Source: Hahella ganghwensis DSM 17046 (lineage in GTDB: Bacteria > Pseudomonadota > Gammaproteobacteria > Pseudomonadales > Oleiphilaceae). From it: a stretch of 64,000 nt of DNA. Positions within the stretch are counted from its first letter, which is position 1. Every line of letters begins with the position of its first letter. The translations under genes were made by a program, and so were the position numbers. The notes under the pieces are model-generated. The model was given only the letters and a program-made list of their open reading frames with translations, made no database searches and had not been told where the DNA came from. Of this stretch, positions 1-64,000 are shown piece by piece. The stretch is taken from the NCBI RefSeq assembly GCF_000376785.1, contig NZ_AQXX01000113.1, forward strand, positions 1 to 64,000. Direction: 5' to 3'.

Positions 1-222
1 AGGATCGCTGAGGTTATAAAATAGCTGCATGCAGTGGACACGAAGCATGGTGGATAACGGATACGGAGGGCGGCCGTTCTCGCCCTTGGGGTAATAGCGG
101 GCGATCTTCTTTTCCATGCGTTTCCATGGGATCAGCTTATCCATTCGCTCCAGAAAGATTTCCCGGCGGGTCTTACGCTTCTTATTCTGGTATTCAGCTT
201 CGGAGAAAGTCATCTGATCCAT
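1..222 (-). CDS. IS5-family transposase, N-terminal part (cut by window edge)
   Basis: The first 74 codons are present. They show the N-terminal domain typical of IS5-group transposases: TFSEAEYQNKKRKTRRE, then FLERMDKLIPW, then GENGRPPYPLSTMLRVHCMQ and YNLSD. The DDE catalytic residues would lie beyond the left edge. The start is an ATG followed three codons later by a second in-frame ATG; either could be used. The frame is open throughout, so nothing here shows the element to be dead. Confidence 0.9.
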   Translation of the reverse strand, partial: MDQMTFSEAEYQNKKRKTRREIFLERMDKLIPWKRMEKKIARYYPKGENGRPPYPLSTMLRVHCMQLFYNLSDP

Positions 223-289
223 GGATAGTATTCCTGATGAGTGAAGTTGGCCGTATTATGACTGATTTGGGGAGTTATTCAGAGCCTCC
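1..289 (-). mobile_element. IS5-family insertion sequence, one end, partial
   Basis: The transposase 5' part and one terminal end of the element are in the window; the rest lies beyond the left edge. Reading inward from the boundary, the end begins (G)GAGGCTCTGAATAACTCC, which resembles IS5-group termini. The next bases outside are CTAG, fitting the YTAR target preference of this family. The boundary is placed by that logic to within about two bases; the other end is needed to prove it. The element has inserted into the reverse transcriptase gene to its right. Confidence 0.8.
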
Positions 290-491
290 CTAGTTTTAGT
301 ATTGGCTTTGCATCGTGTGTAGGTCTTGGGTCACCGTTCTTTTTTTGTAATTTTTTTCCCGGTTTATAATATTTATCAATATTTTCAGTTAGGTAGCGCA
401 GCTCATCTTCGCTGATTGATAGTATGGACGCTAGTGAGCTGGTATTGGAAAGAGGAGGGATTTTGATTATTGGGTATCTATCCCTTTGCAT
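279..491 (-). pseudogene. Reverse transcriptase (retron/DRT-like), N-terminal fragment truncated by the IS
   Basis: The translated fragment has the leader seen before RT motif 1 in retron-type and related bacterial RTs: a short helical part (LASILSISEDELRYL), then YYKPGKKLQKKNGDPRPTHD, then AKPILK, where intact proteins continue into the first fingers helix. The reading frame crosses the IS boundary and ends three codons inside the IS end, so the catalytic domain with the YxDD motif is lost from this copy unless it resumes on the far side of the IS. The start codon overlaps the end of the XRE gene by 14 nt, implying translational coupling. Family assignment rests on about 65 residues; no defence subtype can be fixed from this. 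Confidence 0.6.
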
Positions 492-765
492 TGCTCATCA
501 AATCCATAATGTTGTTTGATAATGAGTCTATGTAAGAAGAATTCAGGTCTGTTATTTCACCATCTTGTGCAGCTAGGAATACTAATACACTTAAAGGTAA
601 GCCGAGTGCGTTTGCAATAGACTCCACTGCACCAATACTTGGCTCTCGCTTGTTTCGTTCCAGCAAACAAAGATGGGATACAGAAATACCGGAACTTACC
701 GATAACTGGGCTAATGTTAATTTTCTAATTTTTCGGCATTGTTTGATTGTGCCGCCTAAATTCAT
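478..765 (-). CDS. XRE-family helix-turn-helix regulator
   Basis: A 95-residue protein with a full Cro/CI-type HTH in residues 5-60: IKQCRKIRKLTLAQLS, SGISVSHLCLLERNKREPS, VESIANALGLPLSVLV. The C-terminal 30 residues are polar and may form a dimer or effector tail. It overlaps the downstream RT fragment by 14 nt and follows an 80-residue protein by about 30 nt, so all three look co-transcribed. Small HTH partners are known in some retron types. Whether this one regulates the operon or is an effector cannot be told from sequence. Confidence 0.85.
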   Translation of the reverse strand: MNLGGTIKQCRKIRKLTLAQLSVSSGISVSHLCLLERNKREPSIGAVESIANALGLPLSVLVFLAAQDGEITDLNSSYIDSLSNNIMDLMSNAKG

Positions 766-796
766 AAAACCACCTAAAAATTAAGGGTTCGCTATA

Positions 797-1039
797 TTAT
801 CCACAAAGCAACTCAATCAGCTTCACTATACTGGGTAAGTTATTTAAAAACTTGCCTAGCAATTCCAGTGCTTTCGCATGGGACGCTTCACTATTCTCGT
901 TAGCTTCGATAATGTGCTGGAGTTCCGCTATAGCTTTATCCAACTCACGGTTAATATTGGGTTCCGCTGTATCACGTAATGCCACCTTCATCGCCAGAAG
1001 CGTTTCAAGCAACCTCTCATAAGACTCAACATTTTTCAT
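797..1039 (-). CDS. Small helical protein of unknown function, first gene of the XRE-RT operon
   Basis: I do not recognise this 80-residue protein. It is predicted mostly helical, with heptad-like leucines (YERLLETLLAMKVAL, LDKAIAELQHIIEA, ALELLGKFLNNLPSIVKLIELL) and an amphipathic C-terminal helix. The frame is open further upstream to 1237, but that extension is Cys/Val-rich and unlike the rest. The internal ATG chosen here has GAGGA eight bases upstream. It lies 31 bp before the XRE gene on the same strand. It may be a third component of the RT system. Confidence 0.6.
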   Translation of the reverse strand: MKNVESYERLLETLLAMKVALRDTAEPNINRELDKAIAELQHIIEANENSEASHAKALELLGKFLNNLPSIVKLIELLCG

Positions 1040-1526
1040 GTCTAATATCCTCGTAAGTAGACTGGTTTCAATCGGTGCGCAATTGCACCCGTTGTCAACA
1101 CAATTGGAGACCGAAAGAAACACAGCGGAACCCGCGAACCCTTTGATATAAACCGAATTTAAACCCGTTGTTTTTACCCGTTGCTCGTCGCATGCTGGCA
1201 CTCGTACTACTGCTAAGTACATAGCAGCGATACGCATTGCAGCTAACGATTGGCGCAGAAGTGCAGCGGCTTATGTGCATCCGGCAAGATGCTATTTAAA
1301 CAACAATAAGCATCGACCAAACCAAAAGGCGTAGGTCAGTGTCTGGTACACCAATTTTCTGAGGATGAGTCTGTTAAAGAACGTCTGGATGATTGCATCC
1401 AGTCGCTGGTTATAATACATGAATGTTTGCTGTGAGCAAATATATTTTTGCTCACAGCAAACATTTCTAAATTGGAATGGAGATAAAACCTGAGAGCCGA
1501 GAAAACTCTTGAGACGGAGTTTCTGG
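1040..1526. other. Gene-poor region upstream of the XRE-RT operon with strong RNA-type hairpins
   Basis: No convincing gene is seen in these 487 bases. Several inverted repeats are present: a perfect 19-bp stem (listed separately), TGGATG/CATCCA at 1386-1401, and a GATGC at 1288-1292 that can pair either with GCATC at 1277-1281 or with GCATC at 1310-1314, giving two exclusive folds. The region would carry the promoter, and possibly a non-coding RNA, of the minus-strand RT operon. Confidence 0.5.
1422..1465. ncRNA. Perfect 19-bp hairpin, candidate retron msd stem
   Basis: Arms 1422-1440 and 1447-1465 are perfectly complementary (AATGTTTGCTGTGAGCAAA and its complement) around a six-base A/T loop. 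Neither strand has a T-run after the stem, so it is not a standard intrinsic terminator. Long uninterrupted stems are a hallmark of retron msd sequences, and this one lies about 380 bp upstream of the RT operon. I could not identify the a1/a2 repeats or the branching G with certainty. It could instead be a protein-binding palindrome. Confidence 0.35.
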
Positions 1527-1967
1527 CTACATTTCTTTATCGTAATTGATCATCCAGGGAATGCCAAAGCGGTCGGTGAACATGGCAAAGCGTTTTGCCC
1601 AGAAGGTTTCGCCGAGCGGCATCATGATCTCAGCCCCTTGACTCATGGCGGCGTAAATACGCTCGGCCTCTTCAATACTATCCGCCTGAATGGCGACATG
1701 CATGCCCTGGGGTTTCTGGAAATTCTCCGGAGAGACATCGGAGGCCATTAGCTTCTCCCCTCCCAGATCCAGGCAAGCATGCATGATCAAATCTTCATGC
1801 CCGGTCATATCTCCGCCGCACCCTTCGTCGCTTTGTTCACTATCCGGTTCTGGTGGAGCTTCTGCATACGCCATCATGCCGTCAATTGTGCCGTTTAAGA
1901 CCTCTGCGTAAAATGTGAAGGCCTCTCTGCATTGGCCGTTAAAAATCAGATACGAATTAAGTTTCAT
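1527..1967 (-). CDS. VOC/glyoxalase-fold protein, PhnB-like
   Basis: A 146-residue cytoplasmic protein of the PhnB-like VOC family (paired beta-alpha-beta-beta-beta modules). It starts KLNSYLIFNGQCREAFTFY, has HEDLIMHACLDLGGEKLMASD in the middle and ends WAKRFAMFTDRFGIPWMINY, all typical of this group, whose substrate is unknown. The frame is open 27 codons further upstream, but this ATG has AGGAG eight bases before it. A Gly/Cys insert (EGCGG) between the two modules is slightly unusual. It is monocistronic as far as I can see. Confidence 0.85.
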   Translation of the reverse strand: MKLNSYLIFNGQCREAFTFYAEVLNGTIDGMMAYAEAPPEPDSEQSDEGCGGDMTGHEDLIMHACLDLGGEKLMASDVSPENFQKPQGMHVAIQADSIEEAERIYAAMSQGAEIMMPLGETFWAKRFAMFTDRFGIPWMINYDKEM

Positions 1968-2239
1968 GGATTGGTCTCCTTCCAGGATATTTGTCATGAG
2001 GCATGATTTATTTGATTCAGTCGCGTTCCTGGCAGACTGTTGAAGCAACTATCTGCTGGAATCCTTCTGGCGGAAAAAGTTTAATCCTGCCTCTCATGAG
2101 TTTGTCGATTGGGTTTTAATAATATCGACAGATAATCATTTAAAAATTGTTAAATAATTCTGGAAAGAGCATTTAGGAGCTTGTTGTCGATTCTCCCAAG
2201 GCAGATTTCTGTGGCATTTTCATTGATGAACAGAGATTC

Positions 2240-2270
2240 TTGACCTTTCCCCTGGGGCAACCTTCATGCT
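2240..2270 (+). promoter_or_regulatory. MerR-type promoter with 19-bp spacer and dyad
   Basis: TTGACC is followed by exactly 19 bp and then CATGCT. The overlong spacer is centred on the dyad TTTCCCCTGGGGCAA, the arrangement used by MerR-family regulators. It lies about 85 bp before the MerR-type gene, so autoregulation is likely. The -10 match is moderate. The rest of the 387-bp gap (1968-2354) shows no gene to me. Confidence 0.5.
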
Positions 2271-2354
2271 GGTATCAGTGCCAACGATTCATTCATCAAC
2301 TGTTTATTCAGGATGCACAACCATGTGCCAACGTAATAAAGCACAGGAATCCAA

Positions 2355-3167
2355 ATGCTGACCATTGGACAAGTGGCCCGGCTTTTCGGGATTTCTACTA
2401 AAACGCTTCGTCATTATGAAGCGATAGGTGTTTTTCGGCCGGTTTGTTATGGGCGTGATAACGGGTACCGCTATTACGAACAGAAACAACTGGCGACGTT
2501 GGAGAACATATTGTGGCTGAGAAGTCTGGGGGTGTCCCTGGATTCCATTAAGTCGCTCAGCAATGCCAGAAAGATTGAAAGTGCTGGCGGGATGCGTTCG
2601 ATTCTGGAGGAACATGCCTGACAACTGGCCAGTGATATGGCAAACATGCAGCGGGCACTGACGGAAATCCATAGCTATTTATGGCAGCAAACCAGGGAGA
2701 ATCAATCAATGCTAAAACATAAAATCATAGAACGTCCGGCTTTTACTATCGTGGGAATGGTATACCACAGCAGAGATGAAAATGACTCTATTCCTGCATT
2801 ATGGGGCCGCTATTTGCCGAGGGAGTGTGAAATAGACGACGTCGTGGAAAGAGGAGTCTCCTACGGCTTGTGCCTGCCAGCAGAGGAAGGGGATTTTCGT
2901 TATGTGGCAGGCGTGGAGGTAAAGCCAGGGTCGTCGATACCTGAAGGGATGGTGTCTGTAGATATTGCGGCGCATCGTTATGTGGTCGTCACTCATACTG
3001 GCCCGGTCATGGAAATTGCCAACACATTTCGGGTCGTCAATACACAAGTGCTGCCTGATAATGGTCTGGAGCACGACGGAAAAGTCGACTTTGAACGATA
3101 TGATCATCGCTTTCGAGGCCCTGATAACCCGCAATCCGAAGTGGATATTTATATATCCCTAGCCTGA
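2355..3167 (+). pseudogene. MerR-family regulator with GyrI-like effector domain, interrupted by an in-frame TGA
   Basis: Residues 1-75 are a MerR winged helix (LTIGQVARLFGISTKTLRHYE, DNGYRYYEQKQLATLENI). After EEHA the frame meets TGA at 2619-2621 and then continues without a shift as QLASDMANMQRALTEIHSYL, the expected linker coiled coil. A GyrI-like/BmrR effector domain follows (ERPAFTIVGMVY ... FERYDHRF ... DIYISLA). An intact protein would be about 270 residues, usual for BmrR-type regulators. CGA to TGA is the simplest explanation. AGGA precedes the first ATG. Re-initiation at 2637 or 2709 could still give a free GyrI-like domain. Confidence 0.75.
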
Positions 3168-3824
3168 GCCTTCGATATCTCTGGGATAAGATGGCGGATG
3201 GTCAGAAGATCTCGCGGTACCCTGTTTTATGAATCTCAGGTGGTTTTCCAATTGCTCCTGATTATGCTTTACCGTCAGGACCGCCATCCAGTTTGCCGTC
3301 AGCGTGATGACGGCATCACTGACAATATCGATAATATCGCCGTGGTACATGGCACCGATTCCCAGGCCCAGAACAATGGCAATCAGACTGAGAAAACCGG
3401 CGGTCTGCAACGCCAGGCCGGAGAGGTTATAAACCCAGAACAGGTAAAGTATCAGTAAAGGGATCAGCGATGCATGATTCCAGGCTCCCAGCAAGGCTAT
3501 TAGACTGGCGAGAAGGCCGGTGGTGGTAATCATCACCATATCGGTGTCTGGATAGAAAGCTCTGCGCGATGCGACGGCGTATATTGATCCCACCAGAAAC
3601 ATCAGTGCTGCAAATACCAGGAACCAGGTAGTATCCCGATAGGCTGTATCTGTAGGTAAGGTCAGCGCCACATACCCGGTACATGAAAGCGGCATGAGCA
3701 ATGTATTGCCGATAGATCCCCTGACTTTGGTGTCATACAACAGATAGCTATCGGTGCTGTTACTGGAGATCGGAGTTGTTTTTTGTGTCCGGTCCGGGTC
3801 TTGCGGGGGAAGACAGATAGTCAT
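3159..3824 (-). CDS. Multi-pass membrane protein, cargo of the cro operon
   Basis: A 221-residue protein I cannot assign to a family. After a polar N-terminus of about 35 residues it has roughly six hydrophobic segments (for example TTWFLVFAALMFLVGSIYAV, GLLASLIALLGAW, LIPLLILYLFWVYNL, FLSLIAIVLGLGIGAM, AVITLTANWMAVLTV), and a basic, polar C-terminal tail. Its ATG overlaps the cro stop by four bases, so it is translated with cro and repressed with it. A membrane-active effector would fit such control, but no toxic or transport motif is visible. Confidence 0.7.
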   Translation of the reverse strand: MTICLPPQDPDRTQKTTPISSNSTDSYLLYDTKVRGSIGNTLLMPLSCTGYVALTLPTDTAYRDTTWFLVFAALMFLVGSIYAVASRRAFYPDTDMVMITTTGLLASLIALLGAWNHASLIPLLILYLFWVYNLSGLALQTAGFLSLIAIVLGLGIGAMYHGDIIDIVSDAVITLTANWMAVLTVKHNQEQLENHLRFIKQGTARSSDHPPSYPRDIEGSG

Positions 3825-4075
3825 TGTGATACTGCTCCGTGCTCGTCCTTGTTGCGTTCGCCAAAAATATCAGGACGTAGATCGTAACGGGTAACCTTAC
3901 CGCCTGTGGCTTTTTCGGTCGTTATAACGGCTTCGAGAGTGCAGGGATGTCTGCGGATGCCGTTAGCCCAGGCTCTGACTGACACTTCACTGACGCCATG
4001 TCGTTTAGCCAGCTCCCTGCGAACACGCATCCGCTCACTGCGGGTAAATGTCTGAATATATTCTGCCAGCTTCAT
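3821..4075 (-). CDS. Cro/YdaS-like HTH repressor
   Basis: An 84-residue DNA-binding protein. The HTH is RRELAKRHGVSEVSVRAWANG, followed by ATGGKVTRYDLRPDIFGE, the C-terminal signature of YdaS/Cro-like phage regulators. It is divergent from the CI-like gene across a 119-bp gap that holds three 15-bp operators. By analogy with lambda it would oppose the CI protein at those sites. AGGA lies about nine bases before the ATG. It is the first gene of a two-gene unit with the overlapping membrane protein. Confidence 0.85.
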   Translation of the reverse strand: MKLAEYIQTFTRSERMRVRRELAKRHGVSEVSVRAWANGIRRHPCTLEAVITTEKATGGKVTRYDLRPDIFGERNKDEHGAVSQ

Positions 4076-4110
4076 GGAGGGGTCCTGCTCACATTTTTAT
4101 CGTAGCTGAT

Positions 4111-4184
4111 GGTACAAATAGTATCCTTGTTGCGTAGCTTAAGATACGAAATGTGTCATTGCAAGAAGTGATACAAACCGTATC
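4111..4184. promoter_or_regulatory. Three 15-bp operators of the cI/cro switch
   Basis: Three matches to GATAC-N5-GTATC occur at 4111-4125 (GGTACAAATAGTATC), 4143-4157 (GATACGAAATGTGTC) and 4170-4184 (GATACAAACCGTATC). The start-to-start spacings are 32 and 27 bp. The last site is perfect; the other two each carry one arm mismatch. The layout between divergent cI and cro genes is that of a lambda-type OR region. Confidence 0.75.
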
Positions 4185-4186
4185 AT
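4159..4186 (+). promoter_or_regulatory. Predicted cI promoter, giving a leaderless message
   Basis: TTGCAA and TATCAT are separated by 16 bp, and the -10 overlaps the third operator. Transcription would begin about at the ATG of the CI-like gene (4195), which has no Shine-Dalgarno sequence. A leaderless cI message is known from lambda PRM; here it is inferred. Confidence 0.45.
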
Positions 4187-4194
4187 TTAGCACC

Positions 4195-4803
4195 ATGAAC
4201 ATGATATGGATTGAAAGAATCCGGGAACGCATGCAGGCGACCGGAGTTACCCAGAATGACCTTGCCAGAGCCCTGGGCTGTACGCGTGGGGCTGTGGGGC
4301 ATTATCTGGCGGGACGCCGCAGGCCCAGCCTGGAACAGCTGGAAGTGATGGCGCAAACGTTGTCGGTCAGCCCGGCCTGGTTGCAGTTTGATGTGGGGCC
4401 TATGGAAGTGCAGGAGGCAGCAGGCATCTACCAGACCCAGGCTCAGGCGGTGCCGGTCATCGGCGATGTATTCTCAGGTCCGGATGAGCGCGCCTTAAAG
4501 TCTCAGGGGTCTGTGACTATACCTGCCGGTTGCTACGCTCTGGTTGTAAAGGGGGCAGAATTATCGCCACGTATGTACGAAGGCGATGTGCTATTGATCA
4601 ATCCTGAGCAGGAGCCTGCTCCGGGTAGCCATGTCTATATTCGCTACCATTCCGGAGAAGCCATGGTGCTGACACTGGTCAGCCAGGGAGAAAAGGAGGT
4701 GGTATTGGAACCTTTGCTTTCCAAGCAATCCCGCATGGTCAGATCTCTGGATGACATTGAAATTCTCCACAGCATCATTGGTGTCGTGTACAGAAACGGA
4801 TAA
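4195..4803 (+). CDS. CI-like repressor with an S24 domain lacking the catalytic dyad
   Basis: A 202-residue protein: XRE HTH in residues 6-60 (RIRERMQATGVTQNDLARAL, CTRGAVGHYLAGRRRPS), then a LexA/CI-type S24 fold (VPVIGDVFSG ... YALVVKGAELSPRMYEGDVLLINP). The usual G(D/N)SM serine is replaced (KGAEL), and the lysine position in the strand after GEA reads MVLTL. Self-cleavage in response to RecA is therefore unlikely, so release from repression must come another way. The frame is open to a GTG at 4153, but that would overlap the operators. The ATG at 4195 or 4201 is preferred, probably leaderless. Confidence 0.85.
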   Translation: MNMIWIERIRERMQATGVTQNDLARALGCTRGAVGHYLAGRRRPSLEQLEVMAQTLSVSPAWLQFDVGPMEVQEAAGIYQTQAQAVPVIGDVFSGPDERALKSQGSVTIPAGCYALVVKGAELSPRMYEGDVLLINPEQEPAPGSHVYIRYHSGEAMVLTLVSQGEKEVVLEPLLSKQSRMVRSLDDIEILHSIIGVVYRNG

Positions 4804-4840
4804 TTCGAAGCGTTCACATGCAAAAGAGCTCTGGGCCCGA

Positions 4841-5746
4841 TCAGAGGCCGCAACTGCAGAGAAGTCGAATGAGCCAGTTCAACCCGGGATCCGCCCGTTG
4901 GGTTTTACGGCGCAAAACTCTGACACTGTAACGACCCATATCAAAAGGAACAGGACATTGTTCCAGGTCCGAATTTTTACACAGAACTCTGGCTGCGTGA
5001 TCCGGAATGGTCGAAATACTGGGAATTTCATTCAAAAAATGCGGTAGCGAAGAAAAGTGGGTCAGGGATGTGTGCACATGGCGGGACCGCTCCAGTGCCT
5101 TCAGATGGATGTCCACTTCTCCGGATGTGCCGGAATAACTGACCCTGATGTGTGGTAGTCGTAAAAATTCCTCAAGATCCAGCGGTGCCTGGATACGCCA
5201 CTTGCGTCGGTTAAATACGCATGAATAGCCGGATTCCCCCAGCAAAGTTTCATCTATCCACGGTCGTGACATCTCTCCTGCTATAACCGCCAGTTCAATT
5301 TGGCCGGACTCCAGCATTTGTTCCACGCGATGACGGTTTGTTTGACTATAGATGAGTGATATTCCGGGTGCCTGCTGCGCGACGAATTTTGACAGTGCTG
5401 GCGCGAGAGCCAACTCGAAGTCATCTGACATGCCGATAAAAAACTGTCTGTCTGACTGCTTGGGATCAAACTCGATCGCTAGTGTCATGCTCTGGTGCAG
5501 CAAAGTAATGCTTTGCTCGAGGGCCGGTTGAATGGATTCAGCTCTGGATGTGGGTTCCATCCCTCCTCGAATACGGATAAACAGGGGATCCTGGCACAGA
5601 TCTCTTAACCGGGTCAGTGCGGCGCTGGTAGCTGACTGGCTGAGGGCCAGTTTATCTGCCGCTTTGCTGACACTTCGCTCCTTCCATATTGCGAGAAAAA
5701 CCACCGCCAGGTTGTAGTCGATTTTTCTAATATCTATGAAATTCAT
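4841..5746 (-). CDS. LysR-family transcriptional regulator
   Basis: A 301-residue LTTR. The N-terminal winged HTH is clear (YNLAVVFLAIWKERSVSKAA, LALSQSATSAALTRLRDLC, DPLFIRIRGGMEPT), followed by the effector-binding domain (DRQFFIGMSDDFELALAPAL ... IELAVIAGE). It is of the NodD/LeuO-like subgroup that starts with a short IRKIDYNL lead. It is divergent from the EamA-type exporter across 81 bp and is the likely regulator of it. The inducer is unknown. Confidence 0.9.
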   Translation of the reverse strand: MNFIDIRKIDYNLAVVFLAIWKERSVSKAADKLALSQSATSAALTRLRDLCQDPLFIRIRGGMEPTSRAESIQPALEQSITLLHQSMTLAIEFDPKQSDRQFFIGMSDDFELALAPALSKFVAQQAPGISLIYSQTNRHRVEQMLESGQIELAVIAGEMSRPWIDETLLGESGYSCVFNRRKWRIQAPLDLEEFLRLPHIRVSYSGTSGEVDIHLKALERSRHVHTSLTHFSSLPHFLNEIPSISTIPDHAARVLCKNSDLEQCPVPFDMGRYSVRVLRRKTQRADPGLNWLIRLLCSCGL

Positions 5747-5827
5747 AGTGTCTATCCAAAATATTTGTTTGTTAGATGATACTGTTGGTCATCACAATGT
5801 CCAGATTCAATTCATCGGAGTCGAGTC

Positions 5828-6739
5828 ATGGCTGTAAAGCACGTTATTGCGGCATTGTTGGTCTGTGTTATCTGGGGGACCAATTTCTCTGTCATCAAGA
5901 TTGGCCTGGAGGAAATGCCGCCGCTGTTTTTCTCTGCCATGAGGTTTGCTGCTGTTGCTCTGGTCGCTGTCTGGTTTTTTCCCTTTCCCCGTCACCAGAT
6001 TCGTAGCTTGATCGGCGTTGGCGTCATTCTGGGAATTGCCAAGTTCTCGCTGTTGTTTGGCGGGATGAGTCTTGGTGTTGGTGCGGGTGTGTCTTCGCTG
6101 TTACTGCAGAGTCAGGTGTTCTTTACGGTGATTCTTTGTCTCGTGGTGTTAAGGGAGCAGGTGTCGCCCATTCAGTGGGGCGGTATTTTTGCAGGCGCCT
6201 GCGGATTGCTCTTGTTTGCGATGGATAACGGGGCTGCCGGCACCTGGACCGGAAGTGCCATGATATTGCTGGCCGCCATGTGCTGGGCTACTGCCAATCT
6301 GATCATGAGGCGAATGGGGAAGGTTAACCAGCTTGGCTTTATGGTATGGGTCTGCGCTATCCCCCCTCTCCCTCTGCTGCTACTGTCTTATGTATTCGAG
6401 TCACCGGACCTGCCGGCGATGTTCGGACAGATGTCGGTGTCCGGATGGGGAAGTATATTCTATGTATCCTTTATTTCGACCCTGCTGGCATATGCGCTCT
6501 GGGGAAAATTGCTGAGTCAGTATGCGGCGATCCAGGTGACGCCATTTGCTTTGCTAATACCATTGATTGGCATACTGGTATCCAGTTGGTGGCTGGGGGA
6601 AGTGCTGACAGCAACTCAATGGGTGGGAGCTCTGGTCACTGTTCTTGGGCTGGGATTGTGTGTGGTGCGATTTGGCCCGGCTTATCAACGAATATTGCGA
6701 TTGTTTGGGATGAAGGTCGTTGTGCGGTCAAATCCATGA
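5828..6739 (+). CDS. EamA-family (DMT superfamily) exporter
   Basis: A 303-residue inner-membrane protein with ten predicted helices in two EamA repeats, beginning IAALLVCVIWGTNFSVIK, which is typical of the EamA/RhaT group. It resembles E. coli EamA (O-acetylserine/cysteine exporter) in overall pattern, but substrate cannot be read from sequence. GGAG lies seven bases before the ATG. The divergent LysR gene probably controls it. A strong hairpin follows the stop. Confidence 0.85.
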   Translation: MAVKHVIAALLVCVIWGTNFSVIKIGLEEMPPLFFSAMRFAAVALVAVWFFPFPRHQIRSLIGVGVILGIAKFSLLFGGMSLGVGAGVSSLLLQSQVFFTVILCLVVLREQVSPIQWGGIFAGACGLLLFAMDNGAAGTWTGSAMILLAAMCWATANLIMRRMGKVNQLGFMVWVCAIPPLPLLLLSYVFESPDLPAMFGQMSVSGWGSIFYVSFISTLLAYALWGKLLSQYAAIQVTPFALLIPLIGILVSSWWLGEVLTATQWVGALVTVLGLGLCVVRFGPAYQRILRLFGMKVVVRSNP

Positions 6740-6747
6740 TGCGCTTC

Positions 6748-6782
6748 TGTGATGACCTGCTTCATTCACGCAGGTCATCACA
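6748..6782. terminator. Hairpin between convergent genes
   Basis: A perfect 13-bp stem (TGTGATGACCTGC and its complement) with a nine-base loop lies between two converging genes. No T-run follows on either strand, so its efficiency as an intrinsic terminator is uncertain. Confidence 0.6.
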
Positions 6783-6795
6783 ACAAGGTGGTTTC

Positions 6796-8007
6796 TCAGG
6801 ACCTTAAACCACAACCCAGTCTATAGGCAGTACCAACACCAAAAAGCAGGAAGAGCATATCTATAAGTCCGAAGTCTTCCTGCATGAGATCCCAAGTGGA
6901 AAGGTCTTTTATTTCCTGCTCAAAACTACTCTTCACCCATTCTTCAAAGCCGGGTTGTTCCAATGCCATTTTCTGAAGTTCCGGCTCATAGTATTCTCGG
7001 AATTCGGTGATTTCCTCATAAGTGACATCTCCTGTATCCATGGACTCACTGTATCCATAATCCACCATGAATTGTCTCAGGGTCTCATCGTCATGAACTT
7101 CAGACTGGTAAAGAACGGCCGCTTCCATTATTCCATCATAGATGGGCCGGAATTCTTCTGTGTCAAACTCCCCGGCTTCCGTTAAAATCTCGAACCATTG
7201 GGATTGAAGGCTTTGGGTGGCCATGTATTTACCACCAAAAATGGCCGCAACTGCCAGGACACCACAGGCAATTCCCATATTCTGCCCCTGACCGCCAAGG
7301 GCGATGGCGGCATAGCCTATGGCGCCTCCAATCAACCAGGCGATCAGGCCGAATTCATAACCAAATGCCACGGCAATGAACTTCCACAGTAATGCGCCCA
7401 GAAGGGCCGCACCTGCCGCAGCTGCCAGTGCTTTAAGATTAAACGGTGCCGGTTCATCGGAAGTTTCATCTGCACTATCGTTGGATGTAAATGTTTTACC
7501 CGGGGCACTGTTAGTAATATTCGCACCGGGTCTGGATGGTGTTTTTAGATCGGGAGGCGGGGCAGTAGGCTCTGCAGAGGCTGCCAGAACTTTATGCAGA
7601 TAGACGCCACAACCGGCACACTGCTCGGCCATTTCCTGTACCAACTGGCATTTGGGGCAGGTAACGGTGTTTGTACTTTGCTCGGGGGAGCCGGGTTTTT
7701 CCTGAGGGGCGTTCAGCTCTTCTTCCGTTGGCTCCAATGCCAACGTTAAAGGAGCTTTAACCGGTTCCGCTTTTTGTTCTTTGACTGTGACAACCAGGCC
7801 GATGCCTTCCAGCTTTTGCACATAGGCCCGGGCAGTTTCCAGGTCGAGCCCTTTCTTAAGTACACGCGGTTTATTCAACAGAGCTTTTGCTTTCTCCGGT
7901 GTGGTTTTAAACAGCTTGGCGCACGACTCGATGACGTTGTCCGGATCAAAGCCCGGGTTCATTTCCCCGCTACTCACCACTTTATAAGTTGGTGATGACT
8001 CCCCCAT
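6796..8007 (-). CDS. Membrane protein with a zinc-ribbon motif, unknown function
   Basis: A 403-residue protein. Residues about 1-80 form a soluble domain with PDNVIESCAKLFKTTPEKAKALLNKP and LETARAYVQKLEGIGLVVTV, reminiscent of ribosomal-L12-like or FHIPEP-like small folds. A four-cysteine zinc ribbon follows (CPKCQ ... CAGCG), then a Pro/Ser-rich linker, then three to four transmembrane segments (ALAAAAGAALLGALLWKFIA, LIAWLIGGAIGYAAIAL, MGIACGVLAVAAIFGGKYMA), an acidic domain, and a final hydrophobic stretch. The ATG used has AGGGAG eight bases upstream; a GTG three codons earlier does not. I do not recognise the family. Confidence 0.75.
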   Translation of the reverse strand: MGESSPTYKVVSSGEMNPGFDPDNVIESCAKLFKTTPEKAKALLNKPRVLKKGLDLETARAYVQKLEGIGLVVTVKEQKAEPVKAPLTLALEPTEEELNAPQEKPGSPEQSTNTVTCPKCQLVQEMAEQCAGCGVYLHKVLAASAEPTAPPPDLKTPSRPGANITNSAPGKTFTSNDSADETSDEPAPFNLKALAAAAGAALLGALLWKFIAVAFGYEFGLIAWLIGGAIGYAAIALGGQGQNMGIACGVLAVAAIFGGKYMATQSLQSQWFEILTEAGEFDTEEFRPIYDGIMEAAVLYQSEVHDDETLRQFMVDYGYSESMDTGDVTYEEITEFREYYEPELQKMALEQPGFEEWVKSSFEQEIKDLSTWDLMQEDFGLIDMLFLLFGVGTAYRLGCGLRS

Positions 8008-8129
8008 TGCACTCACTCCCTACATTTCTTTTCAATGAAAGGAGAATAGACGTTTTGTTACATTTTCTCCAATAACATCAGGTATTTGGCGTGAATAATG
8101 GAAGAAAGAGAGAAAAAAGGTAGATTGGT

Positions 8130-8771
8130 TCAAAAACCGTTCATGATCTTAAGATATTGATTCACTTTCGATGAAGAGTGGTTCTCCTGGCCTAGTTTTT
8201 CTGTAATGGACAGAACTGTCTGCAGGTCTTCCAGGGTTTGGCGATCCTTTCCAGAGAAACTTATCTCACTGCTATTGAGGTGAAAGTCCAGGGCCGCAAT
8301 GATGGAAGATTCAGTAAGATCGCTTCCTTGAGCATTAGGATTATCAAGATTTTCCAGGATCTCCATTGAACTTCCAATCAGCGTTTTCAGCCCACTGTTT
8401 TCCTCATCTGCGAGCCTGTCGAACAGCGACTGCAGGGACTCCTGAAGTTCTTCAACGCTTTGGGTGGTTTGCTCAACAGGGTTGCTTGAAGCAAGGTTTC
8501 CGCTGAGCTTTTCGGCCTCTTCTGATGAGAGAAAGCCCAACTCTGTTAGCCGGGTGATAAAGGTCTGGCTGACACGAAAGCCCGAGGAGGTAATATTGAA
8601 TTCCTTGTTCAATTGCGCCAGTTTTTCTGCCCGCGTGCTGATACTGGATTCAGCGTTGTTGGCATTATCCGTGGCCGCACCTGTTTGAACCGCGTCTGTG
8701 TTCGCTGTGCCTGATACTCCATTATGCCGGTTATGTAGAAGATTAAGGGTGGTATCGCTGATTGAAATCAT
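8130..8771 (-). CDS. Hypothetical acidic helical protein
   Basis: A 213-residue protein without signal peptide or membrane segment. It is rich in Ser, Asn, Glu and Leu, with several amphipathic helices (VEELQESLQSLFDRLADEE, RAEKLAQLNKEF, LEDLQTVLSITEKLGQE). A short Asn/Ala-rich low-complexity stretch lies near residues 25-45. The N-terminus (MISISDTTLNLL) resembles that of proteins exported without a signal, but no family was recognised. AAGGA lies about ten bases before the ATG. Gaps to both neighbours exceed 100 bp, so it is probably monocistronic. Confidence 0.65.
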   Translation of the reverse strand: MISISDTTLNLLHNRHNGVSGTANTDAVQTGAATDNANNAESSISTRAEKLAQLNKEFNITSSGFRVSQTFITRLTELGFLSSEEAEKLSGNLASSNPVEQTTQSVEELQESLQSLFDRLADEENSGLKTLIGSSMEILENLDNPNAQGSDLTESSIIAALDFHLNSSEISFSGKDRQTLEDLQTVLSITEKLGQENHSSSKVNQYLKIMNGF

Positions 8772-8993
8772 CGTGAGTCATTCCTTTGGGGCTGTGATGT
8801 TGGCATTGGAACTACCTGGAGTTGATCACAGCAAATCACATGCCTAAATCATCAAGGTGTGAAAAAGTGAGGTAGCAGGCCCGAAAAGGCGGGAGTTAGA
8901 GTGGATGGCAGCTGTTCTGGCGGCCAGGATTTGCATCACCGCCCCTTTGCAGAGGCAGTGATTTACCGGTGCGGAGATTCAGTGATACTGGGA

Positions 8994-9878
8994 TCAGATT
9001 GTAGTGGCCTTCTCATTACGACAACGGTGGAAATTGAACCGATTAAATGGCGAGCTTCCCCATTCATAAAACCAGGGACTATGTTCCTGGTAGACTCTCA
9101 GTCGGCACTGCAGTGTTGGAATGAGCTCTTTGTAACGGGGAATTTGAGCAGAATCCTCTCGGAGCTTTTGCAAGGCTTTGCTTTGATACTCAATAGCCTC
9201 TTTGTATCTGCCATTTGCAGCATACACTGCTGCTTGGGTATCCCAAACCATTACCAGGCTCTGTTCTTTTGCCTCAGCTTCGATTACAGGTAATAAGTCC
9301 AGCGCCCGTTGACTGTCTCGGAACTGTTCGTCGGGGTGAACAGCCAACCACCAGGCAAACATGTGGTTAGAGTCGGGGGTATTGTCCAGCTCGATAGCTC
9401 TTTCGAAAAGTCGCTTGGATGTTGCCAGACTTTTCTCAACTCCTTTTCCAAAGCTATAGGTCAATGCGAGTAGGCGCAGTGAGGACGGGTATTCTGAATA
9501 GCGGCGGCCTCTGAGTATATCCGTGGCAGAACCGTCATTCTCGGAATTATCATCCATCAGCATAATGCGGGTTTTGACTTGCGGTATATAGTAATCCAGA
9601 TACTGCTGCTGACCTCTGTCCCCGGATAATGCCAAGTGATAATAGTGTTTGGCTTTATCAATATTGATAGGGATCTGGTGGTCTGTCAGGTACAGAAAGC
9701 TTGCCATAATGGCAGCCGTAGTACTTCCTTCTAAAGCCGCTTCTTCAAAAACCGGTAGAGCTTTGAATTCTCCCTCGGATTCCAGCATTTCGAGCGCTTT
9801 GCCGGTCTTGGTTGTGGTGCACCCAACAAAACCGAAACAGATGAATATCAGGATGAGCACTTTTACCGCAGGTGACAT
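8994..9878 (-). CDS. Lipoprotein with TPR/Sel1-like repeats
   Basis: A 294-residue lipoprotein: signal peptide MSPAVKVLILIFICFGFVGC with the lipobox FVGC. The body has helical repeats of the Sel1/TPR type (LPVFEEAALEGSTTAAIMAS, DKAKHYYHLALSGD, LRLLALTYSFGKGVEKS, SKRLFERAIELDN, GRYKEAIEYQSKALQKLRED). Such proteins usually act as envelope scaffolds. The residue after the lipidated Cys is Thr, which suggests outer-membrane sorting. GGAGA lies six bases before the ATG. No partner is obvious nearby. Confidence 0.85.
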   Translation of the reverse strand: MSPAVKVLILIFICFGFVGCTTTKTGKALEMLESEGEFKALPVFEEAALEGSTTAAIMASFLYLTDHQIPINIDKAKHYYHLALSGDRGQQQYLDYYIPQVKTRIMLMDDNSENDGSATDILRGRRYSEYPSSLRLLALTYSFGKGVEKSLATSKRLFERAIELDNTPDSNHMFAWWLAVHPDEQFRDSQRALDLLPVIEAEAKEQSLVMVWDTQAAVYAANGRYKEAIEYQSKALQKLREDSAQIPRYKELIPTLQCRLRVYQEHSPWFYEWGSSPFNRFNFHRCRNEKATTI

Positions 9879-10016
9879 GGATTCTCCAGAGGTTTTTTAT
9901 TTCTCTTAAAAGTTCGATATAAACAGGCCCGGGAATATTACCCCTGAGGGAAGAGGAGATCTACTGGTAGGTGATTAACTGTAAATTTTTAGAACGGTTA
10001 GCCTCGATTCGGTAAA

Positions 10017-10307
10017 TCAACGAGTCATTTTTTTCACAAAGACCACCACAAACAGGGCCAGGGTAAAGCTGCCGATAAAGGCTTCCAGGGCTGCAAACCC
10101 TCTGGCGATGCCAATAGGAGCCAAATCCCCGTAACCTAACGTCGTGAAAGTGACTACGCTGAAATAGAGGCTGCTGAAAAAAGCCTGAATGTTATCCGTC
10201 AGTGGCAGGCCTGCCTCGAATCCTAGTGATTCGCCACTGAACGAAAGGCCCGCAAAAAAATACAGAGTGGCAAAGGTCAGAATGACCAAAAGAGAGAATA
10301 CGATCAC
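10017..10307 (-). CDS. Two-helix potassium channel pore protein
   Basis: A 96-residue protein with two transmembrane helices flanking a K+ selectivity filter (FTTLGYGDLAP). It has no separate regulatory domain. It starts with GTG inside the last codons of the pentapeptide gene, overlapping it by four bases. In many bacteria a pentapeptide protein ending in a CGYGE-Q/R-P-L/W-R motif runs straight into this type of pore. Here that continuity is broken by one reading-frame step, so the two products may be halves of a split fusion. Confidence 0.8.
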   Translation of the reverse strand: MIVFSLLVILTFATLYFFAGLSFSGESLGFEAGLPLTDNIQAFFSSLYFSVVTFTTLGYGDLAPIGIARGFAALEAFIGSFTLALFVVVFVKKMTR

Positions 10308-10972
10308 TCTAAAGGTTGTTCCCCATACCCACAGAACAGATCCACCGTTTTGGAAATAATGCGTTTAAACGAAAATAGAGGGAGTTGCATGCGGCGCATG
10401 ATCATCTCTCTTTGGAAAAAGCGACCGGCATTTTCAAACAGCCCCTGATCTTCACAGACCTTGCGCAGATGTCGGTATATTTCCTCCGCCTGTTGATAAA
10501 GGTCCAGCATCTGTTCCCGGGATGTTGCTTTTCTTGCCTGGGATTCCTGCAGAATTTCCTCTCCCCAGTTCACCTGTTCAATTTTGGCGTTCTTGAATTT
10601 GGTACCCAGAAGGTTGCAGCCTTCAAGGTTGGCATAGTGCAGGTTGGCATTCTCCAGATCTGCTTTCATGAGGGAGCTGCCGGAAAAATCCAGCATAAAG
10701 CAATGGGCATTCTTCAGATTGGCGCGATATAGATCAGCGTGAAGTAACTTGTATCCGTCTTTGGCATTGGCTTTTACAAGGTTGACGCCTTCCAGGTTGC
10801 TACGGCTGAGATTGAACCTTTCCATAGGGGCGCCTGTTCGGGCTCTTTGCTCCAGTGCGTGGCACAGGTTGGCCATTGTGCGGCAATCTCCGGATTGCCA
10901 CATTGCTTCACTTATCACCATTTCGTCTGAATCGCTGTCGTCTGACAAGATGAACCCCCATGCCCTTTGCAT
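10304..10972 (-). CDS. Pentapeptide-repeat protein preceding the channel
   Basis: A 222-residue protein with pentapeptide repeats in about residues 50-135 (FNLSRSNLEGVNLVKANA, ADLYRANLKNAHC, ADLENANLHYANLEGCNLLG), then a helical part (QAEEIYRHLRKVCEDQGLFENAGRFFQREM). It ends in FCGYGEQPLE, the hinge normally joined to an ion-channel pore in fused homologues. The stop overlaps the GTG of the pore gene. No strong ribosome site precedes the ATG, so the start is uncertain. The repeats would form a right-handed beta-helix acting as a cytoplasmic regulatory domain. Confidence 0.8.
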   Translation of the reverse strand: MQRAWGFILSDDSDSDEMVISEAMWQSGDCRTMANLCHALEQRARTGAPMERFNLSRSNLEGVNLVKANAKDGYKLLHADLYRANLKNAHCFMLDFSGSSLMKADLENANLHYANLEGCNLLGTKFKNAKIEQVNWGEEILQESQARKATSREQMLDLYQQAEEIYRHLRKVCEDQGLFENAGRFFQREMIMRRMQLPLFSFKRIISKTVDLFCGYGEQPLE

Positions 10973-11099
10973 ACAGAGCAGTTTCCCCGTATTGAGAATA
11001 GTTCATCTTTTACTTGTGGGATAAATCACTTGGCAGGGAGGCGAAGATCTCTATTCTTAGAAAGTGGTGTGGAGAGTCGTGGAAATGAAGTTAAAGAGG

Positions 11100-11275
11100 G
11101 GAACTTTTCCCAGTCTTTGATAGTCATAGTGAGGTGGAAGCTGTGAAGAATTGTCAGGTGATTTCGTCTTACTGAAGGTTCTTCACAGTCTACACTGGCG
11201 GTTTTCCCCTTCGCGCTTTCCTTTGCTAAGTCTTCCCGTATAGCGCAATCCCGGCTTAAGCCGGGATTCTTTTAA
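11100..11275 (+). ncRNA. Candidate small RNA ending in an intrinsic terminator
   Basis: No gene runs on the plus strand here, yet a textbook terminator ends the segment. Upstream of it, CTGTGAAGAA (11141-11150) pairs perfectly with TTCTTCACAG (11179-11188). An isolated structured segment plus terminator in a 330-bp gap suggests a small RNA. The 5' end is a guess and no convincing promoter was pinned down. Confidence 0.35.
11247..11274 (+). terminator. Intrinsic terminator, plus strand
   Basis: AATCCCGGC and GCCGGGATT form a perfect nine-bp stem around TTAA, followed by CTTTT. On the minus strand no T-run follows the stem, although the hairpin could also act after the gene ending at 11303. 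Confidence 0.75.
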
Positions 11276-11302
11276 ACAGCATCTTCATTCTGCGTCAGAT
11301 TA

Positions 11303-11623
11303 TTAATTTTCCAGAATGTCGATGATCTCCAGAGTTTTCTCAATCAAAATGATGGTCTTGTCAGCGGTTTCAATGGTGACAGTGCCGGCATTCCCGTCTC
11401 TGTGAACAACTTCACATTGATCATAGACATCGTGATCCAGAGTTTCGCCCTTCTGCAGTTTCTTTTGCCATCCAGGAGGAAGGGTTTTGCCACGGGACTG
11501 CTGCTTTTCCAAGCCGGGAGGTAAGGATTTCTCATCCTGCTTATCGCCTTTGGCGAAGGTCACACCCGGTGATAGAAAAAGGCAGATGGTGATTATCAGA
11601 AAAGGGCTGAATATTTTTTTCAT
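11303..11623 (-). CDS. Small periplasmic protein with LPPG repeats
   Basis: A 106-residue exported protein with a signal peptide (MKKIFSPFLIITICLFLSPG, cleavage near TFA-KG). The mature part has two related motifs, SLPPGLEKQQSRGKTLPPGW and QKKLQKGETLD, a pattern common to short RcnB-like periplasmic proteins, then a small beta-rich end (VTIETADKTIILIE). Its function is unknown. No coupled neighbours are seen, with gaps of about 200 bp or more on both sides. Confidence 0.7.
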   Translation of the reverse strand: MKKIFSPFLIITICLFLSPGVTFAKGDKQDEKSLPPGLEKQQSRGKTLPPGWQKKLQKGETLDHDVYDQCEVVHRDGNAGTVTIETADKTIILIEKTLEIIDILEN

Positions 11624-11829
11624 CTAAAACTCTTGAAAATAATTTAATGGGAATATTATCCCAAATATATCGGTGTGGGAGTCAAAATGAAACCACCATT
11701 GTGTAGTAAAAAGTATACAAGACAGCTGTCGTGTCGCTAGTTCTGAAGACATGAGATCTGAGGACAAAAAAGCTCTCTGATAACGCGGACAATCAGGCCC
11801 CTGATCCTATCGATTGGTATTGCTGCTCT

Positions 11830-12495
11830 TTAAGCCCAGGAGACGCCTTTTGGTAGGCTGTAATCGCTATACTCAACATGGATAACTTTTCTGCTGCTGG
11901 GATGGCTGGCTTTACTCGAGGCGTGTAGCAAATGTGGACGCATGACGAGTATTGAGCCCGCAGAGGCATGACATGTCACGGGTTGACACTGCTGACGCTG
12001 AATGTCGATTTCATGCTGTGTCAGGACGCCTAAACGGTGGCTGCCAGGTATGACTTTAAGGCAGCCGGTTGATTCATCTGCAGGGTCTAAATGAATTCGT
12101 AGGGTGACCATGCGATCCAGAGCCGCTACCGGTGCCTGAACGTGATGCACACCGTCTTTTATACTCCATGGCCCCCAACCATCCTGCTCAAAGGGCGCGG
12201 ATACGGCAACGGTCTTGTCCTGATGCCAACTGACCAACCAATTGTTTTCTGGTGTTTTGTCAAACAAAATAGTGCGCACGACAGACGGCTGTCCGGTTAG
12301 ATATTGATTCGCAAGCTGAATAATATGGGAAGAGTTAATCAGAGCGTTAAGAGTGGGAAAATGTTTTTCGGCATTTCGGATACCCCCTCTACAGGGGGCA
12401 ATGAACTTCTCCGATATGTCTTTCTTTATAGCAACGATAGATTGCTCTGGAATGCAGTCTTTCAGGCTTTCAAAGCCATCTTCATTAAAGGGCAC
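11830..12495 (-). CDS. Phytanoyl-CoA dioxygenase (PhyH)-family Fe(II)/2-oxoglutarate oxygenase
   Basis: A 221-residue protein with the jelly-roll oxygenase signature: HQD within VSWHQDKTVAV (first His and Asp iron ligands), and the second His in RPHLLHASSKA. The Arg expected to bind 2-oxoglutarate is in the following SSRKVIHVEY. GCLKVIPGSHRLG is typical of PhyH proteins. The substrate is unknown. The start is a GTG. The stop of the macro-domain gene lies 28 bp upstream on the same strand, so the two are probably co-transcribed. Confidence 0.85.
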   Translation of the reverse strand: MPFNEDGFESLKDCIPEQSIVAIKKDISEKFIAPCRGGIRNAEKHFPTLNALINSSHIIQLANQYLTGQPSVVRTILFDKTPENNWLVSWHQDKTVAVSAPFEQDGWGPWSIKDGVHHVQAPVAALDRMVTLRIHLDPADESTGCLKVIPGSHRLGVLTQHEIDIQRQQCQPVTCHASAGSILVMRPHLLHASSKASHPSSRKVIHVEYSDYSLPKGVSWA

Positions 12496-12522
12496 AGCAT
12501 TGGATCTCTTTGAGAGGGGCTG

Positions 12523-13038
12523 CTAATCATTATTCTCAAGCAGACTTTGGTAGACGTTGAGGTCTTTGACAGAGAAACAGCAGAATATTATCTCGTGAAA
12601 TTGTTCGTTCCCAGACAGAAAATCATGAACTGTATCAACGGCGATTTTTGCTGCCATTTCAATAGGGTAGCCATATATCCCAGTGCTGATAGAGGGAAAC
12701 GCAATACTTCGTACATTGACGCTGGCAGCTATTTCCAGTGATCGTCTGTAGCAGGAAGCCAATAACTCGGGTTCACCAATCGTGCCGCCGCGCCAAACAG
12801 GACCTACAGTGTGAATAATATACTCTGCCGGTAGCTGATAACCTTTGGTGAGCTTTGCGTCGCCGGTTTTGCAGCCTCCCAGCAAACGACATTCATGAAC
12901 AAGTTCCGGGCCTGCTGCTCTATGAATGGCACCATCTACGCCTCCTCCTCCCAAAAGCGAAGAGTTTGCAGCATTAACGATTGCCTCAATTTCTAATTTG
13001 GTGATGTCACTTTGCTGGGTGTGAACCAGAGCTGCCAT
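12523..13038 (-). CDS. Macro-domain protein, O-acetyl-ADP-ribose deacetylase-like
   Basis: A 171-residue single macro domain close to E. coli Ymd[40 protein letters not shown], and [16 protein letters not shown]. The Asn of NAAN and the Asp of GGVDGAIH, used in catalysis by MacroD-type enzymes, are present. It would remove acetyl or ADP-ribosyl groups. It lies between the PhyH and SUKH-like genes on the same strand, and about 2 kb from the NAD salvage genes, a suggestive but unproven proximity. Confidence 0.92.
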
Positions 13039-13058
13039 TGTTCTGAACCTGTATTTGG

Positions 13059-13766
13059 CTAAAAATCAAAGATCCCAGGATTATGTTGCTTCCAAATACT
13101 CAGTTCAACTTCCCTTGGCAGAGTTCCATCAATGCTGTATTCCGGGTGGCTGACCCAATCTACACAGGTCGCCACCATGGTTTCAATGCTGTAGAAATGA
13201 ACCTCTACGCCTTCATGAACAGAGATGACAGGACGAGGCAGTGAGCTGTCAAAAGCGTGTTTCCCGGTAGGTATGACATACCAGGCCCCGTTGAAGGCGG
13301 CAATGGGGAAGGAGGCGTTTAAGAGATCATGGTTCTCCGCGATCTGGCCATAGGAGGCCATCATGCTTTTATATTCCTGTTCTGCCCGGGCCAGGCTGGT
13401 AAATGTGTTATCGCGAAACCAAAACGGGTAATCCTCCTCCCAGGCTTCATTTTCCTGTCCGCCACGCCATTGATAGAGAGATATGATCTCTGGGCTTAAG
13501 TTGCCGGGAAACCAATGGCATTGTTCCCTGATTTCAGCATCAGTGAGTGGGGGCAACAATGTCTCGCTGACCCAGAAACCTTTGCTTTCGTAAGCAGCGA
13601 GCAGACGCTCAAGCAGTAGATGAAGATGGTCTGCAGAAAACGGAGGAACCGTGATGCCGAGGGCTGGTTTGGATGTCTTTTCATCAGAGCATCCTCCCAG
13701 GACTCCCAATCCGGTTATTGCCGCGGCACTACGGAGAAGCATACGGCGACTAATGGATAAATTCAT
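13059..13766 (-). CDS. Tat-type lipoprotein with SMI1/KNR4 (SUKH)-like domain
   Basis: A 235-residue protein. The N-terminus carries twin arginines before a hydrophobic stretch and a lipobox ([17 protein letters not shown], then LGGC), so Tat export and lipidation are likely. The mature part has SUKH features: [41 protein letters not shown] and a C-terminal [16 protein letters not shown] domains often act as immunity proteins or bind partner proteins; an exported copy is unusual. No toxin gene is adjacent. Confidence 0.7.
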
Positions 13767-13781
13767 CAGCGCCTCTCTTGC

Positions 13782-14453
13782 TCATTGGCAATTGGCTTCC
13801 CAGGAATCCAGTTGTTCTGAAAGGAAAGTCACCAGTGCCTCCTTCAGGTAGAGATTCTGTTCGGTCGTGTCGATTTTGACATGGTAACCGGCTACTGACA
13901 CGGAGGTATTACAAGAGGAACTATTCCCACCGAACAAACTGCAACTACCAAGGTGAAAATCAGCAAGCCTCTCGGGGACAGAGGCGGATTGTCCCGGTTC
14001 GATACTTAACAATTCCCAGAAAAGTTGCTCAGGTGGAGCCTCAGTGCTGACCCGATAAGACTCCCTGTCCTCATTATAGGAAACATGAGCACCAGCGAAC
14101 TCGCCCTGTAGCTTAAGAATATCCACATAGCTGCCAGGTGATAGCAGTGCATTAAGTTTGTCCTGGCTGACATAAGTAAATTTGGCAAACAGGAAAGACT
14201 CATATCCCGCATCCTCCGTCTCGTACTCTGATAACTGCGACGACACGGTTCCACTGTCGAAGGTGGCCATGAATGACTGGCCAAGAGATTTGTCTTCCGC
14301 ATCGGCAGTGGCTTTATGGTTGGAGGTGATCTCGATTGTTTCTGGAACACAAAATGTGCGATCACCCAGAGAAACGGTTGTTTCCTGTGAATGAGTACAG
14401 GCGCTGAAAGTCAGCATGAAAACTGGCAAGGTATATAACTGTTTAGGTGTCAT
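13782..14453 (-). CDS. Putative lipoprotein, unknown
   Basis: A 223-residue protein with a lipoprotein signal (MTPKQLYTLPVFMLTFSAC, lipobox FSAC). The mature part is acidic, Ser-rich, and has four further cysteines (FCVPE, GSCSLFGG, SSCNTSV, EANCQ) that could form disulfides. No family was recognised. It lies 15 bp upstream of the SUKH-like lipoprotein gene on the same strand, so both are probably made together. Confidence 0.65.
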   Translation of the reverse strand: MTPKQLYTLPVFMLTFSACTHSQETTVSLGDRTFCVPETIEITSNHKATADAEDKSLGQSFMATFDSGTVSSQLSEYETEDAGYESFLFAKFTYVSQDKLNALLSPGSYVDILKLQGEFAGAHVSYNEDRESYRVSTEAPPEQLFWELLSIEPGQSASVPERLADFHLGSCSLFGGNSSSCNTSVSVAGYHVKIDTTEQNLYLKEALVTFLSEQLDSWEANCQ

Positions 14454-14488
14454 TCCTGATCCACAGATAAATTAATTGTCTACCGACC

Positions 14489-15103
14489 CTAGGGTGAAAC
14501 CGAGCTGCCGATGCCTGTGCCGAGAAAATCGCACGAGTGACACCAGATCATCCTGTATAGGTCAGGAGGCAGGTTAAACAGTGTGCCCCCAAAAAGCCAG
14601 GAACCATCTGTAGATAGCAGGCCGGAGCCCACACCGTGTTTCTTGAAAACAATATGATGATACTCAGCCACTTGTTCCGGACTTAACACACCGGGGACAT
14701 TTCCAATGCAGTTTCTCAGGTCGTAGGTCACGGCTTTGGCGTGCTCAATCATCAGATCCACACCCAACTGATTAAGCTTGCGAGGATCACCTTTGAAGGT
14801 TGTCAGCCAGTTGGCAACTCTTCCATTGATGCCGGAATCTTCAAGGATAGGAATCGCAACTTCTGCGATGGGATCACCAACCGAACGTCTGGAATACCAG
14901 AAACTTTTTCTGTCACCGGCTTTAATGAATTCTTTCTGTTGGGCGGTAATGGTCTGGTCGCCATAGCGGTGTAAATTGGCGTTTTGCTGTGTGAGTGCAA
15001 TGGCTCCGCTGGAATCCAGGTAATATTCGACGATGCTGCTCATTCGTTGCAGCTCACCGGAATCGATTTTGGCTTTTTGGCACGCGTAGATAAAGTCTGT
15101 CAT
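14489..15103 (-). CDS. Hypothetical protein
   Basis: A 204-residue soluble protein with no recognised domain. It starts MTDFIYACQKAKIDSGELQR and ends with a motif containing CHSCDFLGTGIGSS. The frame is open 33 codons upstream, but this ATG has GGGAG seven bases before it. The YHHIVFKKHG and DLRNCIGNVPG stretches look like a compact alpha/beta fold. It lies 35 bp upstream of the lipoprotein gene. Confidence 0.6.
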   Translation of the reverse strand: MTDFIYACQKAKIDSGELQRMSSIVEYYLDSSGAIALTQQNANLHRYGDQTITAQQKEFIKAGDRKSFWYSRRSVGDPIAEVAIPILEDSGINGRVANWLTTFKGDPRKLNQLGVDLMIEHAKAVTYDLRNCIGNVPGVLSPEQVAEYHHIVFKKHGVGSGLLSTDGSWLFGGTLFNLPPDLYRMIWCHSCDFLGTGIGSSVSP

Positions 15104-15215
15104 GGAGTGCTCCCTCGTCCCTTCGCTGATTGTGATCAGTCTGGTTTTCCGAAAAATGTGCTTAACAAAGGATAAGCGATAACCTGACGCGAAACCCGTC
15201 AAAAACTTTTATAAA

Positions 15216-15252
15216 GTAGTGAAAAGCTATCTCTGCATGGCAGAGATAGCTT
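15216..15252 (-). terminator. Intrinsic terminator of nadV
   Basis: A perfect 13-bp stem (AAGCTATCTCTGC and its complement) with a three-base loop lies 22 bp after the nadV stop. On the minus strand it runs into TTTTCAC, a short T-run. Confidence 0.75.
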
Positions 15253-15273
15253 GTTAATTTCACATTGTTGCGA

Positions 15274-16704
15274 TTAGACACATTCCACCTGGGGCTGAAA
15301 AATCACTTCGGGTTCTGTACTGATTGCTCTTCGCCTGACGTCTTCAAATCCATAGTCCTCCAGCAACTCGCCATTTCGGAATACGGGAGTCAAAAGGTTT
15401 TCACGCTGTTCAATGTCTTCCCGGCGAATGGTTTTAATTTCACCGTTCATTCCACGAACTACTGCGAGTCGGCCTTTCTTGGAGCGTTTTCCCTGGTCGG
15501 TTACCGGGTCTTTGTATACGTCTCTCCACAGCCCCGCCACTTTGGCTGCAGAGGCTTTCATGGCGAACTTCATCGTATCTCGGTTGATTTTCTGAAGCAG
15601 TTCGCCGCCCATTCCGAACGCTACATTATCCGCGCTCTGTTTGCGCTGTTTCATTGCCTCCAGAATAGCCTCAATGGTTTGTTGAGAGATACCGTCGCCC
15701 TGAATGACCCGAATACAGTCCGGCAGCATCCTGTAACCTTTATTGTTAACTCGATATCCAAACTTTCTCATCAGGCGCTCAAGGGTTTCGGTGACGATGG
15801 ACACTGGGTCGCCACTGTCCGGACGGACGACCAGAGTACCGCCGGTTGCTTCAACCTTGGCTTTCAACTCTTCACCCCAGATATTGTCGATGGCGTTCCA
15901 GAGATCGTAAGAGTCACTCACAACTGCCACCAGTTTGCCTGGGCCACTGAACTGATCCAGCATGTTGGCGTAGGCTTCGGCTTCATTATCGCGTCCCCAA
16001 CTGGTGATGGTGCTGTGCTCGGCCGCAGGGATAGAGAAGCCCGCCATGTCGGCATTGTAATAGCGTTTGGCTGCCAAAACGCCGCTGATGGTATCTGAGC
16101 CGAGGAAGTTCACCAGGTGCGCAGCACCTCCTATGGCGGCGGCTTCTTCTGTTGTAGCACCACGAGCGCCGAAATCGTGTAATTTGAATCCAACGCCTTC
16201 ACTGTTGTCAGCGGTATCTTCAAGATAACGCTGAATTATCTGGCGACAGTTCCAGGAAACGGTTGCTACAGTAGTGGGATACCAGACGGCTCTTAACAGG
16301 GCCGTTTCGACATAACTGGTTAACCAGGCGCAATTCGGATCGGTATTGATGACCTGAACCATCGCATTTTTAACGGGTAAAACGGTTCCCTCAGGTATGG
16401 CTTCAATTTCGATGGGAAGGTAACCATCGTGTTGTTCTACGATGTATCTCCAACCGGCTTCGTTAAAGGGAACGCCGTGGGCCTGCAGGATAGTTTTGGC
16501 TTCCTCGATGTCGGCGTTCGTGATGGGGCGGGTCAGGTATTCCTTGATGAACATCTGTAACCCGAAAAAAACAGCGTCTTTAAACTGACCGCCGCGAGCT
16601 TCAATATAACTGGAAACCTGCGTGGTATTGGGTGGATATTGCAGGTAGTGAGATGCTTTGTAGGAATCGACGTTTAAAATGATATTGCGGTTTGTGCTTG
16701 TCAT
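15274..16704 (-). CDS. nadV: Nicotinamide phosphoribosyltransferase
   Basis: A 476-residue cytoplasmic enzyme joining nicotinamide and PRPP to give NMN, the first step of the one-enzyme salvage route. Family signatures: NIILNVDSYKASHYLQYPPN, LHDFGARGATTEEAAAIGGA, ADMAGFSIPAAEHSTITSWG, VVRPDSGDPV (phosphoribosyl binding) and IQGDGI. Length is normal for NAMPT/NadV. AGGAGG lies nine bases before the ATG. It follows nadM by 78 bp, with a hairpin between them, and both are likely repressed by NrtR. Confidence 0.96.
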   Translation of the reverse strand: MTSTNRNIILNVDSYKASHYLQYPPNTTQVSSYIEARGGQFKDAVFFGLQMFIKEYLTRPITNADIEEAKTILQAHGVPFNEAGWRYIVEQHDGYLPIEIEAIPEGTVLPVKNAMVQVINTDPNCAWLTSYVETALLRAVWYPTTVATVSWNCRQIIQRYLEDTADNSEGVGFKLHDFGARGATTEEAAAIGGAAHLVNFLGSDTISGVLAAKRYYNADMAGFSIPAAEHSTITSWGRDNEAEAYANMLDQFSGPGKLVAVVSDSYDLWNAIDNIWGEELKAKVEATGGTLVVRPDSGDPVSIVTETLERLMRKFGYRVNNKGYRMLPDCIRVIQGDGISQQTIEAILEAMKQRKQSADNVAFGMGGELLQKINRDTMKFAMKASAAKVAGLWRDVYKDPVTDQGKRSKKGRLAVVRGMNGEIKTIRREDIEQRENLLTPVFRNGELLEDYGFEDVRRRAISTEPEVIFQPQVECV

Positions 16705-16735
16705 GACGGAAATCCTCCTGTCATTTGATTGTTGG

Positions 16736-16756
16736 GGAGAGGGTCTATCCCTCTCC
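16736..16756 (-). other. Intercistronic hairpin between nadM and nadV
   Basis: GGAGAGGG and CCCTCTCC form an eight-bp stem with a five-base loop. It may protect or attenuate the message between the two genes. No T-run follows. Confidence 0.45.
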
Positions 16757-16782
16757 GTTTCTGCTCACGGTTAAAGCAGTTG

Positions 16783-17823
16783 TTAAACTGATCCAGACAT
16801 TTCCTGGATAATAAAGTAGTGATCTTCAAATATTTGGTTCGGGTCCAGATCTGCCAGAGGAACCCAGCGGGCGTGCCGTGCGTCGTCTCCGCCTTTGACT
16901 CTGGGAAGTTCCTTGTTGGGTTCCAGTTCTATATAAAAAGCATGAGTGATTGTGCGTCCTCGTGCTGAACGATGAGGGTCATCGAACACCCTTTGTCCCT
17001 TAATAGAGCCCTTGAGTACTGGCGCTGGTACCTTCAGGCGGGTTTCCTCCCGCAGTTCTCTCAGGCAGGCGTCTACCAGTTTTTCACTCTGATCAACGAA
17101 ACCTCCCGGTAATGCCAACAACCCTTTGCCTGGACGGGCTTTGCGCTCCACCATCAAGACATGGCCGCTCTGTATAACAACAGCATCCACTGTCACAAAG
17201 GTTGGAGAATAGGGGGCTGCTTGCCATGCCTGTTTGTAGTTTGCGACAAATTCATGCTCAGCTTTGACTTCAGCAAAACTCTCTGTCGTCCGAAACGATT
17301 TCAGCCACTCTCTGACGTTCTCCGGAAGATCATTTTCCAGCTCAATGTCATTCGAGCTGAAAATAGCCTCACGGATCGGAGTGGCGCTGATTCCCCGAAA
17401 GCTATCAACATTGACAGCTCCCCACTGAGGGAACAGATTCAAATAATATGAGCTGTGGTCTTTACTATGACCAATTAATCCTATTCTGGCAGGATTGTGC
17501 GGTGTGGCGTGATGTGCTGTCACCAGACCGTTGACGGTTGATTGCACATTTCTAACCCAGCACTCGTCGTTGTAAACGATGTCCATTAGTGGCGCTACAT
17601 GTAAGCGATGTTGATGAGCTTCAGGCAGGGCATTTTTCATCATCGCTTCGCGTTCAGATACGGTCCAGGGATTTCTAACCGATCTTGGCTGATGGGCAGA
17701 TCCGCAGAGAATAATCATTTGTTCGGCTTGTTCCAGGCCTGCTTTGATCACGGCCAGATGCCCATTGTGAAATGGCTGAAACCGTCCTATAAAGACGAGA
17801 AAATCGTATGGCTTTTTATCCAT
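16783..17823 (-). CDS. nadM: Bifunctional NMN adenylyltransferase / Nudix hydrolase
   Basis: A 346-residue protein. Residues 1-190 are the nucleotidyltransferase, with GRFQPFHNGH near the start and ISATPIREA as the second ATP-binding motif; it makes NAD from NMN. The C-terminal half is an active-looking Nudix domain: GGFVDQSE, then CLRELREETRL, fitting G-x5-E-x7-REUxEE. Such fusions act on ADP-ribose. The frame is open 62 codons upstream, but that lead contains the operator-side region, and this ATG has AAGGGG nine bases before it. With nadV it completes NAD synthesis from nicotinamide. Confidence 0.93.
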   Translation of the reverse strand: MDKKPYDFLVFIGRFQPFHNGHLAVIKAGLEQAEQMIILCGSAHQPRSVRNPWTVSEREAMMKNALPEAHQHRLHVAPLMDIVYNDECWVRNVQSTVNGLVTAHHATPHNPARIGLIGHSKDHSSYYLNLFPQWGAVNVDSFRGISATPIREAIFSSNDIELENDLPENVREWLKSFRTTESFAEVKAEHEFVANYKQAWQAAPYSPTFVTVDAVVIQSGHVLMVERKARPGKGLLALPGGFVDQSEKLVDACLRELREETRLKVPAPVLKGSIKGQRVFDDPHRSARGRTITHAFYIELEPNKELPRVKGGDDARHARWVPLADLDPNQIFEDHYFIIQEMSGSV

Positions 17824-17968
17824 GGCAGCAAACCCCTTGCTGTAAAAAACAGAACCTGGTCTATCCTGGTTCTTGTGATGTCTGTGACCTCCCGGAATCG
17901 CTATCCCAGGGGTGAAACTTTTCCTGACTGGCGAGATGAATCCCATCCGCAAAATCAGCTTGAATAAA

Positions 17969-17987
17969 TAGTGGCTTAAAGCCACTA
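17969..17987. promoter_or_regulatory. NrtR operator, nadM side
   Basis: A perfect palindrome, TAGTGGCTT-A-AAGCCACTA. Its core has the same 7+3+7 form (AGTGGC .. GCCACT) as a second copy 134 bp away, next to nrtR. It lies upstream of nadM, and NrtR-type operators are of this size and symmetry. The 343-bp divergent region otherwise shows no gene. Confidence 0.8.
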
Positions 17988-18102
17988 ATGTGTCAACCAC
18001 TAATTTCAATAGTTACGACAGGGGGTAATAGGTGTTATTCAAGGCATTATTAAAATAGAAATGGTATTGGCAGGTTAATAATCTGGCACAAGAATGTGAT
18101 AA

Positions 18103-18119
18103 AGTGGCGCTACGCCACT
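18103..18119. promoter_or_regulatory. NrtR operator, nrtR side
   Basis: AGTGGCG-CTA-CGCCACT, a perfect 7+3+7 palindrome matching the core of the site at 17969-17987. It lies 48 bp before the nrtR start, so autoregulation is likely. Confidence 0.75.
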
Positions 18120-18166
18120 AAAGCCCTCTCTGAAATAATTCTTCCTGGAATGATGATTTAGCCGTT

Positions 18167-18901
18167 ATGTCGACATATAAGACCGAAGAAGATTATCTGA
18201 AGCATTACGATCCTCGCCAGTATGAGCAGCCACTGGCCACAGTGGACATGGCCATTTTTACGATCATTGACCAGCAGCTCCAGGTTCTCCTGGTGAAGAG
18301 AGCGATGCATCCTGCTCAGGGAAAGTGGGCATTACCCGGCGGGTTTATCGATATGAAGCAAGACAAGACGCTTTCTGATACCGCTTACCGAAAGTTAAAG
18401 GAAAAAACCGGGGTGGACTCGCCCTACCTGGAACAGGTGGCGACTTTCGGTGACGCATCACGTGATCCTCGTGGCTGGTCGCTGACCGTCGCATACTTCG
18501 CGCTGATTGCCGGAGATCAGCTAGCGCTATGTGCAGATAACCGGTCGGAAGACATTTCCTGGGTGCCCCTGAGCAATGTGGATAACTTTAAACTGGCTTT
18601 TGATCACGCCCGGGTGTTGCAAGCCTGTCACGAGAGGATGAAAGCTAAGGTCCAATATACCTCTTTGCCGGTTAATCTGATGCCGGCAGAATTTACGCTG
18701 GGCGAGTTGCAGAAAACTTTTGAAATCCTTCTGGATTCTCCACTTGAAAAAAAGGCGTTCCGTCGGCGAATGTCGGACGCTGATATTCTTGAGGACACCG
18801 GTGAGTTGAAAACTGGTTCAAGTCGTCCCGCGAAACTTTACCGTGCGAAACTGCGCGGAGAAAATCATTATTTTTCCCGCCTGATGGAAGGACCTCGCTA
18901 A
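18167..18901 (+). CDS. nrtR: NrtR, Nudix-related repressor of NAD salvage
   Basis: A 244-residue regulator with a Nudix-like domain (LVKRAMHPAQGKWALPGGFI) followed by a winged helix (FTLGELQKTFEILL, KKAFRRRMSDADILEDTGE, RPAKLYRAKL). The Nudix box is degenerate: after GGFIDMK comes Q where Glu is expected, and RKLKEK replaces REUxEE. That is the norm for NrtR, which senses ADP-ribose and does not hydrolyse it. It is divergent from nadM-nadV, with operators near each gene. Confidence 0.93.
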   Translation: MSTYKTEEDYLKHYDPRQYEQPLATVDMAIFTIIDQQLQVLLVKRAMHPAQGKWALPGGFIDMKQDKTLSDTAYRKLKEKTGVDSPYLEQVATFGDASRDPRGWSLTVAYFALIAGDQLALCADNRSEDISWVPLSNVDNFKLAFDHARVLQACHERMKAKVQYTSLPVNLMPAEFTLGELQKTFEILLDSPLEKKAFRRRMSDADILEDTGELKTGSSRPAKLYRAKLRGENHYFSRLMEGPR

Positions 18902-19322
18902 CTTCATGAGGTCCAGTTGATCGGGGTTACTTCCTCCCGATAAGGAAGTCTCTGCTTATAAGAATTTTGAATAGCGATAGTACTTTTATGAAAAATCAAT
19001 AAAAACAATAAATTGCGCTTGTTTTGTTGCCCTAATGTAACGTTGTGCGTAAGCGTGAAAAATTTGTGTTGGTTGAATTTCATACATCTTTATAAACGGA
19101 ACAAGCTGATACATTTTTTATCTTAATCATTTTGTCCTTTAAAAACAGTCGTTTGTAAAGGCTGTTTTTGCCGGTGCCCAAAACTGCCTGTTTTCTGACA
19201 GCGACAACCTCTCAACTTACCACTAGATTAAGCGCACACCCGGATTGGCTGCACCAGCCAAGAATCTGGCCTGATAAACCTATTTCTCGATTTTCTTAAA
19301 GATCAGAGGGGAACATAGAACT
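18902..19322 (+). other. 420-bp gene-free region upstream of a large lipoprotein gene
   Basis: A weak hairpin (ACTTCCT/AGGAAGT, 18929-18949) may end nrtR transcription. The rest is A/T-rich and must carry the promoter of the next gene. I see no gene or RNA with confidence. Confidence 0.5.
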
Positions 19323-21740
19323 ATGGTTACCAATCTATCTTCATTCAAGCCAAAGCTCCTGACGGTAGCGATTTCCAGTGTCATTCTAACTGCATGTGGT
19401 GGAGGTGGTGGTAGCTCCTCGGGATCTTCCGGCTCAAATACAGTTGCTTCAACTTATGCATTGCCGGAGCAGCTGGAAATCGTATCCACGGAAGATGATA
19501 GTGGCGATTCTTCTGCACAGCTGGCACGTTCAATGAATTCTACGGCAAGATCTATGACGATCTCCCGGGCTTTCAATGATGCCGGTACCGATTATGAGAA
19601 TGCCGAACAGAGAACTCATACCTGGATGGAAGCCCTTGAGCCTGTTGAGTTGGTGAATACGATTCTGTGTTTTACCGGGCAGATGAATGCAGATGATATG
19701 GTGGGAGAAGGCGCTTATACCGCTCTAATCGACATGGATGAGTGTGAATCCGGTAATGCTGACAACTCTACTCAATCCAGTGGCCAATCCTCTGCAGGCG
19801 GAAATACCACCAACTATGTTGAAGCCTATATTGTATCTACCCGCGATTCTTCGACAGGCAATGTGATTGTTCATGCCTGGGTACCTGAAATGGATGTGGG
19901 GGAAGGTGAGCCAACGCTCCTGAAAATGCGTGGCGTGATTGAGTCAGGAGCTACGGATGAGGATCCATTCGGATCATTCGTGCTGAACTGGGAAATGAAA
20001 GATCCCGCGAACCCTGATGGTGAAGCCTTCGGCTGGGGAGAGTTGGCAACGGTTGAAACTCTGGACGGCTATATCGGGTTCACACTCTATGACTACGGTG
20101 AGTATGAAGAAGACGCTTTTTCCGGTTCTTACCTGGCCAGAGCCAGTGTGGTAATGCGGGATGATCGAAGTGATGGTGTTGCATTGACTGCTCTGGAGGA
20201 TTCCAGCGGCTGGGGTGACAGAAACATGGCATTTGCAGTGTCATTCAACAGTAATAATGTGCTGTTGCAGGAAGGAGGCTCTTTGAGTGAACTGCCTTTC
20301 CGCAACGGTGGCAGTAACAGCGATGGTATGTGTCTGGCGAAAGACGACTTTAAAGAAGCTGTGTGGCGCTATGGCATGTTTGATAAAGACACCGGAGAGG
20401 AAGTTCGGCTGAATGGTGGGTTCCCGATTCGCTATGACAGCGATAATGACGGTAATGTGGATTCTTTCGGCTATGCCAGTTATTGGGGAATCTGGACCGA
20501 TGATGAAGGTGCTCTGGATACAGGGGACACAGTCGTTCGCGAATCTAATGGTCAGGGTGGAAGCGCTGAGAATTATACCGTCGTAAAAACCGAAGGAAGG
20601 CTGATCAAGAAAGAGATTGAATCTTTACCCTTAAGTGATGCAGCAGGGATTGATTTTTATTACTGGGATGATGCCTTGTTTGAATCTCAGTATGATCAAT
20701 GGGTGGTACGTTATGTCGATGGGCAATTCAAAAAAGTGGCAGGCCTGAACTGGGGTGAACAGGGTCCTCAACGCACGACTCTGGATACGCCAATAGCGAT
20801 CACACTGGAAGCTGGTCATCCGCTGTTTATGCACTCCGATCAGCTGGGGGGGGGCGTTCAATACAAACAGGGGGCCACCGCACTGTCCTTCTACAAAGAA
20901 ACCATCATGAATGGATCTGAAGCAGAGTTCAGTGGTGGTGCATTGGATCTTGTCTGTGTCGATCGTTGTATCAAAACAGGGCTGACGGCGTCTGATCTGT
21001 CGACCTTTGACGGTGGGTACCTTGATACTGCCGCGACCATGGGCGATGCCTATGATTACAGCATCAGCAATTCAGGTATTAATACCATGTCATTGACTTC
21101 CGGCGGCAATGTCGTCGGCTTCCCGGATAATGTTCCCGAGAGTTCGCCCAATGCCTGGGGAGTTCAGAGCGGACCAATGGTGACCGCGGCGGTTGCTGGT
21201 ACCCTGTCTGATCCATATGAAGTGTACGACGCAGAGCAGGTCAGCACTTTCTATGTCTGGGAAACCGGTCCCAATGACTGGAATAAAACGACCATGCTGT
21301 TGGATTCCCTGAATGAGGTGGTGACGTTCGACAAGCCAATCGAATTTTCCTATACCCATAGCGAAGCAAATCATCGGGATGGATCGGCTAACAGCTATGC
21401 AGAGGTCGGAGCACAAACCTTTATGCTCCACTACAGTGGCCCTGGTGATCTTCATGGTATTCCCCATGTACAGATCGGTGGAGAGGAGTCGGATCGCTGG
21501 TATCCGCTGTTCAATCTGAATGATGGCGCCATCATTGGGCCAGCAGGCGAATATGTGGTCAAGGCGCTTGATATTGAGCGTAAAATGAATGAAGACGAAG
21601 CTGGGTGTGGAGCTCTGGTTGTCAATGAACCTGCTGCGCCGGTGCCTTCAGAGGTTAGTGTCAATCTGGATGAATTGGGCGATGTTCCTGAGGTAGATGG
21701 ATCTCCAAGCTTTGTGGGTGGAGAAGCGGCGGATTCCTAA
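19323..21740 (+). CDS. Large surface lipoprotein, unknown function
   Basis: An 805-residue lipoprotein: signal KPKLLTVAISSVILTAC, then a Gly/Ser linker (GGGGGSSSGSSGS), typical of marine gammaproteobacterial outer-membrane lipoproteins. The mature part is acidic and beta-rich, with repeated aromatic/Asp motifs (YDSDNDGNVDSFGYASYWGI, with a D-x-D-x-D-G calcium-like loop) and a paired CVDRC. No catalytic motif was recognised. AGAGGGG lies about ten bases before the ATG. A bidirectional terminator follows. The next two genes also encode an outer-membrane protein and a lipoprotein. Confidence 0.75.
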   Translation: MVTNLSSFKPKLLTVAISSVILTACGGGGGSSSGSSGSNTVASTYALPEQLEIVSTEDDSGDSSAQLARSMNSTARSMTISRAFNDAGTDYENAEQRTHTWMEALEPVELVNTILCFTGQMNADDMVGEGAYTALIDMDECESGNADNSTQSSGQSSAGGNTTNYVEAYIVSTRDSSTGNVIVHAWVPEMDVGEGEPTLLKMRGVIESGATDEDPFGSFVLNWEMKDPANPDGEAFGWGELATVETLDGYIGFTLYDYGEYEEDAFSGSYLARASVVMRDDRSDGVALTALEDSSGWGDRNMAFAVSFNSNNVLLQEGGSLSELPFRNGGSNSDGMCLAKDDFKEAVWRYGMFDKDTGEEVRLNGGFPIRYDSDNDGNVDSFGYASYWGIWTDDEGALDTGDTVVRESNGQGGSAENYTVVKTEGRLIKKEIESLPLSDAAGIDFYYWDDALFESQYDQWVVRYVDGQFKKVAGLNWGEQGPQRTTLDTPIAITLEAGHPLFMHSDQLGGGVQYKQGATALSFYKETIMNGSEAEFSGGALDLVCVDRCIKTGLTASDLSTFDGGYLDTAATMGDAYDYSISNSGINTMSLTSGGNVVGFPDNVPESSPNAWGVQSGPMVTAAVAGTLSDPYEVYDAEQVSTFYVWETGPNDWNKTTMLLDSLNEVVTFDKPIEFSYTHSEANHRDGSANSYAEVGAQTFMLHYSGPGDLHGIPHVQIGGEESDRWYPLFNLNDGAIIGPAGEYVVKALDIERKMNEDEAGCGALVVNEPAAPVPSEVSVNLDELGDVPEVDGSPSFVGGEAADS

Positions 21741-21767
21741 TACTGAATCTCACTGGCCCATCATCAG

Positions 21768-21797
21768 AAAAAGGCGAGAGTATCTCTCGCCTTTTTT
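21768..21797. terminator. Bidirectional intrinsic terminator
   Basis: GGCGAGAG and CTCTCGCC form an eight-bp stem with a three-base loop, flanked by a run of A on the left and six T on the right, so it can work on both strands. Confidence 0.9.
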
Positions 21798-21945
21798 GTT
21801 GTCTATTCCCTTTGTTCAGGTTCTTGAGGAGAAATCCGGAATAGAGTTCTCTTTTCGGTCAGTATTGGTCTATAACCTTATATGAGCCTACTGAAGTTTC
21901 TGGCTTTACCTGTGACAGCCATGGATTTTCAAAAGGGGGCATGGG

Positions 21946-22923
21946 GTGCCTGTAAAACTGATCGATCGTTTTAATGGTCGTAAGAGCCATAGAAATCTCC
22001 AACTGCTGATGTTTCTTCTGATCAATGCTGCCGGGTCCTGTGCGCAAGCTCGCTATGAAGGATATCTGGATGCCTATCTGAATGTAGGTTACGGAAGTGG
22101 TCAGTTGGACTGGAATATCGCTGATACCGATGGTAGTCCTGATGTCCTCTCAGAGCTTGTCTACAATATTGATGATGTCGTGATTCTGGAACTTGGTGGA
22201 AGATTGTTCGTCGAAAGTGGCCCCCTTGATCAGGCGTTTGGTGAAATGCGTGGTTGGGTAGGCTTGATAGAGGACGGCACGTCAGAGGATCGCGACTGGA
22301 ATTCTGATAACCGTACGGATCTTTACAGCTTCTCCCGCGCAGAACTCTATGGCCATAACCTGAAGAAGTTCTCCCTGGCAGTGGGGTATCGCTTTTCTGT
22401 GACGGAATGGATGACACTCTCTCCCATGCTGGGCTACACCTATTCCTCTCAGAGCATGCGGGTAAGAAATGGTGTTCAGATTATTTCTGAGGCGCCATCG
22501 ACGGTAGCACCAGGTTCATTCAGTGGTCTGGATAGTGCCTATGATGCATCCTGGAGTGGTGGCTGGTTAGGTGGGGAGGTTGTATTCAACTTCGCTGAGC
22601 ATCACGAACTGGTTGTTCGTTTGGAATATCATGAGGCCGATTATGAGGCCGAGGCAAACTGGAACCTCCGGTCGGATCTGGCTCATCCTGTCAGCTTCAG
22701 GCACAACATTGAAGATCAGAAAGGATACTTGGCCGGAGTGAACTATCGTTATCCTCTGTATAAACAGTTTTCGATCATTGTCGCTGTCGAATATGAAAAG
22801 TTCAAAGGTAAAGACGGAATCGATACCATTTTCGGGTCTGATGGTAGCACAAGCGCTACTCGCCTGAATGAAGTGAATTGGGAGTTGACCAGGTTCAGTG
22901 TCGGTGCAAATTATCGGTTCTAG
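21946..22923 (+). CDS. Outer-membrane beta-barrel protein (omptin-like fold)
   Basis: A 325-residue protein with a signal sequence (LQLLMFLLINAAGSCAQA) and alternating amphipathic strands ending in SVGANYRF, the C-terminal Phe signature for barrel assembly. Strands such as FSLAVGYRFSVTEWMTLSPM and GGWLGGEVVFNFAEHHELV recall omptin-like or Protochlamydia-type barrel families. The omptin catalytic residues could not be placed, so protease activity is not claimed. The start is GTG, with an AGGGGG stretch upstream. Confidence 0.7.
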   Translation: MPVKLIDRFNGRKSHRNLQLLMFLLINAAGSCAQARYEGYLDAYLNVGYGSGQLDWNIADTDGSPDVLSELVYNIDDVVILELGGRLFVESGPLDQAFGEMRGWVGLIEDGTSEDRDWNSDNRTDLYSFSRAELYGHNLKKFSLAVGYRFSVTEWMTLSPMLGYTYSSQSMRVRNGVQIISEAPSTVAPGSFSGLDSAYDASWSGGWLGGEVVFNFAEHHELVVRLEYHEADYEAEANWNLRSDLAHPVSFRHNIEDQKGYLAGVNYRYPLYKQFSIIVAVEYEKFKGKDGIDTIFGSDGSTSATRLNEVNWELTRFSVGANYRF

Positions 22924-23072
22924 AAAGCCAATCCTCTTACAGCCCTCATAGGCGTATAAAGATAGTTTAATTAACGTTGTTTATTTTGTTAACCAGTCAT
23001 CAGTTATTTTGAGAGGCGTTTTGGTAAAGTCTGGTCGCAGTCCACGAACAATTACAAAAAAAGGAAACGACA

Positions 23073-23855
23073 ATGAAACTTCTCACTGTGCACTTCAGGC
23101 ACTTGCTGCCTTCCCTCGGCCTAAAATCAGTTGCCAAATCTTCTGTCGCTCTTCTATTAGCCGCCGCTATGACCGGTTGTGGTGGGGTCGGAAGTCTCGC
23201 CAGTAATCCCCGGGTATCCGACGCGGATAATGATCAGGTGGTGACAATCGGCGATTCCATTTTTGCCCTTTCCGGCGACTTACAGGATTTTCTTGAAGAC
23301 TATGCGGGTGAAACATTCCGCCGCTACACGCTGTCTGGTGCTGAGCTCACTGGTGGTGTGATTGCAACCTCTATCGCGGATCAATATGAAATTGCCCGCT
23401 CCGACAATAGTGACATTGAAACGATCGTCATGGATGGTGGCGGAAACGATATCCTGATTCCTGCCATTATGCTTGATCCTTATGACTGTAAGACTCAATG
23501 GTATGAATTCGGTAAGTTGAGCAGTACCTGTAAGAACTATATTAACGATATTTACATTGATGGCGTTAACTTGCTGAATGATATGCATGCAGACGGCGTT
23601 AGTAATGTTATTTATCTGGGCTACTACCACACCAAAAATGGTCTTTTCCTGCTGGACAGCATGGAAGAAGCAGTAGATTACGGTGATGCCAAACTGGCTC
23701 AGGCATGCAGTTATTCTGCGGTCAATTGCGAGTTTGTTGATCCGCGTTCCAGCATCAATGATGGGGATATCATTTTTGATGGTATTCACCCCAACACTGG
23801 CGGCTCGAAAAAACTGGCTGATCTGGTCTGGCCTAAGCTGCAACCTTTACTTTAA
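23073..23855 (+). CDS. SGNH/GDSL-type hydrolase lipoprotein
   Basis: A 260-residue protein with a lipoprotein signal (VALLLAAAMTGC). SGNH blocks are visible: block I TIGDSIFA (nucleophile Ser), a Gly in LSGAELTGG, block III GGGNDI, and block V DGIHPN with the catalytic Asp and His. It is probably an esterase or lipase anchored at the envelope. The next gene, 66 bp downstream, encodes a lipase-chaperone-like protein, suggesting assisted folding of this enzyme. Confidence 0.85.
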   Translation: MKLLTVHFRHLLPSLGLKSVAKSSVALLLAAAMTGCGGVGSLASNPRVSDADNDQVVTIGDSIFALSGDLQDFLEDYAGETFRRYTLSGAELTGGVIATSIADQYEIARSDNSDIETIVMDGGGNDILIPAIMLDPYDCKTQWYEFGKLSSTCKNYINDIYIDGVNLLNDMHADGVSNVIYLGYYHTKNGLFLLDSMEEAVDYGDAKLAQACSYSAVNCEFVDPRSSINDGDIIFDGIHPNTGGSKKLADLVWPKLQPLL

Positions 23856-23864
23856 TTCAATTAA

Positions 23865-23888
23865 TCAGGCGACGCTGAAGTCGCCTGA
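23865..23888 (+). other. Intercistronic hairpin
   Basis: TCAGGCGAC and GTCGCCTGA form a perfect nine-bp stem with a six-base loop between the SGNH hydrolase and the chaperone-like gene. There is no T-run, so partial readthrough or message stabilisation is more likely than full termination. Confidence 0.45.
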
Positions 23889-23921
23889 CATCCCTATTCT
23901 ATTAACTTATTTCGAGTGGTT

Positions 23922-24989
23922 ATGAAACGTGCTTTCGTTGTAGTAACGGCCGTGTTGACATGTGCCATGGCGGGAGCGGTTTACTGGGTAAACAGTGCAA
24001 CAGGTGTTCATCAAAATGGAGGGTTGGTATCTTCCGATGACAGAACACTGAGTCGTGATGCAATTCCCGGGACCGGTCATGCAGTTGAAACATACTCCCC
24101 GACCGATGACAGTGCCAGCGGTGATATTTCTGTTGAACGCTTTATCCAGCAGATGGCATTGGATCTCGTGGAAAAATATGGTGATTCCATTCAGAGCAGA
24201 TCCACCCAAGCCAGAATGTTGGAGATTCGAGACTACGTGTTTGGCCTTTACCCAGTGGATGGAGATGTCATCTTTGAGCGGATTCTTGACACCGCTTTCC
24301 CGGAATACAGTGCCCAAATACTGACAACGGTAAAATTGATGGCCGGGTATGAGTTGTGGTTGGAAGAAAACCAGGTGGTGCTCAATGAAATGGCATTTCT
24401 CGAAAGAGAAGGGGCTATATGGCACAAGCGTCGGCAATTGTTCGGTGAGGATGCTGAGCTGATTTGGGCTGAGGAAAAACAGGCCTGGGCGCAAAAGCAG
24501 CAAAAGGTACAGAAGGCCATTATGGCGCTGGATCAGGCGCAGACCAATTCACTGAATGAAACCCTGTTTCAGTTGCAGACAACCTTAAATGAGACCTACG
24601 GAGATGGTGTTGAGAGGTTAGTGCTGGATAACGGTGTCATTGCACAGGTTTACTTTGGATTCGAATCAGTGCAAAGCAGGCTCCGGAATCTTTCTCCAGA
24701 AGAGAGGCAGGTCCAGATTAATCAACTGAGAAAACAGCTTGGTTATTCAGACGAACAAATTCAGCGGCTTGAAGCAAGAGACCAAAAGCGTAATCAGCGG
24801 TGGGATAATGGTCTGGCCTACATGGCCGACAGAAATGCGCTGGCGACGAGGCTCAGCGGCCCCGAGCTCGAGCGGGAACTTGAGCAGTTGAGAGAGCGCT
24901 ATTTCAAGCATGAAGCCAAAACAATTGCCCTGGAAGAGCGAGACGGGTTCTTCCGGTACGAGCGGCCAAGGTTGTATGGTCGTAACTGA
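23922..24989 (+). CDS. Lipase chaperone (LifO)-like protein
   Basis: A 355-residue protein with one N-terminal membrane anchor (FVVVTAVLTCAMAGAVYWV), an Asp/Ser-rich linker, and a long helical domain with LifO-type features: KRRQLFGEDAELIWAEEKQA, LSPEERQVQINQLRKQLG and the YSDEQIQRLEARDQ stretch. Lipase-specific foldases hold the secreted enzyme in the periplasm. The usual RxxFDYFLSA motif is only weakly seen (IRDYVFGLY), so this is a divergent member. Its likely client is the SGNH lipoprotein encoded just upstream. Confidence 0.7.
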   Translation: MKRAFVVVTAVLTCAMAGAVYWVNSATGVHQNGGLVSSDDRTLSRDAIPGTGHAVETYSPTDDSASGDISVERFIQQMALDLVEKYGDSIQSRSTQARMLEIRDYVFGLYPVDGDVIFERILDTAFPEYSAQILTTVKLMAGYELWLEENQVVLNEMAFLEREGAIWHKRRQLFGEDAELIWAEEKQAWAQKQQKVQKAIMALDQAQTNSLNETLFQLQTTLNETYGDGVERLVLDNGVIAQVYFGFESVQSRLRNLSPEERQVQINQLRKQLGYSDEQIQRLEARDQKRNQRWDNGLAYMADRNALATRLSGPELERELEQLRERYFKHEAKTIALEERDGFFRYERPRLYGRN

Positions 24990-25084
24990 ACCTTTCCACC
25001 GCCGTTTATAGAGGAATGGCTGTTGTGAAAGATTAAGGCTGTTAGCTTTAAAAGCCGATAAGGCGAATGAGCTGCGCCGGGATA

Positions 25085-26098
25085 CTAATAATTTGCCGGC
25101 GCTTGCAACATTCCCCTGACGATCCGATCTTTGCTCCTGGTGCCCGGATGATCGATCTGATGCAGCAGCATTTCGACAGCCATTTCCCCCAGTTGGGAAG
25201 CATCATGGTAGATGCAGGGAAAGCGAAGGTTGAATATGTCGGCGTTGGGTAGCTCATCGATGCCGAATACAGGAATATCATCCATGCTCAGATCAAGTTC
25301 TCGCATGGCTTTCATGATGCCAAGAGTGATCATGACGTTGAAAGCGAAGATGGCATCAGGTCGGTTACCCTCATCCAGGTAACGCTTTACTTCCTCGTAT
25401 GCTGGTCCCTGAGTGTAGTCGCCATAGCGCACTTCTATATTGGTGGGCTCTGGAGAGTCTTCGAGGGCTTGGTGCAGGCCCTGATAGCGCAAGATCGAAA
25501 TCTGGGATTTTTTGGGGCCAGCCACGGCGAGTACATGCCGGTGACCCTGAGACAACAGATACTGCCCACCCCGATACCCGCTGAGATAATTGTCCAGATA
25601 AACGCCGCTGAAAGGAGCAGAGTTTAACTGGCGGTCCACCTGAACGACAGGAATGTTGGATCGCTGCAACTGGTCCAGATAACCTGGCTTATAATCTTCA
25701 TCGTCGGAAATCGCCGACAGAATAATGCCGTCCACCTGATAGCTCAATAATGTTTCAATGGCCTTGGCTTCTATAGACTCAGTGGCATCCGTATCGAAAA
25801 GCATAATGGTGTAGTGACGCTTTTTGGCTTCCCGTGAAATGGCTTTAATCATTTGGCCGTAAAAAGGGTGATACAAGCTGGAAGTGACAATGCCGATTAA
25901 TCCACTATTGCTGTTTTTCAGGTTTCGTGCGAAGGCGTTGGGAACATAGTTAAGTTCGCGTGCCACAGCCTGGATGCGTTCCAGGGTTTCCTGTTTAACC
26001 AGTTCCGGTTTATTGAGTGCCCTGGACACCGTGGTGGTTGTCATGTTGACCCGGCGTGCGATGTCGGCAATAGTCGCTTTGGTGTTTTTTGTTGTCAT
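25085..26098 (-). CDS. LacI-family repressor of the sugar/polyol locus
   Basis: A 337-residue repressor: HTH ATIADIARRVNMTTTTVSRAL, hinge helix PNAFARNLKNSNSGLIGIV, then a periplasmic-binding-type effector domain (DGIILSAISDDED, PVFGIDELPNADIF). The frame is open 65 codons upstream, but this ATG begins the usual LacI length. It is divergent from the ABC transporter operon across about 570 bp. That gap holds three LacI-type palindromes, the first just upstream of its own start, so auto-repression and operon control are likely. Confidence 0.92.
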   Translation of the reverse strand: MTTKNTKATIADIARRVNMTTTTVSRALNKPELVKQETLERIQAVARELNYVPNAFARNLKNSNSGLIGIVTSSLYHPFYGQMIKAISREAKKRHYTIMLFDTDATESIEAKAIETLLSYQVDGIILSAISDDEDYKPGYLDQLQRSNIPVVQVDRQLNSAPFSGVYLDNYLSGYRGGQYLLSQGHRHVLAVAGPKKSQISILRYQGLHQALEDSPEPTNIEVRYGDYTQGPAYEEVKRYLDEGNRPDAIFAFNVMITLGIMKAMRELDLSMDDIPVFGIDELPNADIFNLRFPCIYHDASQLGEMAVEMLLHQIDHPGTRSKDRIVRGMLQAPANY

Positions 26099-26156
26099 AG
26101 TCTTTACTGGTGCTGTTTCGCTGGCAGAGCCGGGCGGTGGCAAAATTAAGTTATAA

Positions 26157-26172
26157 AAGTTAACGTTAACAT
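26157..26172. promoter_or_regulatory. LacI-type operator O1
   Basis: GTTAACGTTAAC (26159-26170) is a perfect palindrome centred on CG, as LacI-family sites are. It lies 60 bp upstream of the repressor start and resembles the other two sites in the gap. Confidence 0.7.
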
Positions 26173-26499
26173 AGCAGAATATTTTTGCACAGGGAATATA
26201 CTGTCCTGAGCGTTTTTCGTTCCTTTCCTGCCGCAACTGATCGGTAATGAGATGAAAGGTGTGATAAACGAAAAGGAATAGTAAGTGGCTCATCTTTTTA
26301 TTTTCAGGCGTTAACGACGCTATTCTTAACTCCCTGATTATTATCCAATAAAATTATTTAAGTGATTGCATTTTATCAGTATTTCCTTGTTGTTGAAGAA
26401 TGGGAAATCCACAGTCTGAAACAAATTTCGGGTTGCAATCATAAAATCGAAGTGCTAAAACGAGAACATGCTGCATTTGATGGCATAAGTAGATGTCAA

Positions 26500-26523
26500 A
26501 ATGTAAACGATTGCATTTACATT
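26500..26523. promoter_or_regulatory. LacI-type operator O2
   Basis: AATGTAAA and TTTACATT form eight-bp arms around CGATTGCA. The left half TGTAAACG matches the site at 26609-26622. It lies about 160 bp before the binding-protein start, in a likely promoter position. Confidence 0.65.
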
Positions 26524-26572
26524 CTATGAGGAAATAATCTCAAGGAGTCAGTAGTTCTGAGAGATTGCTTGT

Positions 26573-26596
26573 AAGCCCGATTAATTTGGGCTTTTT
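26573..26596 (+). terminator. Terminator or attenuator inside the operon leader
   Basis: AAGCCC and GGGCTT pair around a nine-base loop and run into TTT. It lies between operators O2 and O3 and upstream of the first structural gene, so it may end short leader transcripts. The stem is only six bp. Confidence 0.5.
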
Positions 26597-26608
26597 AAGA
26601 AAAAGAAA

Positions 26609-26622
26609 TGTAAACGTCAACA
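26609..26622. promoter_or_regulatory. LacI-type operator O3
   Basis: TGTAAACGTCAACA, an imperfect palindrome centred on CG and close to O1. Its position just before the first gene and after the leader hairpin suggests a roadblock or a second promoter site. Confidence 0.55.
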
Positions 26623-26670
26623 TTTTGGTGTCAGGTGATTAATCCTCTAAAAATAACAAAGGATAACGCT

Positions 26671-27591
26671 ATGTTTCCCTTAAAGAACAAAGTCCTTTCC
26701 GTCGTTACCGGCGTCGCTCTCACTCTGGGTTTTACAGCTCCTGCCCAGGCAGAAAAATTGAAAATTGGTATGTCATTTCAGGAACTTAACAACGCTTACT
26801 TCGTCACAATGAAGGAAGCGCTGGAAAGTGCCGCCAAATCGATGGATGCGGAAGTGATCATTACTGATGCCCGCCATGACGTCTCCAAGCAAATCAGTGA
26901 TGTTGAAGACATGCTGCAGCGCGGCGTGGATATTCTGTTGCTGAATCCGACTGATTCTGTCGGTATTCAATCGGCTGTGATGACCGCTCATGAAGCTGGA
27001 GTGATTACCGTAGCGGTTGATGCCCAGGCAGAAGGTCCTCTGGACTCTTTTGTTGGGTCCAAAAACTATGACGCGGGTTATATGGCCGGTAAGTATCTGG
27101 CTGAACAACTGGGTGGCAAAGGGGAAGTTGCCATTCTTGATGGTATTCCTGTTGTCCCCATTCTGGAGCGTGTGCGCGGTTTCAATGATGCCATGAAGGA
27201 ATTTCCAAACATCAAGATTGTCGGGAAGCAGAACGGCAAGCAGGAGCGTGACATGGCCATGAATGTCACAGAAAACATGTTACAGGCCAACCCTGGCCTG
27301 GACGGACTGTTCAGTGTCAACGACACCGGTGCACTGGGTGCCTTGACCGCTATCGAAGCCAGTGGCCAGGATGTGAAACTGGTGAGCGTGGATGGTCATC
27401 CCGAAGCCATTAAGGCCATGATGAAGCCTGGTTCGAAATTCATTGCGACCTCTGCTCAGTATCCTCGTGATCAGGTCCGCCTTGGATTGGCCATAGCGTT
27501 GGCCAAAAAGTGGGGCGCCAACGTCCCGGAAGTGGTACCGGTGGATGTCACCTTGATCGACAAAGACAAAGCTGCCGGATTCAGTTGGTAG
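26671..27591 (+). CDS. Periplasmic sugar-binding protein of a ribose-type ABC importer
   Basis: A 306-residue cluster-B binding protein with a signal peptide (VVTGVALTLGFTAPAQA). The mature part has the RbsB-like fold: LKIGMSFQELNNAYFVTMKE, VDILLLNPTDSVGIQSAVMT, VITVAVDAQAEG, SVNDTGALGALTAIEASG, VKLVSVDGHPEAIKAM. AAAGGA lies eight bases before this ATG; the frame is open 12 codons further up without a ribosome site. It is the first gene of the transport and catabolic operon. Ligand is probably a pentose or polyol, judged from the downstream enzymes. Confidence 0.92.
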   Translation: MFPLKNKVLSVVTGVALTLGFTAPAQAEKLKIGMSFQELNNAYFVTMKEALESAAKSMDAEVIITDARHDVSKQISDVEDMLQRGVDILLLNPTDSVGIQSAVMTAHEAGVITVAVDAQAEGPLDSFVGSKNYDAGYMAGKYLAEQLGGKGEVAILDGIPVVPILERVRGFNDAMKEFPNIKIVGKQNGKQERDMAMNVTENMLQANPGLDGLFSVNDTGALGALTAIEASGQDVKLVSVDGHPEAIKAMMKPGSKFIATSAQYPRDQVRLGLAIALAKKWGANVPEVVPVDVTLIDKDKAAGFSW

Positions 27592-27629
27592 TTTTGGTAG
27601 GAAAACCATTTTCCCTACCCGATGTCATG

Positions 27630-27667
27630 GTACTCGGCTACTCTTAAATTAAGGAGTGGCTGAGTAC
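27630..27667 (+). other. Intercistronic hairpin after the binding-protein gene
   Basis: GTACTCGGCTACTC and GAGTGGCTGAGTAC pair over 14 positions, almost perfectly, with a ten-base loop. Such structures often raise binding-protein expression relative to the downstream transporter genes. Confidence 0.6.
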
Positions 27668-27692
27668 ACGGAGTGATTCCAAAGGTGAACTT

Positions 27693-29204
27693 ATGTCCAC
27701 ACTTCTTACACTTGAACATATATCCAAATCTTTTCCCGGTGTTAATGCACTGACGGATATCAGCCTGCAGTTGCAGGAAGGTGAAGTGCATGCGCTGTTA
27801 GGCGAAAACGGTGCCGGGAAATCCACACTGATGAAAATTCTGTGTGGCATCCATCGTCCTGATCAGGGCGATATTGTCATAAGGGGCAAATCCTGTGAGT
27901 TCCATAACTACCACGACGCCATTGCGGCCGGGGTAGGGATTATTTTCCAGGAATTCAGTCTGATTCCCTACCTGAATGCGGTTGAGAATATCTTTCTTGG
28001 TCGTGAGATCAGGCACTGGGGATTGCTGGATCGTTCGACTATGCGCAGCAAGGCGGCTGAACTGTTCAAGCGCCTTAATGTGGATATCGATCTCGATGTG
28101 CCGGTCGATCATCTCAGCGTCGCCGAGCAACAGTTCGTCGAAATTGCCAAAGCATTGGCCCTGAACGCGAATATCCTGGTTCTGGACGAGCCAACAGCCA
28201 CATTGACCCCCTCCGAGGCTGACCATTTGTTCCGCATCATGAGGGAACTCAAATCCCAGGGTGTCGGCATGATCTTCATTTCACACCATATGGAAGAAAT
28301 CTACGAAATCTGTGACCAGGTCACTGTGTTGAGAGATGGTTGCAAAGTGGGTGAGTGCGCTGTGAAAGATGTGGAAGTCGATGCGCTGGTCGAAATGATG
28401 GTTGGACGTAAGATCGAAAACAGCTTTCCGACGAAAGAAATCCGCCCGGCTGAGACCAAAGTGGTGATCGACGCTCGTTGTATCCAACTTCACAAGGAAG
28501 CGCCGGCAAATAGCTTTCAGTTGTATGAAGGTGAAATCCTGGGATTTGCCGGTCTGGTTGGATCCGGCAGGACTGAATTGGTATTGGGGTTGCTGGGGGC
28601 AACGCCGGTTTATCAGAAGGTAGTGTCCGTCAATGATGAGGCTGTTGCTCTCAAATCACCCGCCGATGCGCTTGGTCTTGGAATTGGCCTATTGCCGGAG
28701 AGCCGGAAAAAAGAAGGCCTGATACTGCCGTTTTCCATTCGTGAAAACATTACGCTCAATAACCTGAGAAAACATTCAGGCAAGGGGGGGCTGATCGACC
28801 GCAAGCATGAAAGCGAGTCGGTTAACGAGTTGATGGCCAAAGTCCGGGTGAAGGCTCCTGATGGTGAAACGCCGGTTCTAAACCTCAGTGGTGGTAATCA
28901 GCAGAAAGTAGTGATCGCCCGATGGCTCAACCATGAATGTCGGGTATTGATATTCGACGAGCCCACCCGTGGCATTGATGTTGGTGCCAAAGCAGAAATA
29001 TATCGGCTGATGAAGCAACTCACTTCGCTGGGAGTGTCCATCATTATGATTTCCTCCGAGCTACCGGAGGTCGTGGGCGTTAGCGACAGAGTGGCTGTGT
29101 TCCGGCAGGGACGTATTGTTGCAACACTGGAAGGCGATGCCGTGAACTCAAACGAAATTATGCGTTATGCAACCGGAGGTACGAGTGATGAACAATATCA
29201 CTGA
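27693..29204 (+). CDS. Sugar ABC transporter ATPase, RbsA/MglA type
   Basis: A 503-residue protein with two ABC domains. First domain: Walker [10 protein letters not shown], signature [15 protein letters not shown], Walker [13 protein letters not shown]. Second domain: degenerate Walker A (GLVGSGRTE), signature [15 protein letters not shown], Walker [15 protein letters not shown]. This arrangement is standard for the carbohydrate uptake transporter 2 family. The stop lies 17 bp inside the permease gene, so the two are translationally coupled. Confidence 0.95.
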
Positions 29205-30174
29205 ATCCCAGATTCCGCACAGGAGCAATACTTCATTCGCGCTCCGGCTGAGTAAATGGCGTAAATCGCCAGTTTTTTACCCTTTGATTGGCTTTGTGGT
29301 GATATTTATCGCCATGGCTTTTATCAATGATAACTTCCTGACCACGACAAATCTGAGCAATGTGGCACGCCAGGTATCGATTAATGCCATCATTGCGGTG
29401 GGAATGACCTGCGCTATTCTGACCGGGGGGATTGATCTGTCTGTCGGTCCGGTCATGGCGTTGTCAGGCACGGCGGCTGCCGGATTGATGGTTGCTGGTT
29501 TCCCGCCGGAAGTGGCGATCCTGGGGGGCTTGATGGTCGGCGCGCTGTTTGGTGCAGGCAATGGAGTATTTGTCGCTTACGCCAAAATGCCGCCAATTAT
29601 CGTTACCTTGGCAACCATGGGAATTGCCCGTGGATTGGCACTGATCTATACAGGAGGCTATCCCATTTCAGGGTTACCTGAGGGCTTTTCAGTGCTGGGG
29701 CGCGGTGAGTTTATGGGAATACAGTTGCCTATTCTCGTCATGCTGGTTGTGTATCTTCTGGCGTTTGTGGTGCTCAACCATACTGCCATCGGCCGCTATA
29801 TTTACGCGATAGGCGGCAATGAAGAAGCTGCCAAGCTCAGTGGTATCCGCGTTTCCCGCTATAAATTATTGGTATACACGATCAGTGGTGTGACTGCCGC
29901 CCTTGCCGGCATTGTATTGACTTCCCGTCTGATGAGTGGCCAGCCCAATGCGGGCATTGGTTTCGAGCTGGATGCCATCGCCGCAGTCGTTCTGGGAGGC
30001 ACAGCCATTGCCGGTGGTCGCGGGGCCATTATCGGAACCCTTATTGGCGCCATGATGCTGGGCGTATTGAACAATGGGCTCAATCTGATGGGAGTCTCCC
30101 CATACGTTCAAAATGTCATCAAAGGCGGGATTATACTGCTGGCGATATATATCAGTCGCAGCCGCGATAAATAA
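29188..30174 (+). CDS. Sugar ABC transporter permease, RbsC type
   Basis: A 328-residue inner-membrane protein with eight to ten helices and the CUT2 permease signatures: [31 protein letters not shown], and the cytoplasmic ATPase-contact loop [19 protein letters not shown]. The start has GGAGG upstream and overlaps the ATPase gene. It works as a dimer with the double ATPase and the binding protein encoded just before. Confidence 0.95.
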
Positions 30175-30360
30175 AACTTCCTGAAACTTTCATAACAGCT
30201 TTCCTGAGGGGAAGCTGGCAGCCTCGCTCGTTCTGCCGTCAGGAGAAGCAGGTTTGAAAGCCTGGCGGGAGGTGGGCGGAATGAAAGCAATATGAATTCA
30301 AATAAGTGTGAATCGACAGAATTTCGGATTAAAAAAGTACAGCAACATCATGGAGACGAA

Positions 30361-31440
30361 ATGATGAGCAAATTACCTGAAACCATGACTGCGGTGGTCT
30401 GCCATGCGCCGAATGATTACCGGCTGGAGCAGTGCCAGCGTCCTGTGGCTAAACAAAATGAAGTGATCATCAAAATTGAAGCCTGCGGTATCTGCGGAAG
30501 TGACTGCAAAGCCAGTTCCGGTGCCGATATGTTCTGGTGTGGTGATGATCCTTGGTTGAAAGCACCGGTAATTCCTGGTCATGAGTTTTATGGCGTGGTG
30601 GCAGAACTGGGAGAAGGTGCTGCGGAGCACTTTGGTGTCACTGTTGGTGATAAAGTCATTGCAGAACAAATCGTTCCCTGTGGTAAATGCCGCTTCTGTG
30701 ATACCGGGAAATACTGGATGTGTGAAGTGCACAATATCTTCGGCTTCCAGAAAGATGTGGCGGAAGGGGGAATGGCTGAATATATGCGGGTACCGGCAAA
30801 TGCGCGGTTGCATAAGATACCTGACTCCGTATCTCTGGAAGACTCAGCCCTGATTGAACCCATGGCCTGTGCCATCCACACGGTCAATCGCGCGGACATT
30901 CAATTGGATGATGTGGTGGTTCTGGCAGGGCTTGGTCCCTTGGGGCTTTGCATGGTTCAGGTGGCTAAGTTGAAGACGCCGCGCAAAATAGTCGTTATCG
31001 ACATGGTAGATGAGCGGTTGGAACTGGCCAAGGCTTTTGGCGCCGATGTCGTACTGAACCCCAGCCGCGACGATATCGATAAAGAAGTAAAAGGCATGAC
31101 CGACGGATATGGTTGCGATGTCTACATCGAAGCGACTGGGCATCCGTCAGCGGTTACTCAGGGTCTGCAGATCATTCGCAAGCTGGGGCGTTTTATTGAG
31201 TTCAGTGTCTTTGGAGCAGAAACGACCACCGATTGGTCGGTGATCGGCGACCGTAAAGAGTTGGATATTCGTGGAGCTCACCTGGGGCCTTATACCTACC
31301 CGGTTGCCATTGATTTGCTTGAGCGTGGCCTGGTGACTTCCAGAGGAATAGTGACTCACGACTTCAGTCTGAATGACTGGGAAGAAGCCTTTAAGTTGGC
31401 CTCTTCGACCGATTCCATCAAGGTGTTGTTGAAACCCTGA
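30361..31440 (+). CDS. Zinc-dependent polyol dehydrogenase (MDR superfamily)
   Basis: A 359-residue oxidoreductase. The catalytic zinc site is visible (EACGICGSDCKA with the first Cys, PGHEFYG with the His/Glu), as is the structural zinc loop with four Cys (CGKCRFCDTGKYWMC). The Rossmann motif is VLAGLGPLGLCMVQ. It resembles sorbitol/xylitol and erythritol/threitol dehydrogenases; the GAPMFW-like variant SGADMFW favours the latter group from memory. GGAGA precedes two adjacent ATGs; either may be used. It would feed a ketose to the FGGY kinase encoded next. Confidence 0.88.
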   Translation: MMSKLPETMTAVVCHAPNDYRLEQCQRPVAKQNEVIIKIEACGICGSDCKASSGADMFWCGDDPWLKAPVIPGHEFYGVVAELGEGAAEHFGVTVGDKVIAEQIVPCGKCRFCDTGKYWMCEVHNIFGFQKDVAEGGMAEYMRVPANARLHKIPDSVSLEDSALIEPMACAIHTVNRADIQLDDVVVLAGLGPLGLCMVQVAKLKTPRKIVVIDMVDERLELAKAFGADVVLNPSRDDIDKEVKGMTDGYGCDVYIEATGHPSAVTQGLQIIRKLGRFIEFSVFGAETTTDWSVIGDRKELDIRGAHLGPYTYPVAIDLLERGLVTSRGIVTHDFSLNDWEEAFKLASSTDSIKVLLKP

Positions 31441-31451
31441 GGAGTAATGAC

Positions 31452-32987
31452 ATGGCTTACATAATTGGTGTGGATATCGGTACTCAGAGTACCAAGGCCC
31501 TGTTGATGTCAGCATCAGGGGAACTCATTGCCCAGGCTTCAGCAGCCTATCAGGTGGAGCAACCCAAACCCCTATGGGCTCAGCAGTGGCCTGATGTCTG
31601 GCTGGATGCTGTTCACAAGACTCTCGGCCAGGTTGTTGCTCGTGGCAACGTGGTACCTGGCGATATCAAGGCGGTTTGTGTCAGCAGTCTTTATGGTGGA
31701 TCAGGAATCCCAGTGGATGCTGGCATTAATGCCCTGCACCCCTGCCTGATCTGGATGGATCGTCGGGCCAATGATGAAGTGGACTGGGTGCGTGAGCACG
31801 TGGACCTGGACAAACTCTATGCCGTGACCGGTAATGGGGTGGACAGCTACTATGGGTTCACCAAAATGCTGTGGTTGAAACGCCATCAACCTGACGTATG
31901 GCGGCAGACCAAATACCTGATTCCACCCAACAGCTATGTCAATTATCACCTGACTGGCGAGCTGGCCGTTGACCACAGTTCCGCCGGTAATATTGGCGGG
32001 GTATACGACATTCAGGACCGTTGCTGGTCGCATGACATGCTGGAGACGCTGGGAATAGACCCGACGATGATGCCTGAGCGTCTGCTGGCGTCCGGCGATG
32101 TTGTGGGTGAATTGACGGCAGAAGCGGCGCGACTGACGGGCCTGGAAGCGGGGACTCCTATCGTGGCTGGCGGGGTGGATGCGGCCATGGCGACACTGGC
32201 CGCAGGTGTCATTGAGCCGGGTAACCATGTGGCGATGATTGGCACCAGCATGTGCTGGGGGTATATCAACAAATCCACCGATGCCCGCAATGGCCTGATC
32301 AGCATGCCCTATGTCCACAATGGTAACGAGGATATCTATATCTTCGGTGGCGCAATAACGGCAGGCGCTTCGATCAGTTGGTTCCGTGACCAGTTTTGTG
32401 CTGAGGACAAGCATGCAGCCCAGTTGCTCGAGAATGTGGACGTACATGAGTTGATGGAGTTGCAGGCGGCCAAAACGCCTGCAGGAGCAGAAGGACTGAT
32501 ATTTCTACCTTACCTGATGGGGGAGCGAAGCCCGGTCTGGGATGCCAAGGCGTCTGGTGCTTTTGTCGGTCTGACTCTTTCACACAGCAAATCACATCTG
32601 TATCGGGCGGTGTTGGAAGGATTATCGTTTGCTCTGCGTCACAATATGGAATGTGGTGCCAAAGGAGCAGTTTGTCTGGATCAGGAATTGATTGTGGTTG
32701 GTGGGGCCTCTCATTCAGATCTGTGGATGCAGATTATTGCCGATATCACCGGGTACCCTGTGTTGACCATTGAGCAAGAAGTTGAAGCCCCCTTAGGTGG
32801 CGCGTTATTGGCAGCCATGGTCTGTGGAATGGTGGAAGATATTGCAGAAATCCGGCGTTGGAGCAAGTTACGTGTACGTGCAACGCCGGACCAGACCCGC
32901 AAACAGCGGTATGACAAACTCTTTGCAGAGTATTGTGGTATCTATCACTCCCTCAAGCCTCATATGCATGCATTGGCCAAGCGCTGA
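31452..32987 (+). CDS. FGGY-family carbohydrate kinase, xylulokinase-like
   Basis: A 511-residue kinase: N-terminal phosphate-binding motif IIGVDIGTQSTKALLMS, substrate-side PCLIWMDRRAND, HLTGELAVDHSSAGNIGG, MIGTSMCW, and the C-terminal FGGY signature GERSPVWDAKASGAFVGLTL. It probably phosphorylates xylulose or a related ketose made by the preceding dehydrogenase. GAGG lies just before the ATG, and only 11 bp separate it from the dehydrogenase. Exact substrate is not determined by sequence. Confidence 0.92.
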   Translation: MAYIIGVDIGTQSTKALLMSASGELIAQASAAYQVEQPKPLWAQQWPDVWLDAVHKTLGQVVARGNVVPGDIKAVCVSSLYGGSGIPVDAGINALHPCLIWMDRRANDEVDWVREHVDLDKLYAVTGNGVDSYYGFTKMLWLKRHQPDVWRQTKYLIPPNSYVNYHLTGELAVDHSSAGNIGGVYDIQDRCWSHDMLETLGIDPTMMPERLLASGDVVGELTAEAARLTGLEAGTPIVAGGVDAAMATLAAGVIEPGNHVAMIGTSMCWGYINKSTDARNGLISMPYVHNGNEDIYIFGGAITAGASISWFRDQFCAEDKHAAQLLENVDVHELMELQAAKTPAGAEGLIFLPYLMGERSPVWDAKASGAFVGLTLSHSKSHLYRAVLEGLSFALRHNMECGAKGAVCLDQELIVVGGASHSDLWMQIIADITGYPVLTIEQEVEAPLGGALLAAMVCGMVEDIAEIRRWSKLRVRATPDQTRKQRYDKLFAEYCGIYHSLKPHMHALAKR

Positions 32988-33035
32988 TCTGTCGAGTTTG
33001 TAAGTAATAAAAGTTGTAAGTAAAAGAGGCTAAGA

Positions 33036-34106
33036 ATGAATTCTTTACTTGAACAGCTCAAAGCGTTCAGTACTGTCGTGGCTGACACGGGAGATATCGA
33101 GGCAATACGCTGTTATGAGCCGGAAGATGCGACCACAAATCCCTCGTTGATTCTCAAAGCAGTGCAATCCGGTAAATATGATGATCTTCTGCAGCAGCTG
33201 GTGGACAGCATTGACCATGCTATTCCCCGGGAAAAACTGGTAGAGGAGCTCTGTGACCGGTTGATTGTCGCCATGGGGACCAGAATTCTGGATGAGATAC
33301 CCGGACGCGTATCAACAGAAGTGAATGCCAGATTGTCGTTTGATTATGAGGGCAGCCTGGCCAAGGCTCGTAAGCTGGTGCAGCTGTATGAACAAGCGGG
33401 AGTTGGACGCGAGCGTATTCTTATTAAACTGGCGGCCACTTGGGAAGGCATTCAAGCGGCCAGAATTTTGGAGTGTGAAGGTATTCAGTGCAATCTCACC
33501 CTGGGAATTGATCCGGGGATGGCGGACCTTCTCCATCGACCCAACGTGAAGGGTATCTGGAGTGTTGCGATGGTCAGACCCCTATATACAGATGGCAAGC
33601 GGGACGGACATCAGGTGTTCAGCGATTATGTCGATGGGTTTCAGGATGTCGTGCGGGTTCTGGGAACGATTCATAACCGCTACATTCCACGTTCCATGGA
33701 GGCTGAACAACCTGAGACTCTGATGTACGAATGTACTAATGGTCTGGCGGATGCGGGAACCGTCAACCATCCGAATGGTGGGTCTTTTACAGGTTTTGTT
33801 CATACCAAGTGTTATTACGATGATATCAATCGCAAGAAGTACTATTTTGGCGATGCGTTTACTGTCGGTGACGGTTTTGATTATGTGAAACTGGTAATGA
33901 CAACCTGGAACAACTGTGATTACTGGCATCAGATTTCATCCACGGTAAAGCAGCACCAAAACAACATTCGTGTTGAGGATCCGGGATTGCTGGCAGGAAC
34001 ACCCTACTGCGGCAATAAATGGCTGACAAATGCGGCACATGGCGCCAAGAAGGGATCTGTTGTGATGTGGGACCATAACTCGTCCTGCGCAGGCTCCGGC
34101 TGCTGA
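33036..34106 (+). CDS. Chimeric gene: transaldolase N-terminal half joined to an unrelated C-terminal domain
   Basis: Residues 1-155 are clear class-1 transaldolase: [41 protein letters not shown], and [12 protein letters not shown] with the Schiff-base lysine, up to CNLTL. There the family should continue LFSxxQA ... SPFVGRILDW. Instead about 200 residues follow that I do not recognise, with [43 protein letters not shown] and a CAGSGC end. The phosphate-binding half of the barrel is missing, so normal activity is unlikely. Six cysteines in the tail suggest an extracytoplasmic domain origin. No frameshifted remnant of the missing half was found locally. Confidence 0.85.
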
Positions 34107-34179
34107 GATTATTTCCTTCGGCGGTTCTCTCTCCTAAATGCATTGTTCTCCAAAATAATTGTTCTTCAAAAAAATAAGA

Positions 34180-34212
34180 GCGGCAGGCCAAAGGCCCGCC
34201 GCCTCTTTCGTT
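34180..34212 (+). terminator. Terminator of the catabolic operon
   Basis: GCGGC-A-GGCC, loop AAA, GGCC-C-GCCGC, then CTCTTTCGTTT: a GC-rich stem with one mismatch and a T-rich end. The remaining sequence to 34423 shows no gene and presumably holds the promoter of the next operon. Confidence 0.75.
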
Positions 34213-34423
34213 TCTGTAATAAGCCCCAAACGCCTGCTCCAAGTTATGTGTCAGGGTTCACTTCTTAACGGCATGAAGTGCTGAAAGCAGTTTGTGGCGT
34301 TTTGAAAACACGCTATCATGACGAAGCTGCACGGATTACGCCTTGTTTTTCAACGACTTGTCGCGTTTTTGTTACGCTGGTAATTCTACAACTACATCAA
34401 TATTGCAATTAAAGGGAATTATT

Positions 34424-36712
34424 GTGATCTATTCATTTTCGTCTCTACCGAAAGACAAAACCGATGTGGGCGGCAAAGCCTATATGCTTGCGATGATGAC
34501 GCAGTTGGGAGTTCGCGTTCCCAAAGGCTTCATCCTCGATGCTCGCCCGAATCATCAGGAACTCGAAACTATCTGTCAGGCTTTTGGGGAAAGATTCTGC
34601 GTCGCTGTGAGGAGTTCAGCGACAGGGGAAGACTCCAAAGAGCACAGTTTCGCCGGTCAAAATGCTTCATTTCTATTCATTGATACTCGGGAAGCATTGG
34701 AAAGCGCGATCGACCAGTGTTTCGATTCGATCCTGCAGGAATCATCAACCTCCTACCGACAACACTTTCTCGGATCAACCAAGGCCCTGCCCATGAATGT
34801 GGTGGTTCAGGCGATGGTGGATGCCAGATATGCCGGAGTATTCTTCAGCAAAGATCCCCGCAATGAAGAAAAAGGCTGGATACTGGAGTACATCGAGGGA
34901 GTCGGGGAAGATCTGGTATCGGGTAAGAGAACACCGGTACGGGTGCACGAAGGCAATGTCAGCTCGGAGATAACGCCTGAGCAAATGGAAGAAATCATTG
35001 ACGTTTCCCGGTTATTGGAAACCAAATACAACCAGGATTTCGATATTGAATGGGCCATTGATATTTATGGTGCTGTGCATCTGCTACAGGCTCGCCCGAT
35101 TACCGCAAAAAATTCCATTTCTCAAATCAAGAGTGTCGCCTCTGAAGAACTGGAGCGGTTGAAGCGGACCTATAGTAAAGACACGACCTGGGATGGTCAG
35201 ACTTTTGCCGAGCTTTCTATCAATCCCAGTACTTTTTCGACTGAGCTTTGGAGTGATTCCTTTAAGAAGAATGCTGCATTTGATAAGGCTCTGCGTCGTA
35301 TCGGTTATCTGGGGTACCGTGATATGGAAGAGAATGAATCCATACTGGATAACGTGTTTGGCAAGAACTATGTGAACCTGACCAAACTGGCGCCTCTGTT
35401 TTTCGGACCCATGCCATACTCCATCCAGCCGTTACCACGCCCTCATCTGAAATTTCGGTTTTCAAAAATCAATCTGAAAACGATTCTGTACACACCCAAA
35501 ACGGTTTACAACATGATCGCTGCAGGCCTGAATGTGAACTCGCATCGGCAAGAGTTCATTAATATGGCGAGTAAAGATCTGATAGGTTTTTCTACGATCA
35601 TGGACAGACCGAATGATCTGAACTGCTATCGATCCTGGAATGATGACGAGTTGAAAAGCCGTCTGTTGAAGGAAAAGACGGTATTTACCCGTGATACTCT
35701 TGTCTGGCCCTACGTGCTTATCTCGCTGACTGAAACAACGATCCAGACACTTCACTCCCTGCTGGCCAATATTTTTGATGATCACAAGGCGTCCGACCTG
35801 ATTCGTCATTGGACCGGTTATGGTGTGAAAACTGAAACCTATGAAATGGGACGTTATTTCAGGAAAGCTTGTGCCCGGCCTGAATTACGGAGCATGTTTC
35901 TGGAAAAGTATGGCCATCGCGGACCTGGTGAACTGGACCTGATTTCCAGACGCTGGTCAGAACTGGGCGACGATGCTTTCTATGATATGAGTATTGAAGA
36001 GTATGAAAAGAGTAAGACTCATCATGCCTTTGTTGATGTAGAAGCGGAAATCCGGCAGTTCAACTCGTTCAAGAAAACCCTGGTTCTGGAAGAATGGCAT
36101 CTGCTGAAAGACCTGATCGAGTTGAGAGAAAAGTGGAAAATGGCGATTCTGAAACCCTTCGCCCATTTTCGTTATATATTGATGGAATTCGGTCGGAGAT
36201 ATGAACTCAATACCGATGATGTCTTCTGGTTGAATGCGGAAGAAATCGTTCAGTTTAATAAATCTGTTCACCTGCCTCTCATCAGGGAGCGCAAACATCG
36301 ATCAAAACTATTCAACAATTTCAATTTCTCAGCGGTCACTTCCATTCAGGAAATCGAACGCGCGCTGAACAGCCAGCACGCAGAAAACGACAATCTAAAA
36401 GGAGAAGGAATCTCTCCAGGATTGGTAAAAGGGGAAATCCTGGTCATTAGCGATCCAAACAAATGGAAGAGCATCAAGTGGCCCGCAAATCCGATTATCG
36501 TCGCAGAATCCACTGATCCGGGATGGACACCGGTTTTTACCAAGGCCAAAGGAATTATTGTTTCGAAAGGAGGCGTGTTGTCTCACTGCGCTATCGTTGC
36601 CAGAGAGATGGGAATTCCTGCCGTTAGCGGAATCATTAATTGCCATAACACATTCAAAGGAGGGGAAAATGTTTGGCTTGACGGAAATGATGGAACTATC
36701 CGTATCATCTGA
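34424..36712 (+). CDS. PEP-synthase/rifampicin-phosphotransferase-like enzyme
   Basis: A 762-residue protein. N-terminal ATP-grasp-type domain: DVGGKAYMLAMMTQLGVRVP, VAVRSSATGEDSKEHSFAGQ, VVVQAMVDARYAGVFFSKDP, IEWAIDIYGAVHLLQARPIT. A poorly conserved middle region of about 400 residues follows, then the swivelling phosphohistidine domain (GEGISPGLVKGEI, KGGVLSHCAIVAREMGIPAV, with the His at about residue 721). This is the order seen in rifampicin phosphotransferases; the acceptor here is unknown. The GTG chosen has AGGG eight bases upstream; the frame is open 27 codons earlier. It overlaps the propeller gene by 44 nt. Confidence 0.85.
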   Translation: MIYSFSSLPKDKTDVGGKAYMLAMMTQLGVRVPKGFILDARPNHQELETICQAFGERFCVAVRSSATGEDSKEHSFAGQNASFLFIDTREALESAIDQCFDSILQESSTSYRQHFLGSTKALPMNVVVQAMVDARYAGVFFSKDPRNEEKGWILEYIEGVGEDLVSGKRTPVRVHEGNVSSEITPEQMEEIIDVSRLLETKYNQDFDIEWAIDIYGAVHLLQARPITAKNSISQIKSVASEELERLKRTYSKDTTWDGQTFAELSINPSTFSTELWSDSFKKNAAFDKALRRIGYLGYRDMEENESILDNVFGKNYVNLTKLAPLFFGPMPYSIQPLPRPHLKFRFSKINLKTILYTPKTVYNMIAAGLNVNSHRQEFINMASKDLIGFSTIMDRPNDLNCYRSWNDDELKSRLLKEKTVFTRDTLVWPYVLISLTETTIQTLHSLLANIFDDHKASDLIRHWTGYGVKTETYEMGRYFRKACARPELRSMFLEKYGHRGPGELDLISRRWSELGDDAFYDMSIEEYEKSKTHHAFVDVEAEIRQFNSFKKTLVLEEWHLLKDLIELREKWKMAILKPFAHFRYILMEFGRRYELNTDDVFWLNAEEIVQFNKSVHLPLIRERKHRSKLFNNFNFSAVTSIQEIERALNSQHAENDNLKGEGISPGLVKGEILVISDPNKWKSIKWPANPIIVAESTDPGWTPVFTKAKGIIVSKGGVLSHCAIVAREMGIPAVSGIINCHNTFKGGENVWLDGNDGTIRII

Positions 36713-38072
36713 TTATTTAATCGAGGGGTATCAGCAGGCAATTGTGCCAACGGTTCTGTTGCCACTGGCATTTCTTGGGACAGCATTGAGTCTGATCGCC
36801 ACATTTGTTGCTGGATTATTTGGAATCAAGCTAAAGGCGGAAGGGGCCAGAAAGCTTCTGGAGCTGTTGCTAAAGCCGAAGATCATTCTGTTTGCTGTGG
36901 GTTTGAATTTGCTGATTTATGCCGGCTTTCTGGGGTTCAATCATATTAAAAACGGTCCGGTTCCTCGGGTTGTGCAGAAGCTCGCCAATCAGGAAACGGA
37001 GTACTACCAGAAAGCAAGGCAGGGCGTTATGGCTCTCTGGGAGCAATCATTGCAGGATGAGGGAATTTTTGCCCGCGGCACGGTGGTGGGAGATGAACTC
37101 TTCTTTGGGACGAGCGAAGGTCATCTTTATGTGGCTGATGCCAATACCGGTAATATCAAAAACCGATTGTTCCTGGGCAAGTTTCTGACGCCCAGCCCAA
37201 CCCTGTATAAAGGCCATCTATACTTTGGTGAGGGTTTGCACCAATCGCACAGTATGGGCATTTATAAGTTTGATCCGGAAAGCAAACAGGTTGTTTCTCG
37301 TTTTGAAACTAACGGCCATACGGAAATCTTTCCTGTGTTCGCCAGTCATGAAGGTGTCGACTATCTATTGCAGACTGCCGGGGAAGACGGGCTTTATGCC
37401 GTTGATCCGAACACCATGTCAAAGATCTGGCAATTCAAGGGCGGGCATATGGATGGTTTTGCTCTGGTGGTCGGTGAACATGTCTATATTGGTACTGGCA
37501 TCCCCAGGGAAGGGTTTAGCCTCAGAAGGCCTTTTGCATTCAAACTGAACCTGAAAGACGGCTCTGTAGTGTGGAAAAGAGAATTGCCGCTTTCAGCCTG
37601 GTACGGGCCGATGCGAGTGGAAGACAATGTGTGTTTCATCCAGGGAGAAATCCACATTGATACCAATGTCGGAGGAATTTCCTGCATGACAGAGACAGGG
37701 GAAAGAACCCACTCGCTGGTGATTAACTATCCTGTGGTAGGCAAACCCATTGTAAAAGATGAAGTGATTTACCTGAATGATTTCTTCGGCAACCTATACG
37801 CATGGGACGCGATAAATAATGAGCTTAAATGGGAGGTCGAGTCTGAGATCAAGCAGGGATCTTATTCTTCTGTCCAGTTTTATAATGGCAAAGAAATCAT
37901 TTATGCCAAACGGACTGGTGGGGTTTTGATTGTGGATATGGATAGTGGTCGTGTCAGGGAAGAAGTGGATTTCGTCCAGGATGAACTCATCTATGCGGAT
38001 CCCCTAGTGATAGAGGATGCTTTCTACCTCTTCGGCATGAAGGGAAGTATTTTCAAGTCCACGAAAATCTAA
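36669..38072 (+). CDS. Membrane-anchored PQQ-like beta-propeller protein
   Basis: A 467-residue protein with two N-terminal hydrophobic segments (TVLLPLAFLGTALSLIATFV and IILFAVGLNLLIYAGFLGF), then a periplasmic or cytoplasmic seven-to-eight-bladed propeller of PQQ/BamB type: GDELFFGTSEGHLYVADANTG, LYAVDPNTMSKIWQFKG, GNLYAWDAINNELKWEVES, GVLIVDMDSGRV. No quinoprotein catalytic residues were recognised, so a scaffold role is more likely. AAAGGAGGGG precedes the ATG, which lies inside the preceding kinase-like gene, so the two proteins are made together. Confidence 0.8.
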   Translation: MFGLTEMMELSVSSDYLIEGYQQAIVPTVLLPLAFLGTALSLIATFVAGLFGIKLKAEGARKLLELLLKPKIILFAVGLNLLIYAGFLGFNHIKNGPVPRVVQKLANQETEYYQKARQGVMALWEQSLQDEGIFARGTVVGDELFFGTSEGHLYVADANTGNIKNRLFLGKFLTPSPTLYKGHLYFGEGLHQSHSMGIYKFDPESKQVVSRFETNGHTEIFPVFASHEGVDYLLQTAGEDGLYAVDPNTMSKIWQFKGGHMDGFALVVGEHVYIGTGIPREGFSLRRPFAFKLNLKDGSVVWKRELPLSAWYGPMRVEDNVCFIQGEIHIDTNVGGISCMTETGERTHSLVINYPVVGKPIVKDEVIYLNDFFGNLYAWDAINNELKWEVESEIKQGSYSSVQFYNGKEIIYAKRTGGVLIVDMDSGRVREEVDFVQDELIYADPLVIEDAFYLFGMKGSIFKSTKI

Positions 38073-38081
38073 GGCTGAAAG

Positions 38082-38125
38082 CCCGCGGTGCTGTGTCTGG
38101 GGGATGTCTGACATAGCAACGCGGG
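38082..38125 (+). terminator. Terminator-like hairpin after the propeller gene
   Basis: CCCGCG-G-TGCT-G-TGTC pairs with GACA-T-AGCA-A-CGCGGG, a 16-position stem with two mismatches, followed by ACTGTTTCT. It lies between convergent genes. Confidence 0.6.
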
Positions 38126-38176
38126 GACTGTTTCTAATTGATATTTTCTCTGGGGCCTAGGACGCCTCAATAAACG

Positions 38177-38911
38177 CTAGTTCAATTCCGCTCTCTTCAA
38201 TACTTTGTGTTCTTCCTCACTGACGCCTAGTTTCCAATAACTGGAAATATAGAGGTCTTTTTTATCGAAGTTGGGTAGAGCTCGAAAATGAGCTCTTAAT
38301 TTTCTCATACTGGTTAACTCGCAGGCACACCAGATGGATGGACGCCCTTTCAGCCAATCCAGCTGTCGGACTTTATCTAATAAAAACGTGTCTCTGGTGC
38401 CTGGGCGGGGATTGATTAGCCAGTGAATTTCGATGTTATCCGGAGTTTTCAGGGGCTGAATATCGGATTCATTGATGACTTCAATGATCACATACCCTCT
38501 GGCGTGCTTTGGAAGTAGCTCAAGATTAACACTGATAGCTGGTAGGGCTGTCATATCACCGACGATGAGGAACCAGTCTGCGCTGTCGTCTACCAGTTTC
38601 TTCGGACCTGGGCCTCCTACAGTAATCCGGTCTCCAGCCTTGGCACTTGTTGCCCATGTGGATGCCGGGCCACCGTCCTCATGAATGACAAAATCAATGT
38701 CAATTTCATCATGACGCTGAGCCCTGACTGTATAGGTTCGCAATATTGGTTTAACGCTGTCTGTGTTGGGAAACATCAATTTTACATAAGCACTTTCCTG
38801 TTCCTCCGGAAAGTCAGCCATGCCTTCACCCCCCAGGGTCAGGCGAAGCATATTCGGGGTCACCTGTTGTTTGCGAAGGAGGGTTAATTCTCTCGGGCTG
38901 GGTTTGCTCAT
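38177..38911 (-). CDS. Siderophore-interacting FAD reductase (SIP/ViuB family)
   Basis: A 244-residue flavoprotein that would reduce ferric siderophores in the cytoplasm to release iron. Family features: VTPNMLRLTLGGEGMADFPE, KPILRTYTVRA (FAD-binding RxYT), DFVIHEDGGPASTWATSAKA, FLIVGDMTALPAI, and a C-terminal ISSYWKLGVSEEEH. A TTG 22 codons upstream overlaps the MarR stop by four bases; it could be the true, coupled start, but this ATG fits the usual N-terminus. It is co-transcribed with the MarR gene. Confidence 0.9.
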   Translation of the reverse strand: MSKPSPRELTLLRKQQVTPNMLRLTLGGEGMADFPEEQESAYVKLMFPNTDSVKPILRTYTVRAQRHDEIDIDFVIHEDGGPASTWATSAKAGDRITVGGPGPKKLVDDSADWFLIVGDMTALPAISVNLELLPKHARGYVIIEVINESDIQPLKTPDNIEIHWLINPRPGTRDTFLLDKVRQLDWLKGRPSIWCACELTSMRKLRAHFRALPNFDKKDLYISSYWKLGVSEEEHKVLKRAELN

Positions 38912-38973
38912 TGATACACTCTCATACTTTGCTCCAGGACTCAGCGGCACTGGTTCCTGCTTGAAGTTTTCCG

Positions 38974-39423
38974 TCAATCTGTATTCGGGTTCAGGTTATC
39001 CATCATGATTCTGGCCAGACGGACGAACTCTTCGATTTCGTCCTGTTGCAGGCCCTCAGACATTCGTTTCCCGGCCAGATCTTCGGCCTCTTTGATCCGT
39101 TTTATTGTTTCAACTCCCTTATTGGTAAGTCGCAGAATCTGACTGCGACGATCTTTGGGGTTGTCACTTTTCTCAATCAGGTTTTCAGCAAGTAAGTCTT
39201 TTATCACCCGGGTAATCTGCGCTTTATCCAGTTTCAGGCGTGTTGAAATGGTTTGAGCTGTACAGATTTCGTCGGTATTTTTTTGATAGTGATTGATCAC
39301 TTTTAAAGATCGGATATGAGAGACAGCAAGGGAAAGACCAACTTCTTGGTGACCTTGTCTCATTGCTCGTTTGTAGGTATGTAATAACTGGTGAAGAGAT
39401 TCACCAATATTTATCTCAATCAT
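38974..39423 (-). CDS. MarR-family regulator
   Basis: A 149-residue winged-helix protein: LAVSHIRSLKVINHY, AQTISTRLKLDKAQITRVIKDLL (recognition helix), and the wing KSDNPKDRRSQILRLTNKG, all standard MarR features. It lies directly before the siderophore-interacting reductase gene. Two matching palindromes just upstream of its start suggest self-repression of both genes. Confidence 0.92.
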   Translation of the reverse strand: MIEINIGESLHQLLHTYKRAMRQGHQEVGLSLAVSHIRSLKVINHYQKNTDEICTAQTISTRLKLDKAQITRVIKDLLAENLIEKSDNPKDRRSQILRLTNKGVETIKRIKEAEDLAGKRMSEGLQQDEIEEFVRLARIMMDNLNPNTD

Positions 39424-39441
39424 AGTGATTTGTGGTATTTG

Positions 39442-39485
39442 GTTGATTTTGTCAACTATATAGAGATAAGGTTGATAGTGTCAAC
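39442..39485. promoter_or_regulatory. Two MarR-type operators
   Basis: GTTGA-TTTTG-TCAAC (39442-39456) and GTTGA-TAGTG-TCAAC (39471-39485) are palindromes with identical arms, 29 bp apart, within a 19-bp direct repeat. They lie immediately upstream of the MarR gene and between divergent transcription units. Confidence 0.75.
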
Positions 39486-39686
39486 TATGTTTTGGTTGTG
39501 AATTGGGAGGAGTGGTATCGACATTTAGCCAGCTCCAATGCTGCTCACTTGTCACGACTCTTTTGTCATAACTCATTTGTCACGACTTAGCTATCAGGTC
39601 CCAGTATTTGAGGTGGCGGAGTAGGTTAGAGACGTGATCTAATTCCCGATTATTCCTTCTCAAAACAAGATAACGCTGAGTTCAAG

Positions 39687-40391
39687 ATGATTTATCAACT
39701 GGCTACAGTGGGGCTGGCTCCCTTGCTGATCTATCAGGGTAAAAAGGTACGTCGGGAGACCCCCAGGCTGCCGGAACCCTTGGGGGCCAGGTGTGGGAAA
39801 ACCGGCACCGGCGAGCCTCTCAGACTATTGATTGCCGGAGACTCGGCGGCAGCAGGAGTTGGGGTTGAGGCACAGGATCAGGCGCTGGCAGGAAGACTCT
39901 GTCGTCAGCTCGCTGAGCGTTATCGGTTGTCATGGAAATTGGTTGCCCAGACGGGCTATACCGCGGCGGATGTCGTAACACGATTGCAAGCTGAGCCTGA
40001 GCAACGCTTTGATGTGGCCTTGCTCTCGGTAGGAGTCAATGATGTGACAGGGAGGACGTCGATAAAGGCCTGGAATCAACATCTTTGGGGACTTTCTGAT
40101 CTTTTGAGGCAGCGGTTCTCTGTGGAGACAATCCTGTTTACCAGCGTGCCACCCATGCATTTATTTCCAGCCCTGCCACAACCCCTGAGATGGTATCTCG
40201 GGTATAGAGCTGACATGCTGGATCAAAGCATGAGAAATCTATTTCGTGATCAACCTGACATCAAGGTTATTGAATCCTTTTCTGAGCCGAATCCCTCATT
40301 TATAGCCGCTGATGGGTTCCACCCCGGTGCAGCAGGATATGAGGAATGGGCTACGGCGGTGTTTGGCGCACTGAGTGCTGAGACACGGTGA
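39687..40391 (+). CDS. SGNH/GDSL hydrolase
   Basis: A 234-residue protein with SGNH blocks: LLIAGDSAAAGVGV (nucleophile Ser), GYTAADV, LLSVGVNDVTG (block III), and DGFHPGAAGYEEWA (Asp/His). A hydrophobic N-terminus (MIYQLATVGLAPLLIYQG) could be an uncleaved anchor. It is the second SGNH hydrolase in the window but not closely related to the one near 23 kb: the spacing and surroundings of the blocks differ. Likely an esterase or lysophospholipase. Confidence 0.88.
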   Translation: MIYQLATVGLAPLLIYQGKKVRRETPRLPEPLGARCGKTGTGEPLRLLIAGDSAAAGVGVEAQDQALAGRLCRQLAERYRLSWKLVAQTGYTAADVVTRLQAEPEQRFDVALLSVGVNDVTGRTSIKAWNQHLWGLSDLLRQRFSVETILFTSVPPMHLFPALPQPLRWYLGYRADMLDQSMRNLFRDQPDIKVIESFSEPNPSFIAADGFHPGAAGYEEWATAVFGALSAETR

Positions 40392-40401
40392 AGCTTAGAT
40401 G

Positions 40402-40437
40402 CGCAGGGCAAGAACTGCTTGCTTATCCTGCCCTGCG
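40402..40437. terminator. Hairpin between convergent genes
   Basis: CGCAGGGCA and TGCCCTGCG form a perfect nine-bp stem with an 18-base loop between the SGNH hydrolase and DUF2860 genes. No T-run is present. Confidence 0.55.
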
Positions 40438-40463
40438 TCCAAAATTAAACGTGTCAACAGGCC

Positions 40464-41570
40464 CTAGAAACTATAACCCACAATCGCACCAAGAATGGCT
40501 TCTTCGGAATCATAGAATTCGATGTTGGAGTCAGCTTCGCTGTAGCTGGCAAACCAAGTTAAGTGAGTGTTTTTAAATGCCAGAGGTTCGCCGATGGTAA
40601 ATGAAACATTGGCCGAAAGACGGTCATCTTCGCGAACTTTGTCGAATACCGGGTGACTGGCGTCAAATTCAAAGCTGTCGTAGTTTAGTCCACCTGTCAG
40701 TACATACTTGCCAAACATGTAGTTGAGCTTAACCCCGGCGCCATAGCCGCCAAAACTCTGAGCTTCTCCTTCGGCATCAAGAGCGGTATAGCTGATCTGG
40801 GAGGATAAAAACAGCGAGTCAGTGAGAGGGACTGACCCTCCCAGGGATACCTGATAAAAATCGCCGGCCCGTTTCAGTAACTTCATTTCGTTGGAAGTGA
40901 TACCACCGGGTTCGTCCAGGAGCGATGTTCCCGAGGCTTCGTTTTCAATTTCGATCTCTCCGACGATATATTCGAATGAAATAGGAAGCTGCAGAATATT
41001 CTCGGCGGCAAATCGGAATGCATTGGTCTCCTGGTCTGTTTCTTTCCTGTCGTTACCGGTTAAGAAGGGGTCTTCCCAGACTTCACTGCCGGCACCGCTG
41101 ATAAACGGTATAAACGAGAGACTGAGCTTGGTGTCGGATGCCAGACGATGACTGACGCCCAGTTCCAGCATACTTTCACCGAACATGGCTGGTAATTCGG
41201 GGGAAGTGAGAAATATCTGGGTTTGAAGATTGTCGAAGGTGTAGGTGACATCGGCCCCTAATCCAAATATTCCGGAACTTTCTTCTTTATGTTCTGAGGA
41301 GAGGGAATCGATGCTCTTGTTGTCGTCACTGGTTGTCGCATGAGAGGGTTTTGATTGGCTGGCACCCAATATGACGGAAAGAGAAGTCTGAAAGCCTGGT
41401 TTGATATCATCCTCGCCTGATGCCCTCGGCTCGGCGGCACCTGCTGCGGAGGAAAGGGTTATCAATACAATTGATGTTTCAATTAGACATGGCCGGTTAG
41501 CTTGGCTGATAGCGGGGGATCTTTTTGATTCTAAATTTGTCGGGCAATATTGGGTGGCTTGTGGTTTCAT
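40464..41570 (-). CDS. DUF2860-like outer-membrane barrel
   Basis: A 368-residue protein resembling the DUF2860 family of vibrios and relatives. Signal region near residues 20-45 (IETSIVLITLSSAAGAAEP), an acidic Ser-rich segment (DDNKSIDSLSSEHKEESSG), then alternating strands: FGLGADVTYTFDNLQTQIFL, GESMLELGVSHRLASDTKLS, YGAGVKLNYMFGKYVLTGGL, ending GAIVGYSF with the barrel-assembly Phe. AGGA lies seven bases before the ATG chosen; the frame is open 25 codons further. Function unknown. Confidence 0.75.
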   Translation of the reverse strand: MKPQATQYCPTNLESKRSPAISQANRPCLIETSIVLITLSSAAGAAEPRASGEDDIKPGFQTSLSVILGASQSKPSHATTSDDNKSIDSLSSEHKEESSGIFGLGADVTYTFDNLQTQIFLTSPELPAMFGESMLELGVSHRLASDTKLSLSFIPFISGAGSEVWEDPFLTGNDRKETDQETNAFRFAAENILQLPISFEYIVGEIEIENEASGTSLLDEPGGITSNEMKLLKRAGDFYQVSLGGSVPLTDSLFLSSQISYTALDAEGEAQSFGGYGAGVKLNYMFGKYVLTGGLNYDSFEFDASHPVFDKVREDDRLSANVSFTIGEPLAFKNTHLTWFASYSEADSNIEFYDSEEAILGAIVGYSF

Positions 41571-41958
41571 TTTCAATCCTGATGTACGGCTGGGTTTCCT
41601 GAAAGGTAAAACGAAATATCCTTCCTGCATTAAACCTTGTCGCACATTAAGATGGTATTAACAGAACATGTCGGTTTTAGTCGTTTTGAGACAGTTCTGG
41701 ACGACCTGGCTGCCTATTTCTCGACACATATTTCTTTCCATTTGGCCATCATTCGCCATATTCCCATCCCCGGATTGACAGAATCACTTGTCAGAGTGAA
41801 GTCATTGACAGTTAATCAGTTTGGCTGTCGGAGAGTGAGCACTGCAGGTGAGTCTTCGAACGCAGTGGCCAGTGTCTCACTCCTGCAAATGGAGCGTTAG
41901 TGAGCTTGATTTAAATAGCTCTTGAATTAATTAACAAAAGTAAGAATAGGGGATTCAT
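41571..41958. other. Gap between divergent genes, promoter region
   Basis: About 390 bp. A plus-strand frame of 87 codons exists, but it lacks a ribosome site and its composition is not protein-like. It presumably holds the promoters of the DUF2860 gene and the small gene at 41959. Confidence 0.4.
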
Positions 41959-42291
41959 ATGTTCGATGCGGTTTCAGGTGATGACGGCAGTGGCATTGTA
42001 TACGTGCGCGCTATTGAAACAGAAAACCCATCAGTCTCTAACACCATACATCTGGGAGACACCGTCGAGCTCTTTGTTAACGGAGAAGGTGTTTTCGTCA
42101 TCGTGACTGACTTTTTGTCGGGAGAAAGGCTTCCAGGGAAGGAAGGCGAGGAGCCGGGTCAAGTGCTGACAGGCGCTTTGGAAGGGGTCGTCACGGATAT
42201 TCCGGCGGCTTCGATCAATACCGGTCTGGAAATCGCCGAGGTGATACGTTTCGGTCTTGCAAATATTTCCCGGTGCTTTCAATCCTTCTGA
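41959..42291 (+). CDS. Small hypothetical protein
   Basis: A 110-residue acidic, beta-rich protein with no signal peptide. AGGGGA lies six bases before the ATG. The stretch NTIHLGDTVELFVNGEGVFV may form a small barrel. No family recognised. A second small reading frame with its own ribosome site follows 152 bp later. Confidence 0.6.
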   Translation: MFDAVSGDDGSGIVYVRAIETENPSVSNTIHLGDTVELFVNGEGVFVIVTDFLSGERLPGKEGEEPGQVLTGALEGVVTDIPAASINTGLEIAEVIRFGLANISRCFQSF

Positions 42292-42443
42292 GCTTTCCAT
42301 TAAGGCAGATATGGAGGTTCAAGGGAGTTACAGACCGAATAAGGGAAAACCGACATGAAGAGAAACATGCTGACGTGTTTTCCTTTTTACCATCGCATAT
42401 ACAGACAAGAGTGATCAAAAAGTGAACTTTTAAGGTGAAGAAA

Positions 42444-42575
42444 ATGGAACAGAGAGTACACAGACAGATCAGAGCCATTCGCAAATATGCCAAATCACGT
42501 AATCTTGCGCTGGAAACGGCTGCCAGAGAGTGGTGTGCCTGCGGACTGGCCGCAAGGTGGGCGGAGGCTAATTAG
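42444..42575 (+). CDS. Very small basic protein, 43 residues
   Basis: The translation begins MEQRVHRQIRAIRKYAKSRN and ends ETAAREWCACGLAARWAEAN. It is helical, basic in the first half and carries a CAC motif. AAGGTG lies a few bases before the ATG. Compact two-helix proteins of this kind occur in gammaproteobacteria, but I cannot name a family. Codon use looks like that of its neighbours. Confidence 0.5.
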   Translation: MEQRVHRQIRAIRKYAKSRNLALETAAREWCACGLAARWAEAN

Positions 42576-42659
42576 ACCTAAGACACCCTGGTACACACTA
42601 ACCTCCACCCTGTTTATTACGTTCCTTCGTTTGTTATTTCCTTGCCCCTGAATTTTCTG

Positions 42660-43508
42660 TCATATCTGTTCCTTTAAGCGCAAGTAACTCGCAAATCTCG
42701 GGATATTGTTTTTAGTCGTTCCCCGGTAACGGTAGGTAATGACACTGCCGACAGGTGGTGGCTGAAGCCTGTCTGTCATATCAAAACCACTTCCAATTCT
42801 GAAGCGTATGCCGTTCTCTGTTTCTACCAGAAGAGACCCCATCATCCCCTTATATTTCCCCTTTGCTGGCAAGTGGGCCAAAACCCTGGCCTCAGCATCC
42901 TGTGCCTTTTTCAGTTTCTGCAGATCGTAGGAGCGTTGTGCCTGATAGAGAGAGCTACCCCGATGCAACATCAGACCTTCGCCACCTTTGGCGGTGATGA
43001 CGGACAGGTGATCGCTGAGGGCTGTCTGGCTGGCGACTTTGAATTGTTTGACGGCTTGTACGTGGTTGGGGTTGAGGGGCTTGATTAAACTCTGTAGTGC
43101 CTGTTTCCGCTCATCAAAGGTTCCAAGATGAGAGGGGAGATCGAATACCATGTATTTCACCGACTGCCACTCGCTGTCGATGGGAGAGTCTTTACTGACA
43201 GTACTTAATAATCTGGCGAACTGGCCCCTTCCAGCCCATAGCTCACCGTCCAAGGGTGATACCGGTAAGTTTTTCAGGAACCAGTCTGGAGCATGAATGA
43301 CATTTCCATTGCGAGTTATCAGATTCTGGCCATCCCAGTATGCCCGTATACCGTCCAGTTTTTCACTGATCCAAAAGTCGGCTAAGTGGCTGGCGGCCTG
43401 AAAATTTTCAGCAAGAATGAGCCCGGGTTTATCAACGGCACCGGCAGATACCGGCATTAAAGGAAGAGTGAGTAGCGCGAGGGCGATACCCGTGTGTTTC
43501 TGAAGCAT
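42660..43508 (-). CDS. Periplasmic ATP-dependent DNA ligase (LigE type)
   Basis: A 282-residue protein with a signal peptide (TGIALALLTLPLMPVSAGA). The nucleotidyltransferase motifs are present: adenylated lysine in SEKLDGIRAYWDG (KxDG), LDGELWAG (motif III), EGLMLHRG (motif IV), KLKKAQDAEARV (motif V), then an OB fold (GSLLVETENGIRFRIGSGF). This is the minimal ligase type found in the periplasm of many Gram-negative bacteria, often tied to DNA uptake. AAGGA lies six bases before the ATG. Other extracytoplasmic nucleic-acid enzymes are encoded 5-8 kb away. Confidence 0.93.
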   Translation of the reverse strand: MLQKHTGIALALLTLPLMPVSAGAVDKPGLILAENFQAASHLADFWISEKLDGIRAYWDGQNLITRNGNVIHAPDWFLKNLPVSPLDGELWAGRGQFARLLSTVSKDSPIDSEWQSVKYMVFDLPSHLGTFDERKQALQSLIKPLNPNHVQAVKQFKVASQTALSDHLSVITAKGGEGLMLHRGSSLYQAQRSYDLQKLKKAQDAEARVLAHLPAKGKYKGMMGSLLVETENGIRFRIGSGFDMTDRLQPPPVGSVITYRYRGTTKNNIPRFASYLRLKEQI

Positions 43509-43739
43509 GATACGTCCTTGTTTCAATTGTTCATCCATGAAGCTTCATTATGCTGATAAGCGGTCATCGACAATATAAGAGTCTGTCCAGTCTTTTTGTC
43601 AGAGATTTCTCAATGGTGATGCTGTGTTTTCTTTTTTTGGCCGGTTAAGCCTTGCCGAATAAATTTGGAAAGCAGTATCCTACCCCGCGCGAAGCGATAC
43701 CGAAGTGGTTGCTGCCAATTCTTAGACAGGAAATTTTTT

Positions 43740-44735
43740 ATGCGAATCTCTATACCGCGTCGATGGTTAAATATAGCCGGAGCGATACTGACCTTTATCT
43801 TGGTGGCTGGATGCGCTAGCCGTCCGCAGTATAACGATCTGTATCCTCTGACTGTCGATTCGGTTCAGAAACAGGATGTCTCTGCCAAAAACGTCAGCAG
43901 TGCAGATCAGGCACCGGTGATCGGGATCGCATTTGGCGGTGGTGGGGTCCGGGGGTTTATGCACCTGGGGGTGATTAAAGCGTTGGAAGAAGCTGGGATC
44001 CGGGCACAAATAGTTACCGGTTCCTCTGCCGGATCAATTGCGGCCACATTTTATGCCTCTGGTAAAAGTTATGAGGAAATGGCCTCTATCGTTGAGAACG
44101 TCAAAGAATGGGATGTTGCTGATCTCAGGCTGGCGTCCAATGGTTTTGTCAAAGGCGAGGCGCTCGCTGAGTGGATCAATGGGCATCTGGTTCAGGAGGA
44201 TATCAGTGATTTTCCTATCGGCCTTGGTATTGCGGTCACTGATCTGACTGAGCGGGAAAGCAAACTCATTCAGTCAGGAAACCCTGGTAAAGCTGTGCAG
44301 ATTTCCTCCAGTATTCCCGGAGCCTTTATTCCTGTAACCGTCAATGATCATGTCTACGTGGATGGGGGAGTATTAACTTTAATTCCCGTCCGATATGCCA
44401 GGGCCATGGGGGCGGACTTTGTCATAGCGGTAGATATCTATTGCGGAAACCAGAAGACTGATACCGACACTTCCGGACGGATTCTTCTGAGCACTTTCAG
44501 AATGCAGAGTTGTAAACTGGGTGAAGCGGATCTGGCCGCGGCGGATATTGTGATCCAGCCGGAGTTTGAACCGGAAAACTATGGAAGTTTCAGCTCGAAA
44601 GCCGATGCGATTGAAGCGGGTTATCAAGCCACAATGAAACAGCTGGAAAAAATTCAGGGAATGAAAACGGCTCTTAACCAGCAGAGAATCCTTAGTCCCT
44701 GGAGCTTGCAGTCTAAAGAAGAGCCCTCAGCCTGA
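43740..44735 (+). CDS. Patatin-like phospholipase lipoprotein
   Basis: A 331-residue lipoprotein (signal LNIAGAILTFILVAGC). The patatin core is complete: oxyanion loop GGGGVRGFMHLGV, nucleophile GSSAGSIAATFYAS, and catalytic Asp in YVDGGVLTLIPV. It resembles RssA-type patatins but with a lipobox, so it acts at the envelope. AGGA lies nine bases before this ATG. The last codons lie in a 19-nt tandem repeat that continues beyond the stop. Confidence 0.9.
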   Translation: MRISIPRRWLNIAGAILTFILVAGCASRPQYNDLYPLTVDSVQKQDVSAKNVSSADQAPVIGIAFGGGGVRGFMHLGVIKALEEAGIRAQIVTGSSAGSIAATFYASGKSYEEMASIVENVKEWDVADLRLASNGFVKGEALAEWINGHLVQEDISDFPIGLGIAVTDLTERESKLIQSGNPGKAVQISSSIPGAFIPVTVNDHVYVDGGVLTLIPVRYARAMGADFVIAVDIYCGNQKTDTDTSGRILLSTFRMQSCKLGEADLAAADIVIQPEFEPENYGSFSSKADAIEAGYQATMKQLEKIQGMKTALNQQRILSPWSLQSKEEPSA

Positions 44736-44785
44736 AGAAGAGCCCTCAGGTTGAAGAAAGCTCCCAGTCTGAAGAAGGGCTCGCA
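44712..44785 (+). repeat. Four imperfect tandem repeats of 18-19 nt across the patatin stop
   Basis: Units begin at 44712, 44731, 44750 and 44768, each of the form (T/C)CTGAAGAAGAGCCCTCAG with changes. The stop codon lies at the start of unit 2. A 19-nt unit shifts frame, so gain or loss of a unit would change the C-terminus. Confidence 0.7.
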
Positions 44786-44819
44786 ACAGCTTGTAAAGGT
44801 CGTCGGTGAAATACAATGC

Positions 44820-46742
44820 TCAATGCTTGTTTTGTTTCACCGAGTCGGCCTGATCCTGCAGCCAACCTTCAAGATATCCCGGTACGATGAGCTCGCTTTT
44901 CGCCCGGGAAATACCCGTATATAGCTGGTTGATGGTTTCAGCCAGGGCCTGGCGATCACTGTTCTGAATCGTAATGGCGCTGCGGATAATCATTACCCGC
45001 TCAAATTCCTGGTTGCGGGCATCATCAATTCTTCCCAACAAATATCTTGTTTCTGGAGAACCGGTGCCAGCTTTGGCGAGGGAGTTCTGGAAGTGTTTTT
45101 CCTCGTACCCTGCATCAAACAGTTTATGGACTTTCATCACCACCGGATCTGACTGTTTCTGCACATAATCTTCCCAACTTCGACAGTTTTGTAGTTCTCG
45201 ATGGCTGGGCCTGGTGTGAAAGCGGTAAAAGGCAATGGCATCCTCTACCAGCCACTTCAGGTCTCCCAATGCCCCCGGCAGAATATCAAAAGAACTTTGG
45301 CTGACCGCCAACTGTTGCATGACACTGAGAATATGCCAATTGGTAGGAGCAAGAATGGCACAGGGTCTGTCCGGAATTTTGAATGTGTCATAGTAGGTAA
45401 TGTTGGTGGACTTTTCGTTAGAGCCGATAAACTCTGCCTGGGGTGTCACCGGATGGTGCCGGATAATACCGTTGTAAAGACGATTGGCATTTTGTCCGGC
45501 CCTCAGGGAATGGTTCATGGTGCGTTGCCTGATCTGATGGCTTCGGTGCTGGGAGAAGCTGGCCATCATGCGGGCCTGGTAACGGTCGCCTAAGGTGATG
45601 ACTGCCTGAGGACTTCTTTCCAGAATTTCGATAACGGGGGCCGGTAGGTCGTGACTCTCATCCATGATGATATGCGTAAAGCGCCGGGGGATTTTTTCCC
45701 GGAGCAAGGCCAGTCTTTTGATGCGGTGGTAGCCCTTGATCGGTAATTCCGGCCCAACGCTGGCGCCCGTGATGGTGTCCCATAACTCCGCAGCCAATTG
45801 TACGATAACCTGCTGCATGCCCTGGAGTTTTCCCAAGGTGTATTGGGGAATGTGATGTAACTGTATCTGGGTGTCTTTGGAATAGCAGAAGGCATTCACC
45901 GTTTTATTTACGACATCCGCGACCTGAGCTGGAGTGAGCATCCCGATGGGGCGGTATCCCATTTGTGTCGCGAGTTCGGAATGACTGATCGTAAACTTCC
46001 TTTTTTTACGACCACCGACACGTCTCGTGGGGTCCAGCAGATTGGATTCAAGAATCTCATCAGCCATTACGCCGAAGGTTTTACCGGTGATGTTGTGATG
46101 GTTGGGGAGCCGTGACATAAGCCCCTGTAGTTGCGGCCGGTTCATGGCCAGCAGCATGATATTTCCTTTCTGCAGTAGCTCTGTCAATTTGACGATCAGC
46201 CGGGTTTTACCGGTGCCTGCATATCCCTGAATATCGACGGATTCCTCCGGATCGGACATGATCTGGTTCAGAATTCTATCCTGGTCATCAGAGAGGTAAA
46301 TTCCCCTGTCAGTGCGAGCAGCCAGGTAAACGTTGGGTTTTCTTTCAGTTGTTTTTTTCGATTGGGTCCAGCGATATTCACCGCTTTTATCAAGATAACT
46401 CCGTCTCTTGACATCCTCCTGACTCATCAGAGAGACGCCGTTGTGCAGGAAGCTAATGCCTGCTTTCAGTTCTTTCCTGCCAATGACACTGGATATCTGT
46501 GACCTGAACTCGCTCTCACCCATGATATTGGCTTCACTGATAAGTTGAGCCAGAGCCTGTTCTGCTACCTTGGCTTTTGCCGATGTCGTCATAACCGGAA
46601 GTCTGGTGATGATATAGCATGCCGCCAGCTCGTAAACGGACAGTGTCTCGAGGACGTTGGGGAGCGCTTCGAGATTGGCAGTTGTTCCGTTTTCCAGGAT
46701 TCTCTGCAGCGTGCCTTTGGAGACGGGAAGATGCAATGTCAT
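44820..46742 (-). CDS. Superfamily 1 (UvrD-like) helicase
   Basis: A 640-residue protein. Residues 1-150 are an unassigned N-terminal part. The helicase core has motif I in VDIQGYAGTGKTRLIVKL, motif II in HIIMDESHDLP, motif III in VITLGDRYQARM, and motif VI in INQLYTGISRAKSELIVPG. It is shorter than UvrD/Rep, lacking much of the 2B domain. No strong ribosome site precedes the ATG. It follows two unknown genes, including a membrane protein, on the same strand. It might act in repair, transfer or defence. Confidence 0.85.
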   Translation of the reverse strand: MTLHLPVSKGTLQRILENGTTANLEALPNVLETLSVYELAACYIITRLPVMTTSAKAKVAEQALAQLISEANIMGESEFRSQISSVIGRKELKAGISFLHNGVSLMSQEDVKRRSYLDKSGEYRWTQSKKTTERKPNVYLAARTDRGIYLSDDQDRILNQIMSDPEESVDIQGYAGTGKTRLIVKLTELLQKGNIMLLAMNRPQLQGLMSRLPNHHNITGKTFGVMADEILESNLLDPTRRVGGRKKRKFTISHSELATQMGYRPIGMLTPAQVADVVNKTVNAFCYSKDTQIQLHHIPQYTLGKLQGMQQVIVQLAAELWDTITGASVGPELPIKGYHRIKRLALLREKIPRRFTHIIMDESHDLPAPVIEILERSPQAVITLGDRYQARMMASFSQHRSHQIRQRTMNHSLRAGQNANRLYNGIIRHHPVTPQAEFIGSNEKSTNITYYDTFKIPDRPCAILAPTNWHILSVMQQLAVSQSSFDILPGALGDLKWLVEDAIAFYRFHTRPSHRELQNCRSWEDYVQKQSDPVVMKVHKLFDAGYEEKHFQNSLAKAGTGSPETRYLLGRIDDARNQEFERVMIIRSAITIQNSDRQALAETINQLYTGISRAKSELIVPGYLEGWLQDQADSVKQNKH

Positions 46743-46816
46743 TCTGTGGGGAGGCTCGTGTCAGGGCTTCTAACTTCCGGAGTCGTCACGATTCCGGTAA
46801 CTTTACTTGGACAGCT

Positions 46817-47254
46817 CTATTCAGACAGCTCTGCACGTGATGCCTCGATTCTGGTGATCACTTCGTTGAATTCCATATCCAGCAGGTAGCGGTCATTCAC
46901 CGAGGTGATCGGCACTCCGTCGAGATCATAGACCAGGTGAGTTGTATCGAGGGTGACAATGGCTTTACCGTTATCAGAGCGCTCAGCCCGGCGAATGGAA
47001 GATGGCACGATGGCAAGATCGCTGTAGCTGACAGGAAAACTCTCCAGGCTGCCACCCCGGCAGTAAATCAATGTTGCGTTGCTATCTTCTGCCATGAACT
47101 CTAACTCGTGGATACTGGTAAATGAACGCTGATTATAAAGGCCGAAGGGGCTCACTAACACCGCTTTATCAAAATTACCGGCCAGGAGGAAACGATACAA
47201 GCTGATCTCGCTGCAGCAGACTGATCCGTCCACCGTGAAACGGGATAGGGGCAT
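46817..47254 (-). CDS. Hypothetical protein between membrane protein and helicase
   Basis: A 145-residue soluble protein of mixed alpha/beta type with no recognised family. It includes FDKAVLVSPFGLYNQRSF, ESFPVSYSDLAIVPSSIRRA and an acidic C-terminal helix (EFNEVITRIEASRAELSE). No clear ribosome site is visible, though the upstream membrane-protein gene ends only 17 bp before it, so coupled translation is plausible. The helicase gene begins 74 bp later. Confidence 0.6.
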   Translation of the reverse strand: MPLSRFTVDGSVCCSEISLYRFLLAGNFDKAVLVSPFGLYNQRSFTSIHELEFMAEDSNATLIYCRGGSLESFPVSYSDLAIVPSSIRRAERSDNGKAIVTLDTTHLVYDLDGVPITSVNDRYLLDMEFNEVITRIEASRAELSE

Positions 47255-47271
47255 ATCGCATGAACAGGCTT

Positions 47272-48678
47272 CTAGGGCGCGGGAGAATCCTGCTGCCGTT
47301 CTGCATAGCCTTTGGCTGAGGTCATAAAGGCATCCATGATGTCTTTGGGTTTTGCTGATTCCTCTGCTGAGGGCAAGGAAGCAACCTCTTCAGGGTTGGC
47401 CTGCTGAGGTTTGGTGCCAACACCGAAGGCACGCAACACCTGTAGAACTTGAGACAGACTGGAAAAGGCCTTAAACCAGAAAGGCCCCCCCAGCCCGATC
47501 AATATACCGGTGAAAATGGAAGCTACCATCCAGACAATGAAAGTCGGTATCTCTTTGAGCAGCGCGATGAAGTTTTTATCCGTGGTACCCCATAAGCTTC
47601 CTTCCTGGGGGCAACTCGGATCACCTTTAGGTCCGGTTGAGCAATAGGGGTAATAAATGTAGCCGACAGGGAGACCTGAAGTTTCCAGCTTGTTCAGGCT
47701 GTCCCTGGAAGAATTTGCCAGGTCGGTCAGGTTACCGGAAATTTCTTCAAACTGGTCACCGGTTAACTGGCCTTTGGCGACCATTGCCTGAAGACTTTCT
47801 AGTGATTCCGCTGCCTGTTGGTTGGCGTTCATGGCGGATTGAGCCTCAGCAATCATGGATTCTCTGATGTCAGGGCTTTTCATCAGAGTGGACATGATAC
47901 GGCCGGCGTGAATATTCACCGCCAGGGCCAACAGAATGCCGATGATAATAGATAACAAATGGGTTCTTTTACGAAACAGTTCACTGGAAGCTCTGCCAAA
48001 ACGGTCGTAAGTTCTGACAAAGTCATTCACGATGGTTTCAACTTTTTCTTCTGTTTCTTTCAGGATTGCCTGACCTACGTCGCTTCTTCCCAGTCTCTGG
48101 GCAAATGAAAGAGGACTGAGCTGGCTGATGGAGGTTTCGCAGCCGGTGAATTTATCGAACAGACGCTGCCACCATTTTTTTTTCTTTTTGCCGGTGTTTT
48201 CTTTGTCAGAGCTCTCCGATTGCGTTTCAAGGCTGATCATCGCGGGATTGTTTGTCATTGTCCTGACGAACTTACGGCATACATCCTCTTTGGTCTTCCC
48301 TGGTTTCTGAGTTGTCGTATTGTCATTAATGGCTTGGGTATTATTTGTGGTGGACTGGGAATCTGTGGGCGATTGGGTATCTGTGGTGGACAGGGCGGCG
48401 GTAGTGTTGCTTGTCGGTTCAGATGTCGTTTTATGGCTGTCAGTCTCTGGCGACTTGTCATCATCCGGAGAATTGTTTTCGCCTGTAGGCTGGTCATCAG
48501 TAAGATACTTGCCGAGCCGGGGATGAATAACTGTCTGATAGAAAGAGGTCATGGCGATCTGCAGATTTTTTTCGCGCAAGCCTGCTACACGAACGCAAAA
48601 CTCAACGATGCCTGTGACGATGGTGGAGAAAATAATCATGACTACGGCAAAAGCCATAGCTGATTCAAGTAGGGCCAT
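47272..48678 (-). CDS. Large membrane protein with Ser/Thr/Asn-rich linker
   Basis: A 468-residue protein. N-terminal helix ESAMAFAVVMIIFSTIVTGI, then a low-complexity Thr/Ser/Asn/Asp-rich segment of about 70 residues (residues 60-130), a Lys-rich KKKKKWWQRLF patch, an internal helix (LLSIIIGILLALAVNIHAG), a coiled-coil-like region (NQQAAESLESLQAMVAKGQL), and a C-terminal helix (FIVWMVASIFTGILIGLGGP). I do not recognise the family. GGAGGAGAAGAG lies before the ATG. It heads the unit with the unknown gene and helicase. Confidence 0.75.
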   Translation of the reverse strand: MALLESAMAFAVVMIIFSTIVTGIVEFCVRVAGLREKNLQIAMTSFYQTVIHPRLGKYLTDDQPTGENNSPDDDKSPETDSHKTTSEPTSNTTAALSTTDTQSPTDSQSTTNNTQAINDNTTTQKPGKTKEDVCRKFVRTMTNNPAMISLETQSESSDKENTGKKKKKWWQRLFDKFTGCETSISQLSPLSFAQRLGRSDVGQAILKETEEKVETIVNDFVRTYDRFGRASSELFRKRTHLLSIIIGILLALAVNIHAGRIMSTLMKSPDIRESMIAEAQSAMNANQQAAESLESLQAMVAKGQLTGDQFEEISGNLTDLANSSRDSLNKLETSGLPVGYIYYPYCSTGPKGDPSCPQEGSLWGTTDKNFIALLKEIPTFIVWMVASIFTGILIGLGGPFWFKAFSSLSQVLQVLRAFGVGTKPQQANPEEVASLPSAEESAKPKDIMDAFMTSAKGYAERQQDSPAP

Positions 48679-48770
48679 CTCTTCTCCTCCCAGAATTCGT
48701 TAGAGAGCGTCGGAAAAACTACCTACGTTGCCATTGCTGCGTCTGTCAGGTAGCTCGTTTGGGCTCCAGA

Positions 48771-49562
48771 TTACTCGAACAATGAATTCAGTTTTCCTGC
48801 GAGCCGGATTCCGTCTTTGACCAGACAGTCATCAATCAGTGCCTTGTTCTTATAGGCATATTCGTAGGAAAGGCTGGGATCCTCTGAGCTGCTATTCCCC
48901 AGATCGTATACCTGCTTTCGAACGGATTTGGATTCAGTCGCCCAGTCTCGATAAGTTGAACTTTGCCATTCCCTGATCTGTGAGCTCGTGACATTATCCA
49001 GAAAGCTGGCATATTCACGGAAACTCAATTGCTCATTTTCGATCAGACTGCTGTCCCAGACAGAGTGGAGGTTGGTTTTTCTGCCGAACCATTTGACCCG
49101 AACTTTATTTCCCCCGTAGTCATCGCGGCGCCCGACGTGAAGAGGCTGATGAATGTCACCAACAAAGTGGATGTAGAAGGCCAATGCACGCCACATTTCT
49201 GTCTGGTTGACCTTCTTTTCTGCCAGGATGCTTTCAAACTTCTGCAGCGCAATCAGGATGTCTCCCTTATCACTGTGTTCGTAGTCGTCGAAAGATTCAT
49301 CGTCATCTATGGACACAAAATGCCAGGGCTTGGCGAAATCCCAGCCGGAATCCGAGCGGATTTCGTCAGGCCAGGTGGCTGACTGGGCCAGATGCCGGCC
49401 TTCGGTAATTTTGAAAATGGCCGCTTTGGCTTCCGGTGACAGATGATCTTCGGCAATGCGGGCAACAATACGGTGACCGTTAGGACCGAAAGACAAGGCC
49501 GGCAGGGACAGCAGCAACATTCCGGCGAATGTGATCAGAGGAAGAAATAGACGCAATTTCAT
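48771..49562 (-). CDS. S1/P1-type nuclease
   Basis: A 263-residue secreted zinc nuclease (signal peptide LFLPLITFAGMLLLSLPALS). It has the motif set of the family: GPNGHRIVARIAEDHLS, ATWPDEIRSD, PWHFVSIDDDE, and HFVGDIHQPLHVG. In fungal S1/P1 enzymes the mature N-terminus is Trp and binds zinc; here the predicted first residue is Phe. It would cut single-stranded nucleic acids outside the cytoplasm. A 5'-nucleotidase gene lies directly upstream on the same strand. Confidence 0.93.
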   Translation of the reverse strand: MKLRLFLPLITFAGMLLLSLPALSFGPNGHRIVARIAEDHLSPEAKAAIFKITEGRHLAQSATWPDEIRSDSGWDFAKPWHFVSIDDDESFDDYEHSDKGDILIALQKFESILAEKKVNQTEMWRALAFYIHFVGDIHQPLHVGRRDDYGGNKVRVKWFGRKTNLHSVWDSSLIENEQLSFREYASFLDNVTSSQIREWQSSTYRDWATESKSVRKQVYDLGNSSSEDPSLSYEYAYKNKALIDDCLVKDGIRLAGKLNSLFE

Positions 49563-49639
49563 TGGCTGAATTCCTCGTCGAAACTGAGTTTCTTATCCAT
49601 TATCAGGCTCTTTGGTGTGGTGACGGGTTATCGCCAGAC

Positions 49640-51157
49640 CTACTCTGCGTATATGTAGGGTGACCTGGCGGAATTCTTGGTCACGTCAGTGCTTTGAGCC
49701 GGATAGGTGGACTTGAGTTCATCGATCAACGCGAAGCGTGAATCCACAAGACCGTCCGAGATTCGTTTGATTCGATGATTATCGACGAGAAACTCAAGAC
49801 CGGAATCCCCCCGATCAATCAGAAAATTGGCGATCGATACGGTGTACTCTGAACTGGTATTCAAAGGCACCCCATTGATGCTCCAGCCGGAACTGGTCAT
49901 CTCTACTTTCGCGTGATGTAGAAAACCGCCTTTTCCCCGATTGGCTTCTCCGACATTCAGTGCCTGTTCCAGAATGTCGCCAGGCATCCGTACTTGGCTG
50001 TAATCTCCGCCAAAAGGCAGAATACGTATGACATCATATTGAGTCACATCCCCGGGTGGCAGAATGTCATCAATGCGGATGCTGCCAGCATTGAGCAATG
50101 ACAGATCCGAGCCTGGATAAGCGGCCAAAGCACTCTCTGCCACTAATGAGGTCAAGCGGGTTTCGCCGTTGCGAACACTGGCTTCCAGTCCATCCAATGG
50201 TTCACTGGTTATGGCCACCAGTTGTTCAGGTTCGAATCCATCATTTCGAAAAGCCGTAAAGGCCTTGTTAATCCATTTATCCACAACTTCCGCAATGACT
50301 GGATCTTCGTCGAAACGTGCGTCGATAATCTGCAGTCGTGAATTAATGGAGAGACTTTTGCTTAGGGTGTCGTAGGCGAGGTGATGGATATACACGGAGC
50401 GTGCATTGGCATCTGCCTTGGCGATGGGGGTGAACTCTATGCCGCGACGCAGATAGGCATTTTCATGTTCGTGTCCGCCGAGTATCAGGTCCACATTGGT
50501 CAGCTTTTCTGCGAATTTGATGTCTTCAGCCAGGTCCTGATGGGTGATCAGCACCAGGATATCCGCTTTATCCTGATTTTTCAGTTGGTTCACCGCCCTT
50601 TGAGCTTCTTTCAGAGGATCCTCTATGGTGACAAAATCTTTGGCCAAAGACCGCAAGGTAATGCCAGCCAGTCCCACTTTAATACCCTCGACCTTCAGAA
50701 CCAGGGTCTCCTGGGTGTTGGGAAAGAGCTTGCCGTTTGAGGCATCGAGCACATTGCTGGTGATGATCTTGAATTGTGCTTCATCCAGCCGGTCCAGCAT
50801 GGGCTCCAGACCATTGTCGAATTCGTGATTGCCCAGTGTCATAAAGTCCCAATCCATGGCGTTCAGTACGGCAACCATCTGTTTGCCATTAAGACGTTCG
50901 CCATCCACTTTGGCCGTACCGATCGCCGAAGGGCTAAAAAGATCGCCGGCGAGTACTGTGAAAGTGTTGGGATTCTCCCGTTTCAGTTGATTGATCAAAG
51001 ACTGCAATCGGGCCAGGCCACCATAGAGGCCTCCGTTAACAGGTGTCATTTCATAAACATCATTGGCTTGTACCAGTGTGATATTGACCACTTTGGCACT
51101 GACAGGAAGAGCAAATAGAATAGTGAAAAACAGCCACAGACCAGATTTCTTCGGCAT
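49640..51157 (-). CDS. 5'-nucleotidase/UshA-family metallophosphatase
   Basis: A 505-residue secreted protein (signal GLWLFFTILFALPVSA). The N-terminal metallophosphoesterase has GNHEFDNG, ILVLITHQD and ILGGHEHE; the first metal motif reads QANDVYEMTP, with Tyr where UshA has His. The C-terminal 5'-nucleotidase domain has LTSLVAESALAAYPGSDLSL and ILPFGGDYSQV. AAGGAGG lies six bases before this ATG; the frame is open 27 codons earlier. With the nearby S1/P1 nuclease it could release nucleosides and phosphate from extracellular nucleic acid. Confidence 0.9.
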   Translation of the reverse strand: MPKKSGLWLFFTILFALPVSAKVVNITLVQANDVYEMTPVNGGLYGGLARLQSLINQLKRENPNTFTVLAGDLFSPSAIGTAKVDGERLNGKQMVAVLNAMDWDFMTLGNHEFDNGLEPMLDRLDEAQFKIITSNVLDASNGKLFPNTQETLVLKVEGIKVGLAGITLRSLAKDFVTIEDPLKEAQRAVNQLKNQDKADILVLITHQDLAEDIKFAEKLTNVDLILGGHEHENAYLRRGIEFTPIAKADANARSVYIHHLAYDTLSKSLSINSRLQIIDARFDEDPVIAEVVDKWINKAFTAFRNDGFEPEQLVAITSEPLDGLEASVRNGETRLTSLVAESALAAYPGSDLSLLNAGSIRIDDILPPGDVTQYDVIRILPFGGDYSQVRMPGDILEQALNVGEANRGKGGFLHHAKVEMTSSGWSINGVPLNTSSEYTVSIANFLIDRGDSGLEFLVDNHRIKRISDGLVDSRFALIDELKSTYPAQSTDVTKNSARSPYIYAE

Positions 51158-51513
51158 GGCGCCCTCCTTGGAATATCCCTGCAGGAGTCTCCAATACTTC
51201 CTTGAGGCTCCATGATTAACAAACCTTGGGACAAACAATCACAAAGCCTGTTTGTTGAGTCCCTTAGTTATAGGTCAGGAATTGGTGGTGTGCAATTTTT
51301 GATCGAGTAGAGGGCAATGAGAATGCTCCATATGAAGCCATATAAGTCATTGTGTGTATCCAGAGGGATACTGACGCTCCTGGCAACGTGTAATCACTCA
51401 AATTGGCAAGGTTGGTACTTTGGTATCTCATCAAGAGCTGTATACCAGGTAACAGACTATACTCTCAGTTGAAGCCCAGTTAAGCATCATCTACTCCGGA
51501 TAAGGAGCGCAAA
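51158..51513. other. Divergent promoter region
   Basis: About 355 bp without a gene. An inverted repeat GTATCC-AGAG-GGATAC lies at 51356-51371 and could bind a regulator. No other clear element was seen. Confidence 0.4.
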
Positions 51514-52314
51514 GTGATTCTTTCTACCTCGATGGTTGTATTGGTTGTTGCCTTGTCTGCAATACCTGTTGTGGATTCGAATCGCACTGTTCATTTGACC
51601 AATGGAGAGTGGCCGCCCTATACCTCAGAGAAACTGAAACACGGGGGCGTCTTTACCCATATTGTGACCGAGGCATTTAAGCATTCCGGCTATACCGTTA
51701 CGTACGAATATCATCCCTGGAATCGAAGCTACCAAATCGCTCAGGAAGGTGATGCTGACGGCTCCCTCACATGGGCTCCGACGCCTGAGCGGGAGTTGGA
51801 CTTTATTTTTTCTGACCCGGTGACTTTTAATAAAAAAGTGATTTTCCATCTGAAAAGCTTCAGTTTTGACTGGAAAAATATCCGAGATCTGGAAGGGCTG
51901 AGAATTGGGGCCACAGATAACTACACTTATGGTAGTGAATTTGATGCTGCTGCCAGTAATGGACAGCTGTCTGTGGAATTTGTCAGTGCGGACGAACTGA
52001 ATATTCGTAAGTTATTAGCAGGCAGGATAGAAATTTTTCCCATGGAAATAGAGGTGGGATATGCGTTGATTGACCGAGAGCTGACTTCGTCCCAGGCTCG
52101 CCTGATAACCAACCATCCCCGTCCAATCCAGACCACACCGATATGTGTCGCTTTCTCCCGCAAGATAAAACCTGAGCGAGTGGATGTCCTACTGAAAGAC
52201 TTTAATAAAGGCCTGGACTATCTCAGGGCCTCAGGCAGATATGAAGAGCTGATGTGGGACTCCCGAACCGGAAAATACAGAAACGACTCGGCAAAGCCGC
52301 ATATCAATCAGTGA
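51514..52314 (+). CDS. Periplasmic solute-binding protein, family 3 type
   Basis: A 266-residue exported protein with a short signal (MVVLVVALSAIPVVDS). The fold is that of amino-acid-type binding proteins: VHLTNGEWPPYTSEKLKHGG, PWNRSYQIAQEGDADGSLTW, FIFSDPVTFNKKVIFH, LRIGATDNYTYGSEF. No ABC permease or ATPase gene is nearby. Such orphans in gammaproteobacteria often belong to signalling or unlinked transporters. Start is GTG with AAGGAG six bases upstream. Confidence 0.85.
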   Translation: MILSTSMVVLVVALSAIPVVDSNRTVHLTNGEWPPYTSEKLKHGGVFTHIVTEAFKHSGYTVTYEYHPWNRSYQIAQEGDADGSLTWAPTPERELDFIFSDPVTFNKKVIFHLKSFSFDWKNIRDLEGLRIGATDNYTYGSEFDAAASNGQLSVEFVSADELNIRKLLAGRIEIFPMEIEVGYALIDRELTSSQARLITNHPRPIQTTPICVAFSRKIKPERVDVLLKDFNKGLDYLRASGRYEELMWDSRTGKYRNDSAKPHINQ

Positions 52315-52328
52315 ATCTTGAAAGTCTG

Positions 52329-52376
52329 CCGGGTTTTCCCGGTTATTGAGGAGCCAGGCTTAACAGGCCTGACTCC
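52329..52376. terminator. Double hairpin between convergent genes
   Basis: CCGGG-TTTT-CCCGG (52329-52342) is followed by GGAG-C-CAGGC, a seven-base loop, and GCCTG-A-CTCC (52350-52376). Both lie between the binding-protein gene and the converging secreted-repeat gene. Confidence 0.6.
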
Positions 52377-52392
52377 GAACATATGCTGCGGC

Positions 52393-52899
52393 TTATGGCT
52401 GCGCGGCATACCACACGCTGCCCACGCCATGACCGGTGGTATCTCCCTGCTGACGGTCACCAACCCAAGTGTAAAGTGGCTGATTCTTATAGGCCCACTG
52501 GTAAGTTCCGTCTTTACGTTCAATGACGGTGAAATCCCCCCAGACTTTGGCATTGGCCTTCGCGAAAAATGGAGGCCAACTGCCGGTGCAACCGTCATAG
52601 CAGTTAGAAACACCTTCAGCGTCTTTGGTGAAGGTATACAGAGTCATTCCTTGAGCGTTCGCGAAAACGGTCCCGATGGACGTGCTTACTTTGGTCACGA
52701 CCTTTTTGCTGGGGCTTGGTGTACTGGTGTTTGCTGTTTGGTAATAGCCGTCACCATAACTGTTGCTGACGCTGTAGGAAGAATGCTTGTCCTTGGCGAA
52801 GTAATCGACGGTGTCGGCTTTGCCCTCTGCATAAACATTAACGCTTCCTAAAGCGATGGTAGACAAGGTGGCGATGGCTGCCAGGGTAGTTAATTTCAC
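52393..52899 (-). CDS. Secreted-repeat protein (COG4315 type), copy 1
   Basis: A 168-residue exported protein (signal LAAIATLSTIALGSVNVYA). Residues about 70-168 hold the two repeats of the family, each with a Y-x-(aromatic)-x-x-D pattern: GMTLYTFTKDAEGVSNCYDG and NQPLYTWVGDRQQGDT, plus the CYDGCTGSWPPF disulfide motif. Function in this family is unknown. Start GTG with AGGAG. The C-terminal part is almost identical to that of the second copy 1.6 kb away; the N-terminal linker differs. Confidence 0.85.
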   Translation of the reverse strand: MKLTTLAAIATLSTIALGSVNVYAEGKADTVDYFAKDKHSSYSVSNSYGDGYYQTANTSTPSPSKKVVTKVSTSIGTVFANAQGMTLYTFTKDAEGVSNCYDGCTGSWPPFFAKANAKVWGDFTVIERKDGTYQWAYKNQPLYTWVGDRQQGDTTGHGVGSVWYAAQP

Positions 52900-53349
52900 G
52901 TTGATCTCCTATGGGGCTCTATGTTGATTGACTGTTTCTCTTTATGACGACACAGGAGATGTATTTGGATGCAATGAAAAAATATTTTTTTGGAATTTCC
53001 ATACATGCATTAGGTAAAGGCTGGTGGAGACTGGTGAAAGCCAGATGACTCAGAAGATGTTTTTGTCTCGGTAGGCATTATCCGAAGCTTTCCTGTTTTT
53101 CGTTTTAGTTGAGGCCTAAATGGCAATAACAGAAATGAAATTTAGTGTGCGGCTAAGATTGGGCGTTATTGGTAAATATCTGTATTGGCGAAATGCAAGG
53201 TTACGTATAAGCAACAGTATTCCTGCCAGATCCAGATAAAATCCCCGGTCCAGACAGAGGACTCTTATTCTCGATTCCGGAGATCACTTTCCCGGAAGCT
53301 GGACTATTGATCTGGATGGATTTTGGAAAAAGTAAAAGGAGTATTAACT
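52900..53349. other. 450-bp gap between the first secreted-repeat gene and the unknown gene
   Basis: The segment at about 52930-52985 is shared with the region upstream of the second secreted-repeat gene (GTTTCTCTTTATGACGACAC and GAGATG-ATTTGGATGCAA), so the duplication includes the promoter. The remaining sequence shows no gene. Confidence 0.6.
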
Positions 53350-53922
53350 ATGTATGATCTTGATAATCCACCGGCTCCCGCGAATGGGGTTTTGACTCAG
53401 ATTTCGGGTACATTGTTCAAACGCTGGATGACCTCCTGTAATGCGGTCAGTGTTGATGGAACCAATGCATTTCAAATGGTCGCCATTTTGTGCCAAAGTG
53501 AGCCGGAAACGCTTGGTAACGCAATCATCACGCCAAACTGGCATCTCACGATGATGGGTAATCGCGATTCAACCATTTCTGTGAATTTTCATTTTAAAGT
53601 CGAAATAGGAAAACCATACTCACACTACTGGCATTACGAGCTGTATCGCGTCGCCGCGTCGAGAACCTGGCATTGGGTGGGACACGCCAACCCCCTGATA
53701 CCTGAAACCAATCAGGGCGGGGGAGGTGCTGGGAGTGATATTCAGGCCTTGAGGAGTAACCTGACGCTTGTGCAACTTGAAGCGCGGAGACGTCGAGCTA
53801 TTGAAAAAGGAATGTCAAAGTCGATTCGGGACAAGTTGTTACAGAAACTGAATAAATGGGATCGTGATGGCATCATTCACGATGACGGGACTGGGGTATT
53901 CACGGGCGGTACCACGGTCTAG
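53350..53922 (+). CDS. Hypothetical protein between duplicated genes
   Basis: A 190-residue protein I do not recognise. It has no signal peptide. It includes TLFKRWMTSCNAVSVDGTNA, WHLTMMGNRDSTISVNFHFK, YSHYWHYELYRVAASRTWHW, a Gly stretch (QGGGGAGS), and a basic helical C-terminus (LEARRRRAIEKGMSKSIRDK). AAAGGAG lies eight bases before the ATG. It runs opposite to the two secreted-repeat genes that flank it. Confidence 0.65.
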   Translation: MYDLDNPPAPANGVLTQISGTLFKRWMTSCNAVSVDGTNAFQMVAILCQSEPETLGNAIITPNWHLTMMGNRDSTISVNFHFKVEIGKPYSHYWHYELYRVAASRTWHWVGHANPLIPETNQGGGGAGSDIQALRSNLTLVQLEARRRRAIEKGMSKSIRDKLLQKLNKWDRDGIIHDDGTGVFTGGTTV

Positions 53923-53933
53923 AAATATTTTAT

Positions 53934-53976
53934 CCGGGGGGAAACTATTCTTGCGGATAGTGTCACTTCCCCCCGG
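53934..53976. terminator. Strong bidirectional hairpin
   Basis: CCGGGGGGAA and TTCCCCCCGG form a perfect ten-bp stem, with a further ACTAT/ATAGT stem inside the loop. It separates the unknown gene from the converging second secreted-repeat gene. Confidence 0.7.
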
Positions 53977-53998
53977 TAACCTAAATTAAGTCCTGACC

Positions 53999-54526
53999 TT
54001 ATGGCTGTGCGGCATACCAGACGCTGTCCACGCCATGACCGGTGGTATCTCCTTGCTGACGGTCACCGACCCAAGTGTAAAGTGGCTGATTCTTATAAGC
54101 CCACTGGTAAGTTCCGTCTTTACGTTCAATGACGGTGAAATCCCCCCAGATTTTGGCATTGGCTTTCGCGAAAAATGGAGGCCAACTGCCGGTGCAGCCG
54201 TCATAGCAGTTAGAAACTCCTTCAGCGTCTTTGGTGAAGGTGTACAGAGTCATGCCCTGAGCATTCGCAAACACCGTTCCCATGGAAGTATTTACCTTGG
54301 TGACCACGCGCTTGGTCGAAGGGCTTTGTGTATCGTTGCTTGCAACCTGGTTATAGCTGGCGCCGTAGTTGTTGTTATAAGAGCTGCTGTGGCTATTGCT
54401 GTAGGAAGAGTGTCTGTCTTTGGCGAAGTAATCGACGCTGTCGGCAATACCATCTGCATAGGTGTTTGCACTTCCAAACGCGATGGCAGAAAGAGTGGCG
54501 ATAGCAGTCAGAGTAGCGAATTTCAT
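53999..54526 (-). CDS. Secreted-repeat protein (COG4315 type), copy 2
   Basis: A 175-residue exported protein (signal LTAIATLSAIAFGSANTYA). From about residue 75 it is nearly identical to copy 1, including YTFTKDAEGVSNCYDG, CTGSWPPFFAKANAK and YTWVGDRQQGDTTGHG. The linker after the signal is Ser/Asn/Tyr-rich (SSYSNSHSSSYNNNYG) and differs from copy 1. AGGAG lies before the ATG. The upstream sequence is also shared, so both are probably expressed alike. Confidence 0.85.
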   Translation of the reverse strand: MKFATLTAIATLSAIAFGSANTYADGIADSVDYFAKDRHSSYSNSHSSSYNNNYGASYNQVASNDTQSPSTKRVVTKVNTSMGTVFANAQGMTLYTFTKDAEGVSNCYDGCTGSWPPFFAKANAKIWGDFTVIERKDGTYQWAYKNQPLYTWVGDRQQGDTTGHGVDSVWYAAQP

Positions 54527-54644
54527 ATTGATCTCCTGTGGGGACACATTGTGTGTTTAAGTGTTTCTCTTTATGACGACACGGGAGATGCATTTGGATG
54601 CAAAGATAGTAAAAAAAATATCTTTTGAATTTGGCTGGCGATCA

Positions 54645-54678
54645 CCGGCAGGTCTGGAGCATCATGTAGACCTGCCGG
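54645..54678. terminator. Hairpin terminator
   Basis: CCGGCAGGTCT and AGACCTGCCGG form a perfect 11-bp stem with a 12-base loop. A T-rich stretch follows on the plus strand; on the minus strand it lies after the DUF2059 gene. Confidence 0.6.
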
Positions 54679-54709
54679 GGCTTTATTTCTCTTACTTCTT
54701 TTTCAGATC

Positions 54710-55267
54710 TTAGCTTTCTGTTTCCGGACTGTTGTTTTCCAGATTTTCTGAATCAGCACCTTCTGTCTGGCTCTGTGCTGTCCGGGCTTGTTGTAGATCG
54801 CTTTGTAAAGATTGGGCGAGTTGCTTTAACTGAGGCAGGATTTCCTGCAGCATCTGTTGCGAAACCTGGGTTGAGTCAGCAACAACCAGGGGCATCTTTT
54901 TCAGAACAGACTGGCCGGTGTCACTTTTATAGAAGTCCAGCATGCCTTGAATTTCTTCCTGGGTGTAGTGCTTGAGATAAACATCAATAATGGGGTCTTT
55001 CATTTTCTCCCAATTCATTTGCTCTTGCATGAGGGAATAGACATTACCCATATAGTCATCAAATATCTCTTGCTCGTCTTTTTTAACACCCAGTCTTTGG
55101 CCCAGTCCTACCGCCATTTGTTTCATTTGGGAATAAATAATATCGACCATGGCGTCTGCTTTCATCACTTCAAGCAGTTCTTCTACGGTCTCCCTCTTGG
55201 AAGTGTCGCTGGCTGTTGCTGATAGAGAAAAGGTGATCAGGAACAGGGCGGTTAATAAATACTTCAT
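54710..55267 (-). CDS. DUF2059 periplasmic protein
   Basis: A 185-residue exported protein (signal LLTALFLITFSLSATA). The DUF2059 pattern is clear: VEELLEVMKADAMVDIIYSQ, WEKMKDPIIDVYLKHYTQEE, LDFYKSDTGQSVLKKMPLV. The C-terminal tail is Gln/Ser/Glu-rich and probably disordered. Function unknown in the family. AAGGA lies six bases before the ATG. Confidence 0.9.
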   Translation of the reverse strand: MKYLLTALFLITFSLSATASDTSKRETVEELLEVMKADAMVDIIYSQMKQMAVGLGQRLGVKKDEQEIFDDYMGNVYSLMQEQMNWEKMKDPIIDVYLKHYTQEEIQGMLDFYKSDTGQSVLKKMPLVVADSTQVSQQMLQEILPQLKQLAQSLQSDLQQARTAQSQTEGADSENLENNSPETES

Positions 55268-55440
55268 TAGATTTCCTTGTTTGGTGTTTTCCAGTTGTTA
55301 AGTGCCTGTTTGCAGGTAACAGAGGTCGTGATTTGCGACCATGCCAATCATTGCGATAGAAATGCGGGCAATTCTCTGCACCAAAATCGGCAAGAGGAGC
55401 AGTGTAAACTAAATTCCAATGAATTAAATGAACGGCGGCT

Positions 55441-55498
55441 AGGGTCTGTTGAGGTTTTTGATGACGCTCGTGTAGAGTCTGCCCCCTCAACAGACCCT
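55441..55498. repeat. 58-bp palindromic element, MITE- or REP-like
   Basis: AGGGTCTGTTGAGG (55441-55454) and its perfect complement (55485-55498) flank 30 bp. It lies in a gap of 285 bp without a gene. No T-run follows. The arms have the look of small non-autonomous element ends; copies elsewhere in the genome would decide. Confidence 0.5.
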
Positions 55499-55552
55499 GG
55501 TGAAGCTTTTGATAAAGGCGGAAAGACTGGTCACGGGGAAGGTCGTGTTACC

Positions 55553-56419
55553 TTAAGAGGTTATTGATGGGGTTAATTGCCCTGGCATGGTCAATGAAGC
55601 GACTGATAAGGGAATGCCCGTCTGGTTTTTCTCAGCATCGGGGAGAATATCCACACTGGGCCATCGCCCTGTTGCCAGGGCTTTGGCATAGGGAGTATCC
55701 AGCCCTTTTTCCTTCATGGAAGCTTGCGCTCCGGCGGTATCGTAGTTTAACCGGTGCCAACTGATGTGAATATCATGGCTGATTTCATTCAGCGTCATGT
55801 ACCAGCCATTCGGAGTGCCGTCATTGGCTGGCATCCCGATAACTCCGGCATTCAGCCAAAGACCAGATTCCAGCTTTTGACCGAAGGGTATACCGCAATG
55901 TCCCCCAATCATCACATCGGCCTCAGCCTCAATGAGTTGCTTCTGTTTAATGTCCTCAGGGGTGGACTGGAAGATAAACTGGTTAATCTGTTGGAATCCG
56001 CCATGCACACAGACAAACCGCCTTCCTGCAAATTGAAACCTGATTTGTCTGGGGAGGGAGGCCATCCAGTGACGTGAATCCATACTGGTATATTGTTGCG
56101 CAAACGCGTACCAGCCTGAAGATAAAAGAGAGCAGGTAGAACCTTCTTCAAACCCACACCCGCAATCGCTCGCGTCTTGTGCAAGGGATTCTTCACAATT
56201 CCCCATCGCCACAGGTATCCCCCATTGTTTCAGGAAGTTGACGGTTGCCTCAGGATCACCACAATAGGCCACCAAATCACCTGTACAGATAATGTGACTG
56301 GCGGGGACGCCCATCTTTTGCGCTTCTGAGTACATGGCTTGGGTGGCCTGAAAGTTACTGTACGGTCCTCCGAAGATAATGACCGTATCAGACATAAGGC
56401 CCAGATCCTGCTGAATCAT
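55553..56419 (-). CDS. Calcineurin-like phosphoesterase with degenerate first motif
   Basis: A 288-residue protein of the YfcE/MJ0936-like group. Motif II (CTGDLVAYCGDP), motif III (GNCEE), HGGF and GGHCGIPF are recognisable. Motif I, usually D-x-H, reads IIFGGPYSNFQA, so one metal site is likely altered. GNH has become GNC. An insert rich in Cys (CGCGFEEGSTC) follows. The start could be this ATG or one eight codons later. It is the last gene of a four-gene cluster, three bp after the symporter gene. Confidence 0.8.
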   Translation of the reverse strand: MIQQDLGLMSDTVIIFGGPYSNFQATQAMYSEAQKMGVPASHIICTGDLVAYCGDPEATVNFLKQWGIPVAMGNCEESLAQDASDCGCGFEEGSTCSLLSSGWYAFAQQYTSMDSRHWMASLPRQIRFQFAGRRFVCVHGGFQQINQFIFQSTPEDIKQKQLIEAEADVMIGGHCGIPFGQKLESGLWLNAGVIGMPANDGTPNGWYMTLNEISHDIHISWHRLNYDTAGAQASMKEKGLDTPYAKALATGRWPSVDILPDAEKNQTGIPLSVASLTMPGQLTPSITS

Positions 56420-56421
56420 AC

Positions 56422-57840
56422 TTAGGCACCATCTTTCACTAATTGAGGCTGGGGCTGAAAGATCTGGCCGATGAAGAACAGAGCGCAGCCTCCTGCCAGA
56501 ACAGTCGCAGAAATCCAGAGCAGCTTGGTATATTTATGGGCTTCGCCCAGCATGGCGCTATAGCCGGATGATTCGGTGAAATACAACACAGCACCTCCGA
56601 TAGCTAACGCAAAGGAGCCAACATAGCTCCACACAGGAATATCCTGACGCCCTGCCCAAAGTGAGAAAAATATCACCGGGGCCAGGTACATAGAGGCCGT
56701 GCCGCTGACTGCAACAGCGCTGAACAGGTCCTTGTTGCCGAAGAAGACCATGGCAAGACCTAACAACATAAATGCGGCCATGACCAGTCGGCCGTTCAAT
56801 AAGGTTGGCGAGACGGCTTTCATATCCACAGCGACCAATTTGGCTGAGCTGGAGAGAGTGCTGTCTAGCGTTGACATCGCAGACACCAGCAATGCAATGT
56901 TGAAGAGGAGCATTGGAGTGTCCCCCAGCAATCGGGTAAGCACCGTATTCATGGTATCTCCGTCAATGGCGTTGGCGCCGGCAATAACGCCCAGTGAACC
57001 AAATAAGGTGATGCACAGAATACTGATCCAGCCGGCATGGAGAAAGCTGCGTCGGGTGGTTTGGCGATCGGCGAGGAATCCCCGGTCCATCATGACCGGG
57101 TCGTGCATCGGATAGCTCCAAACCTGGAGGAGGGCGACTATGAGTAAGATTGGTCCAGGTTCCGTGATCTCGAATGGCTTGCCGAATACGGCCTCAATCG
57201 TGGCATTCCCGGAAGCCAGTGTGAGAACTGTCAAAAGTGCCAATACGCCGAAAAAAAGCAGCATCTGGAAAACGTCTGTTCTTAATGAGGCATGTAATCC
57301 GCCCAGCATGGCGTAAAGCAGTGTAACACCGGCGAACGCCATAACAGCCAGGGTGTAACTTAGGGTACCTTCGGCGCCAAAGAGAATGCCAATCACCAGA
57401 ATATTGGCAAATACCTCACTTACCAGACGGAGGCCGATCACCAGGTTATAGCAGTGAGTGCCGGGACTTCCAAAACGATCCCTCAAAAACTCTTGAATGC
57501 TGGAAAATCCGTGTTTGAAGCGTAGGGAATCAATGATCATCCCGCCAGTCAAAAAGGAAAGGTAGTAAGCGGCATAAGCCAGAGTTCCCCAAATCCCATA
57601 GTAATATCCCAGAATAGCGGCATTCAGAAGAGATCGCGCGAATATCCAGGTAGTGACCTGGCTCAGAATCAGTGTCACAAGGCTTGGAGATCTGCCTGAG
57701 GGTGAGAGTCCTCTGAAAAAACCATCTTCATTTTTAGCTTTAGGGGAAAGCCATATTGAGATAACCGCCACCAACGCAACAGTCAACGGAAGCACATAAC
57801 CCATGGGATCGGTCTCCAAACTTGGAATTCTTATCGTCAT
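56422..57840 (-). CDS. Sodium:solute symporter (SSS family)
   Basis: A 472-residue inner-membrane protein with about 13 helices. Signature stretches of the SSS family include ILSQVTTWIFARSLLNAAIL, LLYAMLGGLHASLRTDVFQM and LLVSAMSTLDSTLSSSAKLV (the Na+-binding SAMSTLDS region). Substrate is unknown. Its ATG overlaps the nucleotidyltransferase stop by four bases, and its stop is followed three bp later by the phosphoesterase gene, so these are coupled. Confidence 0.92.
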   Translation of the reverse strand: MTIRIPSLETDPMGYVLPLTVALVAVISIWLSPKAKNEDGFFRGLSPSGRSPSLVTLILSQVTTWIFARSLLNAAILGYYYGIWGTLAYAAYYLSFLTGGMIIDSLRFKHGFSSIQEFLRDRFGSPGTHCYNLVIGLRLVSEVFANILVIGILFGAEGTLSYTLAVMAFAGVTLLYAMLGGLHASLRTDVFQMLLFFGVLALLTVLTLASGNATIEAVFGKPFEITEPGPILLIVALLQVWSYPMHDPVMMDRGFLADRQTTRRSFLHAGWISILCITLFGSLGVIAGANAIDGDTMNTVLTRLLGDTPMLLFNIALLVSAMSTLDSTLSSSAKLVAVDMKAVSPTLLNGRLVMAAFMLLGLAMVFFGNKDLFSAVAVSGTASMYLAPVIFFSLWAGRQDIPVWSYVGSFALAIGGAVLYFTESSGYSAMLGEAHKYTKLLWISATVLAGGCALFFIGQIFQPQPQLVKDGA

Positions 57841-58493
57841 ATTTCAAGTCTAGACAACAAGGGCTGAGATAAGTTCCAGGCCTCTTGATGTTCCTCTTCA
57901 ATCAATTCTCTGAGTCGAGAGGCTGACAGTCTGTTGATGGGCTTGCCGTCTGTACTGCTGCGTCCGGTCACTCGGATGTCATTGGCAGGATAAACCGACA
58001 ATTCTATGGGATATTCACCGGCCAGGTAGATGTGTGTGTATTCCACTTGACGGCTGTTTCTCTGAATAGAGATCTGCCGGGTTTCATATCCCCAGCCTAG
58101 TTCATCCAGGTGTTGGTAGAGTTGTTCCGGGTGATCGCAGAATACATGGATATCAATATCGCTACCCTGTCGAATTCGGCCGGTGCTGACAGAGCCAATG
58201 AGTCTTGGCCAAAACGGCGCCAGCTTAACCATAATATCCATAGCGAGCATGCGCATTTCAAATAAGGTGGATTGATGGTTCTCTTCCATATGAAATTTGG
58301 AAATCCGGTGTAATTCCTCTGCGATCTCTCCATTGGAGGGCAGGTATTTCGTTAGGTATTTTGTTCCCTTGCCTAACAGCCGTTTTGAGGCCATGCGTTT
58401 TGCATCAAGATATTGTTCGACACTTTCTTCATGCATCAGCCTCGCCGCTTCGCGGGTTAATAGTTGACGAATTTCGCGGTGTTTTTTACTCAT
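57837..58493 (-). CDS. Nucleotidyltransferase-fold protein
   Basis: A 218-residue protein with a polymerase-beta-like core: IGSVSTGRIRQGSDIDIHVF, the GSxxxG-x-DxD pattern with both Asp residues, and a later Asp/Glu strand YPIELSVYP. An N-terminal helical part of about 90 residues precedes it. It may transfer a nucleotide to a small molecule or RNA. No clear ribosome site before the ATG. It is coupled to the symporter gene and lies 98 bp after an HD-domain gene. Confidence 0.85.
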   Translation of the reverse strand: MSKKHREIRQLLTREAARLMHEESVEQYLDAKRMASKRLLGKGTKYLTKYLPSNGEIAEELHRISKFHMEENHQSTLFEMRMLAMDIMVKLAPFWPRLIGSVSTGRIRQGSDIDIHVFCDHPEQLYQHLDELGWGYETRQISIQRNSRQVEYTHIYLAGEYPIELSVYPANDIRVTGRSSTDGKPINRLSASRLRELIEEEHQEAWNLSQPLLSRLEI

Positions 58494-58591
58494 ATTTTTA
58501 GGGCGTTATGACGCCAGTTTCGTGCTAATAAAATCTTTTTTAGAAAATGTGTTGCGCTGAGAACGTGCTGTGTTGGAAAGCGACACTGAGC

Positions 58592-59086
58592 TTAACTTTG
58601 GTCTTCAGTATCAGTGGATGAGGACATCAGTCCGCTGAGCACCAAATCTGTGGCAGTCTCAGGTTCAGTCACCTCTGCAAATACTGATCGGCCTTTCAGG
58701 TCCCAATCTCTCAACAGTATCAGGTCTTGGTATTGATCTGCTCCTGCCAAAGCCAGGCGAGTCTTGCGTGGTGCAACAAGCAGATCAAGATGATGGCTGA
58801 TAAGCCAGGTAACACGTGGGGAAAAAATGCCGTCCACCATCTCTGCTCCAACTTGAGCATGAGTTTTCTGATCAACAGATTTGCCGACATCGTGAAATAG
58901 CGCAGCAGCCCAAAGCTCCGGGTCAGTCGACTGACGATGGGCTAAATCAAAAACCTGTAGTGAATGGTAAAGCGCGTCTGATTCAGGATGGTACTTAGGG
59001 GGTTGTATAATGCCTTCGAGAGCGTTTAGGAGTGAGAGAAGATAGGTGCGATATTGGGAGAGATCAGAATGATGTATGTGCCTCAA
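58592..59086 (-). CDS. HD-domain phosphohydrolase
   Basis: A 164-residue protein with HD-domain metal ligands: YHSLQVFDLAHRQ, ALFHDVGKSVD, THAQVGAEM, SHHLDLLV. It resembles the HD part of tRNA nucleotidyltransferases and small stand-alone HD hydrolases. No ATG begins the frame; a TTG is used, with only a weak ribosome site, so the start is uncertain. It is the first gene of the cluster with the nucleotidyltransferase, symporter and phosphoesterase. Confidence 0.85.
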   Translation of the reverse strand: MRHIHHSDLSQYRTYLLSLLNALEGIIQPPKYHPESDALYHSLQVFDLAHRQSTDPELWAAALFHDVGKSVDQKTHAQVGAEMVDGIFSPRVTWLISHHLDLLVAPRKTRLALAGADQYQDLILLRDWDLKGRSVFAEVTEPETATDLVLSGLMSSSTDTEDQS

Positions 59087-59251
59087 TATTGTTCCGGTTG
59101 AACCGGCTGTCAGGTGTTAAGTTGAAGCTTGATTATAATGATAAGCTTCAAAACAAGGCAAGACGAAGGTTTAGTTTCAGGGAATCTTCTGTACAAATCG
59201 CAACGTAGTAAACCAGAAGTAGCTATCGAAACTTCCTGATACGGCGACATT

Positions 59252-60181
59252 ATGCTGATTTCGGATCGTTCTATTTCCCGCCGCTCATTAATTCTGAAGG
59301 CATCGACCCTGGCCTTGTCACCATTTCTTTGCCCGCAAATTGCCATGGGAGCTGGCAGTGGCCCACTTACGCGGCTGATACCCTCCAGCAGCGAAGCGAT
59401 TCCCGCTGTTGGACTGGGAAGTTGGATTACCTTTAATGTCGGGCGTGATATCGAGCTATTGAATGAGTGCACGGCCGTCATGGCTGCTTTCTTTGAAGCC
59501 GGTGGGCGCATGATTGACTCCTCGCCCATGTACGGTTCGTCCCAGACGACCATTGGTTACGGTCTGCAGAAATTGAAGGCCCACGACAAGGTCTTTTCTG
59601 CCGAAAAAGTCTGGACCTCAGGAGAGGGGGATAGTCAGATGGAGCAGTCCAGACAATATTGGACGGTGCCAAAGTTTGATCTGATGCAGGTGCACAATCT
59701 GCTTTCCTGGGAATCACACCTGGAAACGCTGCAGAAAATGAAGGCGAATGGTCGGGTTCGTTATATCGGGATCACGACCTCTCATGGTCGGCAGCATTCG
59801 CTGTTTGAGCAGGTTATGAAGGAATATCCGCTGGACTTTGTGCAACTGACCTATAACCCGATCAATACCGACGCGGAAGAAAGGTTATTGCCTCTTGCCA
59901 AAGAGAGAGGCATCGCTGTGATTGTGAATCGTCCTTTCCAACAGGGATATCTGACTGAGAGGTTGCGTAGATATGCTCTACCGGCCTGGTCTTCGGAGCT
60001 TCGTGTTACCAGTTGGAGTCAGTTCATATTGAAATTCATCATTTCACACCCGGCGGTCACCTGCGCTATTCCGGCGACAACCCGAGTGGACCATGTGCTG
60101 GAAAACATGGCGTCTGCGTCTTTACCGTTGCCTGATACAGAAATGCGAAGCCGCATGAAACAATACATACGGAATCTTTAA
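59252..60181 (+). CDS. Tat-exported aldo/keto reductase
   Basis: A 309-residue protein with a twin-arginine signal (SISRRSLILKASTLALSPFL). The AKR barrel is recognisable: AVGLGSWITFNVG, GGRMIDSSPMYGSSQTTIGY (catalytic Asp and Tyr), FSAEKVWTSGEG (Lys), FDLMQVHNLLSWESH (His), and the C-terminal nucleotide contact AIPATTRVDHVLEN. An exported NADPH enzyme is unusual, so folding with cofactor before Tat export is inferred. It overlaps the next gene by one base (TAATG). Confidence 0.9.
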   Translation: MLISDRSISRRSLILKASTLALSPFLCPQIAMGAGSGPLTRLIPSSSEAIPAVGLGSWITFNVGRDIELLNECTAVMAAFFEAGGRMIDSSPMYGSSQTTIGYGLQKLKAHDKVFSAEKVWTSGEGDSQMEQSRQYWTVPKFDLMQVHNLLSWESHLETLQKMKANGRVRYIGITTSHGRQHSLFEQVMKEYPLDFVQLTYNPINTDAEERLLPLAKERGIAVIVNRPFQQGYLTERLRRYALPAWSSELRVTSWSQFILKFIISHPAVTCAIPATTRVDHVLENMASASLPLPDTEMRSRMKQYIRNL

Positions 60182-60858
60182 TGACTGAATGGTGGACCTA
60201 CCGGCCTGAACACTTTCTGTTATTTTCCGAGCGAGTTTATTGGCGTCTTCTCGAGCTCTACAATGCAGAGTTATGGCCATGGCAGGCTGGGGCGCTCCTG
60301 ATTGGCGTGTTTGTGTTGTATCTGTCCTGGCGCCCGTATCCAAGATCTGGAGTGCTGATCTCGGGAGTGATGGGCCTGCTGTGGCTCATTGTCGCCTGGT
60401 CCTATCTCTGGTCTCATTACGCCACTATCAACTGGGCCGCGACCTATATGGCTGGAGCTTTTGTTGTACAGGGCATTTTATGGATTGTGATAGGTGTTCC
60501 GGGAAAGCGTTTTCAAATGAGCGCGCAGACTGGCATCCGGCGCAGTCTGGGGGGAGGGATGGTGTTATATGCGGTGGTGATTCACCCGTTCGCTGCAATC
60601 GTCATCGGCCGGTTTCCTGCGGCCTCAGAAGTATTTGGGCTTACACCCGATCCACTGGTCATTGCGTCTTTGGGAATGCTTGTTTTGTCGCGTATCAATC
60701 GGATGAATCTGATACTTTGGCTGTTACCTTGTTTATGGTGTCTGGTGAGTGGCGTGACGCTAATGACAATGGGAAGCCCGACAGCTTTAGTGCTGTTGTT
60801 ATCGCCTCTTATTGCGTTAGTTGCGATTATCGTAGCCAAATACCAAAAGCCTGCCTGA
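60181..60858 (+). CDS. Inner-membrane protein, DUF6064-like
   Basis: A 225-residue protein with six to seven hydrophobic helices (AGALLIGVFVLYLSW, VMGLLWLIVAWSYLW, GAFVVQGILWIVIGV, LILWLLPCLWCLVSGVTLM). The N-terminus WWTYRPEHFLLFSERVYWRL matches what I recall of the DUF6064 family. Function unknown. Its ATG shares a base with the aldo/keto reductase stop, so both are translated together. A hairpin terminator follows. Confidence 0.8.
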   Translation: MTEWWTYRPEHFLLFSERVYWRLLELYNAELWPWQAGALLIGVFVLYLSWRPYPRSGVLISGVMGLLWLIVAWSYLWSHYATINWAATYMAGAFVVQGILWIVIGVPGKRFQMSAQTGIRRSLGGGMVLYAVVIHPFAAIVIGRFPAASEVFGLTPDPLVIASLGMLVLSRINRMNLILWLLPCLWCLVSGVTLMTMGSPTALVLLLSPLIALVAIIVAKYQKPA

Positions 60859-60875
60859 AGTGATGAAGGATTGAG

Positions 60876-60917
60876 ACGCAGGAGGGTCCATATTGTTGCT
60901 TTATGACCTTCCTGCGT
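60876..60917. terminator. Hairpin between convergent genes
   Basis: ACGCAGGAGGGTC pairs with GACCTTCCTGCGT, 13 positions with one mismatch, around a 16-base loop. It separates the DUF6064-like gene from hmp. Confidence 0.65.
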
Positions 60918-60945
60918 GTTCTATCAACGGCCGACCAAGAGGGCT

Positions 60946-62148
60946 TTAGAATGCCTCATGAGGTCCGAACACTTCGTAATGGATGCGGGAACTGTCCACA
61001 CCAAGTGTAACCAACTGCTGCTTGGCAAACTGCATAAACGGAACCGGTCCGCACAGATAGAAATCCCCATCGTTTAACGGAAGCTCCTGTTCAATCTGGG
61101 CAAGGTCCATAAACCCATGATGTACGTTGTCTTCATCGCTATGGTCATTTCGGTACCAGGTATGATGGGTGAGCGACAGCGTTTCCTTTAGTTGGGAAAT
61201 ACGCTTTCTGAAAGAGTGTTGCTCAATGTTCTCACATGCATGCAGGAAGCAAACTTTATGCTGGCTGTTTTTCTGAGCCAGCGATTCCGCGATCGCCATC
61301 ATGGGGGTGATGCCCACGCCGGCGGATATCAGAACAACAGGGCTTTGCCTTTCCTGATAAAAGAAATCACCGGCAGGAGGATAGAGTTCCACTTCATCAT
61401 TGAGGCGCAGACCATCATGCAGGAAATTGGAAACCAGACCGGGAGTACCGACGACTTCGCGCTTGACCGAAATCCGATAACAATCCTCGTTAAATTTATC
61501 CGACAGAGAATACTGGCGAATCTCCTCGAACTCATGGCCTGGGATGGAAAGTTTGATGCCTATGTACTGACCGGGTTTATAGTCAGAGACTGTCCCGCCA
61601 TCCAATGGTTCAAATACCAGACTTTTCACCAGCTCTGATTCAATTCGCTTCTCCACAAGCCGGAACTTCCTGGTGCCTCTCCAGCCGCCGTTTTTCTCCG
61701 CATTGGTAAAATAGATCGTCTCCTCTTTATCGATAAATATGTTTGCCAGAAATTCATATCCGGCGCTCCAGGCAGCCTCCACTTCATCCGTGAAGGCATC
61801 GGCAGCCAATTCGCGCAGAGTTTCAATCAAATGATGCCCCACAATGGGATAATGCTCCGGCAGTATGCCGAGACTGGAATGCTTGTTGGCAATTCTTTCT
61901 ACCATTGAGGTCAGAGATGAAAGGTCGTCCAGGTGCTTGGCATAACTGGCAATGGCACTGAAAAGTGCGAATTGCTGTTTGCCTGAGCGTTGATGGCTCA
62001 TATTGAAAACGTTCTGCAGCTCCGGATTATGGGTAAACATTCGTTGATAAAAATGTTCCGTAATCGCTGGGCCAGCCGATTCCAGGAGAGGAATGGTCTG
62101 TTGAATGACTTGGATCTGTTGCTGGCTTAACGGAATTCCTGATGGCAC
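60946..62148 (-). CDS. hmp: Flavohemoprotein, nitric oxide dioxygenase
   Basis: A 400-residue enzyme turning NO and O2 into nitrate with NAD(P)H. Globin domain (residues 1-140) with the distal-side FYQRMF and proximal His in ANKHSSLGILPEHY. FAD domain with RQYSLSD, NAD domain with VGITPMMAIAESL and DFYLCGPVPFM, ending YEVFGPHE. Start GTG with AAGGAG six bases upstream. It lies 101 bp after a small membrane-protein gene that has a sigma54 promoter and NorR sites. Confidence 0.97.
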   Translation of the reverse strand: MPSGIPLSQQQIQVIQQTIPLLESAGPAITEHFYQRMFTHNPELQNVFNMSHQRSGKQQFALFSAIASYAKHLDDLSSLTSMVERIANKHSSLGILPEHYPIVGHHLIETLRELAADAFTDEVEAAWSAGYEFLANIFIDKEETIYFTNAEKNGGWRGTRKFRLVEKRIESELVKSLVFEPLDGGTVSDYKPGQYIGIKLSIPGHEFEEIRQYSLSDKFNEDCYRISVKREVVGTPGLVSNFLHDGLRLNDEVELYPPAGDFFYQERQSPVVLISAGVGITPMMAIAESLAQKNSQHKVCFLHACENIEQHSFRKRISQLKETLSLTHHTWYRNDHSDEDNVHHGFMDLAQIEQELPLNDGDFYLCGPVPFMQFAKQQLVTLGVDSSRIHYEVFGPHEAF

Positions 62149-62249
62149 ATTGTGCTCCTTGTTGAAAGTTGGCCCAAAATAGTGTGTAGAGATTTCGTAT
62201 GTAAAAAACGAAATTGAGAAAAACAGGTTTCAGGTGCAAGGTGAGGCTT

Positions 62250-62540
62250 TCACAATTCTCGGAACCCGAGTCCGTGACGACCAGCGCATCGCAAGACATA
62301 GCCAATTTTCAGTCCTGTCGCGGCAAGTATCATCAGTATGTGGGATACAACCTGAGTACCCAGGGAGAAGTTCTCCGGGTAGAGGTAGGAAACAAAAATC
62401 GTTGCGACGATTATCGCCATGGAAAGCACCATCAGAATGTTGCCGCTGGAAATAACAAACTGATAAGCGGCAGGGGAGCCATCCAGTGTGGGAAGACTGT
62501 TAATCATCGATATCGGCTGGGCTTTAAGACTTGCGCTCAT
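62250..62540 (-). CDS. Small membrane protein of the NO-response operon
   Basis: A 96-residue protein with two hydrophobic segments (NILMVLSMAIIVATIFVSYL and VVSHILMILAATGLKIGYVL). It is the first gene after the sigma54 promoter and precedes hmp, so it belongs to the nitric-oxide response. No family name recognised. A GTG three codons upstream is possible, but GAAGGTGA is better placed for this ATG. Confidence 0.75.
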   Translation of the reverse strand: MSASLKAQPISMINSLPTLDGSPAAYQFVISSGNILMVLSMAIIVATIFVSYLYPENFSLGTQVVSHILMILAATGLKIGYVLRCAGRHGLGFREL

Positions 62541-62580
62541 TGTTCTCACCTTCTCTCCATTCCTATTCTCTTTTCATAGA

Positions 62581-62595
62581 GCGATAACCGTGCCA
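62581..62595 (-). promoter_or_regulatory. Sigma54 promoter
   Basis: On the minus strand TGGCACGGTTATCGC gives GG-N10-GC, the -24/-12 pattern of sigma54. It lies 41 bp before the small membrane-protein gene and downstream of the NorR-type sites. Confidence 0.85.
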
Positions 62596-62649
62596 TATTT
62601 AAAAACGCTTATTAAACAAGTAGATATGTCTTCTTGCTGTTACTTTGTA

Positions 62650-62685
62650 GTCATTTTGACAATAGTTGAAAGTTGTCAAAATGAC
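62650..62685. promoter_or_regulatory. NorR enhancer sites
   Basis: GTCATTTTGAC (62650-62660) and GTCAAAATGAC (62675-62685) both fit GT-N7-AC, the NorR recognition pattern. Together they form a perfect 13-bp inverted repeat (GTCATTTTGACAA and its complement) around ten bp. They lie 55-100 bp upstream of the sigma54 promoter and before norR. Confidence 0.8.
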
Positions 62686-62746
62686 CAATAAGGGTTATTT
62701 TGATTCAAGAGAAAGAATAGTGATGAAGGCATCTGCATCGTAAATC

Positions 62747-64000
62747 ATGAGTGATATCAATTATTCCAGTCTGATTGAATTGGCCGTCGATCTGACCAGC
62801 AGCCTGACAAGTAGTGATCGGTTTGATCGGCTGTTAAGTACGATTCGTCAAACCATTGCCTGTGATGCCGTGGTATTGCTGGAGTTACAGGGTGAGCAAC
62901 TGAAGCCTCTGGCCCAGCAGGGGCTGACGGCGGATTGTCTTGGGCGCCGATTCGATGTCGAGGCTCATCCGCGCTTTGCCGCGATCTGTTCGTCGCGAGC
63001 GCCTATTCGTTTTCCTGTGGATAGCCCCTTGCCCGACCCATATGACGGGATGTTGCTGGCCCATGATGGCGATTTGCCGGTACATGCCTGCATGGGATTG
63101 CCGCTACTGGCCGATGATCAGATTATCGGTGTGTTAACGTTGGATAGTATGACGCCGAAAGTCTTTGACGAGATCCCGCAACGGACACTCGACATCATCT
63201 CACTAATGTCTTCTGCCACACTTAAAACGGCGATCCTTCTGCAGCAATTGGAGCATCGGTCCCTGCATAGCCAACTGGTTGTGGAGGAGTTAACGCTTGA
63301 GGCGTTGACCAAAGACGGCGGGGAATTGATTGGCAGCAGTCCGGTAATGGATAAACTGAAGCGTGATATTGATCTGGTTGCACCATCGGATTTTTCTGTG
63401 CTGATAGAAGGCGAGACAGGAGTCGGCAAGGAGCTCGTCGCACGGACGATTCATCGTCGATCAAACCGCCTTCATGGGCCACTGGTTTACGTCAACTGTG
63501 CGGCAATTCCTGAAAACCTGATTGAAAGCGAGTTATTTGGCCATGTTAAAGGCGCTTTCACTGGGGCAGACCGGTCACGAGCGGGTAAGTTCAGTATCGC
63601 TAATCAGGGCACGATTTTTCTGGATGAAATCGGCGAATTGCCTCTGGCTGCTCAAAGTAAACTACTGCGGGTCCTGCAGAACAAAGAAATACAGCCATTG
63701 GGACAGGACAATACTGAAACAGTGAATACCCGAGTACTGGCGGCAACCAACCGGCAACTGAAAGTCGAGGTCGAGGAAGGCCGCTTCAGGGCAGATCTGT
63801 ATCATCGTTTAAGTGTCTATCCTATTCACATTCCCCCGCTACGTGAGCGTGGTGGTGATATTACCCTGCTCTCCGGCTATTTTTGTGAATCCGCAAGACG
63901 AAAGCTGGGGTTGCGACAGCTAACGCTGGAAAGCCGAGCTATCCAGCGGCTTCAGGCTTATGACTGGCCGGGGAATGTCAGAGAGCTGGAGCATGTCATC
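62747..64000 (+). CDS. norR: NorR, NO-responsive sigma54 activator (cut by window edge)
   Basis: The first 418 codons are present. N-terminal GAF domain (LSTIRQTIACDAVVLLELQG ... CMGLPLLADDQIIGVLTLDS), then the AAA+ domain with Walker A GETGVGKELVA, the sigma54-contact loop GAFTGA, Walker B GTIFLDEIGEL, and ATNRQLKVEVEEGRFRADLYHRL. The HTH lies beyond the edge. It is divergent from the small membrane-protein gene and hmp across the shared enhancer. Confidence 0.95.
   Translation, partial: MSDINYSSLIELAVDLTSSLTSSDRFDRLLSTIRQTIACDAVVLLELQGEQLKPLAQQGLTADCLGRRFDVEAHPRFAAICSSRAPIRFPVDSPLPDPYDGMLLAHDGDLPVHACMGLPLLADDQIIGVLTLDSMTPKVFDEIPQRTLDIISLMSSATLKTAILLQQLEHRSLHSQLVVEELTLEALTKDGGELIGSSPVMDKLKRDIDLVAPSDFSVLIEGETGVGKELVARTIHRRSNRLHGPLVYVNCAAIPENLIESELFGHVKGAFTGADRSRAGKFSIANQGTIFLDEIGELPLAAQSKLLRVLQNKEIQPLGQDNTETVNTRVLAATNRQLKVEVEEGRFRADLYHRLSVYPIHIPPLRERGGDITLLSGYFCESARRKLGLRQLTLESRAIQRLQAYDWPGNVRELEHVI

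Follow-up and report, generated by a model that had tools for sequence, protein, structure and literature searches.

The open reading frame at 33036-34106 of the window, by which we denote the whole 64,000-nucleotide stretch of Hahella ganghwensis DSM 17046 analyzed here, joins the first half of an operon-encoded transaldolase gene (tal) in frame to 200 codons of no known family, and its probable origin is a recent deletion or replacement that linked the half tal to the 3'-terminal part of a different gene. The frame runs on the forward strand from ATG 33036 to TGA 34106, and its translation comprises 356 amino acids with zero internal stops, in agreement with the initial annotation. Its 5' part (33036-33503, forward strand, codons 1-156, ending in CNLTL) is identified as a TalA/B-type tal by Pfam, by NCBIfam and by its identity to the homologous gene of Hahella sp. 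CCB-MM4. Similarity to the CCB-MM4 operon and to TalA/B transaldolases ends at about 33503/33504, as judged from blastn and from the ends of the profile matches, and the remaining 33504-34106 (forward strand) constitutes an orphan tail with six cysteines, which matches no family and presents host-like codons in this frame only.

The truncation of the transaldolase domain is evident from the profile matches. Pfam TAL_FSA (PF00923) aligns residues 14-156 with profile positions 1-138 of 285 (E 2.4e-40) and NCBIfam talAB (TIGR00874) aligns residues 4-156 with positions 2-155 of 317 (E 1.3e-60), so that both matches end at residue 156, where the initial annotation had placed the end of the transaldolase sequence. 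The talAB score of 205.4 bits lies below the curated cut-off for full-length TalA/B (396.2), which the complete 329-aa transaldolase of CCB-MM4, 85% identical to the N-terminal half, exceeds at 453.3 bits. Among 34 matching PDB chains, the alignment stops at residue 157-158 in 23 and at residue 165 in three; the other eight, distant and short, align weakly beyond residue 157, to 173-198.

Within these limits the N-terminal half, which holds four cysteines, is ordinary TalA/B sequence. Residues D17, N35, E95, K131 and T155, which we take to be catalytic positions, with K131 as the presumed site of the Schiff-base lysine, are retained and are invariant in 15 aligned sequences, all from one genus. 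A whole-ORF structural model, calculated from a 15-sequence alignment of this protein (P0001) and 14 N-terminal halves (L018 being omitted from the 15 other places), is fair to good over residues 1-156 and places five strands at about 15-16, 31-34, 92-95, 128-133 and 151-155. The product is thus predicted to keep strands 1-5 of the eight-stranded barrel together with the Schiff-base lysine, and to be devoid of strands 6-8. TalA and TalB differ in having strands 6-8 of their own, with residues that we assume to form the phosphate-binding pocket; here, the profiles stop at residue 156 and the tail aligns with transaldolase C-terminal halves at the level of shuffled sequence. Lacking these strands and the phosphate-binding part, the product is not expected to adopt the fold of an active transaldolase, and transaldolase activity of the 356-aa protein is very unlikely. 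The case cautions against annotating such reading frames as enzymes, since a long in-frame ORF with a strong tal match here encodes what is predicted to be a broken one. The bifunctional transaldolase/phosphoglucose isomerase family NF007080 likewise places an additional domain after a transaldolase domain, and matches weakly (E 6.1e-10, positions 42-166 of 949 only). In that protein, however, a complete transaldolase domain precedes the isomerase, whereas the present ORF combines a cut transaldolase with a tail that matches no family.

Comparison with CCB-MM4, a relative from the same genus, locates the break. This organism presents the same operon in the same neighborhood, with its complete tal followed by a short-chain dehydrogenase/reductase (SDR) gene. 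When 63 kb of CCB-MM4 (contig C74, 15000-78000) were compared with the window by blastn, the operon side aligned in three pieces over 25098-33502 and the other side aligned in pieces over 34388-44264, DNA similarity halting at 33502 and returning at 34388, just ahead of a phosphoenolpyruvate (PEP)-synthase-like gene. Between these flanks lie about 34 kb in CCB-MM4 (C74 34822-68914) versus 885 bp in the window. Both flanks maintain the same order and orientation on a single CCB-MM4 contig, including the PEP-synthase-like gene and a reductase-like gene (38177-38977, named by eye). The complete gene of the relative in the same operon and the breakdown of DNA similarity at the junction both favor a recombination chimera. 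No DNA trace of the lost tal half was detected at 33503-34387 in this blastn comparison, in keeping with the earlier remark that the gene carries no frameshift remnant; a frameshifted remnant was also considered and rejected, the tail's own frame being the coding-like one.

The 34 kb of CCB-MM4 encode, as named by eye (L020 and L040, contig C74), a TRAP-type transporter, a LacI-type regulator, a fructose-bisphosphate-aldolase-like gene, an ATPase/VWA-like gene set and a GMC-type oxidoreductase-like gene. No counterpart of the aldolase-like protein came up in the window's genome, in a search that had no positive control, and the TRAP-type binding protein has there at most a 34% match.

The window's genome (6.56 Mb in 144 contigs, rated 100% complete) holds two complete paralogous tal ORFs elsewhere, of 324 and 318 aa and matched over both halves, which answers the question of whether a second complete transaldolase exists. 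A query composed of the CCB-MM4 tal C-terminal half and SDR gene failed to recover the orthologous half or the SDR gene from this genome; it matched only the paralogous transaldolases (68% and 58%) and, at no more than 35%, 17 SDR-type sequences. The paralogue at L002 1498-2472 is 67% identical to the N-terminal half and adjoins a gene resembling arabinitol dehydrogenase or fructuronate reductase, with scores below curated cut-offs.

More broadly, we inspected loci encoding relatives of the operon kinase, with flanks of up to 6 kb, some of which end at contig ends. Among the best 80 of 186, a complete tal is present at 10 (one being that of CCB-MM4), a half tal at none and no tal at 70, and the tail is found at 0 of the 80. 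The initial annotation had envisaged relatives with a full transaldolase at this locus and the tail domain elsewhere; the first part is seen in the ten complete genes and the absence of halves, while the tail appeared nowhere else. The parts of the literature on Hahella ganghwensis, transaldolase fusions and transaldolase active sites that were available contain nothing on this locus.

Taken together, these data suggest that a deletion or replacement would have cut the operon tal at codon 156, removing its second half and the downstream SDR gene (about 34 kb in all, if CCB-MM4 displays the older state) and placing the remainder in frame with at most 200 3'-terminal codons of a gene formerly located upstream of the PEP-synthase-like gene, with the two complete paralogues making such a loss tolerable. 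Bacterial genomes form chimeric genes through deletion or recombination, and the locus shares with such genes the collinear flanks, the differing inner segment and the in-frame ORF across the break; it departs from them in that its 3' donor has no relative in the collections searched. On this reading, the locus adds to the cases in which rearrangement disrupts an operon gene and paralogues make the loss tolerable; the orphan tail excepted, it illustrates ordinary genome decay.

The direction of the event is a more delicate matter. Loss in the window's lineage appears the likelier course, but CCB-MM4 was the only relative seen with this operon at this position, so that its lineage may instead have gained the 34 kb. 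The PEP-synthase-like gene is present in six of the seven genus genomes sampled, the window's own included, at 78-80% in the other five. Four other genus genomes have in common a few hundred bases upstream of this gene that the window and CCB-MM4 lack; the latter two share with those four, and with each other, only the start of the gene and up to about 40 bases before it. This distribution suggests that the flank was rebuilt before the split of the window and CCB-MM4 or in each of them, the place having in the latter case undergone more than one change.

Estimates of selection bear on the age of the break. The dN/dS against CCB-MM4 is 0.041 for the N-terminal half and 0.039 for the adjacent kinase; it ranges over 0.013-0.043 in the remaining operon genes and is 0.012 in the LacI-type regulator, all rough values given dS of 1.0-3.4. 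The half gene stands at the level of its operon, indicating either that the break is recent relative to the split or that the half is still constrained. Relaxed selection on the N-terminal half was considered and set aside: set against the majority of seven outgroups (from eight loci tried, two having no ORF by the motif filter and the tal of contig C94 being added), the window departs at 4 positions and CCB-MM4 at 0, numbers too small to count. The rest of the sugar/polyol operon (26635-32987, forward strand), which encodes a periplasmic binding protein, an ABC ATPase, a permease (by eye), a Zn-dependent dehydrogenase and an FGGY (xylulokinase-like) kinase, shows no visible damage, and its description as otherwise intact is consistent with the dN/dS range above.

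The tail probably derives from the 3'-terminal part of a second gene. Searched alone, as had been proposed, residues 157-356 gave no family in Pfam, NCBIfam, PHROGs or PADLOC; the best match among PDB sequences had E 0.52, and there was none in 72,556 plasmid records, in 50,697 phage records (limit 0.1) or in viral contigs. A scan of genome contigs from 84,980 species, which reaches only close relatives, yielded 4 stretches fitting the pattern, of which zero were confirmed as relatives. In overlapping sets of genomes, the tail has no match at E 0.01 in 161 of 162 others of the family, including all six of the genus, and in 366 of 368 others of the class, and none at E 0.001 in all 397 others of the phylum. 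The matches in these sets are attributed to chance: one (G120) has E 0.003 and 35% identity over 57 aa that are interrupted by a TAG, and two (G415 and G168) have E about 0.007. A hidden transaldolase C-terminal half was likewise rejected, for although MAFFT and some PDB chains align parts of the tail, its alignment scores against the C-terminal halves of three transaldolases were reached by 262, 389 and 819 of 1000 shuffles.

These searches uphold the view of the tail as some 200 residues unlike any transaldolase. It was described earlier as having six cysteines and many aromatic residues; the count of six cysteines is correct and unusual, being reached in only 3 of 131 overlapping 200-aa windows from 25 ORFs of the window, whereas the 23 F/W/Y are equalled in 25 of the same 131 and the aromatic content is hardly distinctive. 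The G+C content of the tail is 0.498. Scored with a codon table built from 25 long window ORFs, and thus a rough yardstick, the tail reaches 0.146 per codon in frame 0 and no more than 0.014 in any of the other five; for comparison, 73 in-gene windows of 200 codons have their median at 0.25 and their 5% point at 0.116. Structure prediction, which had been suggested as a check, assigned the tail no confident fold: pLDDT is below 50 throughout 157-356 in the whole-ORF model, and a single-sequence model of the tail alone has a mean pLDDT of 33.5 with 199 of 200 residues below 50, values that say little about the fold of a sequence devoid of relatives.

Of the three readings entertained in the initial annotation, the recombination chimera fits best, the assembly join is disfavored and a protein making use of the Schiff-base half-barrel found no positive support. 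The chimera reading itself has points against it: the tail donor was found nowhere, so that the second parent is deduced; the tail is stop-free with host-like codons, so that decay is not visible; and the dN/dS of the N-terminal half is not raised, which equally fits a protein still under selection. We consider it unlikely that 33503/33504 is a false join and that the real genome carries an unassembled complete tal at this place. Such an artefact would suit a draft of 144 contigs and a tail and fusion that were not found convincingly in any other genome searched, but the junction stretch 33400-33620 matches the rest of the genome only at the tal of contig C94 (77% over 92 bases, with a longest identical run of 17 bases) and in a 22-base stretch (E 0.36), leaving no repeat that would explain a misassembly. 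Furthermore, the flanks are collinear with one CCB-MM4 contig, and the orthologous C-terminal half was not found in an assembly rated 100% complete.

Rather improbable, in turn, is an arrangement of two genes in one frame, in which a dead tal fragment runs into an intact small protein of 178 aa starting at ATG 33570. A consensus-like GGAG seven bases ahead of this codon (33559-33572, forward strand) marks a possible separate start, and the host-like codons of the tail would be accounted for; the GGAG match is nevertheless short and may be due to chance, the stretch has no convincing relative in the genomes searched, and a PHROGs search with the 178-aa form by itself gave nothing. We give slightly less credit still to a working fusion protein in which the tail forms a domain that acts together with the half-barrel and its lysine, completing or capping the barrel. 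The in-frame, stop-free junction and the host-like tail codons are compatible with it, as are the operon-level purifying selection on the N-terminal half and the retention of five strands and five named positions. It is opposed by the detection of the fusion in a single genome, with no tail match at E 0.01 in any of the six other genus genomes, by the normal tal of CCB-MM4, by the absence of three of eight barrel strands and, as weak evidence for a tail without relatives, by the tail pLDDT below 50. No relative with the fusion was found, and nothing in the model suggests that the tail completes the barrel. Least probable of all is the specific form of this idea in which a newborn enzyme, its five tal strands and Schiff-base lysine completed by the orphan cysteine-containing domain, would have acquired an altered aldolase-type activity in the sugar/polyol operon. 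Were the protein functional, it would represent a naturally occurring split barrel complemented by an unrelated domain and would be informative about how barrels evolve.

To the right of the chimeric ORF, the region where similarity to CCB-MM4 returns (34388-38072, forward strand) contains a PEP-synthase/PPDK-like gene and a PQQ-propeller gene. Over 32900-34500 Rfam gave no match, and terminator-like sites number 3 against 1.2 expected. A G+C-rich hairpin at 34179-34203, between the tail and the next gene, has a terminator-like score on the reverse strand only, and 10 of 200 shuffled sequences fold as well as 34107-34260, so that the predicted structure of that stretch lacks significance. The intergenic stretch 34107-34387 also contains a 16-bp tandem repeat in 2.8 copies at 34130-34175, ahead of the PEP-synthase-like gene, and the PQQ-propeller ORF overlaps the PEP-synthase/PPDK-like gene that precedes it.
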